A stretch of DNA of 64,000 bases from Acetobacter ascendens (lineage in GTDB: Bacteria > Pseudomonadota > Alphaproteobacteria > Acetobacterales > Acetobacteraceae): contig NZ_CP015164.1 in the NCBI RefSeq assembly GCF_001766235.1, forward strand, positions 1,721,501-1,785,500. Reading direction: 5' to 3'. The translations under genes and the position numbers were made by a program. Of this stretch, positions 1 through 64,000 are shown piece by piece. Positions within the stretch are counted from its first letter, which is position 1. Each line of letters starts with the position of its first letter. A model generated the notes under the pieces. The model saw only the letters and a program-made list of their open reading frames with translations. It did no database searches and was not told where the DNA came from.

Positions 1-12
1 AAACAAGAAAGG

Positions 13-414
13 TCAGTTATTTACGGCCTGCTTCATTGCAACACGAGCAATGGCAATATCATCTTCCGTTTTGGCACCAGAAACACCTATGGCACCTAAA
101 AAAGAGCCATCTGTAGCTTTAATCACTAGTCCACCACCAAAGCTGGTTAAACCACCATTTGTATTTTCCAGCGTATAGGCTTCACCATCCGGGCGGCCTT
201 TTGCTGCAAAATCTGCACTATCCATCTGGAACAGCGCAGCAGTGCGTGCCTTTTTCTGGCTGACATCCACCACACCTAACGGTGCCCCATCCATCCGGGC
301 AAAAACCACAGGCCATGCTGCAGCATCTACAATGGACACACATACATTCACTTCAAGCCGGCGCGCCTCTGCCAAGGCGGCATCCAGTATGGATAAGGCC
401 GTAGAAAGCTTCAT
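13..414 (-). CDS. GlcG/HbpS-family (DUF336) heme-binding-type protein
   Basis: The 133-residue product has the small alpha/beta fold pattern of the GlcG/HbpS family (formerly DUF336). Family hallmarks are visible: an SIVDAA stretch near residue 30, KKARTAA near 55, and a C-terminal GGGLVIK...GAIGVSG segment. Some members bind heme or act as accessory proteins beside glycolate or diol enzymes, but the substrate cannot be told here. I chose the ATG at 414 because a GGAG ribosome site lies about 9 bases upstream; an in-frame ATG 18 bases earlier is less likely. No signal peptide is seen, so it is probably cytoplasmic. The gene stands alone, 165 bases downstream of an FMN reductase on the same strand. 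Confidence 0.8.
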   Translation of the reverse strand: MKLSTALSILDAALAEARRLEVNVCVSIVDAAAWPVVFARMDGAPLGVVDVSQKKARTAALFQMDSADFAAKGRPDGEAYTLENTNGGLTSFGGGLVIKATDGSFLGAIGVSGAKTEDDIAIARVAMKQAVNN

Positions 415-578
415 GAAACAAAACTCCTGCACGAAGAAAAGCGCGCAGACTACTCATCTCGCTCTTAAATGAAAGAGAAATTATACATAAAACACATTTA
501 TTTAACGGCAATGAACATATTCTTGTTACAAATGAAGCATGAGGCCCATATTGGTTTTATTTTCAGCCTCAGAAATCC

Positions 579-1160
579 TTAGATAGTCTGCTTTTGTTCT
601 CTGCGTGCCATATCTGCCAATGACTGTATCTGCCGCGTGAGAAATGCGCGTGTTTTCTCGTCAGTCAGTTCCAGCTTGTCTATATCAAACTTATCTGCTG
701 CCTGACCGATCATGACTTCCGGCCTATTCAGCACAAGGGCATCCATAAACACCATACTCTGGCGTATGTGATACTGCGCACGAGCACCCCCAATCATGCC
801 GGGTGAGACTGTCTGAAGCGCAACGGGTTTGCGTGCAAATGGTTGCGGCGTAAGACGAGAAAGCCAATCCAGCATGTTTTTAAGCACACCCGGCACAGAA
901 TAATTATATTCTGGCGTTACGATAATAACGCCATCGGCTTTCCTGATCCGCTCTCCCATTACCAGCACAGAAGCAGGGAAACCCTGCTCCTGCACATCCT
1001 GATTATAATGCGGAAACTCAGCGATAGATCCGAGCGCCGAAATAGTTATTCCATCTGGAGCCAACATAGGTAACGTGCGTGCCACAATACCATTATAAGA
1101 TGCCTTACGCAGGCTACCCAACACGGTCACAAAATGCAGATGTTCTTTTTCCTGCGTCAT
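579..1160 (-). CDS. NADPH-dependent FMN reductase / quinone reductase
   Basis: The 193-residue protein has the flavodoxin-like fold of the FMN_red family (ChrR, ArsH and azoreductase relatives). The N-terminal strand VTVLGSLR followed by SYNGIVA forms the FMN phosphate loop, and the VTPEYNYSVPGVLKN segment around residues 75-95 is the highly conserved flavin-contacting motif. Such enzymes reduce quinones, azo compounds or chromate with NAD(P)H and are cytosolic. It sits next to a pirin gene on the same strand (100-base gap), a pairing common in proteobacteria and usually linked to quinone or electrophile stress. The divergent LysR gene beyond pirin would be the natural regulator but is frameshifted. 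Confidence 0.85.
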   Translation of the reverse strand: MTQEKEHLHFVTVLGSLRKASYNGIVARTLPMLAPDGITISALGSIAEFPHYNQDVQEQGFPASVLVMGERIRKADGVIIVTPEYNYSVPGVLKNMLDWLSRLTPQPFARKPVALQTVSPGMIGGARAQYHIRQSMVFMDALVLNRPEVMIGQAADKFDIDKLELTDEKTRAFLTRQIQSLADMARREQKQTI

Positions 1161-1259
1161 GCTTCTGTCCTGCCTTTGAAGTATTTATTGAAAAAATTGC
1201 CTGTCATGGATGACATAACAGGCAACCTGTATGATTGTTGCGATACATGGCCCGACATA

Positions 1260-2129
1260 TCAGGCTGAAATATTGCCAAAACGGCCGCTATTGAAATCTT
1301 CAAATGCCTGCCGAATTTCTTCCCGCGTATTCATGACAAACGGCCCATATCCAGCAATGGGTTCATTCAACGGCGCTCCAGTTAAAACAAGAAAGCTAGA
1401 GGCTTGGGGAGCTTGCAATGTTACATCCGTGCCTTCCCGGTCCAGAAGTGCAAATTGTGCACTTCCCACTTCTTCTGCACCATTCACAATTAACTTCCCT
1501 TCAAGCGAAACAATAGCGGCATTATGCCCAGCAGGGAGAGAAAGTGTGATGTATGCTCCTTCTTCCAGCTTCCCATCCCACACGTTTAGTGGAGAGAAAA
1601 TACGCGCAGGCCCATGCTGACCTTCATAGTCTCCCGCAATAATACGTAGGCTGCCCCTCTTATCTGGAAACGCAATAGTTGGAATTTCTGCAGCCTGTAG
1701 AGTTTGATAACCGGCAGGCACACCTTTATCTTTAGCTGGCAAATTAACCCATAACTGCACCATCCGAAAATCACCCCCAACTTTTGCATATGCCGGAGAA
1801 TGAAATTCCTCGTGCTGGATACCGTTGCCGGCTGTCATCCACTGCACATCGCCGGGACCAATAATGCCACCACCGCCAGATGAATCACGGTGTTCCACTT
1901 CACCATCATAAACAATGGTAACGGTTTCAAACCCTTTGTGTGGATGCTGACCTACGCCGCGCCGTGTATCTGTTGGCGCAAACTTATGCGGACCTGCATA
2001 GTCCAGCAGCAGAAACGGGCTAAGGTGATCACCAAAATCAGTATAGGAAAACAGAGAACGTACAGGAAAACCGTCACCAACCCAGTGCCCTCGTTCATTT
2101 CCATAACGACCAAGAATTTTCTTCTGCAT
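1260..2129 (-). CDS. Pirin family protein (bicupin)
   Basis: The 289-residue product is a full-length pirin. The N-terminal cupin carries the HPHKGFETVT motif (about residues 62-71) and the downstream EVEHRDS and GNGIQHEE stretches, which supply the metal-binding His and Glu residues typical of pirins. The C-terminal half holds the pirin_C cupin with PLNEPIAGYGPFVMNT near the end. Bacterial pirins act as quercetin dioxygenases or redox-responsive binding partners of metabolic enzymes; which applies here is not evident. It is transcribed away from the LysR gene that starts about 120 bases upstream, and lies beside an FMN reductase gene. Confidence 0.9.
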   Translation of the reverse strand: MQKKILGRYGNERGHWVGDGFPVRSLFSYTDFGDHLSPFLLLDYAGPHKFAPTDTRRGVGQHPHKGFETVTIVYDGEVEHRDSSGGGGIIGPGDVQWMTAGNGIQHEEFHSPAYAKVGGDFRMVQLWVNLPAKDKGVPAGYQTLQAAEIPTIAFPDKRGSLRIIAGDYEGQHGPARIFSPLNVWDGKLEEGAYITLSLPAGHNAAIVSLEGKLIVNGAEEVGSAQFALLDREGTDVTLQAPQASSFLVLTGAPLNEPIAGYGPFVMNTREEIRQAFEDFNSGRFGNISA

Positions 2130-2249
2130 GACTTTTGTCCTGTCTGAAGCAAGAGCGCTTTATGCGCCTTTTGTTGACACGAAACATGCGCTCTTCTTAT
2201 CGTCGCATAAAGATTTCTAAATCAAACATTGCGTTTCATAGGTAGGACG

Positions 2250-3178
2250 ATGAGAGACCTTAATGACTTTGGATATTTTGTGCAGGTTGTAAAATATGGT
2301 GGTTTTTCCGCCGCCGCTCGTGCAACTGGCCTACAAAAATCTCTCCTAAGCCGCCGTATCCGTCTTTTAGAAGAACGCCTGCATGCGCGTTTGATCCAAC
2401 GTTCATCACGCCACTTTAGCGTTACAGAAACAGGACACCGCTTTTACGAACACTGTATTGCCATGTTGGAGGAAGCAGACACGGCAGAACGCTCTGTCGC
2501 TCAACTGCAAACTGAACCCTGTGGGCTTGTGCGCCTAAGTTGCCCTGTAGCTTTGCTAAACTTTCAATTTGGTGCCTTACTCGCCCGCTTTATCATGCTC
2601 TATCCAGCCGTAACGCTGCAGCTTGAAAGCACCAACCGGCGTGTAGATGTCTTGAAAGAAGGCATGGACCTTGCAATACGCGTACGGTTTCCGCCCATTG
2701 CTTCATCCGATCTTGTAATGCGCACACTTGATACCAGCACGCAGTGTTTGTGATTGCTGCACCTCATCTTGTACCTCACTCACTGGCTTCTCCGGCTGAT
2801 TTAAACGCTTTTCCCAGTTTAGATTTTCATACCACACCGGGATCACATTCTTGGTTACTCGAAAACCAAGAAGGACAAACAGCGACCATTTTTCATGAAC
2901 CCCGGTTGGCAACGGATGATATGGCTGTACTGCGAGAAGCTGCCCTTGTAGGTGCAGGTATTGTGCAAATGCCCACCATGATGGTGTGGCAAGATATTGA
3001 AGCAGGGCGTTTAGTGCGCGTTCTTCCCGGATGGCAGCCACAGGCGGGTATTATTCACGCAGTCTTTCCATCTCGCCGTGGGCTTGTGCCGGCTGTTCGT
3101 GCTTTGCTGGATTTTCTGGCAGAAGAATGCCGTGCACAACGTAATCTGGCCACTGAAGTTTTTAAAACATCGTTCTAA
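2250..3178 (+). pseudogene. LysR-family regulator, disrupted by a 1-base frameshift
   Basis: The first part encodes a LysR N-terminal winged helix (DLNDFGYFVQVV...GGFSAAARATG...SLLSRRIRLLEERL) and the start of the substrate-binding domain. At 2746-2750 the frame runs into TGA just after TSTQC. The rest of the effector domain (IAAPHLV... to GLVPAVRALLDFLAEECR) follows one frame over and ends at 3178. Adding a single T to the three-T run at 2747-2749 restores an uninterrupted reading frame of about 309 codons. The ATG at 2250 follows an AGGTAGG ribosome site. The gene diverges from pirin, which is its likely target. The change is either a real inactivating slip or a one-base read error. Confidence 0.85.
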
Positions 3179-3440
3179 AGCAACAGTATATCTACGATAA
3201 CCAATACCTAGGTTCTTATGGCCTTATCAGCAGAGGAAATATTCTTTCCTCCCGATGATAGGTTTTATTTTATTCAAATTTTCAAACAGATAGCAAAATC
3301 ATTTTTCAAAAAGTCAAAACCGGAAACCTTACTTGCCAGAAGCGTTGTATCTGTATGTCCTACGCCAAACAGGCAGACATACAAAGATCCTGCCATTGTT
3401 GGTGCGGCATGTTTTCACAGCAATATGTATGAGGTTTGTT

Positions 3441-3602
3441 ATGGCCGAAAAGAAAAACAAAGACAGCAAAAAACAGGCTCAAGATGAAAAACTTGATGAA
3501 GCTTTAGATGAAAGCTTTCCCGCAAGTGATCCACCGTCTCAAACTGGTTTTACAGGAGATAAAGATCCGCCTGCAAAACCCACTAAAAAACCCAAGAAAT
3601 AA
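3441..3602 (+). CDS. Small acidic/lysine-rich hypothetical protein with ESFPASDPPS motif
   Basis: The 53-residue hydrophilic protein starts at an ATG preceded by a TGAGG ribosome site. It carries the motif LDEALDESFPASDPPS, found in many short uncharacterised alphaproteobacterial proteins, flanked by lysine-rich ends. No signal peptide or membrane segment is present, and it is probably intrinsically disordered and cytosolic. Function is unknown. A longer in-frame start exists upstream at 3333, but it lacks a ribosome site and the added residues do not look like the family. The gene ends 30 bases before a bidirectional terminator. Confidence 0.7.
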   Translation: MAEKKNKDSKKQAQDEKLDEALDESFPASDPPSQTGFTGDKDPPAKPTKKPKK

Positions 3603-3632
3603 GCATGTCTGTTTTTAACGTGCCCTCAAGAT

Positions 3633-3670
3633 GGCTCTCTCTTTAAAAATGTTTGCTTAAAGAGAGAGCC
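3633..3670. terminator. Bidirectional rho-independent terminator
   Basis: A perfect 14-bp stem (GGCTCTCTCTTTAA, 3633-3646, and its complement at 3657-3670) encloses a 10-base loop. It lies between the 53-residue gene on the plus strand and exbD on the minus strand, so it can end both transcripts; a short T tract follows on the plus strand. Confidence 0.85.
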
Positions 3671-3678
3671 TCCATTTT

Positions 3679-4119
3679 TCACTTACCGTCAGCGAACTGT
3701 TCCTGCCCGACGATTCCGAGTTTTGTAACGTCGAGGCGCTGTGCATCGGCCATGACGTGAACGACGGTTTTATAGTCTGCCAGACGGTTGGGCTGGAGAT
3801 GGAATTCTGGCCGGGAGGCCTCGGGCCCGCTTGCGATCTCACGCAGATGCGCCTGCAGATCGGCCTCACCATTGATGGGCTGACCGTTCCAAGTCAGCGA
3901 GTTGTCAAAGTCCACAACCAGCGTCACCACAGGGGTTTCTTCCGTGCTGGGCGGTGGATTACCCTGTGGCAGATCAATCGAGACCGCCTGCGTCTGCAAC
4001 GGGATGGTGATGATCAGCATGATCAGCAGCACCAGCATCACGTCAATCAGTGGCGTGGTGTTGATGTCTACAATGCCTTCATCTTCCGTTGTGCTCTCAG
4101 AGCCAACATTCATGCCCAT
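3679..4119 (-). CDS. exbD: ExbD/TolR family biopolymer transport protein (second exbD)
   Basis: The 146-residue protein has the ExbD layout: a short cytoplasmic N-terminus, one membrane helix (INTTPLIDVMLVLLIMLIITIP, residues about 19-40) with the essential membrane Asp in PLIDVMLVLL, and a periplasmic domain beginning QTQAVSIDLP. It couples proton flow through ExbB to TonB. It is the last gene of tonB-exbB-exbD-exbD, 54 bases after its paralogue. Tandem exbD genes are common in Acetobacteraceae and Xanthomonadaceae, where the second copy may serve a subset of receptors. Confidence 0.92.
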   Translation of the reverse strand: MGMNVGSESTTEDEGIVDINTTPLIDVMLVLLIMLIITIPLQTQAVSIDLPQGNPPPSTEETPVVTLVVDFDNSLTWNGQPINGEADLQAHLREIASGPEASRPEFHLQPNRLADYKTVVHVMADAQRLDVTKLGIVGQEQFADGK

Positions 4120-4173
4120 GGTCTGTGCTCTCCCCCACAGGATGGGGTGGCGTGCTGCGCCACCCGCCCCTGC

Positions 4174-4593
4174 CTATTTCGGCTTTTCCGTAATGAAATC
4201 GATATGGCTGATGCCTGCTTCCTGACACGTGGCCACCAGACGGCCCACACTCTCATAGCGTGTGGTCACATCTCCGCGGATCTGGATCTGCGGCTGCGGC
4301 TTTTGCACCGCCGCCTTCTCCAGCCGGGCCAAAAGATCGGCCCGGTCCTTGATCGGCGTTTCATCCCAGAAGGTCTGTCCATCCGCCGTAACGGCCAAAA
4401 CCACATTGCTCAGCTTGGTCTGGGTGGGCTGGTTCATGTCCTTGGGCAGTTGCACCTTGACGGTATGTGTGGCCACCGGAATGGTGATCAGGAAGATGAT
4501 CAGCAGCACCAGCATCACATCCACAAGCGGTGTGGTGTTGATGGCGGAGACGACGTCGTCTTCCCCGCCACTATCGCCAATCTGCATGCCCAT
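4174..4593 (-). CDS. exbD: ExbD/TolR family biopolymer transport protein (first exbD)
   Basis: The 139-residue paralogue of the neighbouring gene has the same order: cytoplasmic N-terminus, membrane helix with NTTPLVDVMLVLLI carrying the conserved Asp, and a periplasmic domain starting VATHTVKVQLP. It forms the proton-conducting stator with ExbB and energises TonB. It lies 29 bases downstream of exbB on the same strand and is evidently cotranscribed. The paralogues differ clearly outside the membrane helix, so this is not a recent duplication. Confidence 0.92.
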   Translation of the reverse strand: MGMQIGDSGGEDDVVSAINTTPLVDVMLVLLIIFLITIPVATHTVKVQLPKDMNQPTQTKLSNVVLAVTADGQTFWDETPIKDRADLLARLEKAAVQKPQPQIQIRGDVTTRYESVGRLVATCQEAGISHIDFITEKPK

Positions 4594-4622
4594 AAGCGCT
4601 CTCCTTGCCTTGACCTGATTGA

Positions 4623-5621
4623 TTACCCGATGCGGTTGGATACAGTGGCTGTGGTGGGGGAGTTATCCGGACGCACCACAATCTGGTCCACAGCGGCCCC
4701 ATGACGCACACCCCCGATGAGGATGGACTGCAGGTCAGAGGCAAAGTCTCGCACCAGATCCATGGCTGTCTTGTTGCGGCGCACCAGCAGGTTGTAACCC
4801 AGAACGGCTGGCACAGCGGTGGCCAGACCAATGGCTGTCATGATCAGGGATTCACCCACAGGTCCGGCCACTTTGTCGATGGAGGCCTGACCGGCAATAC
4901 CGATAGCTGTTAGCGCATGGTAGATCCCCCACACCGTGCCGAACAGACCGATGAACGGAGAGGTGGACCCCACGGTGCCCAGAAACGCCAGACCCTTTTG
5001 CAGGCTGTTTTGGATGTTGTTCACCGCGCGCTGGATGGACATGCCCGTCCAGCTATGCAGGTCGATGCTTTCCTGCATCGTGCCTTCATGGTGCTCGGCA
5101 GCCACAATGCCGGTATCGGCGATGTAGCGGAACGGAGAGGTGGAGGTCAGAGCGGAAGCCCCTTCCTGAATGCTGTGCTTGGTCCAGAAGCTTTTGGTGG
5201 CTTCCTTGGCGGCGGCAAACAGGCGGGCCTGCTCGATAAACTTGGTGATCATGATATACCATGTGCCCAAAGACATGGTGAGCATGATCAGCAGCACGCC
5301 GCGGGCAATGATATCCCCATTGGACCACAGGGCGCCCAGACCGTAGGGATTGGCTTCTTCCTTGGTGTCTGCCGCAGGTGGGGCCTGTTCAGCCGGAGCG
5401 CTGGCTGTGGGGGCTGCATCCGGTGTGACTGCGGGAGCCGGCGCGGAAGATGGCGCCGCATCAGGGGCGGGCGCCGTAGCTGCAGGCGCTGTGGCGACCG
5501 CATCCTGCGCAAAGGCTGCCACAGGGGCTGCAGTGCTCATCAGCAGCGCCAGAGCCGGAGCCGCAAGACCTGACACAAAAGAACGGGGCAGTCTGGTCAT
5601 CTTCCTCATAATCCTCATCAT
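4623..5621 (-). CDS. exbB: MotA/TolQ/ExbB proton channel protein with extended N-terminus
   Basis: The 332-residue protein begins with a signal-like segment ending AAPVAAFAQD, then about 50 residues rich in Ala and Pro, then the ExbB core: a membrane helix near 105-125, a cytoplasmic loop, and two further helices carrying the family signature GTVWGIYHALTAIG and LIMTAIGLATAVPAVLGYN. The periplasmic Ala/Pro extension is typical of long ExbB forms in alphaproteobacteria. It is the proton channel of the TonB energising complex, encoded after tonB (69-base gap) and before two exbD genes. Confidence 0.92.
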   Translation of the reverse strand: MMRIMRKMTRLPRSFVSGLAAPALALLMSTAAPVAAFAQDAVATAPAATAPAPDAAPSSAPAPAVTPDAAPTASAPAEQAPPAADTKEEANPYGLGALWSNGDIIARGVLLIMLTMSLGTWYIMITKFIEQARLFAAAKEATKSFWTKHSIQEGASALTSTSPFRYIADTGIVAAEHHEGTMQESIDLHSWTGMSIQRAVNNIQNSLQKGLAFLGTVGSTSPFIGLFGTVWGIYHALTAIGIAGQASIDKVAGPVGESLIMTAIGLATAVPAVLGYNLLVRRNKTAMDLVRDFASDLQSILIGGVRHGAAVDQIVVRPDNSPTTATVSNRIG

Positions 5622-5690
5622 CAGGGCCCGATCCGGCGGGGTGTGGCCATTATGGGCCGGGCAATCCGTTAGTGTGTTCGTAAGCTGATC

Positions 5691-6434
5691 TTAATCATCT
5701 AGCCTAAAGCGAATGACATAGACCTTGTGCAGTTCCTTCACCGGAGCGCCATTGCGCGTGGCCGGGCGATAGCGGGCCTTGTGCACGTAATCCAATGCCG
5801 CCTTGGCAAAAGCCTGACCGCCGGAGACTGACTGCACCTGGCAGTTACTGGTCATGCCCGTAGGTTCCACATCGCATGCTACTGTCACACGCCCTTCAAT
5901 GTTCTCTTCCTCCATTTCTGGCGGATAGACCGGCTGCACATGGTTCAGCGGTGCCGTGCCAGCCGTGGTATCCGGTGCATCGGATGGGGGTGCGCTGGCT
6001 GCAGGCTCGGTGGCGGCTGGTGGGGCCTTGGCCGTTTTGGTTTGTGGTGGCGCCGGATGTTTGGGCGGCGTTTTGGCCACATGCTTGATGGGCGGCTTGG
6101 GCGGTGGGGGCACCTTGATCTTGGGCGGCGGAATGAACGGTGGCGGTGGCTCGGCCATCACTGGCGGCGGCGGCGGCGGTGGAGGTGGTGGCGGTGGCGG
6201 CTGAGGGGGTGGCAGCACTTGGGTCTGGATAGGCGGATGCTCAACAGGCACGCTCGCCTTCGTCCCCATCCCATACATCAGCCCCCACACACCAGCTCCA
6301 TGCAAAAGAAGAACCGCTATAAGCGCTCCAGCTCCAACCACGCCTCCAGCGCGAAGAACATAACGCTCCTTCCCCTCTGAATGTTGAGCAGCGTCACTTT
6401 CCAGTTTTTCGGAATGTTCTGAAATATTCTGCAT
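5691..6434 (-). CDS. tonB: TonB energy-transducing protein
   Basis: The 247-residue protein has one N-terminal membrane anchor (GALIAVLLLHGAGVWGLMYG, about 36-55), a long periplasmic proline-rich spacer including a run of about 13 prolines and Lys-Pro repeats, and a C-terminal TonB domain with YPPEMEEENIEGRVTV and ARYRPATRNGAPV. It carries proton-motive energy to outer-membrane receptors. It heads tonB-exbB-exbD-exbD and lies just downstream of a TonB-dependent receptor gene on the same strand. The GC-rich proline codon run produces long spurious open frames on the other strand. Confidence 0.93.
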   Translation of the reverse strand: MQNISEHSEKLESDAAQHSEGKERYVLRAGGVVGAGALIAVLLLHGAGVWGLMYGMGTKASVPVEHPPIQTQVLPPPQPPPPPPPPPPPPPVMAEPPPPFIPPPKIKVPPPPKPPIKHVAKTPPKHPAPPQTKTAKAPPAATEPAASAPPSDAPDTTAGTAPLNHVQPVYPPEMEEENIEGRVTVACDVEPTGMTSNCQVQSVSGGQAFAKAALDYVHKARYRPATRNGAPVKELHKVYVIRFRLDD

Positions 6435-6484
6435 TATGCTCTCGCTGTTTTTGCACTGGCTTGAGCTATTTGTTTTAATAACCC

Positions 6485-6529
6485 AAGGTGTGTCAGCCTT
6501 GACCCTAAAGGCTTAAGTGTGAACACCTT
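6485..6529. terminator. Hairpin between receptor gene and tonB
   Basis: A nested inverted repeat (AAGGTGT 6485-6491 with ACACCTT 6523-6529, inner AGCCTT/AAGGCT) lies in the 104-base gap between the receptor stop and tonB. It lacks a clean T tract on the minus strand, so it may only attenuate or process the transcript. Confidence 0.4.
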
Positions 6530-6538
6530 TCTTTCCCT

Positions 6539-9008
6539 TTAGAAATCCAAAGAGGTTTTCACATAATACATCCCACCGCTGAACCCATACGGAGAATAGG
6601 ATGCATATTTGGCAAGGCCTTGCTGGGTATTGGCAATGGAACTTGACACACGGGTAGGATGTTTATTTCCTACGTTGTTAGCCCCAATACCAACTGTCCA
6701 CCGCGGGAAAATTTTATAGTCAACTTCCAGATTGGTAATAAAGCCCGGATTCTGCTGGAAAGGCACACTGCCCGCCCCCGTTGGGGAAGCCATATAGACA
6801 ATGGAACCATACCGGAGTTCCTGCGCCATAAAGGACCACTTTCCACGCGTCCAGTTTACGCTGATCTGCTCACGGTTTTTGGGCGCAGAATGCAAAACCA
6901 TCATCTTGGTATATTCATTTACCAGATCGGACTTTGCAGAACGAATTTCGTTATCCGAGAAGTTGATACCCATAGCAAAGCGGAACTGACCAAGATTTTT
7001 TGTGTGCAGGGTGTAGTCTGCACTCAAATCCCCACCAAATGTCTGCGTATTATACAGGTTTGCATAATATGAGAGGGATGTTGCACTTTCCAGATTTGCA
7101 TTTTTCAGCATTTCCAGAAGAACAGAGTCATTCTGATCCACCGAATAGGTTTTTGTGCTGCCCATTCTGCCGTTAATGGCAATGTAATACAGGTTGCCTG
7201 TTACATGGAAATCATCAACTGGCGTTGAATCAAAACCGATTGAGTAGCTACGGGAGTATTCCCCTTTCATACTGCCTGCACCAAGATATTTGGCAATCTG
7301 ACTTCCGGCAGGAATCTGATCTACCGTATAGCCCGGATAAGGCGCAGAATAAAAATAGTTCATCGCACCCAAGGTAGGTGGACGATACCCCGTATTCACA
7401 TTCGCACGGATAGCCCAGCGCTTGTTAAAGTTATAGCGTGTGCCAACAGATCCTGTTTCTACCGTAGCAATATTGTTATAGCTGCCAACACGACCACCTA
7501 ATGTCCACTCCCACTGCTTCGTCACGTAGAAATCAAGGTTGACGTTACCTTCATAAACATCGCGGTTCTGATAGGTTGCTGCCATGGGAACGTTACCGGG
7601 GTGATCTGTTGCGCCCATTCCGCTCCATGAGGCCATTTCACCCTCAACCATCTGGAAGGTATCGTGGCGATATTCGCCCCAAACCGCAGATTGATAGGCC
7701 GCGGCGCCCAATCTGGACGGAATGAACGAGAGCCTCGTAGACCAGCCGTTAGCTCTGTGGCAACTGAAGCACCATCATAAAAAGATGTTTGCGTGCTGCC
7801 GGGTATCGAAACATTTTCAGAATTGGTGGTGCGGTAATTTTGCTTATCACGTGCGTAGGTTACGTAAGCATCCCATGCAAAACCAAACTTGCGGGCCTTG
7901 ATGCCGTTGTCTGTTTCAAAATCTAGCTGATCCATTGCAATATAAGGCTGGTTACCAGCAGGATATAGATCAGGATTAATCCACTCATCAGAAGCAGTGT
8001 TAGCCCTGTAGGTTTCAGGCACATTGGCCCGTCTGTGAGAAAACGTGGAAGTGCTATAGAAATTGAACCCGCTACTGGCCAACGGCACAGACATGTTTTC
8101 ACTGATAGTTTCCAGTGTGGATTTAGGAATACCTAGGCCGCGCTGAACATTTCGGTTTGCTGTTTCATTTCTGGAATCATCAAACATTGTCCCATAAAAA
8201 TCACCACCACGAGTTGTTGGCAATTGATGGGAAATCTGCGCGGCTAAATCCAGATAGCCGCCGTTATGGCCCAGAGCCATGCCGTAATTGGCAGAACCAT
8301 CCAGATCCTGACCATCACCTGCGTAATAACCACTATTTTTAAAATTTATGCTGCCGCCATGTGTGTTGTGCTTAAGCACAATGTTTACAGCACCAGCAAT
8401 GGCATCCTGACCGTAAAGGGCAGAAGCACCTTCTGTAACAACTTCAATATGATCAATAGCCGAGATTGGAATAAGGGAAATATCAGCAGGCTCACTTCCC
8501 CGGTTGGTGCCTGAGTTTGAGTTGAAGTTTGCCCCGATATGGCGACGATGGCCATTCACCAAAATCAACGTATCATCTGGAGACTGCCCACGCAGCTGCA
8601 TGGTTTGTACAAATGAACTGGCACCCCCGCCTGGCAAAGCCGCTGTTGTAATAGCCGGATTTGCCTGCGCCAAAGCAGACAACACATTTGTCTGGCCTGT
8701 TTTTAACAGTTCAGCACCCGTCACAACAGTAACCTGCGTGGTGCTATGCTTCTGCGTTACAGGAGAAAAGACAGAGTTGCTGGAATGCCCACCAACCTCT
8801 ACTGATTCCTCCCCACCACGTAATGCAGCAAGATTTTTGGTGCGTCGTGTTGGAACTGCTTTTGTAGTTTTGGTTTTTTTACAAGAACCTTTTGTGGGTT
8901 TGCTGTTGTAGATGTTGTATCTGCAGCAAAACCACTTTCTGCCGGAATGAGAGCACCGAATGCAACACTCGCGACAAGCGACAATTCAAACTTTGAGATC
9001 CTGGCCAT
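6539..9008 (-). pseudogene. TonB-dependent outer-membrane receptor, two frameshifts
   Basis: Three consecutive frames together encode one receptor of about 820 residues. The first has a signal peptide (MARISKFELSLVASVAFGA...AAD), the second the plug (LILVNGHRRH, VVTEGASALYGQDAIAGAVNIVLK) and early barrel, and the third the rest of the barrel ending in GMYYVKTSLDF, a typical terminal-Phe strand. Break one is in a T7 run at 8874-8880: one extra base there gives a continuous frame across the N-terminal extension. Break two lies near 7711-7745. The substrate is unknown. It sits directly upstream of tonB-exbBD, suggesting one uptake system. Confidence 0.88.
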
Positions 9009-9167
9009 CGCATCACCCTCAAATCCGATAGGATTAAGAAAATATCTTATGAAATTATGATACGTTTCCGTTACGTTTTGACGTCATATTTAATATTGAT
9101 ATATCTACCCTGCACTCAAGACAGAGCTTATATCGGATGGATAAATACCGGATTTTGCATAATAAAA

Positions 9168-9204
9168 ATCCCTGAAAAACTGCATTAGCAGCTCTTGCAG
9201 GGAT
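9168..9204 (-). terminator. Rho-independent terminator after the MFS gene
   Basis: Read on the minus strand, ATCCCTG and CAGGGAT pair around an inner GCAG/CTGC stem and are followed by TTTTTATT. It sits 54 bases beyond the ancestral stop codon of the MFS gene (9258-9260). Confidence 0.75.
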
Positions 9205-9257
9205 GCCCTTATACATAAACCAGATACTCTAAAGTATCTATATTTCTCTTTTAAACA

Positions 9258-10478
9258 CTATGCCATCACAATGGGTTTGCGCACTATCAGTAATGAAATC
9301 AAGCCTGCAAGAATTAGTGCCACCGAACAACTATACTATGCCATATTAAAATTTCCTGTATATGACACAATATATCCTGTCAAAATTGGTGCTGTAAGGC
9401 CGAGGGCATTACTGAAAGTAAGTGTAACCCCTGTAACAGAACCTATTTTTTGACCATCCTGCAGCATATCAGCCAACATGGCTGTGTTGGCACCGTTTGC
9501 TGCAATCAGACAACAGAGAGACAAGGATAAGACAACAAGAATAGGCGTTGCTTGATGAAAGAAAGGGAGAATACCAATCATCGCGCTTCCTATAATACAA
9601 AATGCTACAATAAACCGACGATGGCTAGGATTTGCGTGATTGCGGAATACAATGTGCTCAGCAATACGTCCTAAAATAACGGCACCCATAGCGCCCAGAA
9701 CGTAACATCCCGCCGTGCCACTGCCTGATCCAATAACGTTAACATGTAGTTCATGAATAAGGTAAAATGGCACCCAAGACATCAATAGAAAATTCAGAAA
9801 ATTTTGTGTACATTGCACAACCAAAATGCCACAAAACGTTGAAGAGCGAAAGAGTGCGCAAACCTCTGAAAACCGAATAGGCCGGACACGTGGTTGCGCA
9901 GCCGTTTTGTTTGGATTCCTATAAAGAAGCCACCATGCAAGTGCCCACACAAGCCCAATGGCACCCAAAGCCATAAATTCAAACTGCCACCCCACTTTTG
10001 CAATCAGATACGCTCCGGCAATTGTGCCCCCAGCCAACCCAATCTGCATGCCTGTCAGCAATATAGTCATGACTGTTCCACGCTCATGCGGTTTGGCCCA
10101 GTTCCGAACAATAGTGGCCCCAACGCCAAATGTAGGCGCTTCTCCTACTCCTAACAGCATGCGTGATAAAATGAACTGGGTAACATTTTGCGTTAGCCCG
10201 CCTAACACCATAGCGCATGACCAAACGGAAACTGCCAAGCTACCAACCAAACGCGCACCAACAAGGTCCAACAATATTGTTGAGGGCAAATTCAGCAAGA
10301 AATAAGACCAAAGAAAACTGGAGGACACCCAACCCATCTGCACAGAAGACAACGAGAATTCCTGCCCCAATGCGGGAAGTGAAATAGAAAGGGCTGCGCG
10401 GTCTCCATAGCTGATAACGTACATCAGAAAAATCATAGTAAATAATATGTATCTTGATGAACCTGCCGCCTTGTTCAT
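9258..10478 (-). pseudogene. MFS transporter (anion:cation symporter type) with premature amber stop
   Basis: The frame encodes an MFS permease with about 12 membrane helices, including YGDRAALSISLPALG near the N-terminus and LSRMLLGVGEAPTFG around residue 105, both typical of the anion:cation symporter family (hexuronate, phthalate and similar organic acids). An in-frame TAG at 9336-9338 stops it at residue 380. Reading past it gives 25 more residues (ALILAGLISLLIVRKP) forming the missing last helix, then a natural stop at 9258 and a terminator. The protein is probably truncated by one helix. It is last in the series pxpBCA-EamA-MFS, so an organic or amino acid substrate is possible. Confidence 0.8.
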
Positions 10479-10648
10479 ATCTTTTTCTACCCTTCAACCC
10501 CATAGCTTCAAGAGCCACCCTGCATCGTGCAGATCATCAATGTTATTTACGATACCGAAACATTATGAGCGCAATTCACCCGTAGATAAAAGAAAAAACA
10601 TCTTCCAGATTATGCTTCAGATGAAACGTCTGTTTCTAAAACCACTTT

Positions 10649-11527
10649 TTAATTTTGCGGTCTTTCATGTTTCAACATCCACAGGCCTGAACCAATAATC
10701 AGCAGCCCACCCACAAACATGGCAACACCAGGTATCTCATGAAATCCTAGCCAGCCGATAAGTGCCGCCCAAATCAGACCGCAATATGCGAATGGCCCAA
10801 TGGCTGAAACCTGAGCGGAAGCAAAAGCCTCTGTTTGCAAAACCTGCGCAATTCCGGCAAAAGCACCAACCGCAATAAGACACAACACATCGGCCCGTGT
10901 TGGCATCTGCCAGACAAAAGGCAGAGCTGCTGCTGTAGCAATTGTCATTAAAATGGCCTGCCACATTGCAATCGTTGTGCTTTTTTCCGTTGCTGAAAGC
11001 TGCCGAATCTGCATGGTTGTTAATGCCCCAACAGCGCCCTGCCCCAACGCAACAGCGTAAGCCCATGTAGGCACCGTGCTATGACTGCCCCCTAGCAAGC
11101 CTTTGCCAGTTGCAACAACAATAACCCCAATAAATCCAACACCCACAGCAACCCATCTCTGAATAGATGGCCGTTCGTGCATAAGCGGAATAGACAGTAG
11201 GATGAGGAAAAGAGGCTGTGTATAAGAAAGAACCTGTTGTTCAGCTAACGGCAGATGTGTGACAGCCACAACAGTCATGATCATGCTGATAAGCCCCACA
11301 ACAGAGCGAATAACATGACCACCAAAGTGGTGCGTTTTTAAAACCAACCCACCACGTAAAGCGATAACAATAACAAATGGCATTGAAAAGAAGTTTCTAA
11401 AAAACACAATTTCAACAACAGAAAGTGTTGAACCTGTAATTTTTTGAAGCGCATTGAGCAGAGCAGTAAACAATGTTGCCAGTGCAAGCAGATAAGCGCC
11501 ACGCACCAAATTATGCTGCATAGCCAT
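10649..11527 (-). CDS. EamA/DMT-superfamily transporter
   Basis: The 292-residue inner-membrane protein has ten predicted helices in two EamA repeats. The first starts LVRGAYLLALATLFTALLNALQK and contains VEIVFFRNFFSMPF; the second starts near residue 155 and contains GIAQVLQTEAFASAQVSAIGPFAYCGLIWAALIG. Members export amino acids or other metabolites. It lies 118 bases after pxpA on the same strand, so it may move 5-oxoproline, glutamate or a related compound, but this rests on position only. The frame is intact, unlike those of its neighbours. Confidence 0.85.
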   Translation of the reverse strand: MAMQHNLVRGAYLLALATLFTALLNALQKITGSTLSVVEIVFFRNFFSMPFVIVIALRGGLVLKTHHFGGHVIRSVVGLISMIMTVVAVTHLPLAEQQVLSYTQPLFLILLSIPLMHERPSIQRWVAVGVGFIGVIVVATGKGLLGGSHSTVPTWAYAVALGQGAVGALTTMQIRQLSATEKSTTIAMWQAILMTIATAAALPFVWQMPTRADVLCLIAVGAFAGIAQVLQTEAFASAQVSAIGPFAYCGLIWAALIGWLGFHEIPGVAMFVGGLLIIGSGLWMLKHERPQN

Positions 11528-11645
11528 TACAGTTCTGCTCCGGACAGAAACATACCACTTTTTTCCTGCCCTTTCCTGCGCAAAATCATATCTCTTTTCT
11601 TGCTGTATTTTTAGCTAGTTTGTTTTTCTGCCAGATAATAGCTGC

Positions 11646-12405
11646 TTACTCCGTATCGGCAGCAGCAATTTTTCCGCCCATTGCCTGAACTTGAGATGCA
11701 ATGGCCTCTGCCAATTTATCCGATCCAGCCGTATCACTATGAACAAGTATGGAACGGGATTTTATGGGTAAGCTTTTGCCATCAGATGTGGTTACATTCC
11801 CTGTTTCCAAGAAATGTTTGACACGCTCTTTAACTTTATCCAAATCGTGAATCACAGCCCCTTCCTGCCCACGCGGAACCAGCGCTCCGCTAGACTGATA
11901 GGCTCGATCTGCCAGAAAGAGATACCGCACACGCAAACCTGCTTTTCTGGCAGCAAGATCAATGGGATGCCCCTCCATGGCCAACATAACCAACTGTGGA
12001 TCAATTTTTGCAATCACACGGGCTAAGCGGTCTGCTAAATCCTGATTAGCATTGGCCATATTCCCAAAAGCTGCATGGTAACTTACATGACCCACACGCA
12101 TATCATGCCTTGCGGCAATCCCTTTTAGCGCGCCAATCTGGTACGCCAACATGGCTTCCATTTCTTCTGGGCTTACCACCATTGCGCCGGCCAAACCCCA
12201 TGCGATCTGGCAAACCGGGATGCGCCCCAATGCTCACTCCCTGCTCCTTGGCAGCTTTTACAACACGATCCATAATTAGATGATCACCCGCATGAAAACC
12301 GCACGCAATGTTTGCAGATGAAATCACCTTCATCAGGGCGTCGTCATTAGCAACAGTCCACCGTCCAAAGCCTTCGCCAATATCAGCGTTCAAATCAATC
12401 TTCAT
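11646..12405 (-). pseudogene. pxpA: 5-oxoprolinase subunit A (LamB/YcsF), frameshifted
   Basis: The first frame gives the LamB/YcsF start [16 protein letters not shown], then [12 protein letters not shown] and [15 protein letters not shown]. The frame then slips near 12197-12205, and the remaining two thirds continue in another frame from [15 protein letters not shown] to KIAAADTE. Restoring two bases, or removing one, around CGGCGCAATG joins them into one protein of about 252 residues, the normal length. PxpA with PxpB and PxpC hydrolyses 5-oxoproline to glutamate with ATP. The start overlaps the pxpC stop by four bases (ATGA). Confidence 0.87.
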
Positions 12406-13405
12406 GATTTTTTACCGGTTTTTCCGGTATCCCTTCTGATGAGCGATTTTTTGTAAAGTCCTGAAATTTCCTGAATATTGTTCAGATAGCCATCAACATC
12501 TCGCATGGCCTGCAAGCCTTCTGCTTGATCGCATTGCAGGAACTGAATGTAACTTCCAATACGCGCCTGCGCGAGCCGCCACAAATCAGCTTCAATCACT
12601 GTTGCAATACGTGGGTAGCCACCGGCAGTATTGGCATCTGCCATCTGCACAATAGGCTCCCCAGCAGGAGGAACTTGAATAAGACCTGGGATAACACCGT
12701 AAGAACGCAATTCTAAAGGGTGCAGCAGCTTCAGTGCATCCCCTTTTAGGCGGTACCCTAAGCGGTTACTTTGCGCTGTAATCTGACATGATGCATCCCA
12801 GAAATGCTTGCGAGATTCCTCCGTAAACAAAAAATAATCTGTTGCTGGAATAACCCGCAATGTTACGGTTTTTTCCTTATCACACAACGCATTTAAAGCC
12901 CGAGAAGGTGTAAATATGCACCAAAACCATCAGGCACGCATCCTCCGGCACCTGCCATTTGATCACCCTGCTCTAGAGGACGACCATGATAGCCACCAAA
13001 CCCACCACGCAACTGTGTGCTACGAGAGCCAAGCACCTCCGGCACATCAATGCCACCATGCACACAAAGATACATACGTGCACCAACGGTAGGATAATCA
13101 ATTGTTAGGATATCTCCTTCTTGCGCAGATACCACAAACCAAGACAGAATTTTTCTTTCGCCAAGCGTTAGGGCACCTTCTCCACCCGTCACAACAAAAC
13201 TGACTGATTTATCGAAACGAACTTTGAAAGGAAATGTCTGCACCTCAATACAGGCTGCATTCGGGACATTCCCCAACAATGAGTTGCCACAGCGCAGAGC
13301 AAGCGGATCCATCGCCCCAGCAGTGCTCACACCCAGATGACGGTAACCGAACCGACCCGCATCCTGCACACTGTTGAGCACACCTGTTTCTAGAACTGTA
13401 ATCAC
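12402..13405 (-). pseudogene. pxpC: 5-oxoprolinase subunit C (KipA-type), frameshifted
   Basis: The N-terminal half (MITVLETGVLNSVQDAGRFG...GVSTAGAMDPLALRCGN...YLCVHGGIDVP) and the C-terminal half (VTLRVIPATDYFLF...QSNRLGYRLKG...GLIQVPPAGEPIVQMAD) of a biotin-dependent carboxyltransferase-like PxpC lie in different frames. Inserting one base in the three-A run at 12912-12914 (plus strand) joins them through TPSRALNALCDKEK into about 334 residues, the usual length. The gene overlaps its neighbours pxpB and pxpA by four bases each, a tight operon. Confidence 0.87.
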
Positions 13406-13668
13406 ACTTCAATACTTTCGGCATAAAAGCGGATCTGATCCCCCACAGCAAATAACGCTGGTGGATCACGCTCCGGATCAAACATCACCAGGTCTGTAAA
13501 GCCTATGGAATTCCAGCCGTTTGGCCCTGTTAAAGCAGATATACCTGCTTGTGGCCCACCAATAGTGACGGTACCAGCTAGCATTTTCAAAGAAGGCACA
13601 GACTTACGTGGTGTGGCAAGGTGTGGGTCTAACCCATGCAGATAGCCAAAGCCAGGCACGCTTCCTAG
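13402..13668 (-). pseudogene. pxpB: 5-oxoprolinase subunit B (KipI-type), 3' fragment cut by IS1452
   Basis: Only the C-terminal 88 codons remain: GSVPGFGYLHGLDPHLATPR, GPQAGISALTGPNGWNSIG and FDPERDPP match the conserved end of PxpB/KipI. The 5' part is replaced by IS1452 from 13669 onward. An open frame reads in from the IS (about 26 extra residues), but this is not a native start. The missing half is not found on the far side of the IS cluster, so the junction reflects a rearrangement and not a simple insertion. Confidence 0.85.
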
Positions 13669-15079
13669 CACTACAGTTGCATTTTGTGTCGTGAGTGAGC
13701 GCGGATAGCGCTGGCCTGATGTGTTCGTCGAAAGACGGACCATCTGAGGATGTGAGAGACAGGTAGTCTGCGTTGTGCAAGTTTTACGACGAGGCGCCTG
13801 ATTTCCTGAATGGACCAGCGGACGACGATTATCGTGTTCTGCGTTGTGTTTTTTTCGGTTTCAATGAGTTTGCCTGATACCGGACACTTGCCATGACGGC
13901 ATAGGCCAGCATGACCAGAGAGACATGCCGATGCCAACCATGCCAGGAGCGGGTCTCGTTATGATCAAGACCAAATTCGTTTTTGGCCGTCTCGAAACAT
14001 TCTTCGATCCTCCAGCGCGTCCCTTCAACGTTCACGAGTTCCTGCGTGGTTGTCCCTTTCGGGCTCCAGGTCGTAAAATAGGCAAGGTCCCCGTCAGAGA
14101 TGTTTCGGCGGATCAACAGGCCACGTGTCCATGGTCCGGCTATAGGGCTGTCAAATTCTTCAGCATCCAGATCAGCAAGCGGAAGATACGCCCAGTCATA
14201 AAGTCGCTCACCTTTTGTGCCGTGCCCCGCTGACAGACGACGCCAGGCCTGGTCTGGCAGTCCTGCTGCAATATCTTTCGCCTCTCCGGCAATCAGCGGT
14301 TCCATTGTCCATGATCCGAACCAGTGATTGCCCTTGACCCCAAGAACGTATCCAATTCCTGCCCGGCGAAGCGTGCGTTCCACATCGCCGACGCCATACA
14401 CGCTGTCTGCTGCAACCCAGCGGAAGGGCACACCGGCCTCAATATTCCGCTCAATCATCATTGAGGCTAACGCCGGTTTGGTTGCGAACACCACGTCATC
14501 GGGAACGTGGGCCTGCTTCAGGCGCTCAGGCTTTGATGTCCAGTCTTTTGGAAGATACAGGGCGCGGTCAATAAAGGCATGCCCCCGTTCCGAAACATAA
14601 GCGCCAAACACACCAATCTGGCAGTTCGTGATCTTGCCGGCAGATCCCGTATACTGCCGCCCCACACCGCAGGACGCCTGACCCTTCTTCAGAAAACCGG
14701 TCTCATCAATGACCAGCACGCCCTCTTCAGTGCCCAGATGCTCAATCACATAATCCCTGACGACATCACGAAGGACCTCGGCATCCCAGTGCCCGCGCCC
14801 CAGAAGCGCCTGCTGCCGCCATGGACCGGGATCTCCTACGGCTTCCGCTCGCATCCATCCCGTCTTGCGTGGTTCATTGCCAATCAGAACGTCAAGGAAG
14901 GCACACGCAGAAGCCGCAACACGCTTCTGCGTGAACAGCGGCGCCATCCGATCCTTGGCGGACCGAAGCGAGCGCGCCCATAATTCCAGCGTCTCTTCAA
15001 CAGACGCACCGCCACTCATCATATCCTGAATCATGGTTACCCATAAATTCAGAACTCAATGCAAAATGCAACTGTAGTG
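13669..15079 (-). mobile_element. IS1452 (IS701 family), copy 1
   Basis: The element runs from CACTACAGTTGCATTTTG to its complement CAAAATGCAACTGTAGTG, exactly 1411 bp, and is flanked by CTAG on both sides (13665-13668 and 15080-15083). Size and a YTAR-type target match what I recall of IS1452 from Acetobacter pasteurianus. It carries one transposase on the minus strand and truncates pxpB. Confidence 0.93.
13829..15034 (-). CDS. IS701-family transposase (IS1452), copy 1
   Basis: The 401-residue transposase shows DDE motifs: VIDETGFLKKG near residue 105, WVAADSVYGVGDVERTL near 205, and GTRWRIEECFETAKNEFGLD near 340 with the catalytic Glu. The N-terminal DRMAPLFTQKR and QQALLGRGHWDAEVLRD segments fit the IS701 group. 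The protein is identical to that of the inverted copy at 15978-17183. Confidence 0.93.
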   Translation of the reverse strand: MIQDMMSGGASVEETLELWARSLRSAKDRMAPLFTQKRVAASACAFLDVLIGNEPRKTGWMRAEAVGDPGPWRQQALLGRGHWDAEVLRDVVRDYVIEHLGTEEGVLVIDETGFLKKGQASCGVGRQYTGSAGKITNCQIGVFGAYVSERGHAFIDRALYLPKDWTSKPERLKQAHVPDDVVFATKPALASMMIERNIEAGVPFRWVAADSVYGVGDVERTLRRAGIGYVLGVKGNHWFGSWTMEPLIAGEAKDIAAGLPDQAWRRLSAGHGTKGERLYDWAYLPLADLDAEEFDSPIAGPWTRGLLIRRNISDGDLAYFTTWSPKGTTTQELVNVEGTRWRIEECFETAKNEFGLDHNETRSWHGWHRHVSLVMLAYAVMASVRYQANSLKPKKTQRRTR

Positions 15080-15082
15080 CTA

Positions 15083-15929
15083 GGCTCAGGACTCATTCTT
15101 TGAGGTAGAAGATGAAGCTTGCTGCGATGTGGATAGCGGACATGAAAGTGTGTGCGCAGCGGTCATATCGTGTTGCCACCCGCCGCCAGTCTTTGAGCTT
15201 TGCGAACATGTTTTCGATGAGGTGGCGCTTTTTATATAGATGCCAGTTGTAAAGTGGCTTTGATTTCCGGTTCTTCTTCGGCGGAATACAAGCGGTGATC
15301 TTCCGTTCTGCGAGAGACTGCCTGATTTTATTACTGTCGTATCCCCGGTCCCCGATGACCTCTTCTGTCTCATCGGGAAGGTCTGCCAGAAGTACATCTG
15401 CTCCCTTGAAGTCACTAACCTGACCGGCCGTCAGATGAAGACGGACAGGACGGCCTTCGCTATCACAGACGGCATGAAGCTTCGAGTTCAGACCGCCTTT
15501 TGTGCGTCCGATATGGCGGGGAAAAGCCCCTTTTTGAGCAGGGACGCTGCCGTTCTATGCGCTTTGAGATGTGTTGCATCGATCATCAAACGCTTCGAAC
15601 GGCCAGCCTTTTCCGTCAGAGCCACAAAGATCCGGTCGAAGACACCCAGGCGGCTCCACCGGATGAAGCGATTGTATAAGGTCTTGTGCGGACCATACGC
15701 TTTCGGAGCGTCTTTCCACTGAAGACCGTTGCGGATCACGTAAACGATCCCGCTCAGGACGCGTCGGTCGTCCACACGCGGAACTCCATGCGCCAGAGGA
15801 AAAAATGGACTGATCCGTTCCATCTGCCTCTCCGAAATCAAAAACAACTCACTCACAGCCTCACCTCCATTGGTAAGCCTGTGAATCACAACGTCTCGCT
15901 CAGTTCAATAAATTAATAGGTCCTGAGCC
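15083..15929 (-). mobile_element. IS5-family (IS427-group) element sandwiched between IS1452 copies
   Basis: The 847-bp element has 10-bp ends GGCTCAGGAC / GTCCTGAGCC bordered by TA on each side (15081-15082, 15930-15931), as expected for the IS427 group. With their flanks both ends read CTAG, which is the IS1452 target. The two IS1452 copies abut it on each side at those CTAG sites. Confidence 0.85.
15093..15889 (-). CDS. IS427-group transposase made by programmed -1 frameshift
   Basis: The first frame (15488-15889) encodes the N-terminal part (ISERQMERISPFFPLAHGVPRV, GLQWKDAPKAYGPHKTLYNRF, LMIDATHLKAHRTA). The second, ending at 15093, encodes the rest (GGLNSKLHAVCD, GDRGYDSNKIRQSL, CIPPKKNRKSK, RHLIENMFAKLKDWRRVATRYD). 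They join if the ribosome slips back one base on the A5G4 stretch at the LLKKG codons, giving KKGAFPRHIGRTKGG. This is the usual expression mode for IS427 elements. The DDE residues fall in MIDATH, GDRGYD and RHLIE. Confidence 0.82.
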
Positions 15930-15932
15930 TAG

Positions 15933-17343
15933 CACTACAGTTGCATTTTGCATTGAGTTCTGAATTTATGGGTAACCATGATTCAGGATATGATGAGTGG
16001 CGGTGCGTCTGTTGAAGAGACGCTGGAATTATGGGCGCGCTCGCTTCGGTCCGCCAAGGATCGGATGGCGCCGCTGTTCACGCAGAAGCGTGTTGCGGCT
16101 TCTGCGTGTGCCTTCCTTGACGTTCTGATTGGCAATGAACCACGCAAGACGGGATGGATGCGAGCGGAAGCCGTAGGAGATCCCGGTCCATGGCGGCAGC
16201 AGGCGCTTCTGGGGCGCGGGCACTGGGATGCCGAGGTCCTTCGTGATGTCGTCAGGGATTATGTGATTGAGCATCTGGGCACTGAAGAGGGCGTGCTGGT
16301 CATTGATGAGACCGGTTTTCTGAAGAAGGGTCAGGCGTCCTGCGGTGTGGGGCGGCAGTATACGGGATCTGCCGGCAAGATCACGAACTGCCAGATTGGT
16401 GTGTTTGGCGCTTATGTTTCGGAACGGGGGCATGCCTTTATTGACCGCGCCCTGTATCTTCCAAAAGACTGGACATCAAAGCCTGAGCGCCTGAAGCAGG
16501 CCCACGTTCCCGATGACGTGGTGTTCGCAACCAAACCGGCGTTAGCCTCAATGATGATTGAGCGGAATATTGAGGCCGGTGTGCCCTTCCGCTGGGTTGC
16601 AGCAGACAGCGTGTATGGCGTCGGCGATGTGGAACGCACGCTTCGCCGGGCAGGAATTGGATACGTTCTTGGGGTCAAGGGCAATCACTGGTTCGGATCA
16701 TGGACAATGGAACCGCTGATTGCCGGAGAGGCGAAAGATATTGCAGCAGGACTGCCAGACCAGGCCTGGCGTCGTCTGTCAGCGGGGCACGGCACAAAAG
16801 GTGAGCGACTTTATGACTGGGCGTATCTTCCGCTTGCTGATCTGGATGCTGAAGAATTTGACAGCCCTATAGCCGGACCATGGACACGTGGCCTGTTGAT
16901 CCGCCGAAACATCTCTGACGGGGACCTTGCCTATTTTACGACCTGGAGCCCGAAAGGGACAACCACGCAGGAACTCGTGAACGTTGAAGGGACGCGCTGG
17001 AGGATCGAAGAATGTTTCGAGACGGCCAAAAACGAATTTGGTCTTGATCATAACGAGACCCGCTCCTGGCATGGTTGGCATCGGCATGTCTCTCTGGTCA
17101 TGCTGGCCTATGCCGTCATGGCAAGTGTCCGGTATCAGGCAAACTCATTGAAACCGAAAAAAACACAACGCAGAACACGATAATCGTCGTCCGCTGGTCC
17201 ATTCAGGAAATCAGGCGCCTCGTCGTAAAACTTGCACAACGCAGACTACCTGTCTCTCACATCCTCAGATGGTCCGTCTTTCGACGAACACATCAGGCCA
17301 GCGCTATCCGCGCTCACTCACGACACAAAATGCAACTGTAGTG
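15933..17343 (+). mobile_element. IS1452 (IS701 family), copy 2, inverted relative to copy 1
   Basis: It is 1411 bp with the same ends as copy 1, flanked by CTAG at 15929-15932 and 17344-17347. Its transposase is identical to that of copy 1, so the pair forms a long perfect or near-perfect inverted repeat around the 847-bp IS427-type element. Confidence 0.93.
15978..17183 (+). CDS. IS701-family transposase (IS1452), copy 2
   Basis: The 401-residue protein is identical to the transposase encoded at 13829-15034 on the other strand, with the same DDE motifs (VIDETGF, AADSVYG, RIEECFE). Identity over the whole protein indicates a recent duplication or transposition. Confidence 0.93.
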   Translation: MIQDMMSGGASVEETLELWARSLRSAKDRMAPLFTQKRVAASACAFLDVLIGNEPRKTGWMRAEAVGDPGPWRQQALLGRGHWDAEVLRDVVRDYVIEHLGTEEGVLVIDETGFLKKGQASCGVGRQYTGSAGKITNCQIGVFGAYVSERGHAFIDRALYLPKDWTSKPERLKQAHVPDDVVFATKPALASMMIERNIEAGVPFRWVAADSVYGVGDVERTLRRAGIGYVLGVKGNHWFGSWTMEPLIAGEAKDIAAGLPDQAWRRLSAGHGTKGERLYDWAYLPLADLDAEEFDSPIAGPWTRGLLIRRNISDGDLAYFTTWSPKGTTTQELVNVEGTRWRIEECFETAKNEFGLDHNETRSWHGWHRHVSLVMLAYAVMASVRYQANSLKPKKTQRRTR

Positions 17344-17813
17344 CTAGCCCGTCTCAAAAATTCGAGATATGCGTCTCGCGCCAGTTCAGGCGGCTCGTGC
17401 CTGAGCACGCGCGCAAAGCCAAGCAAGAACTCGTCCGCCTCCAGAATCTTTGCGTGGACAAAGAACTTACGCATCTTGGTAACGTCATGAAGAATCTGTG
17501 CTTCCAATTCCTCATCGGTCAAGCCTGCCTTCGGGCCACTAGCCTTCTCAATTAGCGCCAGCAAATAGGAAAAGGAATTCTGAGGCTTATCGAGATGGCG
17601 CAAGCGTTCCACCAAAGCGGCTTTACGGGCGTTGGCGTCTAGGGCTGCTTGGGAAAGTTTAGTAACGTTCGCTACGCAGATATCGAGCATATATAAGGTA
17701 GGTATAGAATCGGACCACGCTTGCATCCCCGCAGCCTGCTCGGGAGTAAGGAGGAGCGTCAGCTTAATCTCGTGGCCGCTAACGTATTCAGTGCCATTCT
17801 CATTTGAAGTCAT
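17344..17813 (-). pseudogene. Unrecognised protein, C-terminus cut by IS1452
   Basis: About 155 codons remain, starting MTSNENGTEYVSGHEIKLTLLLTPEQ. The sequence is predicted alpha-helical and charged, with segments such as DLTDEELEAQILHDVTKMRKFFV-like helices and LLGFARVLRHEPPELARDAYL near the truncated end. There is no signal peptide or membrane segment. The frame continues 13 codons into IS1452. I do not recognise the family. It lies 320 bases before a divergently transcribed parDE pair, which hints at plasmid or island DNA. Confidence 0.55.
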
Positions 17814-18083
17814 TTTTTCACTTTCATCGTAAGCGTAACGTATGCATGCGCCTGCTAAGTCCTACGGGCTCGTATTATTAGCGGCAGTGCAAATATGCCT
17901 TATCGTGCCAATAGATTTTCCACGAATGCCAGAGTTTTCTGCCTGTTCACTCAGTCTTTAGTTTTATGAGCGAGCTTAAACGTTATGCTGTCGCGGCGCC
18001 TAACAATGTCGCCTTTCGGGTAGCTGTGATGACCATCTGAATGTTCGACATGGAGGCGACTGCCACCTTTTCCTCGTATCGCG

Positions 18084-18105
18084 CCCACATATGTGCTAAT
18101 GTGGG
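18084..18105. promoter_or_regulatory. Candidate ParD operator
   Basis: CCCACAT (18084-18090) and ATGTGGG (18099-18105) form an inverted repeat separated by 8 bases, 27 bases upstream of the parD start. Autorepression at such sites is usual for ParD-type antitoxins; the assignment rests on position and symmetry. Confidence 0.45.
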
Positions 18106-18131
18106 TTTGTGCTTCGTGGGAGGGATATATC

Positions 18132-18383
18132 ATGAGCCGACTGACCATTGATATGACGGATCAGCAGCACCAGAGCCTGAAAGCACTGGCGGCGCTACAG
18201 GGCAAAACGATCAAGCAGTATGCGCTTGAACGCTTGCTCCCTGATAATCTTGATACCGACCAGGCGTGGCAAGAACTTAAAAATCTTCTTAGAGCCCGCG
18301 TTCAGGAAGGCCTTGATGGCAAGGTAAGCTCAAAGAGCGTCAGTGCGATCCTCGGTGAGGAACTCAACGAGAAGCGCACTTGA
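18132..18383 (+). CDS. parD: ParD-type antitoxin
   Basis: The 83-residue protein starts MSRLTIDMTDQQHQSLKALAALQGKTIKQYALERLL, a ribbon-helix-helix N-terminus as in ParD/StbD-like antitoxins, followed by a charged C-terminal tail that would wrap the toxin. The ATG at 18132 follows a strong GGAGGG site; an in-frame ATG 39 bases upstream is less likely. It overlaps the toxin start by four bases. It would bind DNA as a dimer, neutralise the toxin and repress its own promoter. Confidence 0.85.
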   Translation: MSRLTIDMTDQQHQSLKALAALQGKTIKQYALERLLPDNLDTDQAWQELKNLLRARVQEGLDGKVSSKSVSAILGEELNEKRT

Positions 18384-18685
18384 AAAGTTACATCCTTACT
18401 GAAGCCGCGGAAGCTGATTTGCGTGCGGTCATCCGTTACACAACAAAACAGTGGGGAGACGCTCAGGTTCGTCGATATGTCGCCGTTCTGGAGCAAGGCA
18501 TTGTCAGTCTCGTCGAGGGCCATAGCGCTTTCAAGGATATGAGCACGCTGTATCCCGGGCTCAGAATGGTACGGGTCGACCATCACTACATTTTCTGCCT
18601 GCCGCGTGAGGGCGCACCAGCGTTGGTCGTGGCCATCCTGCATGAGCGCATGGATCTTCTGACCCGCCTGGCAGGCCGGTTATGA
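18380..18685 (+). CDS. parE: ParE/RelE-superfamily toxin
   Basis: The 101-residue toxin begins at a TTG codon overlapping the parD stop. It shows the ParE fold pattern: ILTEAAEADLRAVIRYTTKQWG at the start, a central YPGLRMVRVDHHYIFCLPR strand pair, and VVAILHERMDLLTRLAGRL at the end. ParE toxins usually poison DNA gyrase. The pair lies among IS elements and may have come with an island or plasmid fragment. Confidence 0.87.
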   Translation: MKSYILTEAAEADLRAVIRYTTKQWGDAQVRRYVAVLEQGIVSLVEGHSAFKDMSTLYPGLRMVRVDHHYIFCLPREGAPALVVAILHERMDLLTRLAGRL

Positions 18686-19030
18686 TTTGACGTCCGCTTC
18701 CGGCAACGCAGATTGCCGAGCCCTACGTCCGACATGAGGGCGTAAACAGAACATCCGGTATCGAAAGGAAAATAGAGAAACCGGACATTGTAAAAAACGA
18801 TCCCGGACGTTTGTCCGCCTGTGCGGCATAGAAACGGGCCATGCTATTGTGCCGGACAGGAGGGTAGCGGTCGTTCGCTTATTGGCGGGTTCGTCCCCGT
18901 TAAAAAACGTGGTCCATGGAACTGTGCGAACTTGAGAATGGTGACACCGCCTTGCGGTGATCCCGGTTAGGAAGATGATTGATAGGCATGTTCCACACCC
19001 TCCTCCAGCACACTGTGTGGAGATGTTACG
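18686..19030 (+). ncRNA. Candidate bridge-RNA region of the IS110 element
   Basis: This 345-base gap upstream of an IS110-group transposase has no gene. It contains several hairpins, including CACCGC-CTT-GCGGTG at 18945-18959 and CCACAC...GTGTGG at 18993-19020, the latter ending just before the transposase start. IS110-group elements encode a guide (bridge) RNA in their long left non-coding end; the position, length and structure fit, but the loops that would guide target and donor were not resolved. Confidence 0.4.
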
Positions 19031-20398
19031 ATGCCTCGAAAATCTGCAAAAGCGTCCTTTGATCTCACACGCCATATTCAGGGAGCCGCTGCGATTGATA
19101 TTGGATCACGGATGCATATGGCGGCGGTGTCCCCTGAGGCTGCGAAGGACCCAATCCAGTCCTTTGGCACATTTACGTCCGACCTGCATGCGTTGGCTGA
19201 GTGGTTCAAAGAATGCAAAGTCACCAGTGTCGCCATGGAATCTACAGGCGTCTACTGGATCCCGGTTTATGAAATCCTTGAGCAGCATGGTTTCGACGTC
19301 ATTCTGGTGAACGCGCGCTACGCCAAGAATGTACCCGGTCGCAAGACGGACGTGAGCGATGCCGGATGGCTCCAGCAACTTCATTCCTATGGCTTGCTGC
19401 GTGGAAGCTTTCGGCCTCAGGCCGATATTGCCGCATTGCGGGCTTACTTGCGTCAACGTGAACGTCTGGTCGAGTATGCTGCGGGACATATCCAGCACAT
19501 GCAGAAAGCCCTGATGGAAATGAATCTGCAACTCCATCACGTCGTCTCCGATATCACTGGCGTCACAGGCATGCAGATTATCCGGGCAATTGTCGGCGGT
19601 GAACGTGATCCAGAGACGCTGGCCGCTAAGCGCGACGTCAGATGCCGCTCATCGGCAGAAGTGATATCGGCAGCTCTGATGGGCAATTATAGAGATGAAC
19701 ATGTGTTCGCTCTGACGCAGGCCCTGGAGCTCTATGATATTTATCAGGAACGGATCATGGCCTGTGATCGCCGCATGGAAGGCCTGCTACTGCTTTTGAG
19801 CCACGGCAGTGCAAAGCCTGCAGCAGACCTCCCAAAGCCTCGGATCAAGACAAAGCAGGTGAGTGCTCCGTCCTTCGACGTACGAGGCATTCTGTATCGC
19901 TTGCTGGGCGTGGATCTCACGCAGATCCATGGCATCGGTGTGTCCTTGGCCCTCAAGCTTGTGGCAGAATGCGGCACAGATCTCCGCGCCTGGCCAAGTG
20001 CAAAACATTTCACGTCCTGGCTCTGCCTCGCTCCGGGGAACAAGATTTCCGGTGGCAAGCTTCTTTCATCTCGCACACGCCGATCCTCAAGCCGGGCCGC
20101 AGCACTACTACGTCTGGCTGCCACGACGCTCGGGCGAAGCGATACTGCGTTGGGGACTTTTTACAGACGCCTGTCAGCGCGGGTCGGGAAAGCAAAGGCT
20201 GTGACCGCCACGGCCCGGAAAATAGCAGTTCTGTTTTATAATACCCTCAGATACGGCATGGTTTATGCCGATCCCGGAGCAGGACATTACGATGAAATCC
20301 ATCGCAAACGTGTCGTCTCCAATCTACACCGACGCGCACAATCGCTGGGGTTTGTCCTGCATCCCATCCCTGTAGCCACCGAACCTGCTGTTTCTTAG
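19031..20398 (+). CDS. IS110-group transposase (DEDD recombinase)
   Basis: The 455-residue protein has the RuvC-like N-terminal domain with GAAAIDIGSRMHMAAV, VAMESTGVYWIPVYE and GRKTDVSDAGWLQQLHSYG, which give the D-E-D-D residues. A helical middle follows, then the C-terminal domain with VDLTQIHGIGVSLALKLVAECG and SWLCLAPGNKISGGKLLSSRTRRSSSRAA, including the catalytic Ser region. Long 5' and very short 3' non-coding DNA (about 50 bases before metR) fits the IS110 subgroup and contrasts with the three IS1111-type copies elsewhere here. Exact ends were not found. Confidence 0.88.
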   Translation: MPRKSAKASFDLTRHIQGAAAIDIGSRMHMAAVSPEAAKDPIQSFGTFTSDLHALAEWFKECKVTSVAMESTGVYWIPVYEILEQHGFDVILVNARYAKNVPGRKTDVSDAGWLQQLHSYGLLRGSFRPQADIAALRAYLRQRERLVEYAAGHIQHMQKALMEMNLQLHHVVSDITGVTGMQIIRAIVGGERDPETLAAKRDVRCRSSAEVISAALMGNYRDEHVFALTQALELYDIYQERIMACDRRMEGLLLLLSHGSAKPAADLPKPRIKTKQVSAPSFDVRGILYRLLGVDLTQIHGIGVSLALKLVAECGTDLRAWPSAKHFTSWLCLAPGNKISGGKLLSSRTRRSSSRAAALLRLAATTLGRSDTALGTFYRRLSARVGKAKAVTATARKIAVLFYNTLRYGMVYADPGAGHYDEIHRKRVVSNLHRRAQSLGFVLHPIPVATEPAVS

Positions 20399-20446
20399 GA
20401 AGCAGAGGCACGAAGACATTCTAAATGTGAATGTCAGAAACAATCC

Positions 20447-21346
20447 TTAACGATCTGAATGAGGTGAAGCGGCGAATTCGATAAAGTCCCGCAGATATTG
20501 AATCTCATCGTCAGTTTCGCGGTGACCAAGAAATATCTGTTTCGCAATGCCTTTTTTACCAAGTTTTACAGGGTAAAGTTCAAAGCGGGAGGCATACTCT
20601 TCCACCAGCCAGCGTGGAAGTGCTGCAACGCCTCTTCCATGGGCCACCATCACCAGCATGATGTCCGTCGTCTCGATCTGCTTTTGCTGCCGTGGACCAA
20701 TCCCGGCTGGTTGCAGAAACTGCGTGTAAATATCAAGCCGTTCTGACGGAACGGGATAGGTAATCAATGTTTCGTCTGCAAGCTGCTCCGGCAACACGAA
20801 CTTTTCTTCACGTAAAGGATGTTCGGGACCAACAGCCAGTACGAGTTCATAATCAAAAACCGGTGTGAACGTCAGGCCGGGTTTGTAAAGCGGATCAGGT
20901 GTGACCAGAATATCAACTTCATTACTGAACAGCGCGCCGATCCCACCAAACTGGAACTTCTGTCGTACATCCACATCAACCTTCGGCCATCTATCCAAAT
21001 AGGGAGCGACCACCTTTAGGAGCCACTGATAGCAGGGGTGGCATTCCATGCCGATGCGTAGTGTACCACGCTCTCCATTTGCGAATTGTTCAAGACGGTT
21101 TTCTGCAAGTTCAAACTGCGGAAGCAGACGGTTCGCCAGTGATAACAGCCATTTCCCTGCCTGGGTGAGCACGAGTGACCGTCCCTCCCGCCGCCATATC
21201 TTTACGTCGAGCTGCTGCTCGATCTTGCGGATAGAATGGCTGAGCGCTGGCTGGGTCAGATTCAGCCGCATCCCGGCGGCCGTCAACGAGCCCTCGCGCG
21301 TGACTTCCCGAATGATTGTCAGATGACTGCGCTCCAGAATACCCAT
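20447..21346 (-). CDS. metR: LysR-type regulator, probable MetR
   Basis: The 299-residue protein starts ERSHLTIIREVTREGSLTAAGMRLNLTQPALSHSIRKIEQQ, the winged helix of MetR-like regulators, with an effector domain containing MECHPCYQWLLKVV, near-diagnostic for MetR, which senses homocysteine. It lies downstream of mesX-mesD on the same strand, so the likely target is methionine synthesis. The gene is intact. The IS110 element ends about 50 bases beyond its stop. Confidence 0.85.
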   Translation of the reverse strand: MGILERSHLTIIREVTREGSLTAAGMRLNLTQPALSHSIRKIEQQLDVKIWRREGRSLVLTQAGKWLLSLANRLLPQFELAENRLEQFANGERGTLRIGMECHPCYQWLLKVVAPYLDRWPKVDVDVRQKFQFGGIGALFSNEVDILVTPDPLYKPGLTFTPVFDYELVLAVGPEHPLREEKFVLPEQLADETLITYPVPSERLDIYTQFLQPAGIGPRQQKQIETTDIMLVMVAHGRGVAALPRWLVEEYASRFELYPVKLGKKGIAKQIFLGHRETDDEIQYLRDFIEFAASPHSDR

Positions 21347-21666
21347 GTCTCGTCCGATAAATGCACAAAATTCATATAATGATAAAAATGTATCATTTCA
21401 GTTCATTTTTATAAACTCTTATCGTGATGCTTCTGCGCGATCCATTCGGATAGTTTCCATAGTTTCGACTGACAACTATCGCTTTCTTCGTTCTGGATTT
21501 AAATACGGCCTCAATCTCCTGCCTGAAGCCTTCAGGAAAAAAGTGGGCGTTGCACCTCTTTCCGACTGCCATGACTGACACACTAAAAAGCAGGCTGTCG
21601 GAAGAGCGCACCGACGTGGTTGTCTCTACGCCTCTTCCACCACCGAAATCCCAATCCAGCGGTCTC
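21347..21666. other. Gap between metR and mesD with a palindromic site
   Basis: This 320-base gap holds no convincing gene. Next to metR lies the palindrome ATGATA-N6-TATCAT (21379-21396), 33 bases before the metR start, with the spacing of a LysR-type T-N11-A box. The octamer ATGATACA within it recurs upstream of mesX at 23850-23857, so MetR may act at both. A short TGAAG/CTTCA inverted repeat near 21522-21535 could be a weak mesD terminator. Confidence 0.5.
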
Positions 21667-22695
21667 TCAGACCGAGAGTTCTTTGCGAACAATTTCCACG
21701 CCTGCGCCTAAGGCATTGAGTTTGCCTCGGGCCACTTCACGCGACAAAGGAGCCATACCGCAGTTGGTGCAGGGATAAAGCTTGTCGGCATCGACAAACT
21801 GAAGTGCCTTTCGCAAGATGTCAGCGACCTTCTCGGGCGTCTCAATGGTATTGGTTGCCACATCAATAGCGCCGACCATGACTTTTTTTCCACGAATGAG
21901 TTCAATCAGATCCATCGGAACGCGGGAGTTCTGACACTCCAGTGAAATCAGATCGATATTGGATTTCTGAAGTCTGGGAAAGATCTCTTCATATTGTCTC
22001 CATTCCTGACCAAGAGTATTTTTCCAGTCAATATTGGCTTTGATGCCATAGCCGTAGCAGATATGGACTGCGGTTTCGCATTTCAGTCCTTCAATAGCTT
22101 TTTCTAATGTTGCGATACCCCAGTCGTTCACCTCATCAAAGAAAACATTGAAGGCGGGTTCATCAAACTGGATGATATCGACGCCTACCGCCTCCAGCTC
22201 TTTGGCTTCCTGATTGAGGATTTTGGCGAAGTCCCAGGCCAGTTTCTCGCGACTTTTATAGTGGCCGTCATAAAGTGTATCGATCATGGTCATAGGGCCA
22301 GGCAGCGCCCACTTGATGGGCTTCTTCGTCAGTGTGCGTAAAAACTTCGCATCCTCGACAAAGACCGGCTTCTCACGCGTCACGGTGCCTACGACTGACG
22401 GCACACTTGCATCGTAGCGGTTGCGAATTTTAACCATCTGACGGTTTTCGAAGTCGACACCACTGAGATGCTCAATAAACGTTGTGACGAAATGCTGACG
22501 TGTCTGCTCACCATCGCTGACGATATCAATTCCGGCACGATCCTGATCGTCCAGGGTCAGACTTAGCGCATCCTGTTTACCCTTGATCAGTTCCTCACCC
22601 TGCAATTTCCAGGGTGACCAGAGCGTCTCGGGTTTGGCAAGCCATGAAGGTTTGGGCAGGCTGCCGGCCGTTGAGGTAGGGAGCAGTGTTTTCAT
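21667..22695 (-). CDS. mesD: Folate-independent methionine synthase, MesD type
   Basis: At 342 residues this is a short MetE-like protein containing only the catalytic barrel. The zinc ligands are visible: HICYGYG near residue 192, the later ECQ segment, and CTNCGMAPLSREVARGK near 315. It lacks the folate-binding N-terminal domain of classic MetE. Its partner upstream is a DUF1852 protein (MesX), which defines the MesD class described by Price and colleagues: methylation of homocysteine independent of folate and of B12, needing MesX and oxygen. The methyl donor is unknown. It begins 27 bases after mesX and is likely cotranscribed. Confidence 0.85.
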   Translation of the reverse strand: MKTLLPTSTAGSLPKPSWLAKPETLWSPWKLQGEELIKGKQDALSLTLDDQDRAGIDIVSDGEQTRQHFVTTFIEHLSGVDFENRQMVKIRNRYDASVPSVVGTVTREKPVFVEDAKFLRTLTKKPIKWALPGPMTMIDTLYDGHYKSREKLAWDFAKILNQEAKELEAVGVDIIQFDEPAFNVFFDEVNDWGIATLEKAIEGLKCETAVHICYGYGIKANIDWKNTLGQEWRQYEEIFPRLQKSNIDLISLECQNSRVPMDLIELIRGKKVMVGAIDVATNTIETPEKVADILRKALQFVDADKLYPCTNCGMAPLSREVARGKLNALGAGVEIVRKELSV

Positions 22696-22722
22696 AAGAG
22701 ATGGCCTTGTGTTTCTGATTGA

Positions 22723-23706
22723 TCAAACGGCGTAACTGGCAGACCACTGCTCAAGAACATCGTGATACGGCTTGATGAAATTCTCTTCCGTATATTTCCC
22801 CTGTGCGGTCGCCAGCTGGCTGCGCTCCTCGCGATCGTAGACAATTCGGGTATTTGAATAGTCCTGATTCTTCAGGCTCGGCTGATAACAATCGGCAGCA
22901 GCAGAATTGGCATTGTAAATTTCAGGACGGTAAACTTTCTGGAAAGACTCCATCGTGCTGATGGTGCTGATAAGCTCAAGAGCGGAGTAATCAGACAGCA
23001 GATCGCCGGAGAAATAGAACGCCAATGGTGCCATGCTATTGGGTGGCATAAAATAGCGAACCTGCATTCCCATTTTTTCAAAATAGTAATCCGTCAGGGA
23101 AAATTCGCGCTGCTGATATTCAATACCCAATACAGGATGCTGATTTTCTGTTCGATGATAGATCCGATTGGTTGAGACACTAAGGCATATGACAGGGGGC
23201 TTCCTGAAATTATTTTTGTACGCCGTGGAATTCACAACGCTCTTAAAAAGATTTCCATGCAAGTTCCCGTAATTATCAGGAACGCTAAATTCTGGCTTAT
23301 CTTTGTTATATTTCGGTAGCAACACGCTGAAGTCATAGTCCCGCACATACGAGGAAAAACTGTTCCCTGCGAGACCATCTATGCGCTTGTTGGCTTTTTT
23401 ATCGACAATCGTCGTGTTCAGAACTTCGATCAGCGGAAAGCTGTCGCTTTTGCCAGAAAAATCGATATCCATGTCGACGGAAATGATTTCAAGCTCGACG
23501 GAATAGCGATCCCTATTGGGGTTATCCCAATGGGCCAGATCATTGAAACGATTGTCAATCATCAGCAGGACATTACGCAGGTTTTCCTGACGGCTTTCCC
23601 CTCTCGCCAGATTGGCGAAATTGGTCGTGAGGCGTGTCTTATCGGATGGATGATAGTTCTCATCAAAGCGAAGTCGATTGATACTGAATGTAAAGTCCTT
23701 AATCAT
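22723..23706 (-). CDS. mesX: DUF1852 protein, MesX
   Basis: The 327-residue protein belongs to DUF1852, renamed MesX after its genetic requirement with MesD in methionine synthesis. Conserved-looking segments include FTFSINRLRFDENYHPSD at the start, YSVELEIISVDMDIDF, GLAGNSFSSYVRDYDFSVLLP and DYSNTRIVYDREERSQ near the end. It has no signal peptide or membrane helix. It may be an oxygenase that supplies the methyl group. It heads the mesX-mesD operon and diverges from a cobalamin riboswitch. Confidence 0.85.
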   Translation of the reverse strand: MIKDFTFSINRLRFDENYHPSDKTRLTTNFANLARGESRQENLRNVLLMIDNRFNDLAHWDNPNRDRYSVELEIISVDMDIDFSGKSDSFPLIEVLNTTIVDKKANKRIDGLAGNSFSSYVRDYDFSVLLPKYNKDKPEFSVPDNYGNLHGNLFKSVVNSTAYKNNFRKPPVICLSVSTNRIYHRTENQHPVLGIEYQQREFSLTDYYFEKMGMQVRYFMPPNSMAPLAFYFSGDLLSDYSALELISTISTMESFQKVYRPEIYNANSAAADCYQPSLKNQDYSNTRIVYDREERSQLATAQGKYTEENFIKPYHDVLEQWSASYAV

Positions 23707-24100
23707 TATGGCTCTGCATCTCTTTTACCACGAAAAACCAGAATTTGATTTATGGGGATTCAAGATGGCCCCAAATTTCGTTTCCAGTTCTCTCAGGTCG
23801 TGGTCATCATCATGTGTGCTGGTAAGCGCGGTGTCTGCTTTATGCCCGAATGATACAGTGAACAAAAATGATTTTATTTCATAAAAACATAAATATCGTT
23901 CATGGGTTGATGGAAGCAAAGCCTTACCCGGAGGAGATAAAGCCAGAGACATTATCAACGGGGCGCTTGTTTTCCGGCGTGTTGGCGAGTCAGACGGATG
24001 TTCTACATGCGAAAAACTGATATCTGCCTTCTGCCCCATCCATGATGTTCCAGCTTGCACGCTGGATGCGTTTGGCGGCATGTTACAGAGGCAAACGCTT

Positions 24101-24306
24101 CAATGGTCCCGCGCAAGCGGGTTAATAGGGAACTCCGTCACGCACTGGTCAGACGACCGTCCAGGCGCGAAGTCGGAGGCTGCTCCCGCAACTGTAGGCG
24201 GTATGCCGCTGGTTCGTTCGCCCTGAACGTGGACCACTGTTCCCATAGGGGACGGGAAGGTTGGAACCAGTTGGCCATGATCCGTGAGCCAGGAGACCTG
24301 CCATTG
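24101..24306 (+). promoter_or_regulatory. Cobalamin (B12) riboswitch
   Basis: The canonical elements appear in order: AATAGGGAACTCCGT near 24124, GCTCCCGCAACTGTAGGCGG at 24182-24201, GGGACGGGAAGG, and the B12 box GAGCCAGGAGACCTGCC at 24286-24302. CAATGG at 24101-24106 pairs with CCATTG at 24301-24306 to close the P1 stem. It is read on the plus strand. No recognisable metE, btuB or cobalamin gene follows, so it looks orphaned. Confidence 0.93.
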
Positions 24307-24354
24307 CTCAGCCACCAACCGTCGGGCGGGATGACCGAAGAGAGGAGAGAATAT

Positions 24355-24483
24355 ATGCCTGTCTGCCTCATGCCTCGGTCGTTCCTGATGAATCAGGCGA
24401 CGGCTCTTTTCAGGCCAGAGTTTTTTACCCCATCATTTGTGGCCGATATACGAATGACGCTTTTGTGCTGCAGACAGCATTGA
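24355..24483 (+). CDS. Short ORF after the riboswitch, possible leader or remnant
   Basis: A 42-codon frame begins at an ATG behind a good GAGAGGAGAG site, 49 bases after the riboswitch. The product (MPVCLMPRSFLMNQATALF...) resembles nothing I know. A CCTGAT-GA-ATCAGG hairpin at 24384-24397 lies inside it and could belong to the riboswitch switching region. It may be a remnant of the original target gene. Confidence 0.3.
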   Translation: MPVCLMPRSFLMNQATALFRPEFFTPSFVADIRMTLLCCRQH

Positions 24484-24681
24484 TCCGTTAGAAACTTGAG
24501 ATTCAGTCACCGGACAATGACCCATTCTGTCCGGTATTGGTAACGGGTACACTTGCTCAGAGAAACTGTGAGAGACGGCACAATGCTCCATGTCGGGGTG
24601 TTGCTTCGTTTCGCTTTGTGCTGAGCCAGTTGAAATGCCGAGGCAATGGAAAACGAGCTTCACTAAATTTCAGACCATTCA

Positions 24682-25473
24682 GTGTGCGCGGCACAGATCG
24701 ATTTAAGACGAGTCAGAACCAATCCGGACTTCTGGTATCCTGTCGCCTGGTCCCGTGAATTGGGACGGGAAAAGGCAATCGATGTCCGGTTTGCAGGACG
24801 GCATATCGTCGTCGTGCGTCCCAAAAGCGGTGTGCCTTACGCTCTGGATGGCCTGTGCGCCCATCGGCAGGTTCTGCTCGCCAAAGGAGAGGTCCATGGT
24901 GATCTTCTAAGCTGTATCGCTCATGGTTTGAAATATAACCGAGACGGACAATGTGTTTCGCCCAATGTTTCTGCCGAAGCGCAATGTCTGCGTCTCAGGA
25001 CCTGGGCCTGCCGGGAAAAAGATGGGCTCATTTTTGTTTTTATGGGGGATCAGTCTCTTGCGGACAAAACCCCATTCCCTGACTTTCCAAGGGTGAGAGA
25101 CAGACGTTACCGCACGCGGCGCTTCCGCCAGGTGGTGAACTGTCATTACAGTTTCATGCATGAAAACCTGATGGATATGAATCACCAGGTTCTGCATAGC
25201 CGACTTGTCGGCAAAATGAAGCCACGGTTTCTGGGAATGGATCACGGAGATGATTTTGTTGAGGCCCGTTAAACGTTTGCACGAACGGGCGGCAAGCAGC
25301 CTTTGAGTGAGGCGCTGATTTACGGCCAGAGACGCCGTGATGGTCGGGATTTTGCCTATCGGGACGTCATGACCATCAGGACACAATATCCCTATCAGAG
25401 CCTGCGTATTGAAACGCAAGGGATTGAGGATCCCGTGATGGAGTTGTGGATCTGTATGGTAATCCCCCCATAA
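24682..25473 (+). pseudogene. Rieske non-heme iron oxygenase, nonsense codon and 3' truncation
   Basis: The N-terminal Rieske domain shows CAHRQVLLAKGEVHGDLLSCIAHG (two Cys-x-His pairs) around residues 55-80, and the catalytic domain begins with the iron site DMNHQVLH near 168. An in-frame TAA at 25270-25272 interrupts it at codon 197; reading continues in the same frame (TFARTGGKQPLSEALIYGQRR...) until an IS3-type end near 25460. The start is a GTG without a clear ribosome site, so the true start may lie upstream. Substrate unknown. Confidence 0.8.
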
Positions 25474-25681
25474 AAAGAGTGACTTTTGAATGAGAATTTT
25501 CTCAGCGTAAGAATTGAGGAGATTCTGATGAAGAGTGATCGCTTTACTGACGCCCAGATCATGGGTGTGATCCGCCAGGCTGAGGGCGGTGTCCCGGTTC
25601 CTGACCTGTGCCGGGAGCATGGGATTAGCAACGCCACGTTTTACCGGTGGCGCGCGAAATATGGCGGCATGGATGCTTCGA
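25459..25681 (+). mobile_element. IS3-family remnant (left end and orfA start)
   Basis: A left-end-like sequence (TGGTAATCCCCCCATAAA) precedes an orfA starting at 25528 with MKSDRFTDAQIMGVIRQAEGG and HGISNATFYRWRAKYGGMDAS, the IS3/IS407-type helix-turn-helix. IS1380 interrupts it at the TCGA ending at 25681, after 51 codons. orfB and the right end are absent from the window. Confidence 0.8.
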
Positions 25682-27338
25682 CGCGGAAATCTCACGGAAG
25701 GGTTGTACATCGGGTTAGATTATGAAAAAGTCTATTTTGTGTAAAAGAAATTTTCGTAAGCTATAAGAAAACCCGATGCAGACAGAGTGTAGCGCAGGCG
25801 CGTATGAATTTCCAGCCTCCTATGGACGGCGTGTTGTAGCCCGTTTTGACGGGGGTCGCATGAGTTCGGATGGCGGTGTCATCCTGGTAAAGCAGGTCGA
25901 TGATAGTCTGGGGTTCAGCCGCCGCTTTGCTGCATGTTTTCGCGATGAGCGGCATCCTGCCTTTGTGGAATACCGGGTTGAAGACCTTGTCCGTCAGCGG
26001 ATCATGGGCCTGGCACTGGGCTATGAAGACCTTAATGACCATGACGCTTTACGTCATGATCCTGTCATGGGTCTGGTATCGGGACGTCTGTCAGGAAGCC
26101 GGGCCAACTGTGCGGCACTGGCAGGAAAATCCACGCTGAACCGGCTAGAGCGCAGTGGGCAGCAGGCAGATCGTTACTGCCGCATCATTGCTGATCATGA
26201 GGCCCTGGCTACCCTGTTCGTGACGCTTTTCATGGACCAGCATGAGCGCGCACCCGCCCGGATCGTTCTGGATGTGGATGCCACCGATGACCGTATCCAT
26301 GGCCATCAGGAAGGCCGGGCCTTTCATGGATATTACGGCCATAACTGCTATCTTCCCCTGTATGTCTTCTGCGGGGACCATCTCCTCAGCGCTACCCTGC
26401 GCACGGCAGACAGGGACCCGAGGAAGGAAGCACTGGCAGACATCCGCCGGATCGTGGAGCAGATCAGGAGCCGCTGGCCCCGGGTGCGTATCCTGGTGCG
26501 TGGGGACAGCGGTTTCGCCCGGGACAGTCTGATGACATGGTGCGAAGACAACCACGTTGACTTCCTGTTCGGGCTTGCAGGCAACACCCGCCTGTATGAC
26601 CGGATTGCCTCTTTGTCCGCTGAGGTTCGTGACGAAGCCGCCACGACAGGCAAAGCGGCGCGCGGCTTTGCCTCCTTTGACTGGATCACAAAGGACAGCT
26701 GGACGCGCCGCAGGCGGGTCGTGGCCAAGGCCGAATGGCGCCACGGCAACCGCTATCATCGCTTTATTGTCACCACGCTACCGCAGGGAATGTCCGACCC
26801 CCGCCATCTCTACGAACAGATTTACTGCGCACGCGGGGATATGGAAAACCGCATCAAGGAATGCCAGATGGATCTGTTCTCAGACAGGACCTCGTCCCAC
26901 ACCATCCGGGCCAACCAGCTCCGGCTGTGGTTCTCGGCCGCAGCCTATGTCCTGCTGACCGCTCTGCAAAGACTGGCCCTTGGCCAGACCAGCCTGGAGA
27001 CGGCGACCTGTGGCACCATACGCGCACGACTGCTCAAAATCGCGACACGTGTAACGCTCAGCGTCCGTCGGATTGTCCTGTCCATGCCGGACATGTTCCC
27101 CTGTCAGCATGAATTCGCCCTCGCTCATGCACGATTGCGAAGGCTCCGGCAGGCCATCTGAAGAAACAGACAGTGCACAGACCACATAGCTTCCACCAAC
27201 ACTGCCTTCTCAGGCCGTGACACCCTCACTGCGTTCAGAACCCGCCGCCAGAAGCACAATATCGTCAATATTCCAGATCGGGCTCCTGTGGGATGACTGA
27301 ATTCTACAAAATGACCTGAAATTGCCTCAAGTGTGAGA
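25682..27338 (+). mobile_element. IS1380 copy 1, right tip missing
   Basis: Starts CGCGGAAATCTCAC directly after TCGA (25678-25681). Compared with the complete copy at 46042-47706, it ends eight bases short at GTGTGAGA, where an IS1111-type element begins. The expected full end at 27346 and its TCGA are gone. Confidence 0.92.
25776..27161 (+). CDS. IS1380 transposase, copy 1
   Basis: The 461-residue DDE transposase has ARFDGGRMSSDGGVILVKQVDD at the N-terminus, IVLDVDATDDRIHGHQEG near 165 (first Asp), RVRILVRGDSGFARDSL near 235 and RGDMENRIKECQMDLFSDRTS near 360. It differs from the copy at 46227-47612 at only a few residues (for example Tyr16 versus Cys16, and Glu versus Lys in HLYEQIY). Although the IS has lost one tip, the gene is intact and could act on the other copy. 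Confidence 0.93.
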   Translation: MQTECSAGAYEFPASYGRRVVARFDGGRMSSDGGVILVKQVDDSLGFSRRFAACFRDERHPAFVEYRVEDLVRQRIMGLALGYEDLNDHDALRHDPVMGLVSGRLSGSRANCAALAGKSTLNRLERSGQQADRYCRIIADHEALATLFVTLFMDQHERAPARIVLDVDATDDRIHGHQEGRAFHGYYGHNCYLPLYVFCGDHLLSATLRTADRDPRKEALADIRRIVEQIRSRWPRVRILVRGDSGFARDSLMTWCEDNHVDFLFGLAGNTRLYDRIASLSAEVRDEAATTGKAARGFASFDWITKDSWTRRRRVVAKAEWRHGNRYHRFIVTTLPQGMSDPRHLYEQIYCARGDMENRIKECQMDLFSDRTSSHTIRANQLRLWFSAAAYVLLTALQRLALGQTSLETATCGTIRARLLKIATRVTLSVRRIVLSMPDMFPCQHEFALAHARLRRLRQAI

Positions 27339-28790
27339 TGGGGTGATTGCCGTCCTCCCCGCACGGCATCGCAATGTGCCAGAATGGTCGTTGGAAGAAA
27401 CGACTGCGCGAAAGGACGGCAGATGAAGGATACAGTGATAGGCGTTGATCTGGCAAAGAACATTTTCCAGGTTCATGGAGCTTCGCGTGCGGGCGAGGTG
27501 ATGTTTCGCAAAAAGCTGCGTCGTCAGCAGTTTATGCAGTTCATGGCCACGCAGCCGCCTGCTCTGGTCGTTCTTGAAGCGTGCGGGAGCGCGCATTACT
27601 GGGCTCGCGAACTGGCAGGAGCTGGTCACGAGGTCAGACTGATCGCTCCGCAGTATGTGAAGCCTTTCGTGAAGCGCCAGAAGAACGATGCTGCTGATGC
27701 GGAAGCGATTGTCATTGCGGCCCGTCAGCCGGAAATGCGCTTTGTCGAACCACGCACTGAAGCGCAGCAGGCGCGTGGCGTTCTTTTCCGGGCCCGGCAG
27801 CGTCTGGTGCACCAGCGCACGGAACTGGTGAATGCCCTGCGTGCCGTTCTGTATGAATTCGGTCTCGTCGTGCCACAGGGGATTGCGCATATCAGACACA
27901 TTGAAGCCATGCTGGATGAGGCGGTTCTGCCAGAGGCTGTGAAGCAGGAATGCCTTGATCTGCTGCGACAGATTTCGGAGCAGAGTGTGCGGATTGATGT
28001 CAGAACAAAGAAGATCAGGATGCTTGCCCAGGAAAGTGAAAACACCTGCAGATTGCAGAGCATGCCTGGAGTGGGTCCTCTGACCGCTCTTGCGATTGAA
28101 GCTTTTGCGCCTGACCTGCAGAGCTTCCGGCGCGGGCGCGACTTTGCTGCCTGGCTTGGGCTTGTGCCTCGTCAGTATTCTACCGGCGGTAAAACCCGTC
28201 TGGGAAGGATTACCAAAACGGGCAACCGGCAGATAAGAACGTTGCTGGTTCTTGGTGCGACGGCCATGCTTCATCGTGCCCATAAGTGGGATAGCGCTGC
28301 GGGTCAGTGGCTATGCGAACTCATGGCGCGTCGTCCAAGGCGTCTGGCAACAGTTGCACTTGCCAATAAAATGGCTCGTATCATCTGGGCGTTGTTGTCA
28401 CGTAAAGAGATCTATCGTCCGACTGGTGTCAGTGTTTCAGCAGGCTGACCTGCACCAGCAGAACGATGGACACCGGAGCTTGCTCCGGTAGATCCGGCAG
28501 TATGTACGAACCGACGTGATGGGAAGACTGTCATTCAGCAACAGTTCAGGCCATACCGTTCGACCGTCTGTGCCCCTGAGCACGCGATACGAGATTGGTG
28601 CCTGACACGTGAGCGCACACCCATGATGGCCAGCGCATAAAGTCGCATAAACAGGCCGGACATAAGAGCGCATCTGACCGGGTCTTCACGTTAAATCGGT
28701 ATGCATCATCCGCCAGTAGAATAATACGTTTTGGAAATTGCATGGGAAAGACAATGTGAAGCATTGCCTTTAAACGGCCGTCCACATAAA
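27337..28790 (+). mobile_element. IS1111-type (IS110 family) element 1
   Basis: The left end GATGGGGTGATTGCCG abuts truncated IS1380. The right end is placed near 28790, where CGGCCGTCCACATA matches the right ends of related copies; GCATAAACAGGCCGGACATA at 28636-28655 also recurs at 61459-61477. The 340-base non-coding stretch after the transposase is where IS1111 elements encode their bridge RNA. The first 814 bases equal those of the copy ending at 62973; the rest differs. Confidence 0.75.
27423..28448 (+). CDS. IS1111-type transposase 1 (N-terminal half shared with copy at 61865-62887)
   Basis: The 341-residue DEDD recombinase begins MKDTVIGVDLAKNIFQVHG and contains VLEACGSAHYWAREL and QKNDAADAEAIVIAA. 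The C-terminal domain has SMPGVGPLTALAIEAF and STGGKTRLGRITKTGNRQ. The first ~250 residues equal those of the copy at 61865-62887, while the last ~90 are clearly different. The C-terminal part instead resembles that of the copy at 60220-61260 (STGGKTRLGRIT in both). This is a mosaic transposase. Confidence 0.9.
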   Translation: MKDTVIGVDLAKNIFQVHGASRAGEVMFRKKLRRQQFMQFMATQPPALVVLEACGSAHYWARELAGAGHEVRLIAPQYVKPFVKRQKNDAADAEAIVIAARQPEMRFVEPRTEAQQARGVLFRARQRLVHQRTELVNALRAVLYEFGLVVPQGIAHIRHIEAMLDEAVLPEAVKQECLDLLRQISEQSVRIDVRTKKIRMLAQESENTCRLQSMPGVGPLTALAIEAFAPDLQSFRRGRDFAAWLGLVPRQYSTGGKTRLGRITKTGNRQIRTLLVLGATAMLHRAHKWDSAAGQWLCELMARRPRRLATVALANKMARIIWALLSRKEIYRPTGVSVSAG

Positions 28791-28996
28791 CGGTCGAGCT
28801 TCAGCATGGGCGCACTCCGTAATGAAAAGGGCGCTTCTGCTGACTGGACCGCCCCTGAGATGACGTCCGCACTATCCCACACTTCTTATGGAAGGTGCTT
28901 TCTTATTGGATGCCAATAGAACTTCTAAAATTCTCCAAAATCGATCATATCGTATGTTACTCATCATAAAATGCCATCAATCTGGAGGATTTTTTC
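28791..28996 (+). other. Non-coding stretch upstream of the Lrp-type gene
   Basis: About 200 bases between the right end of the IS1111-type element and the Lrp gene. It begins with GGTCGAGC, a TCGA that may be the far target duplication of the neighbouring IS1380, and holds the Lrp ribosome site GGAGG at 28983. No gene is seen. Confidence 0.4.
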
Positions 28997-29461
28997 ATGT
29001 TAGAAAACCTGGACCGAATCGATATGTCCCTGCTGCGCCTGCTTCAAAAGAACGGCCACATGCCCAATGCAGAGCTGGCTAAGGAGGCAAATATCAGCGC
29101 GGCGACATGCCATCGCCGCGTCCAGCGTCTCATGACAGAGGGTTACGTGCGCGATGTCCACGCACAGCTCGAACCGGCAGAACTCGGCTTTGGTACGCTG
29201 GCTCTCGTCGGTGTCGTTCTTGACCGATCTACACCGGACAGCTTCGGCCTGTTCGAACAGGCCGTACACAACATCAGGACGATCCTGGACTGTTATCTTG
29301 TGGCCGGGGATTTCGATTATTTTCTTAAAATTAGGGTAAAGGATATGGCGGATTTCAACCGGTTTCACGCCAGCCGCCTTATCGCCCTGCCTGGCGTACG
29401 TCAGACACGAACATTCTTCGTTATGAAGGAGGTCGTGGATGGGCGGCCTCTGCCACTCTGA
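28997..29461 (+). CDS. Lrp/AsnC-family regulator
   Basis: The 154-residue protein has the Lrp plan: an N-terminal winged helix (LDRIDMSLLRLLQKNGHMPNAELAK, ISAATCHRRVQRLMTEGYV) and a C-terminal RAM effector domain (YLVAGDFDYFLKIRVKDMADFNRFHASRL, LPGVRQTRTFFVMKEVV). It likely senses an amino acid. The ATG follows GGAGG by nine bases. Target genes are unclear: the upstream neighbour is an IS and the downstream neighbour is ISL3, so its original context is lost. Confidence 0.9.
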   Translation: MLENLDRIDMSLLRLLQKNGHMPNAELAKEANISAATCHRRVQRLMTEGYVRDVHAQLEPAELGFGTLALVGVVLDRSTPDSFGLFEQAVHNIRTILDCYLVAGDFDYFLKIRVKDMADFNRFHASRLIALPGVRQTRTFFVMKEVVDGRPLPL

Positions 29462-29646
29462 GCAGGACTTGCCGGTCAGAAACCGCTTCATCATACCAGT
29501 GCTCAGTCTACAGCGCCTCCGTCGGCATGGGACGAGAGGGTGGCAGACCTGCCTCCGACTGGTAACTTGTCTCTCCGACATTCTTTCAAAAATCATCTTT
29601 CGATTGGCGTTCAGAGCATCAGACTGTTGATTTTCACTGAAAACTG

Positions 29647-31387
29647 GGTTCTTCCGCACTTTTCGTGATGATGTTTTTTGATTATGCGGGCTGAAGGACA
29701 CGCGCCCTGAGGAGTTCGAAGCCTGCTCTTCCGAACATGGTTCGCTTGATCATTTTCAGTCGGCTGATCTGTCCTTCAACCGGGCTGGTTGTCCAAGGTG
29801 TGACAAGAGACGCTTCAATGGCAGCCGCATCCCGTTCAAGCGCGGGAATCAGACGTGACAGCAGCGTCGTCTTTCCTTCTTCCAGCAGAGCCTTCAGATC
29901 GCCTCCCGTGCAGGTGTCACCCCTTTTACAGAGCAGGGTCTGCATTTTCCTGAGCCAGCAGAGTGTGACGGCAAGGTGCGGTTCAGCTTCCAGAAGGGCA
30001 GGAACCAGCAGTCCCTCCTGTCCGGCAGATAACGGATCCTCTGCGAGGAGAAGCCGCGCAAGTCTGCGTCCCCGAGGTGCAACGACATGCGCGGAAGGAA
30101 CGGGTTTCGCGGAACATCCCTGTCGCGTCGCCACCCATTTCCAGACGGTGCCATATTGTCCTGCAAAGCCCTGCTCCAGGAGTTCCCGCCATAGCTGACG
30201 ACTATTGCGACATCCTTCGGACCATCTCTTTTCCAGGTGGGCTGTGTAAGGCACGAGTATGCTGCGTGACGGAACCGTTCTTTTCCATGGTGGTGCATGG
30301 CCCCGCTGAAACCAGCGCCGCACGGTTTTTCTCTCTACCCCGATCGTTGTGGCGATAGCCTGAATGCTGTGTCCCGCTGCTTTCAGGGCAAGAGCTTCCT
30401 TGAAAAGAATGTCACGCCGTTCCCCAGAGGCTGACCTGACGACCGCCTGCGCCTCTTCTGGATGCGCTCTGATTGTTTCAGATATTTTGCTTACGACCGT
30501 TGATACGTTCATCTGTCGTGTCAGGGGCCTGACAGTCGTCGTAAAACGGTCCAGAATGCTGACAAAAGCGTCTGACAGGTTCTTCAGCAGATGCCAGCGG
30601 CCTGGCACCTGAAGAGCGGATGGTGCGCCTCTGCGGCATCCGTCTGCATAAGTACCGGCACGGTCTCTGGCAATGATTTCAATACCGGGGTGGACCTGCA
30701 GCCATCGGGCAAGGGTATCAGCGTCCCGATCTGGCAGGAGGTCAATGACATCATTTTTCTCAAGATCGACCACAATCGTTCCATAGTGATGTCCCCGCCG
30801 CCATGCCCAGTCATCCACCCTCACCACACGTGTAAGGGCCGTGCCTTTTGTGGTGTTCTGCACACGTGAGAGAAGACGGCGGACAAGAGTATCCGCGCTG
30901 ATGGGGCAACACAGGCGCACGGTCATTCGTGCTCCAGCGGAACCGCCCAGGGTGTGGGCGATATAATAATGAAGATCGGCAAGACGTGTGGTCTGTCTGC
31001 CATGACGCACGGTTATCCCCTCAAGGGGCATGACAAACGTCCGACGTGGACAAAGCATCGTCTGGCAGAAAAAGCGCGGCACAGAAACGATCAGCGTGGC
31101 TGGACGGCCCTGCCATGGAAGATCCGCGAGTTTTCTCTGATAGAAACTGTGAATGCGTTGTGTCGGGCACTGACAGTCCGGACACACTGCACTCCGTTTT
31201 CGCAGACCGACTTCGATCTCCACTCTGTTATCCAGTGCAACAACACGACGAACGACGAGGGAACGGGGAAGATCAAGAGACCGAAGGCGTGACACTGGGG
31301 AATATCCATGAAAGTGAACGACTTTCTGGATTTCCCAGTTCCGGAACCTCAGTACAAGATACCCATCACGAAAAGTGCGGAAGAACC
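29647..31387 (-). mobile_element. ISL3-family element
   Basis: A perfect 24-bp inverted repeat bounds it: GGTTCTTCCGCACTTTTCG at 29647 and its complement ending at 31387, total 1741 bp. The 8-bp flanks (GAAAACTG left, TGGATATT right) do not match, so no target duplication is visible. Confidence 0.9.
29682..31295 (-). CDS. ISL3-family transposase
   Basis: The 537-residue protein has the ISL3 plan: N-terminal zinc-finger (CPDCQCPTQRIHSFYQRKL, CPRRTFVMP), the DDE core with VVRVDDWAWRRGHHYGTIVVDLEKNDVIDLLPDRDADTLARWL, EIIARDRAGTYADG and WHLLKNLSDAFVSIL, a helix-turn-helix insert (AAGHSIQAIATTIGVERKTVRRWF) and the C-terminal TSPVEGQISRLKMIKRTMFGRAGFELL. It is full length and intact. Confidence 0.93.
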   Translation of the reverse strand: MSRLRSLDLPRSLVVRRVVALDNRVEIEVGLRKRSAVCPDCQCPTQRIHSFYQRKLADLPWQGRPATLIVSVPRFFCQTMLCPRRTFVMPLEGITVRHGRQTTRLADLHYYIAHTLGGSAGARMTVRLCCPISADTLVRRLLSRVQNTTKGTALTRVVRVDDWAWRRGHHYGTIVVDLEKNDVIDLLPDRDADTLARWLQVHPGIEIIARDRAGTYADGCRRGAPSALQVPGRWHLLKNLSDAFVSILDRFTTTVRPLTRQMNVSTVVSKISETIRAHPEEAQAVVRSASGERRDILFKEALALKAAGHSIQAIATTIGVERKTVRRWFQRGHAPPWKRTVPSRSILVPYTAHLEKRWSEGCRNSRQLWRELLEQGFAGQYGTVWKWVATRQGCSAKPVPSAHVVAPRGRRLARLLLAEDPLSAGQEGLLVPALLEAEPHLAVTLCWLRKMQTLLCKRGDTCTGGDLKALLEEGKTTLLSRLIPALERDAAAIEASLVTPWTTSPVEGQISRLKMIKRTMFGRAGFELLRARVLQPA

Positions 31388-31415
31388 TGGATATTTCATT
31401 TTTTTATATAAAAAC

Positions 31416-31525
31416 TAATTTAATTAATAATTGCTGAGATCATGATTGATATGGATCATGACTGCAACAGAGGGGAAGGCGTAGTTATGCGCGCTATTAC
31501 AACAAACTATCCCCCTAAGGTTTGC
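31416..31525 (+). promoter_or_regulatory. Duplicate of the narG promoter/leader, upstream of the cupin-like gene
   Basis: This 110-bp segment matches the region upstream of narG (40158-40267, opposite strand) with only two differences. It includes the palindrome CATGATTGATATGGATCATG at 31441-31460, which contains an FNR-like site TTGATATGGATCAT, and extends down to the ribosome site. It should give the cupin-like gene the same oxygen-responsive control as narGHJI. Confidence 0.85.
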
Positions 31526-31527
31526 AT

Positions 31528-31969
31528 ATGAAAAAAAATTGTACTTTCTGCGCTGCTTATGCTGGGCCTCCATAGTGCGGCTATGGCTGAAACATACACT
31601 TTTACCCCAGATGACTTTACGTATAAAACCGTGCATGACGTTGCAAAAATTGCGCCTGTTGTTATGGATGAAACCGGAAAACCCAAAACCGTTTTCCTGA
31701 AAATTCCTAAGGGCAATATCTTACCACCGCATGGTGTGGAAAAAGACTATCGTGTTTTCACGGTAATTTCAGGCCCAGTATTCTGGGGTGACGGTGATGT
31801 TGTAGACCCCGCAAAAGAAAAGCGCTTGCCTGCAGGTAGCGTCATTGTTGTCCCACCCATGAAGGGGCATCATTGGGTTGCCGCTCGTGAGGGGGATATT
31901 TTAATGCAAGGTGTTGTTGTTCCTGACAAAACATTCGTGCCTGTCATCGCAAACAAAATTGCGAATTAA
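31528..31969 (+). pseudogene. Secreted cupin-like protein, frameshifted at A8 after the start codon
   Basis: The gene encodes a small cupin (KTVFLKIPKGNILPPHGVEKDYRVFTVISG, GSVIVVPPMKGHHWVAA). The ATG at 31528 is followed by eight As, which throw the frame out; with seven As it reads MKKIVLSALLMLGLHSAAMA, a clean signal peptide joined to the mature domain. The strong shared nar-type promoter and spacing support this start. An internal ATG at 31559 would give a shorter protein with a poor signal. The run could be a mutation, a read error or a phase-variable switch. Function unknown; likely periplasmic. Confidence 0.75.
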
Positions 31970-31977
31970 ACAAAAAA

Positions 31978-32003
31978 CACCCGGCGCTTTTTTGTGCCGG
32001 GTG
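31978..32003 (+). terminator. Terminator after the cupin-like gene
   Basis: CACCCGGC (31978-31985) pairs with GCCGGGTG (31996-32003); the reverse strand has GCCGGGTGTTTTTTG, so it could also end the nar transcript from the other side. Confidence 0.8.
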
Positions 32004-32048
32004 CCCTGACTGTAATTAAGTAATCCTATTAAGCTGTAAAAATTTTTC

Positions 32049-32534
32049 TTATTTTTTATATGCCATAAATTTTTGAAAAACTTCAGAAACGGTAGTCGAA
32101 ATAATAACACCTATACATATTACGCTAATAGTTTTTATATCTGAATGAAATCCGCCCAAGCTCAGCAATAATGTTGTTGCTGCTGCGGGAGGATGATTTG
32201 CTTTACAAAGGCCCTGCCCCAAGACTGTCAGGGATATCGCCAGGACACTCGCAGCCATACGGTTCCAAGTAATGTGGTCAATACTCATAGCAGCGGGGGC
32301 TGCCAAAGCGTCAAATATCCACAAAGAGAACACCGCAGCAATGATCCCGATTGCATGCCCTGCCAGTGTGTTCCAAACTCTTGAAGCGTCCTGTTGTGGC
32401 GTAACAATATGAATAAAAATAGTTGGCCCCAAGCTAGGAAAAAGCAATGGGTAATGCGTAAAATATGCTAATGCCCCCATGACCCCTGTAGAGACCAGAA
32501 CGGCAAATGTTTTAAAAATTATTTCCAAAACCAT
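32049..32534 (-). CDS. HPP-family integral membrane protein, candidate nitrite transporter
   Basis: The 161-residue protein has about four membrane helices and the HPP family signatures FPSLGPTIFIH (near residue 35) and ANHPPAAATTLLLSL (near 120). Start at 32534 is preceded by GAGGG. Plant and cyanobacterial HPP proteins transport nitrite. Being last in the narGHJI-ppiC row, it may export or import nitrite made by NarG. This function is inferred from family and context; no narK gene lies within this nar cluster. Confidence 0.75.
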   Translation of the reverse strand: MVLEIIFKTFAVLVSTGVMGALAYFTHYPLLFPSLGPTIFIHIVTPQQDASRVWNTLAGHAIGIIAAVFSLWIFDALAAPAAMSIDHITWNRMAASVLAISLTVLGQGLCKANHPPAAATTLLLSLGGFHSDIKTISVICIGVIISTTVSEVFQKFMAYKK

Positions 32535-32583
32535 AAAAGCCCTCAGATTTTTTAGCCGCAAGATAGAAAGTATTGTTATACAG

Positions 32584-33438
32584 TCAGGAAGGTTTTTTCC
32601 CTGTGCAGTTTCCTCCATCCGGCCAACCGGTGCTGGATGCCTGCGCTGTTGTGCCAGAAAACACGTCAAACCCTTTAATTCGCGCTTTAGAGGCAAGCAT
32701 GGCAATGTAGTTCTGCACGCCCTGCTTCCAACTACTATCTTCAAGGAAAATCCGAATACGCTGTTTTTCTTCTTTATTTAACGCTTCGACCTTTAGCTCA
32801 GCGGAAAACTTTTTTAAAAGCTGCACAATATGCACGCCATATCGTGTTTCTATCAGACCATCATAGAATTCACCTTCTTGGACAGTTTGAAGGGCTTTCC
32901 TGAACTCTGGCAAAAGATCTTGCTCTTGCATTATGCCTAAATCCCCCCCTCTACTGGAGGAAGGACATTCTGAATAACGTGCTGCTACTTGTTCAAAATC
33001 TATGGCGTTATTTTTCAGGTGGTTCAGAAACTCTTGCGCTCTTTTTTGCGCTGTTTCCACTGAACCCGGCATAGATTTGTCTGCATATACCAAAATATGC
33101 CGCACATGCATGGCGGGACCAGCCTGCATATGGGCAATATTGGACGCACTCCAGCGCTCAAGCTCATCATCCGTTGGTGTTGGCACCTCGACCTCCCGCT
33201 CTAGCAAAGCCTGAATGAGCGCTTCATCGGTCAAACTGTCTCCGCTCTTAGTGTCGAGCTTTTTCCGGGCTTCATCAAGCAGGAGTGTTTTTACCACCAG
33301 CGCTCTTGCGGCATCATTCCGTTGCGCCTGAAGAGACGCTGTTTTGTGGTGCGGCATTTCTGCCTGAACATCCTCCAATGAAATGGCGGTGTCATTTACA
33401 AAGATTGTGTGACCGGTTTGATTGGGAGAACTCATCAT
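32584..33438 (-). CDS. Parvulin-type peptidyl-prolyl isomerase of the nar operon
   Basis: The 284-residue protein has an N-terminal helical chaperone region and a PpiC parvulin domain at about 125-215 (MHVRHILVYADKS, ARYSECPSSSRGGDLGIM, DGLIETRYGVHIVQLL). No signal peptide, so it is cytosolic, resembling NifM-type isomerases. It begins 10 bases after narI. Such genes recur in proteobacterial nar operons and are thought to help fold NarGH. The C-terminus ends with a Cys/Gly/Ser-rich tail. Confidence 0.85.
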   Translation of the reverse strand: MMSSPNQTGHTIFVNDTAISLEDVQAEMPHHKTASLQAQRNDAARALVVKTLLLDEARKKLDTKSGDSLTDEALIQALLEREVEVPTPTDDELERWSASNIAHMQAGPAMHVRHILVYADKSMPGSVETAQKRAQEFLNHLKNNAIDFEQVAARYSECPSSSRGGDLGIMQEQDLLPEFRKALQTVQEGEFYDGLIETRYGVHIVQLLKKFSAELKVEALNKEEKQRIRIFLEDSSWKQGVQNYIAMLASKARIKGFDVFSGTTAQASSTGWPDGGNCTGKKPS

Positions 33439-33447
33439 GTTCGGGGC

Positions 33448-34169
33448 TCACGTCTCATCATTAGCGACATGGTGGTTCTGGCGGACAATCTGCCACCCCG
33501 GCCGAAAAACGTACCAGATAGGAGCAGAGATAACATGCACCAACCGGGTAAACGGCGTTAGCAGAAACAACGTCATGCCGGTTACCAGATGTAGCTTGTA
33601 AACCCACGGGATAGTGGTGAGCAGATTTGGCAGGCCTGACCGGAATGTCAGAACACCCCGGCACCATTCCCCTAATATTTCCATTGTGTGCCCGTCTGAA
33701 TGCATCATGGAGTGTGGCAACCCAAGAATTCCGAGCCAGAGTTGCGCATAGACAAACAGAAGAATGAATAGGTCAGTTGGGCGGCTGGTGGCCTTGACGC
33801 GCTTGTTAAAGACTCGGCGGTAAATAAGCCCTGCGCCACCAACAGCAGCGAACACTGCAAACACACTTCCGGCACCGACAGCCAGCAACTGGTGGGCGTG
33901 AGCACTCAGGCCCAGCATCTCAGTCAGTTGGGGCGGGGTCAGAAGCCCCGCAGCATGGCCCATCATCAACCCCAGCACACCAACGTGGAAGCTATTACTG
34001 GCCCACTTCAGGTACTGGCCCACTTCAGGGTTTTTCTTTCAAGGAACTCACTCGACTCAGCGCGCCATGAAAACTGGCTTCTATCGAACCGCGCCCAACA
34101 CCCGATGACAAAGACCGACAAACATAGATACGGATAGATTTGGAACAGAAAGTACTCGACCCAGTTCAT
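33448..34169 (-). pseudogene. narI: Respiratory nitrate reductase gamma subunit, broken by a 17-bp duplication
   Basis: NarI is the cytochrome b membrane anchor that passes quinol electrons to NarH. The N-terminus (MNWVEYFLFQIYPYLCLSVFVIG...FLERKTLKWAS) and the rest (NSFHVGVLGLMMGHAAGLLTPP..., SMMHSDGHTMEIL, YKLHLVTGMTLFLLTPFTRLVHV) are in different frames. The break is a tandem 17-bp repeat at 33996-34029; removing one unit gives continuous ...TLKWASNSFHVG..., matching the family. Heme-ligand His candidates are all present. The start overlaps narJ (ATGA). Confidence 0.92.
33996..34029. repeat. 17-bp tandem duplication inside narI
   Basis: TACTGGCCCACTTCAGG occurs twice in immediate succession (33996-34012, 34013-34029), adding 17 bases to narI and shifting its frame. 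Confidence 0.97.
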
Positions 34170-34861
34170 GCTCTTGCCTCCACATGATCCTTGCCTGAAT
34201 AGCCAGTACACGCTGCGCTACATGCCGCAGGTGAGGAGGCATGATCGAACGTGACAGGTTTTTCTTCATACCGCATATCAAGGGTTGCGGGATCATCCAT
34301 CACGGCTGTGTCTCTTAAATGCGCGTGCACAACTTCTTTGTCAGGAAGACGTGTGGATTCTTCCTGTAAAATTTGGAAAATACCAGAATATATAGACCGC
34401 CTTTCTTGAAGTCTTCTGTTCAGAACTGCAAGAATATCCACTATTTCTGTCAGAAGCTCCTGTGTTTTCTGAGGGTCACACACAGACGCATACTCTAGAT
34501 AGGCGGGAAGAAAGTCTGGTAACTCGTTCCCCTGCAAATCCAGACCGGCAGAACGATATTCCTCTAACAGATCCACCATTGCCTGCCCGCGCATACGGGA
34601 ATCCCCATGCACATGCTGGAAAAGGTAGAGCGATAAAGAGGGGGACATATCGAAAAGCTGCACATACTGGCTTTGCGCATCCAGAAGTGGTGTTTTTTCA
34701 AGAAAAATCCTGATTTCTTCGAAAGCTTTTTTCTGTTCTATAGAGAGATTGGAAAGCGAAATCAGCGTGCCTAATTCTACACTTTCCTGCTTTATAAGTT
34801 CATCAGGGTACCGAAGAAAAATAGCGCTTAACTGACAGAGGAATGACAGAGACTGAGACAT
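34166..34861 (-). CDS. narJ: Nitrate reductase assembly chaperone NarJ
   Basis: The 231-residue helical protein of the NarJ/TorD family includes SFLCQLSAIFLRYPDE at the start, YVQLFDMSPSLSLYLFQHVHGDSRMRGQAMVDLLEEYRSAG (the family signature) and LPDFLPAYLEYAS. It guides Mo cofactor insertion into NarG and is not part of the final enzyme. I place the start at 34861, three bases after the narH stop; a longer in-frame start inside narH is unlikely. The stop overlaps narI. Confidence 0.93.
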   Translation of the reverse strand: MSQSLSFLCQLSAIFLRYPDELIKQESVELGTLISLSNLSIEQKKAFEEIRIFLEKTPLLDAQSQYVQLFDMSPSLSLYLFQHVHGDSRMRGQAMVDLLEEYRSAGLDLQGNELPDFLPAYLEYASVCDPQKTQELLTEIVDILAVLNRRLQERRSIYSGIFQILQEESTRLPDKEVVHAHLRDTAVMDDPATLDMRYEEKPVTFDHASSPAACSAACTGYSGKDHVEARA

Positions 34862-34863
34862 TG

Positions 34864-36396
34864 TTATCCCCCTTTCACCGTATGACGACGAATTTCCGGT
34901 CTTACACCCTGCTGCCCCCATAGGCTGAAGCGGCTTTTCCCGGAGGTTGTGCTCTGGTTAAAATGAAAACCCGCGATGCCGCGCTGATGGTAAGGGTCTT
35001 CTGCATCTTCTTTATGCGCGGTTGGCACAACGAAGCGATCTTCATAATTCGCAATAGCCAGAAGACGGTACATGTCCTGAATTTGCTGCTCTGACAGCCC
35101 TGCCCCCTGCAAGAGAGAGGCGTCACGTACATTCTCAATCTGGAAACGGCGCATATAGGCCCGGAGCGCCAGCAGCCGGTTAAGAGCCGCTTTGACGGGC
35201 GCTTCATCCCCCGCAGTGAGCATATTAGCCAGATATTGGACCGGTATACGTAGGCTGTTGATATCTGGAATACCATTCAGGGTTTCCAGACTACCAGCAG
35301 AAGCTGCTTCCTGAATGGGCGACAAGGGCGGGATGTACCAAACCATAGGCAGGGTGCGGTATTCAGGATGGAGCGGAAAGGCGATTTTCCATTCCTTGAT
35401 CATACGGTACACTGGCGAGCGTTGGGCCGCGTCAATCCATGCGTCAGGTATGCCGTCCCGACGTGCCTGCTCAACCACTGCCGGGTCGTGTGGGTCCAGA
35501 AAAAGGTCGAGCTGCTGCTCATACGCATCTTCAGGGTTTGTTGTAGCCGCAGCGGTTTCAATTTTGTCGGCATCATACAGCATGACGCCAAGATAGCGGA
35601 TACGCCCCACACAGGTTTCAGAGCAGACGGTAGGCTGGCCACTTTCTATACGGGGGTAGCAGAACACACATTTTTCTGATTTTCCTGTGTGCCAATTGTA
35701 ATAAATTTTCTTGTAAGGGCAACCGCTGACACACATGCGCCACCCACGACATTTTTCCTGATCAACCAGAACAATGCCGTCTTCTTCCCTTTTATAAATA
35801 GCACCTGATGGACATGATGCAACACAAGTCGGGTTAAGGCAGTGTTCACACAGTCGCGGGAGAAACATCAGAAAGCTATTTTCGAACTTTCCATATATTT
35901 CTTTTTCTACATCACGGAAATTATAGTCTTTGGAACGATGTTTAAATTCTGTGCCCAGAGACTCTTCCCAGTTCGGGCCTCGTTCAATTTTATCCATGAC
36001 CTGCCCGGTAATACGGGAATACGGCCGGACAGACGTAACAACCTGCTCGCTTTTTTCGTTCTGCAATGCAGCGTAATCAAAATCAAATGGTTCATAATAA
36101 TCGTCAAGTTGGGGCAGGTTTGGGTTTGCAAAAATTTTCGAAAGAATACGCCATTTTCCACCAATTTTAGGGCGGAGTGACTCTCCCTTTCCCAACTGCC
36201 AGCCGCCATGCCACAGTTCCTGATTTTCCCACTGCTGCGGAAAACCGACACCGGGTTTACTTTCGACATTGTTAAACCATGCGTATTCAACACCGTCACG
36301 GTTGGTCCAGACCTGTTTGCACGTCACACTGCATGTATGACACCCGATGCATTTATCGAGATTAAGAACCTTACCTATCTGCGCACGTATCTTCAC
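34864..36396 (-). CDS. narH: Respiratory nitrate reductase beta subunit
   Basis: At 510 residues, NarH carries four iron-sulfur clusters. The first Cys group is CIGCHTCSVTCKQVW (16-30); further groups are CEHCLNPTCVASCPSGAIY, CRGWRMCVSGCPYKK, where Trp replaces one Cys to give the [3Fe-4S] site, and CVFCYPRIESGQPTVCSETCVGR. All ligands appear present. It relays electrons from NarI to NarG on the cytoplasmic face. It follows narG by 53 bases. Confidence 0.96.
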   Translation of the reverse strand: MKIRAQIGKVLNLDKCIGCHTCSVTCKQVWTNRDGVEYAWFNNVESKPGVGFPQQWENQELWHGGWQLGKGESLRPKIGGKWRILSKIFANPNLPQLDDYYEPFDFDYAALQNEKSEQVVTSVRPYSRITGQVMDKIERGPNWEESLGTEFKHRSKDYNFRDVEKEIYGKFENSFLMFLPRLCEHCLNPTCVASCPSGAIYKREEDGIVLVDQEKCRGWRMCVSGCPYKKIYYNWHTGKSEKCVFCYPRIESGQPTVCSETCVGRIRYLGVMLYDADKIETAAATTNPEDAYEQQLDLFLDPHDPAVVEQARRDGIPDAWIDAAQRSPVYRMIKEWKIAFPLHPEYRTLPMVWYIPPLSPIQEAASAGSLETLNGIPDINSLRIPVQYLANMLTAGDEAPVKAALNRLLALRAYMRRFQIENVRDASLLQGAGLSEQQIQDMYRLLAIANYEDRFVVPTAHKEDAEDPYHQRGIAGFHFNQSTTSGKSRFSLWGQQGVRPEIRRHTVKGG

Positions 36397-36448
36397 GGTT
36401 ACTTACCTATAATGCAGGGAGAAGCAGGAAAATTACTCAAAATCATCT

Positions 36449-39400
36449 TCATCCCTTCCCTTTTTCGGTGGTGTCAAACCAGTTCACATCGTTCATTTTA
36501 CGTAAGAAAATAAATTCATCACGATTAGACCCAACCGGCCCGTAATAATTGAATGACCATGAAAGATGTGCATACCCACCCACCATATGGGTGGGTTTCA
36601 TGACAACACGCGTCACTGAATTATGAATACCGGCACGCTTGCCAGTAATTTCACTACCCGGCACATTGGCGGTGCGCTCGGCCGCATGGTACATAAACGC
36701 TGCACCAGACGGAATACGCTGGCTGACAACAGCACGCGCCACCAATGTCCCGTTACAGTTAAAAGCTTCTACCCAGTCATTATCGACAATCTTGAGCCGT
36801 GTTGCGTCATCCTCACTAATCCAGACAACCGGGCCACCACGACCAAGTGTCAACATAATCAGGTTTTCAGCATAGGTGCTATGGATGCCCCACTTTTGAT
36901 GAGGGGTCAGGAAATTCAGCGGGATAACCGGGTTTCCGTTATCATGCGCAGCCCCTAAGGCCTCTGGCGTTGAGTGTGTTTCAATAGGTGGCTTGTATGT
37001 GGCAAAGGTTTCCCCAAAGTCACGGAGCCAAGGGTGATCCTGATAAAACTGAAGCCGACCTGTTAATGTACGCCATGGTACATATTCGTGCACATTCAGC
37101 CAGTTAGCGGTGTAGGCTTCCTGCGTTGACGAGACACCGCTCCATACCGGCGAGTTTATGACCTGCCGAGGCTGTGTAATGATATCTGCAAATGTAATCC
37201 GGTCACCGTCTCTTCCGCCCAGACGGTGAGAAAGGTCACGCCCGGTTTTGTCTGAAAGAGACTTCCAGCTTCTGGCTGAAACTGCACCATTTGTTTCCGG
37301 TGCCAGCATAAGTACCGTCTCAACCGCATCGGTATCCTGAAAAAGAGAAGACCTCTCGGGATATTTCACTGAGACTGACGGATGTGTCTGCTTAAGTTCC
37401 TGTATCTCTGCTGTTGTATCCCACTGTAACCCGTGGTCTGCGTTCCCCTTCTTTTCCAAACCCGGACCTAACGTAATGTAGCGATCATAGACCTCATCAT
37501 AACGTCTTGGCACAATAGCAATCTGGGGCATTGTCTTGCCCGGTACACCAGCTATCGGGTGCTCTGACCGCCAGATCTCGTCACCATAAGGCTGCGCCAG
37601 CTCGGCTGGTGTGTCTTTTTGCAAGGGTGACAGAACAACATCTGTTTCACTCTCCAACTGGCCTTTTGCCAACCGTTGGAACGTCTCAGCCAAACCACGG
37701 AAAATGCTCCAGTCCGTGCGGGCTTCCCATGCCGGGTCAACAGCAGCCTGCAGCGGATGAATAAACGTGTGCATGTCAGACGTATTCAGGTCTGATTTTT
37801 CATACCATGTTGCGGTTGGCAAAACGACATCGCTGAACATTGCTGTTGTGCTCATGCGGAAATCAATAGTTGTCAGAAGGTCCAGTTTTCCTTCTGGAGC
37901 CTTATCATGCCATTTTGCAAAATCCGGCCTCTGGTCACTATCCTCGTTCATGACATTGTTAGGCGCGCCCAACAGGTGCTTCATGAAATATTCATGTCCT
38001 TTGCCGCTGGCACCTAGCAAGTTTGACCGCCAGACAAACATGTTACGCGGCCAGTTCTCCGGTGCATCGGGGTCTTCACAAGCAAGCTTGATGGAACCGG
38101 ATACAAGAGCGTCCTTCACATATGTTGCAGGATCCTGCCCACTTTGAGCGGCTTTTTGACCGAGCTGTAACGGATTGACCGCAAGCTGTGGCGCACTTGG
38201 CAGCCAGCCGCGTCGTTCAGCCTGAATGTTACAATCAAGCACGGTTTGAGGCCATTTTTCAGGCGAGGCCAGAGGTGAAAGCTGCTCCCTTGGTGTTAAC
38301 TGCTCATAACGCCACTGGTCTGTATGTGCATAGAAGAAGCTTGTGCCGTTCATTCGGCGTGGCGGGCCGCCCCAATCCCCCGCAAACGCGACTGGCCCCC
38401 ACCCTGCGGATGGGCGTAGCTTTTCCTGCCCCACATAGTGCGCCCAGCCGCCGCCGTTCTGCCCTATGCACCCACACAGCATGAGCATGTTCAGAATAGC
38501 ACGGTACGTCATGTCCATATTGTACCAATGGTTGAGGCCTGCCCCCAGAATAACCATGGAGCGCCCCTGCGTAGCTTCCGCATTTCGGGCAAAGCCGCGT
38601 GCTACAGCAATACATCTTTCACGCGGCACACCGGTAATGGCCTCCTGCCAAGCGGGCGTACCGGGCACATTACTCTCATAATCCGGCCACGCGGTAGCGT
38701 CCGCAGAAAGCCCATAATGTGCGGTCATTAAATCAAAAACAGTGGCGCACTGGACATGCTCGCCTGTTTTCAGGGCTATGCTTCGTACCGGAACCTTACG
38801 GGCATGAACTGGCTCGGCCTCATTCAAACCAAAGCGCCCGTCTCCACCAAAATATGGAAACAGTACTGTGGCCATCTCTCCACTCTCACCCAGAGAAAGA
38901 GACGGTGTTAAGGGCGCACCTGTTACGGCATCAAATGGTTCAAGGTTCCATTTCCCCTCGTTTTCCCACCGAAAACCGGCAGACCCGCGCGGCATAGCAG
39001 GGCAGGCCTGTTCCCGGTCCCAAACCAGAGGCTTCCAGTCAGCTTCTGTGGTGTGGTACCGGTCATCCGCCAGATCAGCCGCGCGGAGCAGCCTGCCGGG
39101 TTTCTGACCTGCATCGCTGGGGTCCAGGATCACCAGAAATGGAAGGTCTGTGTACCGGGTTGCATAGTCCTGAAAATAAGGGACCTGACGTTCAAGATAG
39201 AACTCACGAAGAATGACATGCACCATGGCCAATGCCAGTGCAGAGTCCGTTCCTTGGCGAGGGTGCAGCCATAAATCTGCAAATTTAGCGACTTCAACAT
39301 AGTCCGGAGCAATGACTACACTTTTTGCGCCCCGATACCGTGCTTCTGTATAAAAATGAGCATCGGGTGTGCGGGTCATGGACACATTGGAGCCCCAGAC

Positions 39401-40150
39401 CAGCAGATAGCCCGAATTATACCAGTCAAGACTTTCTGGCACGTCTGTCTGGTCACCAAATGTCTGAGGGGACGCGGGAGGCAGGTCACAATACCAGTCA
39501 TAAAAAGACAGGCATGTTCCGCCAAGAAGGCTTAAATAGCGTGTTCCGGCAGCGTAACTCAGCATAGACATGGCTGGAATGGGCGAAAAGCCCACAAGCC
39601 TGTCAGGCCCCCATGTTTTGATGGTATGGATATTTGCTGCGGCAATCAGTTCGTTTGCCTCATCCCAAGACACCCGAACAAAGCCCCCCAGCCCACGCTG
39701 TGCCTGATAACTCTGACGGGCGATCGGGTCGTTTTGGATGGCTGCCCAAGCTGAGACCGCATCCAGCGTCTTACGTTTTTCGCGCCACAACTCAACCAGC
39801 CGTTTGCGCACCAGCAGGTAGCGAATACGGTTACTGCTATACAGATACCATGAGTAGCTTGCGCCACGCGGGCAGCCACGTGGTTCGTGGTTGGGCATAT
39901 CTGGTCGCGTGCGCGGGTAATCGGTCTGTTGTGTTTCCCACGTGACCAGACCACTTTTAACATAGATCTTCCAACTGCAACTGCCGGTGCAGTTCACGCC
40001 ATGCGTTGACCGGACAATTTTCTCACTCTCCCACCGGGACCGGTAGGTATCCTCCCATGCCCGGCTTTCATCTGTATTGACGCCATGGCCACCCGCAAAC
40101 TTACCTTGATATTTTTTGAAAAAGAGAAGTCTGTCGATGAGTTGGCTCAT
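36449..40150 (-). CDS. narG: Respiratory nitrate reductase alpha subunit
   Basis: This 1233-residue Mo-bisPGD enzyme reduces nitrate to nitrite. The N-terminal [4Fe-4S] site HGVNCTGSCSWKIYVKSG (about 50-66) has the His ligand typical of NarG. The Mo Asp lies in SFYDWYCDLPPASPQTFGDQTDVPES near 220. Further landmarks are VVLPTATWYEKSDLNTSDMH near 790 and the C-terminal SWSFNYYGPVGSNRDE. Length equals E. coli NarG. No Tat signal, as usual. Intact, first in narGHJI-ppiC-HPP. The narI defect would leave it without its quinol donor. Confidence 0.97.
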   Translation of the reverse strand: MSQLIDRLLFFKKYQGKFAGGHGVNTDESRAWEDTYRSRWESEKIVRSTHGVNCTGSCSWKIYVKSGLVTWETQQTDYPRTRPDMPNHEPRGCPRGASYSWYLYSSNRIRYLLVRKRLVELWREKRKTLDAVSAWAAIQNDPIARQSYQAQRGLGGFVRVSWDEANELIAAANIHTIKTWGPDRLVGFSPIPAMSMLSYAAGTRYLSLLGGTCLSFYDWYCDLPPASPQTFGDQTDVPESLDWYNSGYLLVWGSNVSMTRTPDAHFYTEARYRGAKSVVIAPDYVEVAKFADLWLHPRQGTDSALALAMVHVILREFYLERQVPYFQDYATRYTDLPFLVILDPSDAGQKPGRLLRAADLADDRYHTTEADWKPLVWDREQACPAMPRGSAGFRWENEGKWNLEPFDAVTGAPLTPSLSLGESGEMATVLFPYFGGDGRFGLNEAEPVHARKVPVRSIALKTGEHVQCATVFDLMTAHYGLSADATAWPDYESNVPGTPAWQEAITGVPRERCIAVARGFARNAEATQGRSMVILGAGLNHWYNMDMTYRAILNMLMLCGCIGQNGGGWAHYVGQEKLRPSAGWGPVAFAGDWGGPPRRMNGTSFFYAHTDQWRYEQLTPREQLSPLASPEKWPQTVLDCNIQAERRGWLPSAPQLAVNPLQLGQKAAQSGQDPATYVKDALVSGSIKLACEDPDAPENWPRNMFVWRSNLLGASGKGHEYFMKHLLGAPNNVMNEDSDQRPDFAKWHDKAPEGKLDLLTTIDFRMSTTAMFSDVVLPTATWYEKSDLNTSDMHTFIHPLQAAVDPAWEARTDWSIFRGLAETFQRLAKGQLESETDVVLSPLQKDTPAELAQPYGDEIWRSEHPIAGVPGKTMPQIAIVPRRYDEVYDRYITLGPGLEKKGNADHGLQWDTTAEIQELKQTHPSVSVKYPERSSLFQDTDAVETVLMLAPETNGAVSARSWKSLSDKTGRDLSHRLGGRDGDRITFADIITQPRQVINSPVWSGVSSTQEAYTANWLNVHEYVPWRTLTGRLQFYQDHPWLRDFGETFATYKPPIETHSTPEALGAAHDNGNPVIPLNFLTPHQKWGIHSTYAENLIMLTLGRGGPVVWISEDDATRLKIVDNDWVEAFNCNGTLVARAVVSQRIPSGAAFMYHAAERTANVPGSEITGKRAGIHNSVTRVVMKPTHMVGGYAHLSWSFNYYGPVGSNRDEFIFLRKMNDVNWFDTTEKGKG

Positions 40151-40157
40151 AGCAAGA

Positions 40158-40267
40158 GCAAACCTTAGGAGGATAGTTTGTTGTAATAGCGCGCATAACT
40201 ACGCCTTCCCCTCTGTTGCAGCCATGATCCATATCAATCATGATCTCAGCAATTATTAATTAAATTA
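40158..40267 (-). promoter_or_regulatory. narG promoter/leader with FNR-like site
   Basis: The palindrome CATGATCCATATCAATCATG at 40223-40242 contains, on the minus strand, TTGATATGGATCAT, close to the FNR consensus TTGAT-N4-ATCAA. It lies about 75 bases before the narG start. The whole 110-bp segment is repeated at 31416-31525. An IS is inserted exactly at its upstream edge. Confidence 0.8.
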
Positions 40268-40521
40268 CGGCGTGTCGTCAGTTAAGCCCTGAGAGTGGCA
40301 CGTGAGGGTTGTACTTTGTGTCTGCGTGTGCTGACTGTTTTCCCGTTTTTTTGGGGAGACAGACAGATGCGGCGCTATAGTTTACGCGATGACCAGTGGG
40401 AGCGGATAAAGGATCTTCTTCCTGGTCGAGAAGGCTATGTCGGCGGCACTGCGGTGAACAACCGTCTGTTCGTGGAGGCGGTGCTGTATCGCTATCGCGC
40501 CGGTATTCCATGGCGCGACCT

Positions 40522-41812
40522 GGAGGGTTCTAAAAACCCCCTGGTTTTGAGGTCTTCTGTATGATTCTATTTCTTCTGCGTTGATTGAGGGAATGGCGAT
40601 ATGAAGCAGTCTGGTTTCTTTGATGTTGAAGAGCGTCTTGCCCGGCTGAGTGGGCTGGGCGATCAGCTCGAAGCGTTTTCCCGGACTGTGGATTTTGAAG
40701 CGTTCCGTCCTGATCTGGACAAGGCCCTGGCGTATTCCGATGGAAGCAAGGGCGGACGACCGCCATTTGATCCTGTGCTGATGTTCAAGATCCTGGTGAT
40801 CCAGACGCTCAACAATTTGTCTGATGAGCGGACGGAATATCTGATCAACGATCGCCTCTCCTTTATGCGTTTCCTTGGGCTGGGACTTTCAGATCGGGTG
40901 CCGGATGCCAAAACGGTCTGGCTGTGTCAAAAGCGTCTGACCCAGGCGGGTGCGATCGATGGGCTGTTCAACCGCTTTGATGCGACCCTGCGTAACGCCG
41001 GGTATTTGCCGATGTCAGGCCAGATCCTGGATGCCACGCTGGTAGCGGCTCCGAAGCAGCGGAACACCAATGCAGAGAAAGCGGATCTGCGAGCAGGCCG
41101 TATTCCTGAAGACTGGCAGGACAAACCCGCAAAGCTGTCGCACAAGGATCGTCATGCGCGCTGGACACTGAAGTTCACGAAGGCGAAGCGGCAGGATGAT
41201 GGAACCATGCCATCCAGCGATCTCGCCATCCCGTTCTTTGGCTATAAATCGCATGTTTCCATCGATCGGAAATACCGGTTCATCCGCAAATGGAAAACAA
41301 CGCATGCCGCTGCCAGTGATGGCGCGCGATTGAGAGAGGGGCTTCTGGATAAAACCAATACGGCCTCAAGTGTCTGGGCCGACACGGCCTATCGCTCAAA
41401 AGCCAACGAAGACTTCATGGAAAAGCAGGGCTTTGTCTCCAAGGTTCATCGCAAAAAGCCGCATCTCAACCCTATGCCCCGGCATATCCAGAAATCAAAT
41501 GCTGGAAAGTCGGTCATCCGCTCGCGTGTCGAGCATGTCTTTGCCGATCAGAAGTCACAGACGGGGCTGTTTGTCCGGACTGTCGGTATCAGTCGAGCCA
41601 CCATGAGGATCGGGCTCGCCAATATCGTCTACAATATGCGCCGCCTCCTCTTCCTCGAAAGATTGAACGCGAGCGCATAGCCATCCAGCGAGAGACAACT
41701 CCCAATCTGCTCAAAACGCAGACTGGACGCCATCGCAAAAACCGTCAATCAAATCGCCAAAACCCAGAAATTACCGGCCAAGCACATCAATCAAGGGTTC
41801 TTCGATCCCTCC
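40522..41812 (+). mobile_element. IS5-family element nested in the IS427-type element
   Basis: Imperfect 18-bp ends GGAGGGTTCTAAAAACCC and GGGTTCTTCGATCCCTCC bound 1291 bp, flanked by a 4-bp ACCT duplication (40518-40521, 41813-41816). Confidence 0.9.
40601..41680 (+). CDS. IS5-family transposase
   Basis: The 359-residue transposase begins MKQSGFFDVEERLARLSGLGDQLEAF and contains GGRPPFDPVLMFKILVIQTLNNLSDE, the first catalytic Asp in GQILDATLVAAPKQRN, WADTAYRS, and the C-terminal SRVEHVFADQKSQTGLFVRTVG with the Glu. Intact and of the usual IS5-group length. Confidence 0.92.
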   Translation: MKQSGFFDVEERLARLSGLGDQLEAFSRTVDFEAFRPDLDKALAYSDGSKGGRPPFDPVLMFKILVIQTLNNLSDERTEYLINDRLSFMRFLGLGLSDRVPDAKTVWLCQKRLTQAGAIDGLFNRFDATLRNAGYLPMSGQILDATLVAAPKQRNTNAEKADLRAGRIPEDWQDKPAKLSHKDRHARWTLKFTKAKRQDDGTMPSSDLAIPFFGYKSHVSIDRKYRFIRKWKTTHAAASDGARLREGLLDKTNTASSVWADTAYRSKANEDFMEKQGFVSKVHRKKPHLNPMPRHIQKSNAGKSVIRSRVEHVFADQKSQTGLFVRTVGISRATMRIGLANIVYNMRRLLFLERLNASA

Positions 41813-42428
41813 ACCTTCCTGCCCGTTTCGGTGACTGGAAAAACGTGCACCGGCGTCTGCGCCGCTGGTGTGAAAGCGGCGTCATCGAACGGATATTTCG
41901 TTATCTGGCCGCTGATTACGACAACGAATACATGATGATCGACAGCACAATTGTCCGAGCGCATCAGCATAGTGCCGGAGCTCTCAAAAAAGGGGCACGG
42001 ATCAGGCCATCGGACGATCACGAGGCGGGCTAACTACAAAGATCCATGCCATCTGCGACGCTCTGGGCAATCCAGTGGAACTCGGCATCACACCGGGACA
42101 GGATGCCGATATCACCCAGGCAGAACCACTTCTGGAAAACATCGAACCGGATGCTTTCCTTGCTGACAAGGCGTATGACGCGGACAGGTTGATCGATCGG
42201 CTGATACAGCGCGGGATTACCCCGGTCATCCCGCCAAAACGCAACAGAACGACACGACGGAAAACCGATTTTTCTCTCTACCGCGAACGGAACCTTGTTG
42301 AGAGGTTCTTCAATAAACTCAAGCAGTTTCGCGCTATCGCAACCCGCTACGATAAACTGAAATCGACCTTCCTCGCAGCCGTGCAGTTCGCCTCAATCAT
42401 CATCCTGCTTAACTGACGACACGCCGTA

Positions 42429-42976
42429 GGAAGCGTAACATTTAACTGGAAGGTTGCCTTAAAGGCAGGCTCATCCCAGCCGGGGAACATGCGGCGGGCA
42501 TCGGCCACCTCAAACTGCGTGACCAGCATCCGCTTTGTCTCGCCGGTAGGGGCCGTGTAGTCATCCACATAAATGCCGTTCGGCGTCTTCAGGATCGGCC
42601 CGGAATAGGTGATGACCAGCGTATGCGCGCCCTTGCTGACCTTTGCCGGGAAATGCAGCGTTGCGGTCTCAGCGGCATCGTCCTGCGTGATCCCGGCTTT
42701 CACGCCGTTATCCAGAACAGCCTCAGCCAGATGCAGGCCTGCCTGATTGAGAGTCACATCCGTGGTGGAGGTGCGCACGTCAACCTGAATGGTTTCCTGC
42801 CCAGTGAGTTTAAGGTTGTCTATATCTGTTGAAATATTGATACCGTACGAGACAGGCACAACAGTTTTTGGCAACTGTCCCGCGGCGCGCTGAAAGGAGA
42901 ACACCTGTTCCGCACAGACCGGGTCGACCAGCGGCAGCCCTGCCAGCAGGGTTGTCAAAGTCAGAAGCCGACGCAT
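42429..42976 (-). pseudogene. M1-family aminopeptidase, N-terminal fragment
   Basis: A signal peptide (MRRLLTLTTLLAGLPLVDPVCAE) is followed by the M1 N-terminal beta domain (LPKTVVPVSYGINISTDIDNLKLTGQETIQVDV, FEVADARRMFPGWDEPAFKATFQLNVTLPT). About 183 codons remain; the GAMEN and HExxH catalytic parts are absent. The frame runs into the IS at 42428. The rest of the gene is not in the window. Confidence 0.88.
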
Positions 42977-43202
42977 TCCATAATTCTCCTAAAAATCCGT
43001 TTAACTTATCGAAATCATTTTGACTCCGGATTATTCCGATCCTACTATCTTAACATAATCACCATTCCGTCAACGGCGGCGGGGTGGCACGGCGCCTTAT
43101 CCAAGGCTGAGACGGCACACAGGGCGAATCAACGGCGGTTCGCTGGCTCATAGGAGCGATGGTTTTCCGCGCAGAACGGGCGGGCCATCTGGAAGACGTT
43201 CT
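42977..43202 (+). promoter_or_regulatory. Upstream region of the assimilatory nitrate operon
   Basis: 226 bases separate the aminopeptidase start from the transporter start. It contains GCCTT-ATCC-AAGGC (43094-43107) and GCGAA...TTCGC (43124-43143) hairpins. Since NasT-type ANTAR proteins act by antitermination in leaders of such operons, this is the expected place for the target, but I could not identify the paired hexaloop ANTAR motif. Confidence 0.4.
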
Positions 43203-44387
43203 GTGGATAAAGGGTTTCTCAAAGCCGGCCATACCCCGACGCTCATCGCCGCTTTCCTGTATTTTGATGTCTCCTTCATGGTCTGGGTTCTGCTCGGGCC
43301 GCTGGGCATTTCCATCGCGCATGATCTGCACCTCAATGCAGGCCAGAAGGGTCTGCTTGTCGCCACCCCGGTTCTGGCTGGGGCAGGCCTGCGGGTGCTG
43401 GCAGGCGCACTGGTTGATCTCTTCGGCCCACGCCGCGTGGCCATTGGCGCGCAGATCAGCGTTATTCTCGGCCTGTGGCTGACATGGTTTCTGGCCCCGC
43501 ACACCTATGCCAGCATGTTCTGGGTGGCACTGGTGCTGGGGATTGCCGGCGCGTCCTTCGCCATTGCGCTGCCACTGGCCTCCGTCTGGTATCCGCCGCG
43601 CTATCAGGGCACCGCGCTGGGCATTGCAGGGGCCGGGAATTCCGGTACCGCCCTTGCCTCCCTGTTCGCCCCCGGTCTGGCCGCCATGCTAGGCTGGCTG
43701 AATGTGCTGGGGCTGGCCACCATTCCGCTGGTGATCGTGCTGATTGCCTTCCTGTTTTTGGCGCGGGAGCCTGCTGCGCGCCCCACCATGTCCAGTCTTG
43801 CCGCGTGGGGGCCTATCCTGAAATCCGGCGGCTGCTGGGCGCTGATGTTCTTCTACAGCGTCACCTTCGGCGGTTTTGTCGGTCTGGCGGCTTTCCTGAC
43901 CATTTACTTTAATGACCAGTATCACCTGCCCCCCGCCATTGCCGGAGCCTGCACGGCTTTTGTGGTGTTTGCCGGGTCCTTCATCCGCCCGGTTGGCGGG
44001 GCCATGGCCGACCGCGTAGGCGGCACAAAGGCGCTGATGCTGCTCTACGGGTTCTCCGGGGTCATCTTCCTGCTGATCGCAACCGGCCTGCCGTCTGTCT
44101 ATCTGGCGTTCGGCGCCTTCTTTCTGGGCATGCTCACACTGGGGCTTGGCAACGGGGCCGTGTTCCAGCTGGTCCCCATCCGCTTTCCGCAGCAGGTGGG
44201 CATTCTGACCGGGCTTGTGGGCATGGCTGGGGGTGTCGGCGGGTTTTACCTTGCCTCCTCCCTCGGGGCTGCCCGCCAGATGACGGGCTCTTACGGACCC
44301 GGCTTTTTAACCTTCGCACTTGTCTGTCTCGTTGCTTGCGGGTGCGTCACGGCGTGTCATCGCCGCTGGACGGAGAACGCTCAATGA
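43203..44387 (+). CDS. MFS nitrate/nitrite transporter (NarK/NasA type)
   Basis: The 394-residue protein has 12 membrane helices and the nitrate/nitrite porter signatures: FMVWVLLGPLGISIAHDLHL in helix 1, GILGIAGASFAIALPLAS-type Gly-rich helices (GIAGAGNSGTALASLFAPGLAA), and GLGNGAVFQLVPIRFPQQVGILTGLVGMAGGVGGF. Start is a GTG behind GGAAG; the alternative upstream ATG at 43159 is out of frame. It should bring nitrate into the cell for the fusion reductase encoded downstream. Its stop overlaps the porin start (ATGA). Confidence 0.88.
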   Translation: MDKGFLKAGHTPTLIAAFLYFDVSFMVWVLLGPLGISIAHDLHLNAGQKGLLVATPVLAGAGLRVLAGALVDLFGPRRVAIGAQISVILGLWLTWFLAPHTYASMFWVALVLGIAGASFAIALPLASVWYPPRYQGTALGIAGAGNSGTALASLFAPGLAAMLGWLNVLGLATIPLVIVLIAFLFLAREPAARPTMSSLAAWGPILKSGGCWALMFFYSVTFGGFVGLAAFLTIYFNDQYHLPPAIAGACTAFVVFAGSFIRPVGGAMADRVGGTKALMLLYGFSGVIFLLIATGLPSVYLAFGAFFLGMLTLGLGNGAVFQLVPIRFPQQVGILTGLVGMAGGVGGFYLASSLGAARQMTGSYGPGFLTFALVCLVACGCVTACHRRWTENAQ

Positions 44388-46084
44388 GACGTGTTATGCG
44401 CTGCTTTCAAAACTGGAAATCAGGCAGCCTTGTTCTGAGCGTCGCCCTCACTGGCACAGCGTGGGCAGATGAGCAGACGCAGCCCAAAGCGCAAAAGCCC
44501 GTGCCGCCAGCAGCAGCCACTCCGCTGGCCCCCGTGGTGCCGGTGCCTGTTCTGGCCATCCCGGATAAAAAGGCGATGCTCAAAGGCTCTCTCTACCATC
44601 CGGACTGGCAGGTTTTTAATGCCGGGAACAATGCAGCCTCCGGCTTTGGCGTGGTGAATGGTTATGGCCAGGCCCGATGGACTGAAGACTGGAGTGATCT
44701 GGCCCGCACACCGTCCAACATTCGGAAAAATGACTGGTTTAACCGCCTGAAATATGTGCGGCTGAATGACAGCGGCAGCATCTGGATGAGCTTTAGCGGC
44801 GAGGAACGCCTGCGCTATATTTTTGAAAACCAGCCCATGCAGGGGCAGGCTGGCAAAACCGATGCCAGCCGTGTCCTGTTGCGCAACCAGTATGGAGCGG
44901 ACCTGCATCTGGGTGAACATGTGCGCGCCTATGCGGAATTTCTGTATGGCGTAGCAGGCGGGTCCAATACTTACGGCTACCAGACCGGCACCCAGCGTGA
45001 AAGTCTGGACCTCCAGCAAGGGCTTCTGGAAGTCAAAGGGCGACTGCTCGGCGCACAGATGGGTGTGATTGGTGGCCGACAGGTCTTTCTGGATGCGCCG
45101 GTTTCCATGCAATCCCCGCGCGATCTGACCAACGTGCAGCAAACATGGGACGGCTTCCGTGGCTATGCTGTCTGGAACCAGTTCAGGCTTGACCTGTTCG
45201 ACTTCATGCAGACCAACAAGCTGCCGCAAAAGGTTTTTGCAGACGGCACCAATTACAATGCCCGCCTGTATGGGGCGTACAGCTCCACGGCTCTGCCCTC
45301 CTTCAAATTCATGGGGCAGAAAAGCCAGATGTTCGCGGATCTGTTTTTCCTCGGCTATCTGTATGGCGGGGCAGCAGCCTCCATCCCCACAGCAACGACT
45401 GGCGGCACCCAGAAAGGTTCCACCCGGCGGGACAATGTGGGCATGCGGCTTTGGGGCAATGTCGGGCCTTTCAGCACCAGTCTGACCGGTATTTTTCAGG
45501 GCGGTGAATTCCGCCCGGCCAAAACTACCCAGAGCACCCGCTCTGTGCGCGCTTATGCCGTGAATGGCAGCATCACGTACACACGCTCGGACTGGGCCGG
45601 CAAGCCGGGCTTTGGTGTGCAGGGGGATCTGTTCTCCGGCGGGTCTGACCGCAGTCAGGGGGGTGCCGTCGGCACGTTTGCCACGCCGTTTGTGCCGCTG
45701 CCCTATTACAATGACCTCTCGCTCTCTCTGACCTCACAAAACCTGATTGGTGTTGGCCCCATCGCCAACTTTACCATGCTCCCTACCCTGCATCTCAAGC
45801 TGCATGTGCCCGTCTTCTGGCGTGCCAGCACGCAGGACGCCATTTATGGCGGGAACGGCAAAATCTATAGCTGGCGCAATAATCTGCATGGCGGCTTTAC
45901 GGGTGTGATGCCCTACACCCAGCTGTCCTGGAATTTTGCACCGCACTGGGCGTGGACGCACGATATTGAAGGCATCCTGCTCTCCCGCGGGATGCGGGAT
46001 GTCGGGGCCAAAGAGGGCACGCTTTACATGCAGACGCTCGACGCGGATTTCTCACACTTGAGGCAATTTCGGGTCATTTTGTAG
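44384..46084 (+). CDS. Outer-membrane porin (alginate_exp family), C-terminus replaced by IS1380
   Basis: A signal peptide ends near TAWADE, then an Ala/Pro-rich linker and a long beta-barrel of the alginate-export family (WFNRLKYVRLNDSGSIWMSFSGEERLRY, GAQMGVIGGRQVFLDAP, TWDGFRGYAVW). Such porins occur in nitrate-assimilation operons of acetic acid bacteria and may admit nitrate. IS1380 is inserted at TCGA: the native end LEFKF lies beyond it (47707-47722), so the encoded protein ends in DADFSHLRQFRVIL. It has lost the C-terminal Phe strand recognised for barrel insertion. Confidence 0.83.
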   Translation: MRRVMRCFQNWKSGSLVLSVALTGTAWADEQTQPKAQKPVPPAAATPLAPVVPVPVLAIPDKKAMLKGSLYHPDWQVFNAGNNAASGFGVVNGYGQARWTEDWSDLARTPSNIRKNDWFNRLKYVRLNDSGSIWMSFSGEERLRYIFENQPMQGQAGKTDASRVLLRNQYGADLHLGEHVRAYAEFLYGVAGGSNTYGYQTGTQRESLDLQQGLLEVKGRLLGAQMGVIGGRQVFLDAPVSMQSPRDLTNVQQTWDGFRGYAVWNQFRLDLFDFMQTNKLPQKVFADGTNYNARLYGAYSSTALPSFKFMGQKSQMFADLFFLGYLYGGAAASIPTATTGGTQKGSTRRDNVGMRLWGNVGPFSTSLTGIFQGGEFRPAKTTQSTRSVRAYAVNGSITYTRSDWAGKPGFGVQGDLFSGGSDRSQGGAVGTFATPFVPLPYYNDLSLSLTSQNLIGVGPIANFTMLPTLHLKLHVPVFWRASTQDAIYGGNGKIYSWRNNLHGGFTGVMPYTQLSWNFAPHWAWTHDIEGILLSRGMRDVGAKEGTLYMQTLDADFSHLRQFRVIL

Positions 46085-47706
46085 AATTCAGTCATCCCAC
46101 AGGAGCCCGATCTGGAATATTGACGATATTCTGCTTCTGGCGGCGGGTTCTGAACGCAGTGAGGGTGTCACGGCCTGAGAAGGCAGTGTTGGTGGAAGCT
46201 ATGTGGTCTGTGCACTGTCTGTTTCTTCAGATGGCCTGCCGGAGCCTTCGCAATCGTGCATGAGCGAGGGCGAATTCATGCTGACAGGGGAACATGTCCG
46301 GCATGGACAGGACAATCCGACGGACGCTGAGCGTTACACGTGTCGCGATTTTGAGCAGTCGTGCGCGTATGGTGCCACAGGTCGCCGTCTCCAGGCTGGT
46401 CTGGCCAAGGGCCAGTCTTTGCAGAGCGGTCAGCAGGACATAGGCTGCGGCCGAGAACCACAGCCGGAGCTGGTTGGCCCGGATGGTGTGGGACGAGGTC
46501 CTGTCTGAGAACAGATCCATCTGGCATTCCTTGATGCGGTTTTCCATATCCCCGCGTGCGCAGTAAATCTGTTTGTAGAGATGGCGGGGGTCGGACATTC
46601 CCTGCGGTAGCGTGGTGACAATAAAGCGATGATAGCGGTTGCCGTGGCGCCATTCGGCCTTGGCCACGACCCGCCTGCGGCGCGTCCAGCTGTCCTTTGT
46701 GATCCAGTCAAAGGAGGCGAAACCGCGCGCAGCTCTGCCTGTCGTGGCGGCTTCGTCACGAACCTCAGCGGACAAAGAGGCAATCCGGTCATACAGGCGG
46801 GTGTTGCCTGCAAGCCCGAACAGGAAGTCAACGTGGTTGTCTTCGCACCATGTCATCAGACTGTCCCGGGCGAAACCGCTGTCCCCACGCACCAGGATAC
46901 GCACCCGGGGCCAGCGGCTCCTGATCTGCTCCACGATCCGGCGGATGTCTGCCAGTGCTTCCTTCCTCGGGTCCCTGTCTGCCGTGCGCAGGGTAGCGCT
47001 GAGGAGATGGTCCCCGCAGAAGACATACAGGGGAAGATAGCAGTTATGGCCGTAATATCCATGAAAGGCGCGGCCTTCCTGATGGCCATGGATACGGTCA
47101 TCGGTGGCATCCACATCCAGAACGATCCGGGCGGGTGCGCGCTCATGCTGGTCCATGAAAAGCGTCACGAACAGGGTAGCCAGGGCCTCATGATCAGCAA
47201 TGATGCGGCAGTAACGATCTGCCTGCTGCCCACTGCGCTCTAGCCGGTTCAGCGTGGATTTTCCTGCCAGTGCCACACAGTTGGCCCGGCTTCCTGACAG
47301 ACGTCCCGATACCAGACCCATGACAGGATCATGACGTAAAGCGTCATGGTCATTAAGGTCTTCATAGCCCAGTGCCAGGCCCATGATCCGCTGACGGACA
47401 AGGTCTTCAACCCGGTATTCCACAAAGGCAGGATGCCGCTCATCGCGAAAACATGCAGCAAAACGGCGACTGAACCCCAGACTATCATCGACCTGCTTTA
47501 CCAGGATGACACCGCCATCCGAACTCATGCGACCCCCGTCAAAACGGGCTACAACACGCCGTCCACAGGAGGCTGGAAATTCATACGCGCCTGCGCTACA
47601 CTCTGTCTGCATCGGGTTTTCTTATAGCTTACGAAAATTTCTTTTGTGCAAAACAGACTTTTTCATAATCTAACCCGATGCACAACCCTTCTGTGAGATT
47701 TCCGCG
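46042..47706 (-). mobile_element. IS1380 copy 2, complete
   Basis: It is exactly 1665 bp between TCGA duplications (46038-46041, 47707-47710), with imperfect ~15-bp ends CGCGGATTTCTCACAC and CGCGGAAATCTCACAG. Size and target match what I recall of IS1380. It separates the porin from nirBD. Confidence 0.95.
46227..47612 (-). CDS. IS1380 transposase, copy 2
   Basis: This 461-residue protein is nearly identical to that at 25776-27161; visible differences include Cys for Tyr at 16, Val for Ala in RANCVAL, Arg for Lys in TTGRAARG and Lys for Glu in HLYKQIY. The same DDE motifs are intact. Its strand is opposite to the interrupted operon. Confidence 0.94.
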   Translation of the reverse strand: MQTECSAGAYEFPASCGRRVVARFDGGRMSSDGGVILVKQVDDSLGFSRRFAACFRDERHPAFVEYRVEDLVRQRIMGLALGYEDLNDHDALRHDPVMGLVSGRLSGSRANCVALAGKSTLNRLERSGQQADRYCRIIADHEALATLFVTLFMDQHERAPARIVLDVDATDDRIHGHQEGRAFHGYYGHNCYLPLYVFCGDHLLSATLRTADRDPRKEALADIRRIVEQIRSRWPRVRILVRGDSGFARDSLMTWCEDNHVDFLFGLAGNTRLYDRIASLSAEVRDEAATTGRAARGFASFDWITKDSWTRRRRVVAKAEWRHGNRYHRFIVTTLPQGMSDPRHLYKQIYCARGDMENRIKECQMDLFSDRTSSHTIRANQLRLWFSAAAYVLLTALQRLALGQTSLETATCGTIRARLLKIATRVTLSVRRIVLSMPDMFPCQHEFALAHARLRRLRQAI

Positions 47707-47741
47707 TCGAATTCAAGTTTTAAAGGCAGGGGAGAAAACCC

Positions 47742-50639
47742 ATGACCACCAAAGACAACATCATTATTGTCGGCAACGGCATGGTTGGCCATTACTGTGC
47801 GGAACAGCTCGTCATGCACGGCCTGCACGAAACCCACCAGATTCACGTCTTTGGTGAAGAGCAGCACCACGCTTATGACCGTGTGCATCTGACCGATTAC
47901 ATGACCGGGCAGGATGCGCTGGCCCTGCGGCTGCATCAGGAAGATTTCCATACCGCACACGGCATTACGCTGCACCTGAACAGCCGTATTACTGATATTG
48001 ACCGTGCGGCAAAAACCGTCACGACAGAAAACGGGAGCCTGACTTACACCACACTCATTCTCGCAACTGGCTCCACGCCGTTTGTGCCACCTGTTCCGGG
48101 CAACACCGGCACCGCCGGGCTGGTCTATCGCACACTGGAAGATCTGGACCTGATCCGCGCTGCTGCCGAAGGGGCACAGCATGGCACAGTAATTGGCGGC
48201 GGCCTGCTAGGGCTGGAAGCGGCCAACGCGCTCAAGGTGCTGGGGCTGGATGTGAGTGTGATCCAGCTTGGCACGCATCTGATGTCCGCGCAGCTGGATG
48301 AAGAGGGCGGACGCGCCCTGAAAAAGCGGATTGAGGCGCTCGGTATTGATGTCCGCGTCCTGCACCAGACACAGGAAATCGTGCCCGGCACCACGCACCG
48401 CCATAAGCTGATTTTTGCTGATGGGTCCGCCTTAGAAACCGACATGGTTGTCTTTTCCGCAGGGATCAAACCGCAAGATCTTCTGGGTCGCGCCTGTGGG
48501 CTGGAAATCGGCCCGCGTGGCGGCATTGTAGTGGATAACCAGTGTCGCACGTCCGACCCGGATATTTTTGCCGTTGGCGAATGCGCCTTGTGGGAAGGCC
48601 AGATTTTCGGCCTTGTCGCCCCCGGTTATACCATGGCCCGTACCGTGGCCGCGCTGCTGGCCGGGGATGCAGAAGCCGCCTTTACCGGCGCGGACATGTC
48701 CACAAAACTGAAGCTGCAAGGCGTGGATGTCGGCTCGATTGGCGACGCCCACGGGCGGGAACCGGGCTGCACCAGCTATCGCTTTATTGGTGAGGCAGAC
48801 GGCTCCTACCGTCGCCTTGTGCTTTCAGCGGATGGTAGCCGCGTGACCGGCGCTGTGCTGGTCGGCGATAATTCCTACTACGACACCATTTTTCAGTATG
48901 TGCAGAACGAGATTGCACCCCCGGCTGACCCGGCAGTGCTAATCCTGCCACGTGGGGAAGGTGCGGAACTGCTTGGCGCAGACGCCCTGCCGGATACCGC
49001 GACCATCTGCTCCTGCCATAACGTAACCAAAGGGGCGATCAGCACCGCAATTGAGCAGGGCTGCACGGACCTCGCCACCCTCAAGAAAGATACAAAAGCC
49101 AGCACCGGCTGCGGCGGATGTTCCGCGCTGTTGAAAAGCGTTTTTGAAACAGAACTCACGGCACGCGGCATTACGGTTGACCATAGTCTGTGCGAACATT
49201 TCTCCTACACCCGGCAGGAACTCTATTCCCTCGTCCGCGTGCATAATATCCGCAGTTTTGAAGACCTGATGGCCCAGTACGGCAATGGCGGTCTGGGCTG
49301 CGATATCTGTAAACCGGCAGTCGGCTCCATTCTGGCCTCTGCCTGGAACAAGCCCATTACGGACCCGCTCTATATCCCGCTGCAGGATACGAACGATACG
49401 TTCATGGGCAACATGCAGAAGAACGGTACCTATTCCGTTGTCCCGCGCATTGCCGGGGGTGAAATTACGCCAGACAAGCTGATTGTTCTGGGGCAGGTTG
49501 CCAAAAAATATAACCTCTACACCAAGATTACCGGCGGCCAGCGCGTAGACCTGTTTGGCGCACAGCTGCACCAGCTGCCTGATATCTGGCGGGAACTGCT
49601 GGATGCTGGTTTTGAAACGGGGCATGCCTACGGTAAATCCACCCGCACGGTAAAATCCTGCGTCGGCAGCACATGGTGCCGTTATGGCGTGCAGGATAGT
49701 GTGGGCAAGGCGCTGGATCTGGAAAACCGCTATAAAGGCCTTCGGTCTCCGCACAAGCTGAAATTTGCAGTCTCTGGCTGCACGCGGGAATGTGCGGAAG
49801 CCCAGAGCAAGGACGTTGGTGTGATTGCCACGGAAAATGGCTGGAACCTGTATGTGTGCGGCAATGGCGGCATGCGCCCGCGTCATGCGGAACTGTTTGC
49901 AACGGACCTCGATGCGGAAACACTGGTCAAATATATTGACCGTTTCCTGATGTTTTATATCCGCACCGCAGATAAACTCCAGCGCACCTCCGTCTGGCGT
50001 GAAAATCTGGAAGGCGGGCTTGAGTATCTGCAAGATGTGATCATCCACGACAGTCTCGGCATCTGTGACGAACTGGAACAGCAGATGCAGCTTGTTGTAG
50101 ATACCTATCAGTGCGAATGGAAAAACGCTCTGACGGATGAAGAAAAGCTCAAACGCTTCCGCACCTTTGTGAATGATGCGCGCCCAGACCCGAATATTCG
50201 CACCGTGCCGGAGCGCGATCAGGTCAAACCTGCGGATAATCAACCGGAGCTGCCGATCTCCGCAGGCCCGGCAGACTGGACTGACCTGTGCGCGCAGAGT
50301 GACCTTGTGCCTCGCTCCGGCGTGGTCGCGCTTTATAACACCACGCAGATTGCCCTATTCTATCTGCCCGACACGCAGGGTGAAGACCGGGTTTTTGCCG
50401 TGGATAATCATGACCCCTTCTCCCACGCCAATGTGCTGGGGCGTGGTTTGATGGGGGATATCCACGGGCAGCCGGTTGTAGCCTCCCCACTTTACAAGCA
50501 GCACTTCAATCTGGAGGACGGCACCTGTCTGGAAGATGCATCCAAATCCATCCACGCCTGGGATGCCCGGCTGCATAAGGGCCGTGTAGAAATCCGCGCC
50601 CGTAAAGTGACCGCCCCGGCGGAAGCCGCCATGGCGTAA
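47742..50639 (+). CDS. nirB: NADH nitrite reductase, NirB-NirD fusion
   Basis: The 965-residue protein reduces nitrite to ammonium. In order: FAD domain (IIVGNGMVGHYCAEQL), NAD domain (TVIGGGLLGLEAANALKVLG, about 147-166), [2Fe-2S] Bfd-like region (CSCHNVTKGAI, CGGCSALL, near 425-465), the siroheme and [4Fe-4S] Cys set CVGSTWC near 640 and SGCTRECAEA near 680, and from about 840 a Rieske-like NirD domain (LVPRSGVVALYNTTQIALFYL...PLYKQHFNLEDGTCLED). NirD, usually separate, is fused here. GGGGAG site. IS1380 lies just upstream. Confidence 0.95.
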   Translation: MTTKDNIIIVGNGMVGHYCAEQLVMHGLHETHQIHVFGEEQHHAYDRVHLTDYMTGQDALALRLHQEDFHTAHGITLHLNSRITDIDRAAKTVTTENGSLTYTTLILATGSTPFVPPVPGNTGTAGLVYRTLEDLDLIRAAAEGAQHGTVIGGGLLGLEAANALKVLGLDVSVIQLGTHLMSAQLDEEGGRALKKRIEALGIDVRVLHQTQEIVPGTTHRHKLIFADGSALETDMVVFSAGIKPQDLLGRACGLEIGPRGGIVVDNQCRTSDPDIFAVGECALWEGQIFGLVAPGYTMARTVAALLAGDAEAAFTGADMSTKLKLQGVDVGSIGDAHGREPGCTSYRFIGEADGSYRRLVLSADGSRVTGAVLVGDNSYYDTIFQYVQNEIAPPADPAVLILPRGEGAELLGADALPDTATICSCHNVTKGAISTAIEQGCTDLATLKKDTKASTGCGGCSALLKSVFETELTARGITVDHSLCEHFSYTRQELYSLVRVHNIRSFEDLMAQYGNGGLGCDICKPAVGSILASAWNKPITDPLYIPLQDTNDTFMGNMQKNGTYSVVPRIAGGEITPDKLIVLGQVAKKYNLYTKITGGQRVDLFGAQLHQLPDIWRELLDAGFETGHAYGKSTRTVKSCVGSTWCRYGVQDSVGKALDLENRYKGLRSPHKLKFAVSGCTRECAEAQSKDVGVIATENGWNLYVCGNGGMRPRHAELFATDLDAETLVKYIDRFLMFYIRTADKLQRTSVWRENLEGGLEYLQDVIIHDSLGICDELEQQMQLVVDTYQCEWKNALTDEEKLKRFRTFVNDARPDPNIRTVPERDQVKPADNQPELPISAGPADWTDLCAQSDLVPRSGVVALYNTTQIALFYLPDTQGEDRVFAVDNHDPFSHANVLGRGLMGDIHGQPVVASPLYKQHFNLEDGTCLEDASKSIHAWDARLHKGRVEIRARKVTAPAEAAMA

Positions 50640-50644
50640 CCCGC

Positions 50645-53600
50645 ATGGCCTGCGCGGAAGAAATCCGGTCTGTCTGCCCCTATTGCGGTGTCGGTTGCGG
50701 CATTGTGATGGAGGTGGAAGACCAGAAAATTGTCCGGGTGCGGGGGGATACCGCACACCCGGCCAATGGCGGTCGGCTCTGCACCAAAGGAAGCTCATGC
50801 GACAAGCCCGTTACCTCCGCCGCCCGACTGGACTGCGCCCTGCTTCGGCCAGACCGCGCAACACCGCTGACCCCCGTTTCCATGGACGCCGCGATTACGG
50901 AAACAGCCAGACGGCTACGCCATATTCTTGAGACCGATGGACCCGACGCCATTGCGCTTTACGTGTCCGGCCAGATGTCCATGGAGGCTCAATACCTCGC
51001 CAACAAGCTGGTGAAAGGCTACCTCCGCACACGGCATATTGAATCCAATTCCCGCCTGTGCATGGCAGCCGCTGGCACGGGATATAAACTCTCCCTCGGC
51101 GCGGATGCGCCCCCCGGCTCTTACGAAGACTTTGACTGCACCAATCTGTTTTTCGTCATCGGCGCGAATATGGCAGATTGTCACCCCATCCTGTTCCTGC
51201 GCCTGATGGACCGCAAACGGGCCGGTGCAAAACTGATTGTGGTGGACCCACGCCGCACTGCCACAGCGGACAAAGCCGATCTCTTCCTGCAAATCCGCCC
51301 CGGCACGGACCTCGCGCTGCTCAATGGCTTGCTGCACCTTCTGATGGAACATGGTGCGCTTGATACGGACTTTATCGCCACCTGCACCACCGGCTGGGAG
51401 GACATGGCCGCCTTTCTGGCTGATTACACGCCAGAGCGCGTCGCCAGTCTGACGGGCCTTGCGGAAGACGATATCCGCACCGCCGCTCGCTGGATTGCTG
51501 AAGCGGGCGAATGGCTCTCTTTGTGGACCATGGGGCTCAACCAGAGCACCTCCGGCGCATGGCATACCAACGCCTTGTGCAATTTGCATCTGGCCACCGG
51601 GGCTATTTGCAAACCGGGCGCTGGACCGTTCTCCCTTACCGGCCAACCCAACGCCATGGGCGGGCGGGAAATGGGCTATATGGGGCCCGGTCTGCCCGGC
51701 CAGCGCAGCGTGCTCTCGGCGCAGGACCGTGCGTTTTGTGAAGAGCAATGGCATCTGCCCCCCGGCACCATCAGGGATGCAAACAGTGATGGTGCAATCG
51801 CCCTGTTTCAGGACATGGCGGAAGGGCACATCAAGGCCTGCTGGATTATCTGCACCAATCCCGTCGCCACCGTGCCCCGGCGTGGCAGGGTTCAGGCTGC
51901 GCTTGAAAAAGCCGAGCTTGTCATTGTACAGGATGCCTATGCAGACACGGAAACCGGCCCCTATGCCGATATCCTGCTCCCCGGTGCGCTGTGGGCGGAA
52001 GGTGATGGCGTGCAGGTCAATTCCGACCGCACCATGACCCTTGCCCGGCAGGCCGTGCCCCCTCCGGGGGATGCCATGCCGGACTGGCAGATTATTGCCC
52101 GCGTGGCCTGCGCCATGGGGTTTGCGGAAGGGTTCTCCTTCACCTCCGCAGCCGATGTTTTTGCTGAAGCCAGTCGTTTTGCAAACCCTTTGACGGGTTA
52201 TGATATTTCCGGCGTCAGCCATGCCCGCCTGAAAGACGGCCCCGTGCAATGGCCCGCCCCGGTAGGCGATACCGCACCACGCCACCCCATCCGCTACCGC
52301 CCCAACCCGGACGCACCCCCAGTGTTTGCCACACCCACTGGCAAAGCGGTGTTCTTTGCCCGCCCATGGATGCCGCGAGAAGACGAACCGGATGAAGATT
52401 ACCCCTTCCTGCTCAATACTGGCCGCCTGCAACATCAGTGGCACACGCTCACCAAGACAGGCCGGGTGGAGCAACTGAACAAACTCAACCCCGGTCCTTT
52501 TCTTGAACTGCACCCTGATGACGCCAAACGCCTTGGGATTGCCGAAAACGATAGGGTTGAAATCCGCTCCCGCCGGGGGAGCGCCACACTTCCGGCTCGT
52601 ATTTCCCGGCGTGTCGCCCCCGGCACCTGCTTCGCACCCTTCCACTGGAATGACCGCTTTGGCGAGGCGCTATGCATCAATGCCGTCACGCCGGATGCGA
52701 TTGACCCCGTCTCTCTCCAGCCCGGCATCAAGCACTGCGCCGTCTCCCTGACCCGTGTTCAGACTGCCGCCCCTCCTGCTCAGGAAAGCACAGAGACCAT
52801 GCCCACAGATCAGCTTGCCCGCCATCTGGGTCTGACGCCACAGAAAGCGCCTGATTTTTCCGGGGAAAGCCTTGGTTGGCTCAGTGGTTTTCTGGATGGT
52901 CTGCGCATGGCCCCGCCGGAGGACAGCGTGCCAGTTGTGCCGTGTTCCGCCCCACTTTCTGACGCACAGAGGGCTCACCTCAACGGCCTGCTGGCCGGGC
53001 TGTATTCCCGCACCCCGGTAGCAGCGGCAACCCTTTCTTCTACAGAAGCTTCTGCTCCAACGCTCACTCTCTGGTGGGCTTCCCAGACCGGACGCACGGA
53101 GGCTCTGGCGGCACAAACTGCACTTTGGTTGCGGGAAAACGGGCATCCGGTGCGTCTGGCTGAACTCAATGTGTGTGACCCGGCCACCCTTTCCGGCACG
53201 GCGTTGTTTCTTGTTTCCACCTTTGGCGATGGCGACCCACCGGATAGTGCTGCTCCGTTCTGGGAGGCCCTCAAAGAACAGGACCTCACGTTGCCAGCCC
53301 TCTGCTATGCAGTGCTGGCGCTGGGGGATTCTTCTTACGCCAGCTTCTGCGGGTTTGGTCGCGCGCTGGATGAACGGCTGAGCGCACTTGGCGGCACACC
53401 ACTCCTGCCCCGCGTGGACTGTGAACCGGATTATGAGGACACCGTTGAAGAGTGGCGGCCCCGGCTTCTCGCAGCATTGGGTGGCCCCGCGCCGTCCGAA
53501 ACCAGCCCTGCCCTGCTCGCCCCGGTTCTGGCCCCTGGCATCACCCGCACCACGCCTGCCCTGGCACGCCTCGCCAGCGTGACCCGCCTGACCGGCAATG

Positions 53601-54574
53601 ACCCTGATAAGGAAACATGCCACATTGCACTGGATATTTCCGGCAAAGGCGTAACTTATAAAGCAGGCGATGCGCTGGGCGTCTGGCCACGCAACAATGA
53701 GGGCATTGTGCAACAGGTTCTGGCCGCCCTGCTGATGCCCGAAGAAACCATCCTGACGCTGCGCCACCACGGACCCACACCGCTGGGCGAAGCTCTACGC
53801 CGCTGGTTTGACCTCTCACGCCCGTCCGCCAGACTGCTGGAACGACTGGGCCGCACGGAAAGCGGTTATCTGCCAGACCTTATCGCCACTCTACCGGCCC
53901 CTGTGGCACCAGAGGATCTGCCCACGCTCTTTCGGCAGATGCAGCCGCGGCTTTATTCCATTTCCTCCTCCCCCACAGTCTGCCCGGACAGCGTGCATCT
54001 CACAGTGGGCGTCAACACCTCCCCTTATCCCGGCGTCTCGTCCACATGGCTGGCAGGACTAAAGGCAGGTGATACAGTGCCGGTGTTTGTACAGCCCACA
54101 ACGCATTTCCATCTGCCTGCGGATGAGACCGTGCCCGTCATCATGGTGGGACCGGGCACTGGCATTGCCCCCTTCCGTGCCTTTTTGCAGGAACGCTCAG
54201 CCCGAAAGGCCTCTGGCCCGAACTGGCTGTTCTTTGGGGAACGACATGAACGCACCGGCTTTTATTACCGTGAGGAACTGGAAGCCTTTATGGCCGAAGG
54301 CTGCCTGACACGGCTGGACACCGCGTTCTCGCGCGATCAGCCGGAGCGCATTTACGTGCAGGACCGTATGGAAGAGCATGGTGCCATACTCTGGGACTGG
54401 CTGACCCAAGGGGCTTATTTCTATATCTGTGGAGATGCCGCCCGCATGGCGCGGGATGTTGACAGCGCCCTGAAAAAAATTATTGCACGACATGGATCAA
54501 TGACAAGCGAGCAGGCAGACGCTTTTATAACCGACCTTACCCGCAGTGGCCGTTATCTGCGGGACGTGTATTGA
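50645..54574 (+). CDS. nasA: Assimilatory nitrate reductase fused to a CysJ-like flavoprotein
   Basis: The 1309-residue chain combines an N-terminal [4Fe-4S] site (CPYCGVGC, GGRLCTKG), Mo-bisPGD domains to about 700 (LWTMGLNQSTSGAWHTNALCNLHLATG; NTGRLQHQWHTLTKTGR), a flavodoxin FMN domain from about 805 (LTLWWASQTGRTEALA) and a CysJ-type FAD/NADPH module (RLYSISSSP near 1100, GPGTGIAPFRAFLQER near 1168, terminal GRYLRDVY). It would pass electrons from NADPH through FAD, FMN and Fe-S to Mo in one polypeptide and reduce nitrate to nitrite in the cytosol. Five bases after nirBD. Confidence 0.94.
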   Translation: MACAEEIRSVCPYCGVGCGIVMEVEDQKIVRVRGDTAHPANGGRLCTKGSSCDKPVTSAARLDCALLRPDRATPLTPVSMDAAITETARRLRHILETDGPDAIALYVSGQMSMEAQYLANKLVKGYLRTRHIESNSRLCMAAAGTGYKLSLGADAPPGSYEDFDCTNLFFVIGANMADCHPILFLRLMDRKRAGAKLIVVDPRRTATADKADLFLQIRPGTDLALLNGLLHLLMEHGALDTDFIATCTTGWEDMAAFLADYTPERVASLTGLAEDDIRTAARWIAEAGEWLSLWTMGLNQSTSGAWHTNALCNLHLATGAICKPGAGPFSLTGQPNAMGGREMGYMGPGLPGQRSVLSAQDRAFCEEQWHLPPGTIRDANSDGAIALFQDMAEGHIKACWIICTNPVATVPRRGRVQAALEKAELVIVQDAYADTETGPYADILLPGALWAEGDGVQVNSDRTMTLARQAVPPPGDAMPDWQIIARVACAMGFAEGFSFTSAADVFAEASRFANPLTGYDISGVSHARLKDGPVQWPAPVGDTAPRHPIRYRPNPDAPPVFATPTGKAVFFARPWMPREDEPDEDYPFLLNTGRLQHQWHTLTKTGRVEQLNKLNPGPFLELHPDDAKRLGIAENDRVEIRSRRGSATLPARISRRVAPGTCFAPFHWNDRFGEALCINAVTPDAIDPVSLQPGIKHCAVSLTRVQTAAPPAQESTETMPTDQLARHLGLTPQKAPDFSGESLGWLSGFLDGLRMAPPEDSVPVVPCSAPLSDAQRAHLNGLLAGLYSRTPVAAATLSSTEASAPTLTLWWASQTGRTEALAAQTALWLRENGHPVRLAELNVCDPATLSGTALFLVSTFGDGDPPDSAAPFWEALKEQDLTLPALCYAVLALGDSSYASFCGFGRALDERLSALGGTPLLPRVDCEPDYEDTVEEWRPRLLAALGGPAPSETSPALLAPVLAPGITRTTPALARLASVTRLTGNDPDKETCHIALDISGKGVTYKAGDALGVWPRNNEGIVQQVLAALLMPEETILTLRHHGPTPLGEALRRWFDLSRPSARLLERLGRTESGYLPDLIATLPAPVAPEDLPTLFRQMQPRLYSISSSPTVCPDSVHLTVGVNTSPYPGVSSTWLAGLKAGDTVPVFVQPTTHFHLPADETVPVIMVGPGTGIAPFRAFLQERSARKASGPNWLFFGERHERTGFYYREELEAFMAEGCLTRLDTAFSRDQPERIYVQDRMEEHGAILWDWLTQGAYFYICGDAARMARDVDSALKKIIARHGSMTSEQADAFITDLTRSGRYLRDVY

Positions 54575-54594
54575 ACGAAAGGAGGACAGGCTGC

Positions 54595-55176
54595 ATGAAA
54601 GTCCTTCTGGCTGATGAAAACTCTCACCGTGCCGGCGCACTGGCCCGTCTTCTGGAAGCCGAGGCAACGCTGGACGTTATTCTGGTAGAAGACGACACCA
54701 GCCTGATTGATGCCGTGCGCCGCCATACCCCGGATATTGTGCTGGTGGACATTAGCCGTGCCGACCGCGATGCGCTGGACAGTGTCCGCGCCCTTTCCGC
54801 CTCCGGGCTGGAACGGCCTGTGGCCCTGTTTGTGGACGAAGATGACGAAAGCCTGATGGAAGATGCCTTTGCGGCCGGGGTCTGTTCCTACAATGTGCTG
54901 GATGCGCCGGTTACAAACGTCAAACCCCTGCTACGCGCCGCCATTGCGCTCTATGGTCGCTTTCGGAACACCAATGCGGAACTTGAGGCCGCCAGAAAGA
55001 CACTTTCCGAACGTGAGACCATAGACCGCGCCAAATTTCTGTTTATGAAGCAGGAGCGCTGCAAGGAAGATGAGGCCTATCGCTGGTTCCGCAAACAGGC
55101 GATGCAGCAGGCGCGAAAAATTATTGATGTTGCCACAGATTATCTTGCTCACCAGAACAGGAATCCGAAACAATGA
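54595..55176 (+). CDS. nasT: ANTAR-domain response regulator NasT
   Basis: The 193-residue protein has a receiver-like domain (VLLADENSHRAGALARLLEAE; DIVLVDISRADRDALDSV) and a C-terminal ANTAR RNA-binding helix bundle (ETIDRAKFLFMKQERCKEDEAYRWFRKQAMQQARKIIDVA). NasT binds leader hairpins to prevent termination in nitrate-assimilation operons when released from NasS. Start at 54595 has a strong GGAGG; an upstream in-frame TTG overlaps the previous gene. Confidence 0.93.
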   Translation: MKVLLADENSHRAGALARLLEAEATLDVILVEDDTSLIDAVRRHTPDIVLVDISRADRDALDSVRALSASGLERPVALFVDEDDESLMEDAFAAGVCSYNVLDAPVTNVKPLLRAAIALYGRFRNTNAELEAARKTLSERETIDRAKFLFMKQERCKEDEAYRWFRKQAMQQARKIIDVATDYLAHQNRNPKQ

Positions 55177-56147
55177 GCACCACCTGCCGCATTGGCCTGC
55201 TGCAACTGGCGGATAGTGCCCCTGTGCTTGGGGCCCGCAGCATGGGCATTTTTAGCCGGCACGGGCTGGATGTTGAGGCCGTGGTCGTGCCCTCGTGGGC
55301 CAATATTGCGGACGGGCTGGTGTGGAACGGGCTGGATGGCGCGCTGATGTTTCCTCCGCTGGCCATTATGACCGCTCTTGGTCAGCGCGGGCGGGCTATT
55401 GGCCTGCGTCCAGGCTTTCCAGTCAGCCGTGGCGGCAACACAATTGTGCTGCGCGGTCAAAAAGTCGATCATACAGAATGGACGGCGCAGGCCGATAAAC
55501 ACCAGGCTTTTGAAAACTGGAAAAACACTTTAGGCCGCAAGCCGCGTCTTGGTGTCGTTCATCTCTACTCCACACACTATCTGATTTTGTCACGCTTTCT
55601 AAAAAGTCTGTCCGTTTGCCGGGATACAGAAATCGAGATTGTCATTATGCCGCCAGCCCGCATGATTCAGGCTCTTGCCGCTGGTGAGATTGACGGGTTT
55701 TGCGCAGGGCCACCATGGGGAGCGGATGCACACCTCAAGGGTCTGGCATTTATTGTCGCAGGCTCTGCCTCTCTTGCGCCGGGCCACCTGGAAAAAATGC
55801 TGGTTTTGAAAGAAATCTGGAAAAACCAGAACCCGGACGGCCCCACCCGTATACATGCGGCACTCACCGAAGCCATTGCCCTGTGTCATGATCCGGCACA
55901 CGCACAGGACATTACACATCTGCTCAGCAGGCCCCTCGACGCCAACGGGCTGGGCCTGCCGCAAGAGGCTGTCAAAGCCGTCATGCCAGACTCCCACACC
56001 ATGGCCGATACCATGATGTTTGGCGGCCAGAACGGCCAGACGGGCGCCGCCTGTGGCTGGATGATTGAGGATATGCAAAATGAGGGCTGGCTGCCCGCAC
56101 CCATGCTGGAAACCCTGCGTACCCTTGGCTGGTATGACTGCCAATGA
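55173..56147 (+). CDS. nasS: NasS nitrate sensor (NrtA/CmpA-like binding protein)
   Basis: The 324-residue protein resembles the NrtA/SsuA binding fold (RIGLLQLADSAPVLGARSMGIFSRHGLDVE, LALAAGEIDGFCAGPPWG-like motif MIQALAAGEIDGFCAGPPWGA) but has no signal peptide or lipobox, so it is cytosolic. NasS holds NasT inactive until nitrate or nitrite binds. It overlaps nasT by four bases and closes the operon, a feedback layout with the regulator in its own target transcript. Confidence 0.9.
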   Translation: MSTTCRIGLLQLADSAPVLGARSMGIFSRHGLDVEAVVVPSWANIADGLVWNGLDGALMFPPLAIMTALGQRGRAIGLRPGFPVSRGGNTIVLRGQKVDHTEWTAQADKHQAFENWKNTLGRKPRLGVVHLYSTHYLILSRFLKSLSVCRDTEIEIVIMPPARMIQALAAGEIDGFCAGPPWGADAHLKGLAFIVAGSASLAPGHLEKMLVLKEIWKNQNPDGPTRIHAALTEAIALCHDPAHAQDITHLLSRPLDANGLGLPQEAVKAVMPDSHTMADTMMFGGQNGQTGAACGWMIEDMQNEGWLPAPMLETLRTLGWYDCQ

Positions 56148-56376
56148 GTTCCTGCGCGTGCCCATAATACTGTGAGTGCATGCGCTCAGGGACTGTCCTT
56201 ATTTTGACCGTCTTTTTGTCAGAACTGAAATAAAAAGACAATTCTCATTTTTGTGCATCCCAGAACCAGAAATCTGTGCTTAAAAACGATTCTTAAATAG
56301 ATCGTTTGTTTTTCATCATGTCATTTCTGATCCTATGAAATGACGTGATGCGCAGCTTTCTACGTTTTGTTACTGG

Positions 56377-57369
56377 ATGCCCGCCATGTCTTCTGCTTTT
56401 TCTACTCTGCGAGAACAGATAACGGAAACTCGCAAGAAGACGATGGAACAGCTCTGTGGCATTACCCTGCATGGTGACCTGCAGGAACGGTACGTAGACT
56501 GGAGGCTACCCCTCCCCCTGAGCAGGAAGCGCCAGCAGCGTCTGGACATTATCCGCAACGCGGGCGTTCTGTTTATTCATGTGCCCAAAAATGCCGGGAC
56601 CGCCATCTCTAAGGAGCTTTATGGCTGTAGCATGCGCCATGAAAGCATCCGTTATTACCAGAGGCATGCGCCGGACGTTGTGCGCACCATGCCCAGCTTT
56701 GCCTTATGGCGGGACCCGGTTGAACGCTTCCTGTCCTCTTATGATTTCATCCGGAATGGGGGCGGCAGCCATGTCAGTCTGCATCCCGGCTTTGCAGAAC
56801 ACTATGCAGATTTAACCACTCTGGACCGCATGATTGAGTATGTGGACGGTACAACCTCAATCTATCAGCTGGACCATGTGCTGCGCCCGCAACACTGGTA
56901 TCTGACCGATCGCCACGGCGACATAGCCGTCAAAATGCTGTTTGATCTTAGAGCCCTTTTGGAAATTCGTAATCTGACGCCAAATCAGCCTCACTGAGCG
57001 CACATATAGCATCAGGAAATAACGGATTTCCGTCATTCTCGTGTTAATGTAGAGGTCTCGTCCATACTTATTTCGGCGTCATCGGCCTTTTCCAAAAGGG
57101 CTCTTAAGGATATTGACCGGATCTATCCTTTTGTCCCCGGCCTGCATGCTGGCGAGATCAAGAAAATTAATACCACCCAGCGCTTCACTACAGATCTTCG
57201 CCCCCTCCAGAAAGAGAAAATCATGGATCTCTATAAGGAGGATTACAAAATCCGGCAGGCCATTTTACCCGTTGATACGCTGCCCGAAAAATACTGTCCC
57301 CCACAGAAAATCAGCGTGCAGCGCAGTCCATCTGCCAGGTTCTATCCAGCCCTTAACACCAGCCTCTGA
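56377..57369 (+). pseudogene. Sulfotransferase-family gene with in-frame stops
   Basis: The first 206 codons carry the PAPS-binding loop VLFIHVPKNAGTAISKELYG and SFALWRDPVERFLSSYDFI, as in the sulfotransferase family 2 fold. TGA at 56995 and TAG at 57007 interrupt it. The same frame then continues with FTTDLRPLQKEKIMDLYKEDYKIRQ, the typical C-terminal end, to a stop at 57367. Acceptor unknown. A deletion or replacement in the short middle stretch is possible. Confidence 0.75.
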
Positions 57370-57617
57370 TTGCTCACCCGTAAACCACGGCAGATTCGTG
57401 GCGGCCGTGTCGTCGGAAGGCTGCCTCGCGCAAATATGATCGATTTTTTCACGTCATTTATCCTATAATATTTATCGTATATTCCTATTATTTTTCACAT
57501 TTGACATATTATATTTATTTACTGCTTTCCTCCTTTTAGTAAAAAAAAATCCTCTTATGTTTTCCCCCAGACAGGCGAGAGAGTCTTTTTCTCCCGCTCT
57601 GCATAAAGGGTTTTGTA

Positions 57618-57947
57618 ATGATGAAAAAAGCTATTCTCCTCGCCGCTGCTCTGGGTGTTGTGGCTCCGGCTCTGTCTCACGCTGAAGAACACAGACACCA
57701 CCACAACCAGAACAGCGACAACGGCAATTCTGACAACCAGAATAGCAACGATGGTGACGAAAACGGCAACCGCCGTCATGGTGGTGAGCATCGCGGTCAT
57801 CGCGACAACTCTTCCAACTCTGATAACCAGAACAACCAGGGTGACAACCAGAATGGTGGTGAGCACCGCCATGGGGGCAACCACCGTGGCGAAGGCCGTG
57901 ATGGCAACCGTGACGGTGGCCAGAACAACGGCGACAACCAGAACTAA
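57618..57947 (+). CDS. Small secreted His/Asn/Asp-rich low-complexity protein
   Basis: The 109-residue protein has a clear signal peptide (MMKKAILLAAALGVVAPALSHA) and a mature part made almost only of Asn, Asp, Gly, His, Arg, Gln and Ser, with recurring NSDNQN, GGEHRHGG and GDNQN units. No Cys is present. It may bind metals or be disordered in the periplasm; nothing in the sequence sets the function. It has its own upstream AT-rich region and downstream terminator, so it is a single-gene unit. Confidence 0.75.
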   Translation: MMKKAILLAAALGVVAPALSHAEEHRHHHNQNSDNGNSDNQNSNDGDENGNRRHGGEHRGHRDNSSNSDNQNNQGDNQNGGEHRHGGNHRGEGRDGNRDGGQNNGDNQN

Positions 57948-57971
57948 TCTGGTTCTGACCGCATGAAACAG

Positions 57972-57997
57972 AAAGGCACTTCCCCGGAAGTGCCTTT
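57972..57997 (+). terminator. Strong rho-independent terminator
   Basis: AAAGGCACTTCC-CC-GGAAGTGCCTTT followed by TT, directly after the His/Asn-rich gene. Confidence 0.93.
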
Positions 57998-58146
57998 TTG
58001 CATGCTCTCCGGTTTTTCCCTTGCGTTCCTTTATAAAAGCAGCGTCTTAATAGACGGATACATGAGGCCTGACTGATACGAGAACAGCACATTTGTCTTC
58101 ACATCCCACTTCCTCCTCGCCGACACGCTCCGAAGCGCACGCAGCC

Positions 58147-58759
58147 ATGACAGACACCCCGCAGGCTATCCATATCCTGATTGTGGAAGATGACCCCGAA
58201 ATTTGCGGGTTATTGCAGCGCTACCTTCAGCGACTGGGGTATAAGGTCTCCACCGCCCTCAACCGCGCTGGCATTGATGCCGCAGAAAAGCGCCGTCCTG
58301 TTGATCTCACCCTGCTCGACCTCATGTTGCCGGAAGAAGACGGACGCACTTTGTACAAGCATCTCCGTCAGACGTCCGCCACGCGCATCATCATGGTCAG
58401 CGCGCTGAATGATATTCATGACCGTATTTCCGGGCTGGATCTGGGCGCGGATGACTATGTCTCCAAACCGTTTGATCTGGAAGAACTGGCCGCCCGCATC
58501 CGGGCTGTGCTGAGACGCGCCCAACCCGAAGCCGCCCAGCCGGAAACTCAGGGCGTTCAGCACTATCGCTTCGATAACTGGTTGTTTGAACCCGCCAAAC
58601 GCGCGCTGTACGGCAAGACTGGCATCCGCGTGGCTCTGACTGGGTCAGAAACAGACCTGCTGTTGACCTTCTGCCAGAACGCCCATCATGTCTTTAACCG
58701 GACGGAGCTTCTGGCCCGGATTCATGGGGATGAGAAAAACGTGGCCCCCCGCGCGGTAA
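58147..58759 (+). pseudogene. OmpR-type response regulator, C-terminus lost
   Basis: The receiver domain is complete: HILIVEDDPEICGLLQ (acidic pair), TLLDLMLPEEDG (phospho-Asp) and YVSKPFDLEELAARI (Lys). The winged helix starts normally (FDNWLFEPAKRAL, TGSETDLLLTF, FNRTELLARIHGDEKNVAPRAV), then the sequence changes at about 58759 into a tail of unrelated residues (TGHKRKAAQRPP...) ending at 58821. The recognition helix and wing are lost. No sensor kinase is next to it. Confidence 0.85.
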
Positions 58760-58773
58760 CGGGGCATAAGAGA

Positions 58774-58795
58774 AAGGCGGCACAGAGGCCGCCTT
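58774..58795 (-). terminator. Terminator of the phage-like gene block
   Basis: AAGGCGGC (58774-58781) pairs with GCCGCCTT (58788-58795); on the minus strand it follows the 48-codon gene by five bases and leads into TTTCTCTT. Confidence 0.7.
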
Positions 58796-58799
58796 GTTG

Positions 58800-58946
58800 T
58801 CATGAATTATGGGAGGCCTGAGCGTCGAGCCTGTCGCGCAATTTGTTCAGGCGGCGCAGGATTGGTCCTAGAGCTAAACCAATGGAGAGAGTTCCGACGG
58901 CAAAAATGCCGTAGATCACTACCATGTTAACCGTGAAATTATCCAT
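58800..58946 (-). CDS. 48-residue single-helix membrane protein, possibly phage-derived
   Basis: This small protein (MDNFTVNMVVIYGIFAVGTL...) has one membrane helix (about 8-30) and a charged helical tail (LRRLNKLRDRLDAQ). Its ATG overlaps the stop of the upstream gene by eight bases (ATGGATAA), suggesting translational coupling. Size, topology and context fit a phage lysis-type accessory protein, without proof. Confidence 0.55.
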   Translation of the reverse strand: MDNFTVNMVVIYGIFAVGTLSIGLALGPILRRLNKLRDRLDAQASHNS

Positions 58947-59239
58947 GATCGGTTTTCTCCTCGTCTGGAGGATATGGGATATAGGCCAGAATAAGCAAGG
59001 AAATACCTTCCATGAACAAAGAACCGCAACCCGCCACGATCATATGACTCAGACTGACGGGAAAGGTTGCTGTCAGTAACGGGGTTATAATCCCGATGCC
59101 CGCGATACTGAGGGCGCTTGTTTGGAGTGCTCCTGCAAGAGCCTTTAACCTGTCTTCCTGAGATTTCCGGGTCTGCCTTGGGGGGCAGAATAGCCCTGAG
59201 CAAGCGGCGCTCTCGGTCTGTAATCTGCTGCGTGTCCAT
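58939..59239 (-). pseudogene. Two-helix membrane protein (holin-like), frameshifted
   Basis: Reading begins MDTQQITDRERRLLRAILP and leaves frame in a six-base C run (G6 at 59180-59185 on the plus strand). With five Cs it continues RKSQEDRLKALAGALQTSALSIAGIGIITPLLTATF...GSLFMEGISLLILAYIPYPPDEE, giving two membrane helices and about 99 residues. The layout before a tiny membrane protein resembles phage lysis genes. Confidence 0.55.
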
Positions 59240-59298
59240 CAAATTATATCCGGTTTGAAGGAAAGAAAACCGGGCGGCGAAGCTGCCCGGCCGCTGTA

Positions 59299-59796
59299 TC
59301 AGAAGCCGAGAGCGTCGGCCTGTGCGTCGGCAATCTGGCGATCAAGAGAGCGGGCGGAATTGCGGCTGTAGGGCTTCCATTCAGAACCAAAGTATTCGGC
59401 GTAAGCCTTGGCGGCACCTTCTGCGAGGGCTGAAAGGCCGTAGGCTTTCATACCGAGTTGGGCTGCAAATTCGCGGGCAAAGGCCGCGCGATTAGCCTGA
59501 CCATCAACGCCCATGCGGTCTTCGTCGCGGTTGTCGTTTGTAAAGCCAGAGGAGATTTCACGGGCGGCCTGCCGCTTTGTTTCGTAGAACTGTGCCTGCC
59601 CGAAAGCAGAGGCCACGCGGGCTCCCACGATGCGCTGCATGTGCATTTCAAGGGCGCGGTAATTCTTTTCGCCGTTTACGGTGGTTGCAAGAATGGGTTC
59701 CATGATCTTGATTTCTTCCATCACGGAATTGTAACCGGCTCCCAGCCAAACCCACCCGTATTCTGATTGACCCCAACGGCTCCTTTCATATTCCAT
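59299..59796 (-). CDS. Unrecognised phage-like protein, probably lacking its original start
   Basis: The 165-residue frame reads EYGWVWLGAGYNSVMEEIKIMEPIL, ARVASAFGQAQFYETKRQAAREIS and AEGAAKAYAEYFGSEWKPYSRN. It is alpha-helical and soluble. The first ATG (59796) lies exactly where the sequence changes into the MFS fragment, so the 5' part may be cut off. I do not recognise the family; the two small membrane genes downstream suggest a phage structural or lysis module. Confidence 0.5.
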   Translation of the reverse strand: MEYERSRWGQSEYGWVWLGAGYNSVMEEIKIMEPILATTVNGEKNYRALEMHMQRIVGARVASAFGQAQFYETKRQAAREISSGFTNDNRDEDRMGVDGQANRAAFAREFAAQLGMKAYGLSALAEGAAKAYAEYFGSEWKPYSRNSARSLDRQIADAQADALGF

Positions 59797-60140
59797 GGCA
59801 GACAGTCTGGCTGGGCTTTGGCGTGATTGGCGTGTGTCTGGCCATTGCCACATGGTTTGTCATGCCGCGCGATTCAGGTGATAGCGCCGCCCACCATGGC
59901 CATCTTTCCGCTGCCAACCTGCTCAAGCCGTTCCGCATCATCTTCAGCAACCCGCAAAGCTGGTTTGCCGGGATTATTGGCGGCCTGCTGTTTGTGCCCA
60001 CCACCATTGGCGCACTGGGCTGGGGCGCTTCCATGCTCAACAAAGGTGAGCATGTGACCATGGCTTTTGCCGCATCTGATGTTTCCATGGTGCCCATTGG
60101 CTGGGTGATTGGCTGCCCGCTGCTGGGCTGGATTTCTTCT
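59796..60140 (+). pseudogene. MFS transporter, middle part
   Basis: From WQTVWLGFGVIGVCLAIATWFVMPRD to LGWISS this is the central part of an MFS permease (helices about 6-8). The 5' part is missing at the phage-block junction, and IS1111-type elements interrupt it just before motif A; the remainder lies at 62974-63376. Joining the parts restores GWISDKIGRRKPV. The substrate is unknown. Confidence 0.8.
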
Positions 60141-60219
60141 GTGATGGGGTGGACGGCTCCCAACGGCATCGCGATGTGCCAAGGTGAAGTCGTTGCAGAA
60201 TTCACAGAGGAGGCCACCC

Positions 60220-61260
60220 ATGGAACAAATTATCCGTATTGGCATGGACACGTCAAAAAGTGTTTTCCAATTGCACGGTGTAAACGCGAAGGAGCAGCCT
60301 GTTTTGCGCAGGAAGCTATCCCGCCGGGAGATGGTAAAGTTTTTTGAGAAACTGCCCCCGATTGAAATCGCGATTGAGGCCTGTGGCGCCTCCCATTACT
60401 GGGGGCGGGTGCTCTCGTGTCTGGGACACACAGTGAAGCTGATCGCGCCGCAGCTCGTGAAGCCTTATGTCAAGCGCGGGAAAAACGATGCCGCCGACGC
60501 GGAAGCCCTCTGTGAAGCGATGAGTCGGCCTACAATGCGGTTCGTCCCGCTCAAGAGCGAGGAAGAGCAGGCAGCGTTGATGCTGATTGGAATGCGGGCA
60601 CGACTTATCCGGAACCGCACACAGCTCGCCAATACGATCCGGGGATATGCTGCCGAGTTTGGGATCACGGCGCCCAAAGGCATGTGCCGGATTGAGGCAC
60701 TCCTTGATCGGATCGCTGCGGACGAAAGCCTGCCCACATTGACGCGCGAGTTGTTTGCCCTTCACGCAAAGGAATATGCTGAATTGCAAGGTGAAATCGA
60801 ACAGCTTGAGGGCAAGGTGATGGCATGGCACCGCGCCAACGAATGCAGTCAGCGTCTTGCGAAAATTCCGGGCGTTGGCCCGATCGGCGCAGCGCTGCTG
60901 ATGATGAAAACGCCTGATCCGCATCTGTTCAAATCGGGTCGAGCCTTTGCGGCCTGGATCGGATTGACGCCCAGGGATCACTCAACCGGTGGAAAAACAA
61001 GGCTTGGCAGAATCACACGCGCTGGCGATGAGGTCTTGCGAAGCACGCTGGTGGTTGGCGCGACCGCAGTCGTGTCGCATGCCCGGCGGACCAATGGGAA
61101 GAATGCCTCATCTTGGTTACGTGAATTGCTGGAGCGCAAAAAACCGAAACTCGCAGCGGTGGCCCTTGCCAATAAGATTGCGCGGATTGCCTGGAAACTG
61201 ATGGTCAGCGGCGAACACTATAAGCGCCTTCTGCAGCAACTCGGCGCAGCTGCTGTTTGA
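60220..61260 (+). CDS. IS1111-type transposase 3
   Basis: The 346-residue DEDD recombinase has MEQIIRIGMDTSKSVFQLHG, AIEACGASHYWGRVLSCLG, RGKNDAADAEALCEAMSR, then KIPGVGPIGAALLMM and WIGLTPRDHSTGGKTRLGRITRAGDE, with the catalytic Ser in HSTGGKTR. It is intact. GAGGAGG lies upstream of the ATG. It differs from the other two IS1111-type transposases across the N-terminal domain. Confidence 0.9.
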   Translation: MEQIIRIGMDTSKSVFQLHGVNAKEQPVLRRKLSRREMVKFFEKLPPIEIAIEACGASHYWGRVLSCLGHTVKLIAPQLVKPYVKRGKNDAADAEALCEAMSRPTMRFVPLKSEEEQAALMLIGMRARLIRNRTQLANTIRGYAAEFGITAPKGMCRIEALLDRIAADESLPTLTRELFALHAKEYAELQGEIEQLEGKVMAWHRANECSQRLAKIPGVGPIGAALLMMKTPDPHLFKSGRAFAAWIGLTPRDHSTGGKTRLGRITRAGDEVLRSTLVVGATAVVSHARRTNGKNASSWLRELLERKKPKLAAVALANKIARIAWKLMVSGEHYKRLLQQLGAAAV

Positions 61261-61472
61261 GCTTAGCCTGGCACGATGCGCTGACATTTGACGCTCTCGT
61301 GCCGAGCTGAGGTCGTGGCTTGCAAGTAATAGAGCAGATGGTGTGATCGATCGATCCATGGCGTGAGAAAACCCGTGGCAACCAGTGGTCATCAAAGACC
61401 GCTTCTGTGTTTGGGGCTCACGCTGCGGAAGCCATCTTGGCCAGCGACCCTATGGCCGCATCAACAGGCCGG

Positions 61473-61602
61473 ACATATGGAAGCAAAGATCCGATCATTT
61501 TCTTGCCTAGCCCCTTGCAAGGGGGAGCCGTCCACATATGGAAGCAAAGATCCGATCATTTTCTTGCCTAGCCCCTTGCAAGGGGGAGCCGTCCACATAT
61601 GG
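61473..61602. repeat. 61-bp tandem duplication at an IS1111-type right end
   Basis: A unit starting ACATATGGAAGCAAAGATCC occurs at 61473-61533 and 61534-61594, with a further partial ACATATGG at 61595-61602. The copies are identical. Confidence 0.95.
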
Positions 61603-62973
61603 TTGCCGTCCGTTATGCAAGAGTTTTCTGACCCATATTGACGTGTGATCGTGTGCGGTCTTCTGTAAGGCCTGTTGATGTGGCCTTTCAGAAGCCACTG
61701 GCCAGTATGGTGATCAGCGGATCAGATCCAAATCTCACAGGCGTGCTTTAAAGCACAGAGAAATCCACTGGTTTTTCCGATCCGGATCAGACGATCATGC
61801 GCCCATTCAGGTCATCGCCCTCTCACACCCCTACCGGTTCCATCCGCGGGAGCCGAGCCATCGCTCAGGCTGCCACGGACAGGGCCGGATCCCGATAATC
61901 CTCCTGTTTTGTTGCCATGGCCCAGATGGCTCGTGCCATCCTGTTGGCCAGCGCAATGGCTACCAGCATACGGGGCTTGCGGGCCAGCATCCGTGCCAGC
62001 CAGCTTCCCGGTGCAGGGGCCTTACGGCTGGCCCAGTTCACCTGGGTCATGGCGCCCATGATGAGAAGCCTGCGGATATCAGCCTGCCCGGCTTTTGATA
62101 TCTTCCCCAGCCTTTCCTTTCCGCCAGATGAGAACTGACGGGGCACCAGCCCCAGCCACGCAGCAAAGTCGCGCCCGCGCCGGAAGCTCTGCAGGTCAGG
62201 CGCAAAAGCTTCAATCGCAAGAGCGGTCAGAGGACCCACTCCAGGCATGCTCTGCAATCTGCAGGTGTTTTCACTTTCCTGGGCAAGCATCCTGATCTTC
62301 TTTGTTCTGACATCAATCCGCACACTCTGCTCCGAAATCTGTCGCAGCAGATCAAGGCATTCCTGCTTCACAGCCTCTGGCAGAACCGCCTCATCCAGCA
62401 TGGCTTCAATGTGTCTGATATGCGCAATCCCCTGTGGCACGACGAGACCGAATTCATACAGAACGGCACGCAGGGCATTCACCAGTTCCGTGCGCTGGTG
62501 CACCAGACGCTGCCGGGCCCGGAAAAGAACGCCACGCGCCTGCTGCGCTTCAGTGCGTGGTTCGACAAAGCGCATTTCCGGCTGACGGGCCGCAATGACA
62601 ATCGCTTCCGCATCAGCAGCATCGTTCTTCTGGCGCTTCACGAAAGGCTTCACATACTGCGGAGCGATCAGTCTGACCTCGTGACCAGCTCCTGCCAGTT
62701 CGCGAGCCCAGTAATGCGCGCTCCCGCACGCTTCAAGAACGACCAGAGCAGGCGGCTGCGTGGCCATGAACTGCATAAACTGCTGACGACGCAGCTTTTT
62801 GCGAAACATCACCTCGCCCGCACGCGAAGCTCCATGAACCTGGAAAATGTTCTTTGCCAGATCAACGCCTATCACTGTATCCTTCATCTGCCGTCCTTTC
62901 GCGCAGTCGTTTCTTCCAACGACCATTCTGGCACATTGCGATGCCGTGCGGGGAGGACGGCAATCACCCCATC
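61603..62973 (-). mobile_element. IS1111-type (IS110 family) element 2
   Basis: Its left end (GATGGGGTGATTGCCG on the minus strand) is at 62973; the right end lies toward 61603, back to back with element 3, where the minus strand contains CATCAACAGGCC. Over about 814 bases from the left end it equals element 1 (27337-28150), then diverges abruptly. Confidence 0.75.
61865..62887 (-). CDS. IS1111-type transposase 2 (C-terminal half differs from copy 1)
   Basis: This 340-residue protein begins MKDTVIGVDLAKNIFQVHG and is identical to copy 1 for about 250 residues (VLEACGSAHYW, QKNDAADAEAIV, SMPGVGPLTALAIEAF). It then reads PRQFSSGGKERLGKISKAGQADIRRLLIMGAMTQ, with the catalytic Ser region in another sequence context, to ...QEDYRDPALSVAA. 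An in-frame extension upstream runs out of the MFS gene and is not native. Confidence 0.9.
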   Translation of the reverse strand: MKDTVIGVDLAKNIFQVHGASRAGEVMFRKKLRRQQFMQFMATQPPALVVLEACGSAHYWARELAGAGHEVRLIAPQYVKPFVKRQKNDAADAEAIVIAARQPEMRFVEPRTEAQQARGVLFRARQRLVHQRTELVNALRAVLYEFGLVVPQGIAHIRHIEAMLDEAVLPEAVKQECLDLLRQISEQSVRIDVRTKKIRMLAQESENTCRLQSMPGVGPLTALAIEAFAPDLQSFRRGRDFAAWLGLVPRQFSSGGKERLGKISKAGQADIRRLLIMGAMTQVNWASRKAPAPGSWLARMLARKPRMLVAIALANRMARAIWAMATKQEDYRDPALSVAA

Positions 62974-63376
62974 TGACAAGATCGGCCGCCGTAAGCCCGT
63001 GCTGATTGTTGGCGCGCTGGTGCTGCTGGCTGCATCCCTCTGCGCGCTGTATGTGCCGGTTGGTGTTCTGCCCCGCTACTCCGTGGCGCTGGTCATGGGC
63101 ATTGCCTCCGGGGCTGCCATGATCCCGTTCTCCTCCATGAAGGAAGTGAACCCGCCGGAAGTCAAAGGCACGGCTGCGGGCGTCATGAACTTTCTGGTGT
63201 TCGGCACAACAGGCGTTATGTCTCCGCTGGTATCCGCCCTGATGTCTGGCGGCGATACGGACAGCATGACCCTGTTCCACCGCGCCTTCCTGCCGCTGGT
63301 GGTCGGGATTGTGATTGCTATTCTGCTCTCCTTCCGCCTGCAGGAAACCGGCTGGAAAGTACAGAAACAAGGCTAA
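62974..63376 (+). pseudogene. MFS transporter, C-terminal part
   Basis: DKIGRRKPVLIVGALVLL (motif A) through LPLVVGIVIAILLSFRLQETGW provides the last four to five helices of the permease whose central part is at 59796-60140. It ends 16 bases before a hairpin and 44 before a strong terminator. Confidence 0.82.
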
Positions 63377-63391
63377 CGTTCTTTTTCTAAA

Positions 63392-63410
63392 GCCCGTTTC
63401 AAAAACGGGC
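63392..63410 (+). terminator. Small hairpin after the MFS gene
   Basis: GCCCGTTT-CAA-AAACGGGC, followed by GTCTTT. Confidence 0.65.
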
Positions 63411-63419
63411 GTCTTTCCA

Positions 63420-63469
63420 CAGGCACGGACCATCCGGGGCAGCCCTCCGCCCCGATGGTTCCGTGCCTG
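63420..63469 (+). terminator. Strong rho-independent terminator
   Basis: A 21-bp stem (CAGGCACGGACCATCCGGGGC, 63420-63440, with 63449-63469) has one mismatch and is followed by TTTTTGTTTG. Confidence 0.92.
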
Positions 63470-63865
63470 TTTTTGTTTGTGGGAGTACCCTCGGCTCCCT
63501 CATCCTTTTGAAGCCACCAGCGCCAGCCCGGACAAACTGCCCCCCACGCAAAAGCACGGAGCCTGAGCCGAATGCGGACGACAGGCACAGCCCGCCATCA
63601 CACCGTTAGCAGTCGGGCCTCGCGCGCCATTCGGCCTCAGCGGAATAGTATTTTGACAGACAGGGAGACAGGGAAGCAGTCCTTTCAACAGGACAGACCT
63701 GATGCTCTCCGCCCTGCCGGTACAGAGTGCCTCCCTCTCCGCATTGCCTTATATCAACGTGCGTTTGCTGAAATTTATCGTCGCTTTTCAGCTTCACATG
63801 CGAATGTGCCCACTTCGTTTCATGCCAGCAAGGCAACACGTGTTCAGGCAAGCACAGGTTGCGTT
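63470..63865. other. About 400 bases without a supported gene
   Basis: I see no gene, tRNA or repeat. Short frames here lack ribosome sites and family features. It separates the MFS terminator from a gene converging from the right. Confidence 0.5.
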
Positions 63866-64000
63866 TTACGGAATGAAGCGGTCCGCCCGCAGGCGTCCAA
63901 ACACATCAAAGAAAGACGCAGGGGTGGCCTGATAACGGGTGAAACCGGCCAGGCGGCTTTTGGTCATATCCGTCACACATTCCACAGGACGACCCAGATC
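63866..64000 (-). CDS. C-terminal 44 codons of a gene continuing past the window
   Basis: The frame ends LGRPVECVTDMTKSRLAGF...FFDVFGRLRADRFIP at a TAA (63866-63868). Its composition resembles the end of a soluble enzyme, possibly of the NAD-dependent epimerase/dehydratase kind, but this is not certain. The start is outside the window. Confidence 0.45.
   Translation of the reverse strand, partial: DLGRPVECVTDMTKSRLAGFTRYQATPASFFDVFGRLRADRFIP

Follow-up and report, generated by a model that had tools for sequence, protein, structure and literature searches.

Matus-Garcia et al. 2012, 'Promoter propagation in prokaryotes', are said to have described the duplication of promoters within a genome, by which a promoter comes to precede an unrelated gene. 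In PMC11111574, promoter capture is presented as the joining of a promoter to a silent coding region, partly by illegitimate recombination. As a process promoter capture is already described, and the case found in the window (the whole 64,000-nucleotide stretch of Acetobacter ascendens DNA analysed here) is a tidy new instance. As in those accounts, a promoter has been duplicated within the genome and now stands before an unrelated gene; unlike them, the window holds no more than two copies, which are inverted, lie 8.6 kb from each other and reach down to the ribosome site, and the recipient frame is broken as read. The promoter itself has a described counterpart in the class II FNR promoter of narGHJI. 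The FNR consensus is TTGAT-N4-ATCAA, and class II promoters have the centre of the site some 41.5 bases upstream of the transcription start. A paper whose title names Escherichia coli narG as a class II FNR promoter is cited in PMC8139620. Like it, the promoter in the window has a palindrome with a single mismatch to the consensus and, at a fitting distance, a -10-like hexamer, but this -10 is weak. Among the titles listed in a literature search, none dealt with this promoter or with a nar-linked cupin in acetic acid bacteria.

The first-pass annotation of the window had reported that 110 bp from upstream of narG, including an FNR-like palindrome and reaching the ribosome site, recur with two mismatches before a cupin-like gene, that the copies do not match beyond this segment, and that they bracket the nar cluster in opposite orientation. 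All of this was confirmed: the copies are identical at 108 of 110 positions, the match ends at both edges, the palindrome lies one mismatch from consensus, and the copies face inward with the nar cluster between them (Table 1). The duplication is real and far above chance. In gene direction, the mismatches are A at 31461 against G at 40222 and C at 31513 against T at 40170. A gap of 7 bases separates the narG copy from the ATG of narG, and one of 2 bases separates the cupin copy from the ATG at 31528. The copy, complete down to the ribosome site, is confined to this genome among those searched. The reading that we consider likely is promoter capture, in which the narG promoter and leader were copied before the cupin gene within an IS-rich, decaying nar island, in one lineage.

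Table 1. Positions in the window of the duplicated segment, its elements and the surrounding genes.
Feature	Positions	Strand	Remark
ISL3-family element outside cupin-side copy	29617..31387	-	extent is the match to the element in L040
Cupin-side copy of narG promoter/leader	31416..31525	+	108/110 identical to reverse complement of 40158-40267
FNR-type site TTGATATGGATCAT, cupin side	31446..31459	+	1 mismatch in 10 to TTGAT-N4-ATCAA
Weak -10-like hexamer TAGTTA	31482..31487	+	32 bases from FNR-site centre; poor match to TATAAT
Shine-Dalgarno-like CTAAGG, brought along by copy	31515..31520	+	position read; function putative
15-codon frame opened by ATG behind copied leader	31528..31575	+	out of frame with cupin
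A8 run at frame break	31531..31538	+	A7 in L038
Cupin-like frame	31532..31969	+	Cupin_2 E=0.012, below cut-off; 95% identical to L038
HPP-family membrane protein gene	32049..32744	-	convergent with cupin
PpiC-type isomerase gene	32584..33438	-	
narI	33448..34169	-	split by 17-bp tandem duplication near 33996-34012; remainder is ORF 33448-34023
narJ	34166..34921	-	
narH	34864..36396	-	named by position; full-length vs G014
narG	36449..40150	-	
narG-side promoter/leader copy, likely source	40158..40267	-	homologous to G047 narG leader
FNR-type site TTGATATGGATCAT, narG side	40224..40237	-	1 mismatch in 10 to TTGAT-N4-ATCAA
IS element abutting narG-side copy	40268..42426	+	second IS nested within
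Nested IS, DUF772/DDE_Tnp_1	about 40522-41812		inside IS 40268..42426

A near-identical promoter preceding two unrelated genes, narG and the cupin gene, in one genome could also result if the segment were a small mobile element (MITE-like, or a mobile-promoter repeat) that inserts before genes, and the region is indeed IS-rich, with IS elements lying outside both copies. Such an element should be present in several dispersed copies, but a search of the whole genome (2,999,217 bases in 4 contigs) returned the two copies and, as the next best match, 15 bases, and the 48 other genomes of the genus yielded at E <= 0.01 matches of 27 and 19 bases only, with no copy of the segment. Moreover, the segment is homologous to the narG leader of a congeneric genome, G047, and therefore looks like the resident narG promoter. 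A mobile repeat was rejected on copy number, and we regard it as extremely improbable. Plasmid records searched with positions 31380-32050 gave no match.

The edges of the duplication were also considered. The outer edge of the narG-side copy coincides with the end of an IS element, which we take to be IS5-like; the IS may therefore have fixed this edge, and an originally longer copy is possible. An extension past the cupin-side edge was sought by comparing the 28 bases outside the cupin copy with the corresponding stretch of the G047 narG promoter, but 14 of the 28 were identical, a level reached by 495 of 5000 shuffles, so that a longer original is unsupported. Other rearrangements are evident in and around the window. 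Inverted copies of a 1.66-kb transposase element (25677-27338 and 46050-47711, 98.9% identical) bracket the nar region, and two inverted 1,428-bp copies with 100% identity are found at 13665-15092 and 15920-17347. The IS element beside the narG promoter has cut an M1-family peptidase gene, of which an N-terminal piece is left at 42429-42976; beyond the IS, at 43203-46084, lie genes for an alginate-export-family protein and an MFS transporter, presumably narK-like. A gene for a MesX putative oxygenase adjoins a cobalamin-independent methionine synthase-like gene at 21667-23706. On the second contig of the source genome (L046, G000:C2, 1-2730), the IS type adjoining the narG promoter interrupts an HPP gene, with TA on both sides; this stretch also carries an IS-cut cupin remnant and is 100% identical to the window over 528 bases. 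The names IS3-like, IS5-like, flavohaemoglobin, Rrf2, DUF488, DinB and narK are tentative assignments, made in part by eye.

In both copies, the order of elements towards the gene is the FNR-type site, TAGTTA and CTAAGG, and the spacing of the hexamer from the centre of the FNR-type site would fit a class II arrangement. Ahead of the narG ATG, at a distance of 77-82 bases, an FNR-like site is present in the window (1 mismatch), G047 (2), G024 (2) and G010 (3). Of 66 narG upstream regions, 24 contain FNR-type sites with at most 2 mismatches, compared to 3.0 expected from shuffles. The genome encodes a Crp/FNR-family protein, matched to the family above cut-off, in which C-x2-C-x7-C and ETVSR were read by eye; we take these to be marks of an oxygen-sensing FNR. 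The 110-base narG promoter is probably oxygen-responsive, and an FNR-type protein would activate both of its copies, switching on narG and the cupin gene alike at low oxygen.

Clues on the direction of copying were obtained from the leaders of narG and of the cupin gene in other genomes. The narG leader of the window is homologous to that of G047, whose NarG is 98% identical to the window NarG: the alignment scores 24, compared to 10.1 for shuffles (sd 1.5), and none of 1000 shuffles reaches it. Three narG promoters are readable elsewhere in the genus (G047, G024 and G010), and similarity is clear in G047 only; for G024, the score of the narG copy is reached by 252 of 1000 shuffles and that of the cupin copy by 3, and for G010 by 40 and 116 of 1000, respectively. 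The ancestral promoter cannot be read in the closest relatives G014, G015, G028 and G009, because all four carry an IS 2 bases ahead of the start codon of narG (L039, L040, L041 and L045). On the cupin side, the one full-length close relative of the gene that was found is L038, a 5-kb contig from an uncultured Gluconobacter MAG; the search reached close relatives and may omit records very near this genome. Similarity between the window and L038 starts at 31527, one base before the ATG, which makes for a tight junction. The L038 cupin leader does not resemble the nar leader (9.0, compared to 9.0 for shuffles), and its best FNR match has 4 mismatches. A 19-base alignment between the two leaders was dismissed as a sign of homology, its score being the same as that of shuffles. 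Since the G047 narG leader is homologous and the L038 cupin leader unrelated, the nar leader most likely replaced that of the cupin gene and not the reverse, and copying from narG to cupin is supported by these comparisons. The unrelated cupin leader was seen in one relative, L038, and may not be ancestral there, since a transposase frame begins 188 bases upstream of the L038 cupin.

These leaders also bear on an older origin of the shared promoter. The cupin gene could have had a nar-type promoter for a long time, with gene conversion keeping the inverted copies alike, as their 8.6-kb separation could allow, and with IS insertions having removed the arrangement elsewhere. Cupin remnants beside nar in three of seven relatives would be in line with this, and the leaders that could decide the matter have been removed by IS elements in G014, G015, G028 and G009; but the L038 cupin leader is unlike the nar leader, and no second copy of the segment is present in the other genomes of the genus. 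We regard such old shared regulation as unlikely. Under promoter capture, the narG promoter and leader, with FNR-type site, transcription start region and ribosome site, would have been copied in inverted orientation to 2 bases before the cupin ATG, by illegitimate or IS-associated recombination. The recipient gene would have been positioned convergently to the 3' end of the operon, and its own leader would have been replaced by that of nar. Recombination between the inverted copies would subsequently swap both promoters and leave neither gene promoterless.

The cupin frame behind the captured leader is broken as read, which the first-pass annotation had overlooked. The ATG at 31528 is followed by eight A and opens a frame of 15 codons, MKKNCTFCAAYAGPP, before a stop; with seven A, as in L038, it opens a signal-peptide-like cupin start, MKKIVLSAL, in frame (signal peptides were judged by eye). 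Because the A8 run puts the ATG out of the cupin frame, no signal peptide is encoded in the sequence as read, and the earlier description of the gene product as secreted does not hold for it. The first ATG in the cupin frame, at 31559, lies inside the former signal peptide, 38 bases past the Shine-Dalgarno-like sequence. Of 23 differences from the L038 cupin, 16 fall at third codon positions, with 14 codons changed synonymously and 7 nonsynonymously, as in a gene under constraint, which suggests a recent break or an assembly error. Errors in homopolymer length are frequent in some long-read assemblies, and the cupin-side junction or, more likely, the A8 run alone could be wrong. The two copies differ at two positions and have unlike flanks within the same 2.86-Mb contig, which makes a false junction less credible but leaves a false A8 as likely as before. 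As an explanation of the finding, an assembly artefact appears quite improbable.

The gene product is a putative cupin. The Pfam Cupin_2 match scores 15.8 bits against a cut-off of 27.2, sequence searches of the PDB gave weak cupin matches only (E 0.19-0.48), and a single-sequence structure model was unusable (pLDDT 35). Secreted cupins of Acetobacteraceae are 25-38% identical and can be aligned across the cupin core, in which PPH, the ISG turn and a histidine of the second motif are shared (19 matching loci, with L011, L018 and L024 excluded for length and L016, L019 and L027 without a row). Unlike these, which usually have HxH...E, the window cupin has HGVEKDY at that stretch, and its metal site is therefore probably altered.

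A second frame is broken in the nar operon itself, where narI ends after 53 residues through its 17-bp tandem duplication. G014, G015 and G028 have no such duplication, and their narI is unbroken. The window narG, narH and narJ are full-length relative to G014 and 98.9-99.8% identical, and the PpiC and HPP genes are also full-length by the same comparison. In G009, narG (L036/L037, G009:C72) has two in-frame stops and a split match, a further sign of nar decay in the genus. Because the captured start is out of frame and narI is split, this strain probably obtains little secreted cupin or functional nitrate reductase from the arrangement, except if the A8 run undergoes slippage or was misassembled. 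One could go further and propose that the cupin acts in the periplasm as a functional helper of nitrate or nitric oxide metabolism, that recruitment of the nar promoter was selected, and that the A8 run and the 17-bp repeat in narI are reversible slip sites switching nitrate respiration and its accessory off and on within the population; to this we give very little probability.

The association of the cupin gene with nar was followed in other genomes. The first-pass annotation had placed the cupin under nar-type control and suggested that it belongs to the nitrate respiration module, a reading which it held would fall if the gene were missing from all other nar loci. A full-length copy is absent from all seven other nar-bearing genomes of the genus and from all 61 nar loci fetched elsewhere in the family (tblastn, E <= 0.01), several of which are cut by contig ends so that absence is weaker there. 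The 61 loci come from 60 genomes (G222 twice) out of 69 with a narG match; partial narG matches were left out (G053, G228, G285, G196, G325, G135, G138, G296 and G129). Nevertheless, a 3' remnant of the cupin, its last 19-30 residues, lies beside the nar operon in G014, G015 and G028. IS sequence truncates this remnant at window position 31909 in G014 and G028, and in G015 it is preceded by sequence that by eye resembles the end of the ISL3-type element. The same remnant also occurs on contig C2 of the source genome. Proximity to nar thus extends beyond one genome, but general membership in the module is not supported. Similarly, the segment resembles a narG promoter and leader with an FNR-type site, as nar-type control would imply, but its sharing with the cupin gene is found in one genome only. 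Given the missing full-length copies and the remnants in some relatives, we see the cupin as a gene that this nar island carries only occasionally, and not as a conserved component of nitrate respiration.

Related cupins elsewhere are distant. In the 299 genomes of the family that were searched, matches outside the genus are 27-38% identical; within the genus, cupins 28-29% identical were found in G017, G020, G025 and G040, none of which has narG at threshold. Outside the genus, G065, G069, G138, G314 and G338 have a cupin match and narG in the same genome, and the fetched nar stretches of G065, G069, G314 and G338 contain no cupin match (the narG of G138 was among those left out). Among 26 genomes of the genus of the L038 MAG, a close cupin was found in the MAG itself only, together with one 32% match in G347. 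The L038 cupin follows genes which, from their translations, we take to encode a flavohaemoglobin, an Rrf2-type regulator and a DUF488 protein, and relatives of this DUF488 gene lie upstream of narG in G047, G010 and G009. A search of the MAG for narG found none, a negative that carries no weight, and matches to the stretch downstream of the cupin go no further than the contig end.

As a natural case of promoter capture the locus is a clean one, since the donor, the recipient and both mismatches are all legible. The capture may have been of benefit. It illustrates how a gene can come under an oxygen-responsive regulator in a single step. Both promoter copies are followed by changes that break a reading frame, a caution that a shared promoter does not by itself establish function. 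Should the cupin be expressed, it would be a candidate for studies of nitrosative stress, given the genes for flavohaemoglobin and an Rrf2-type regulator beside it in L038.
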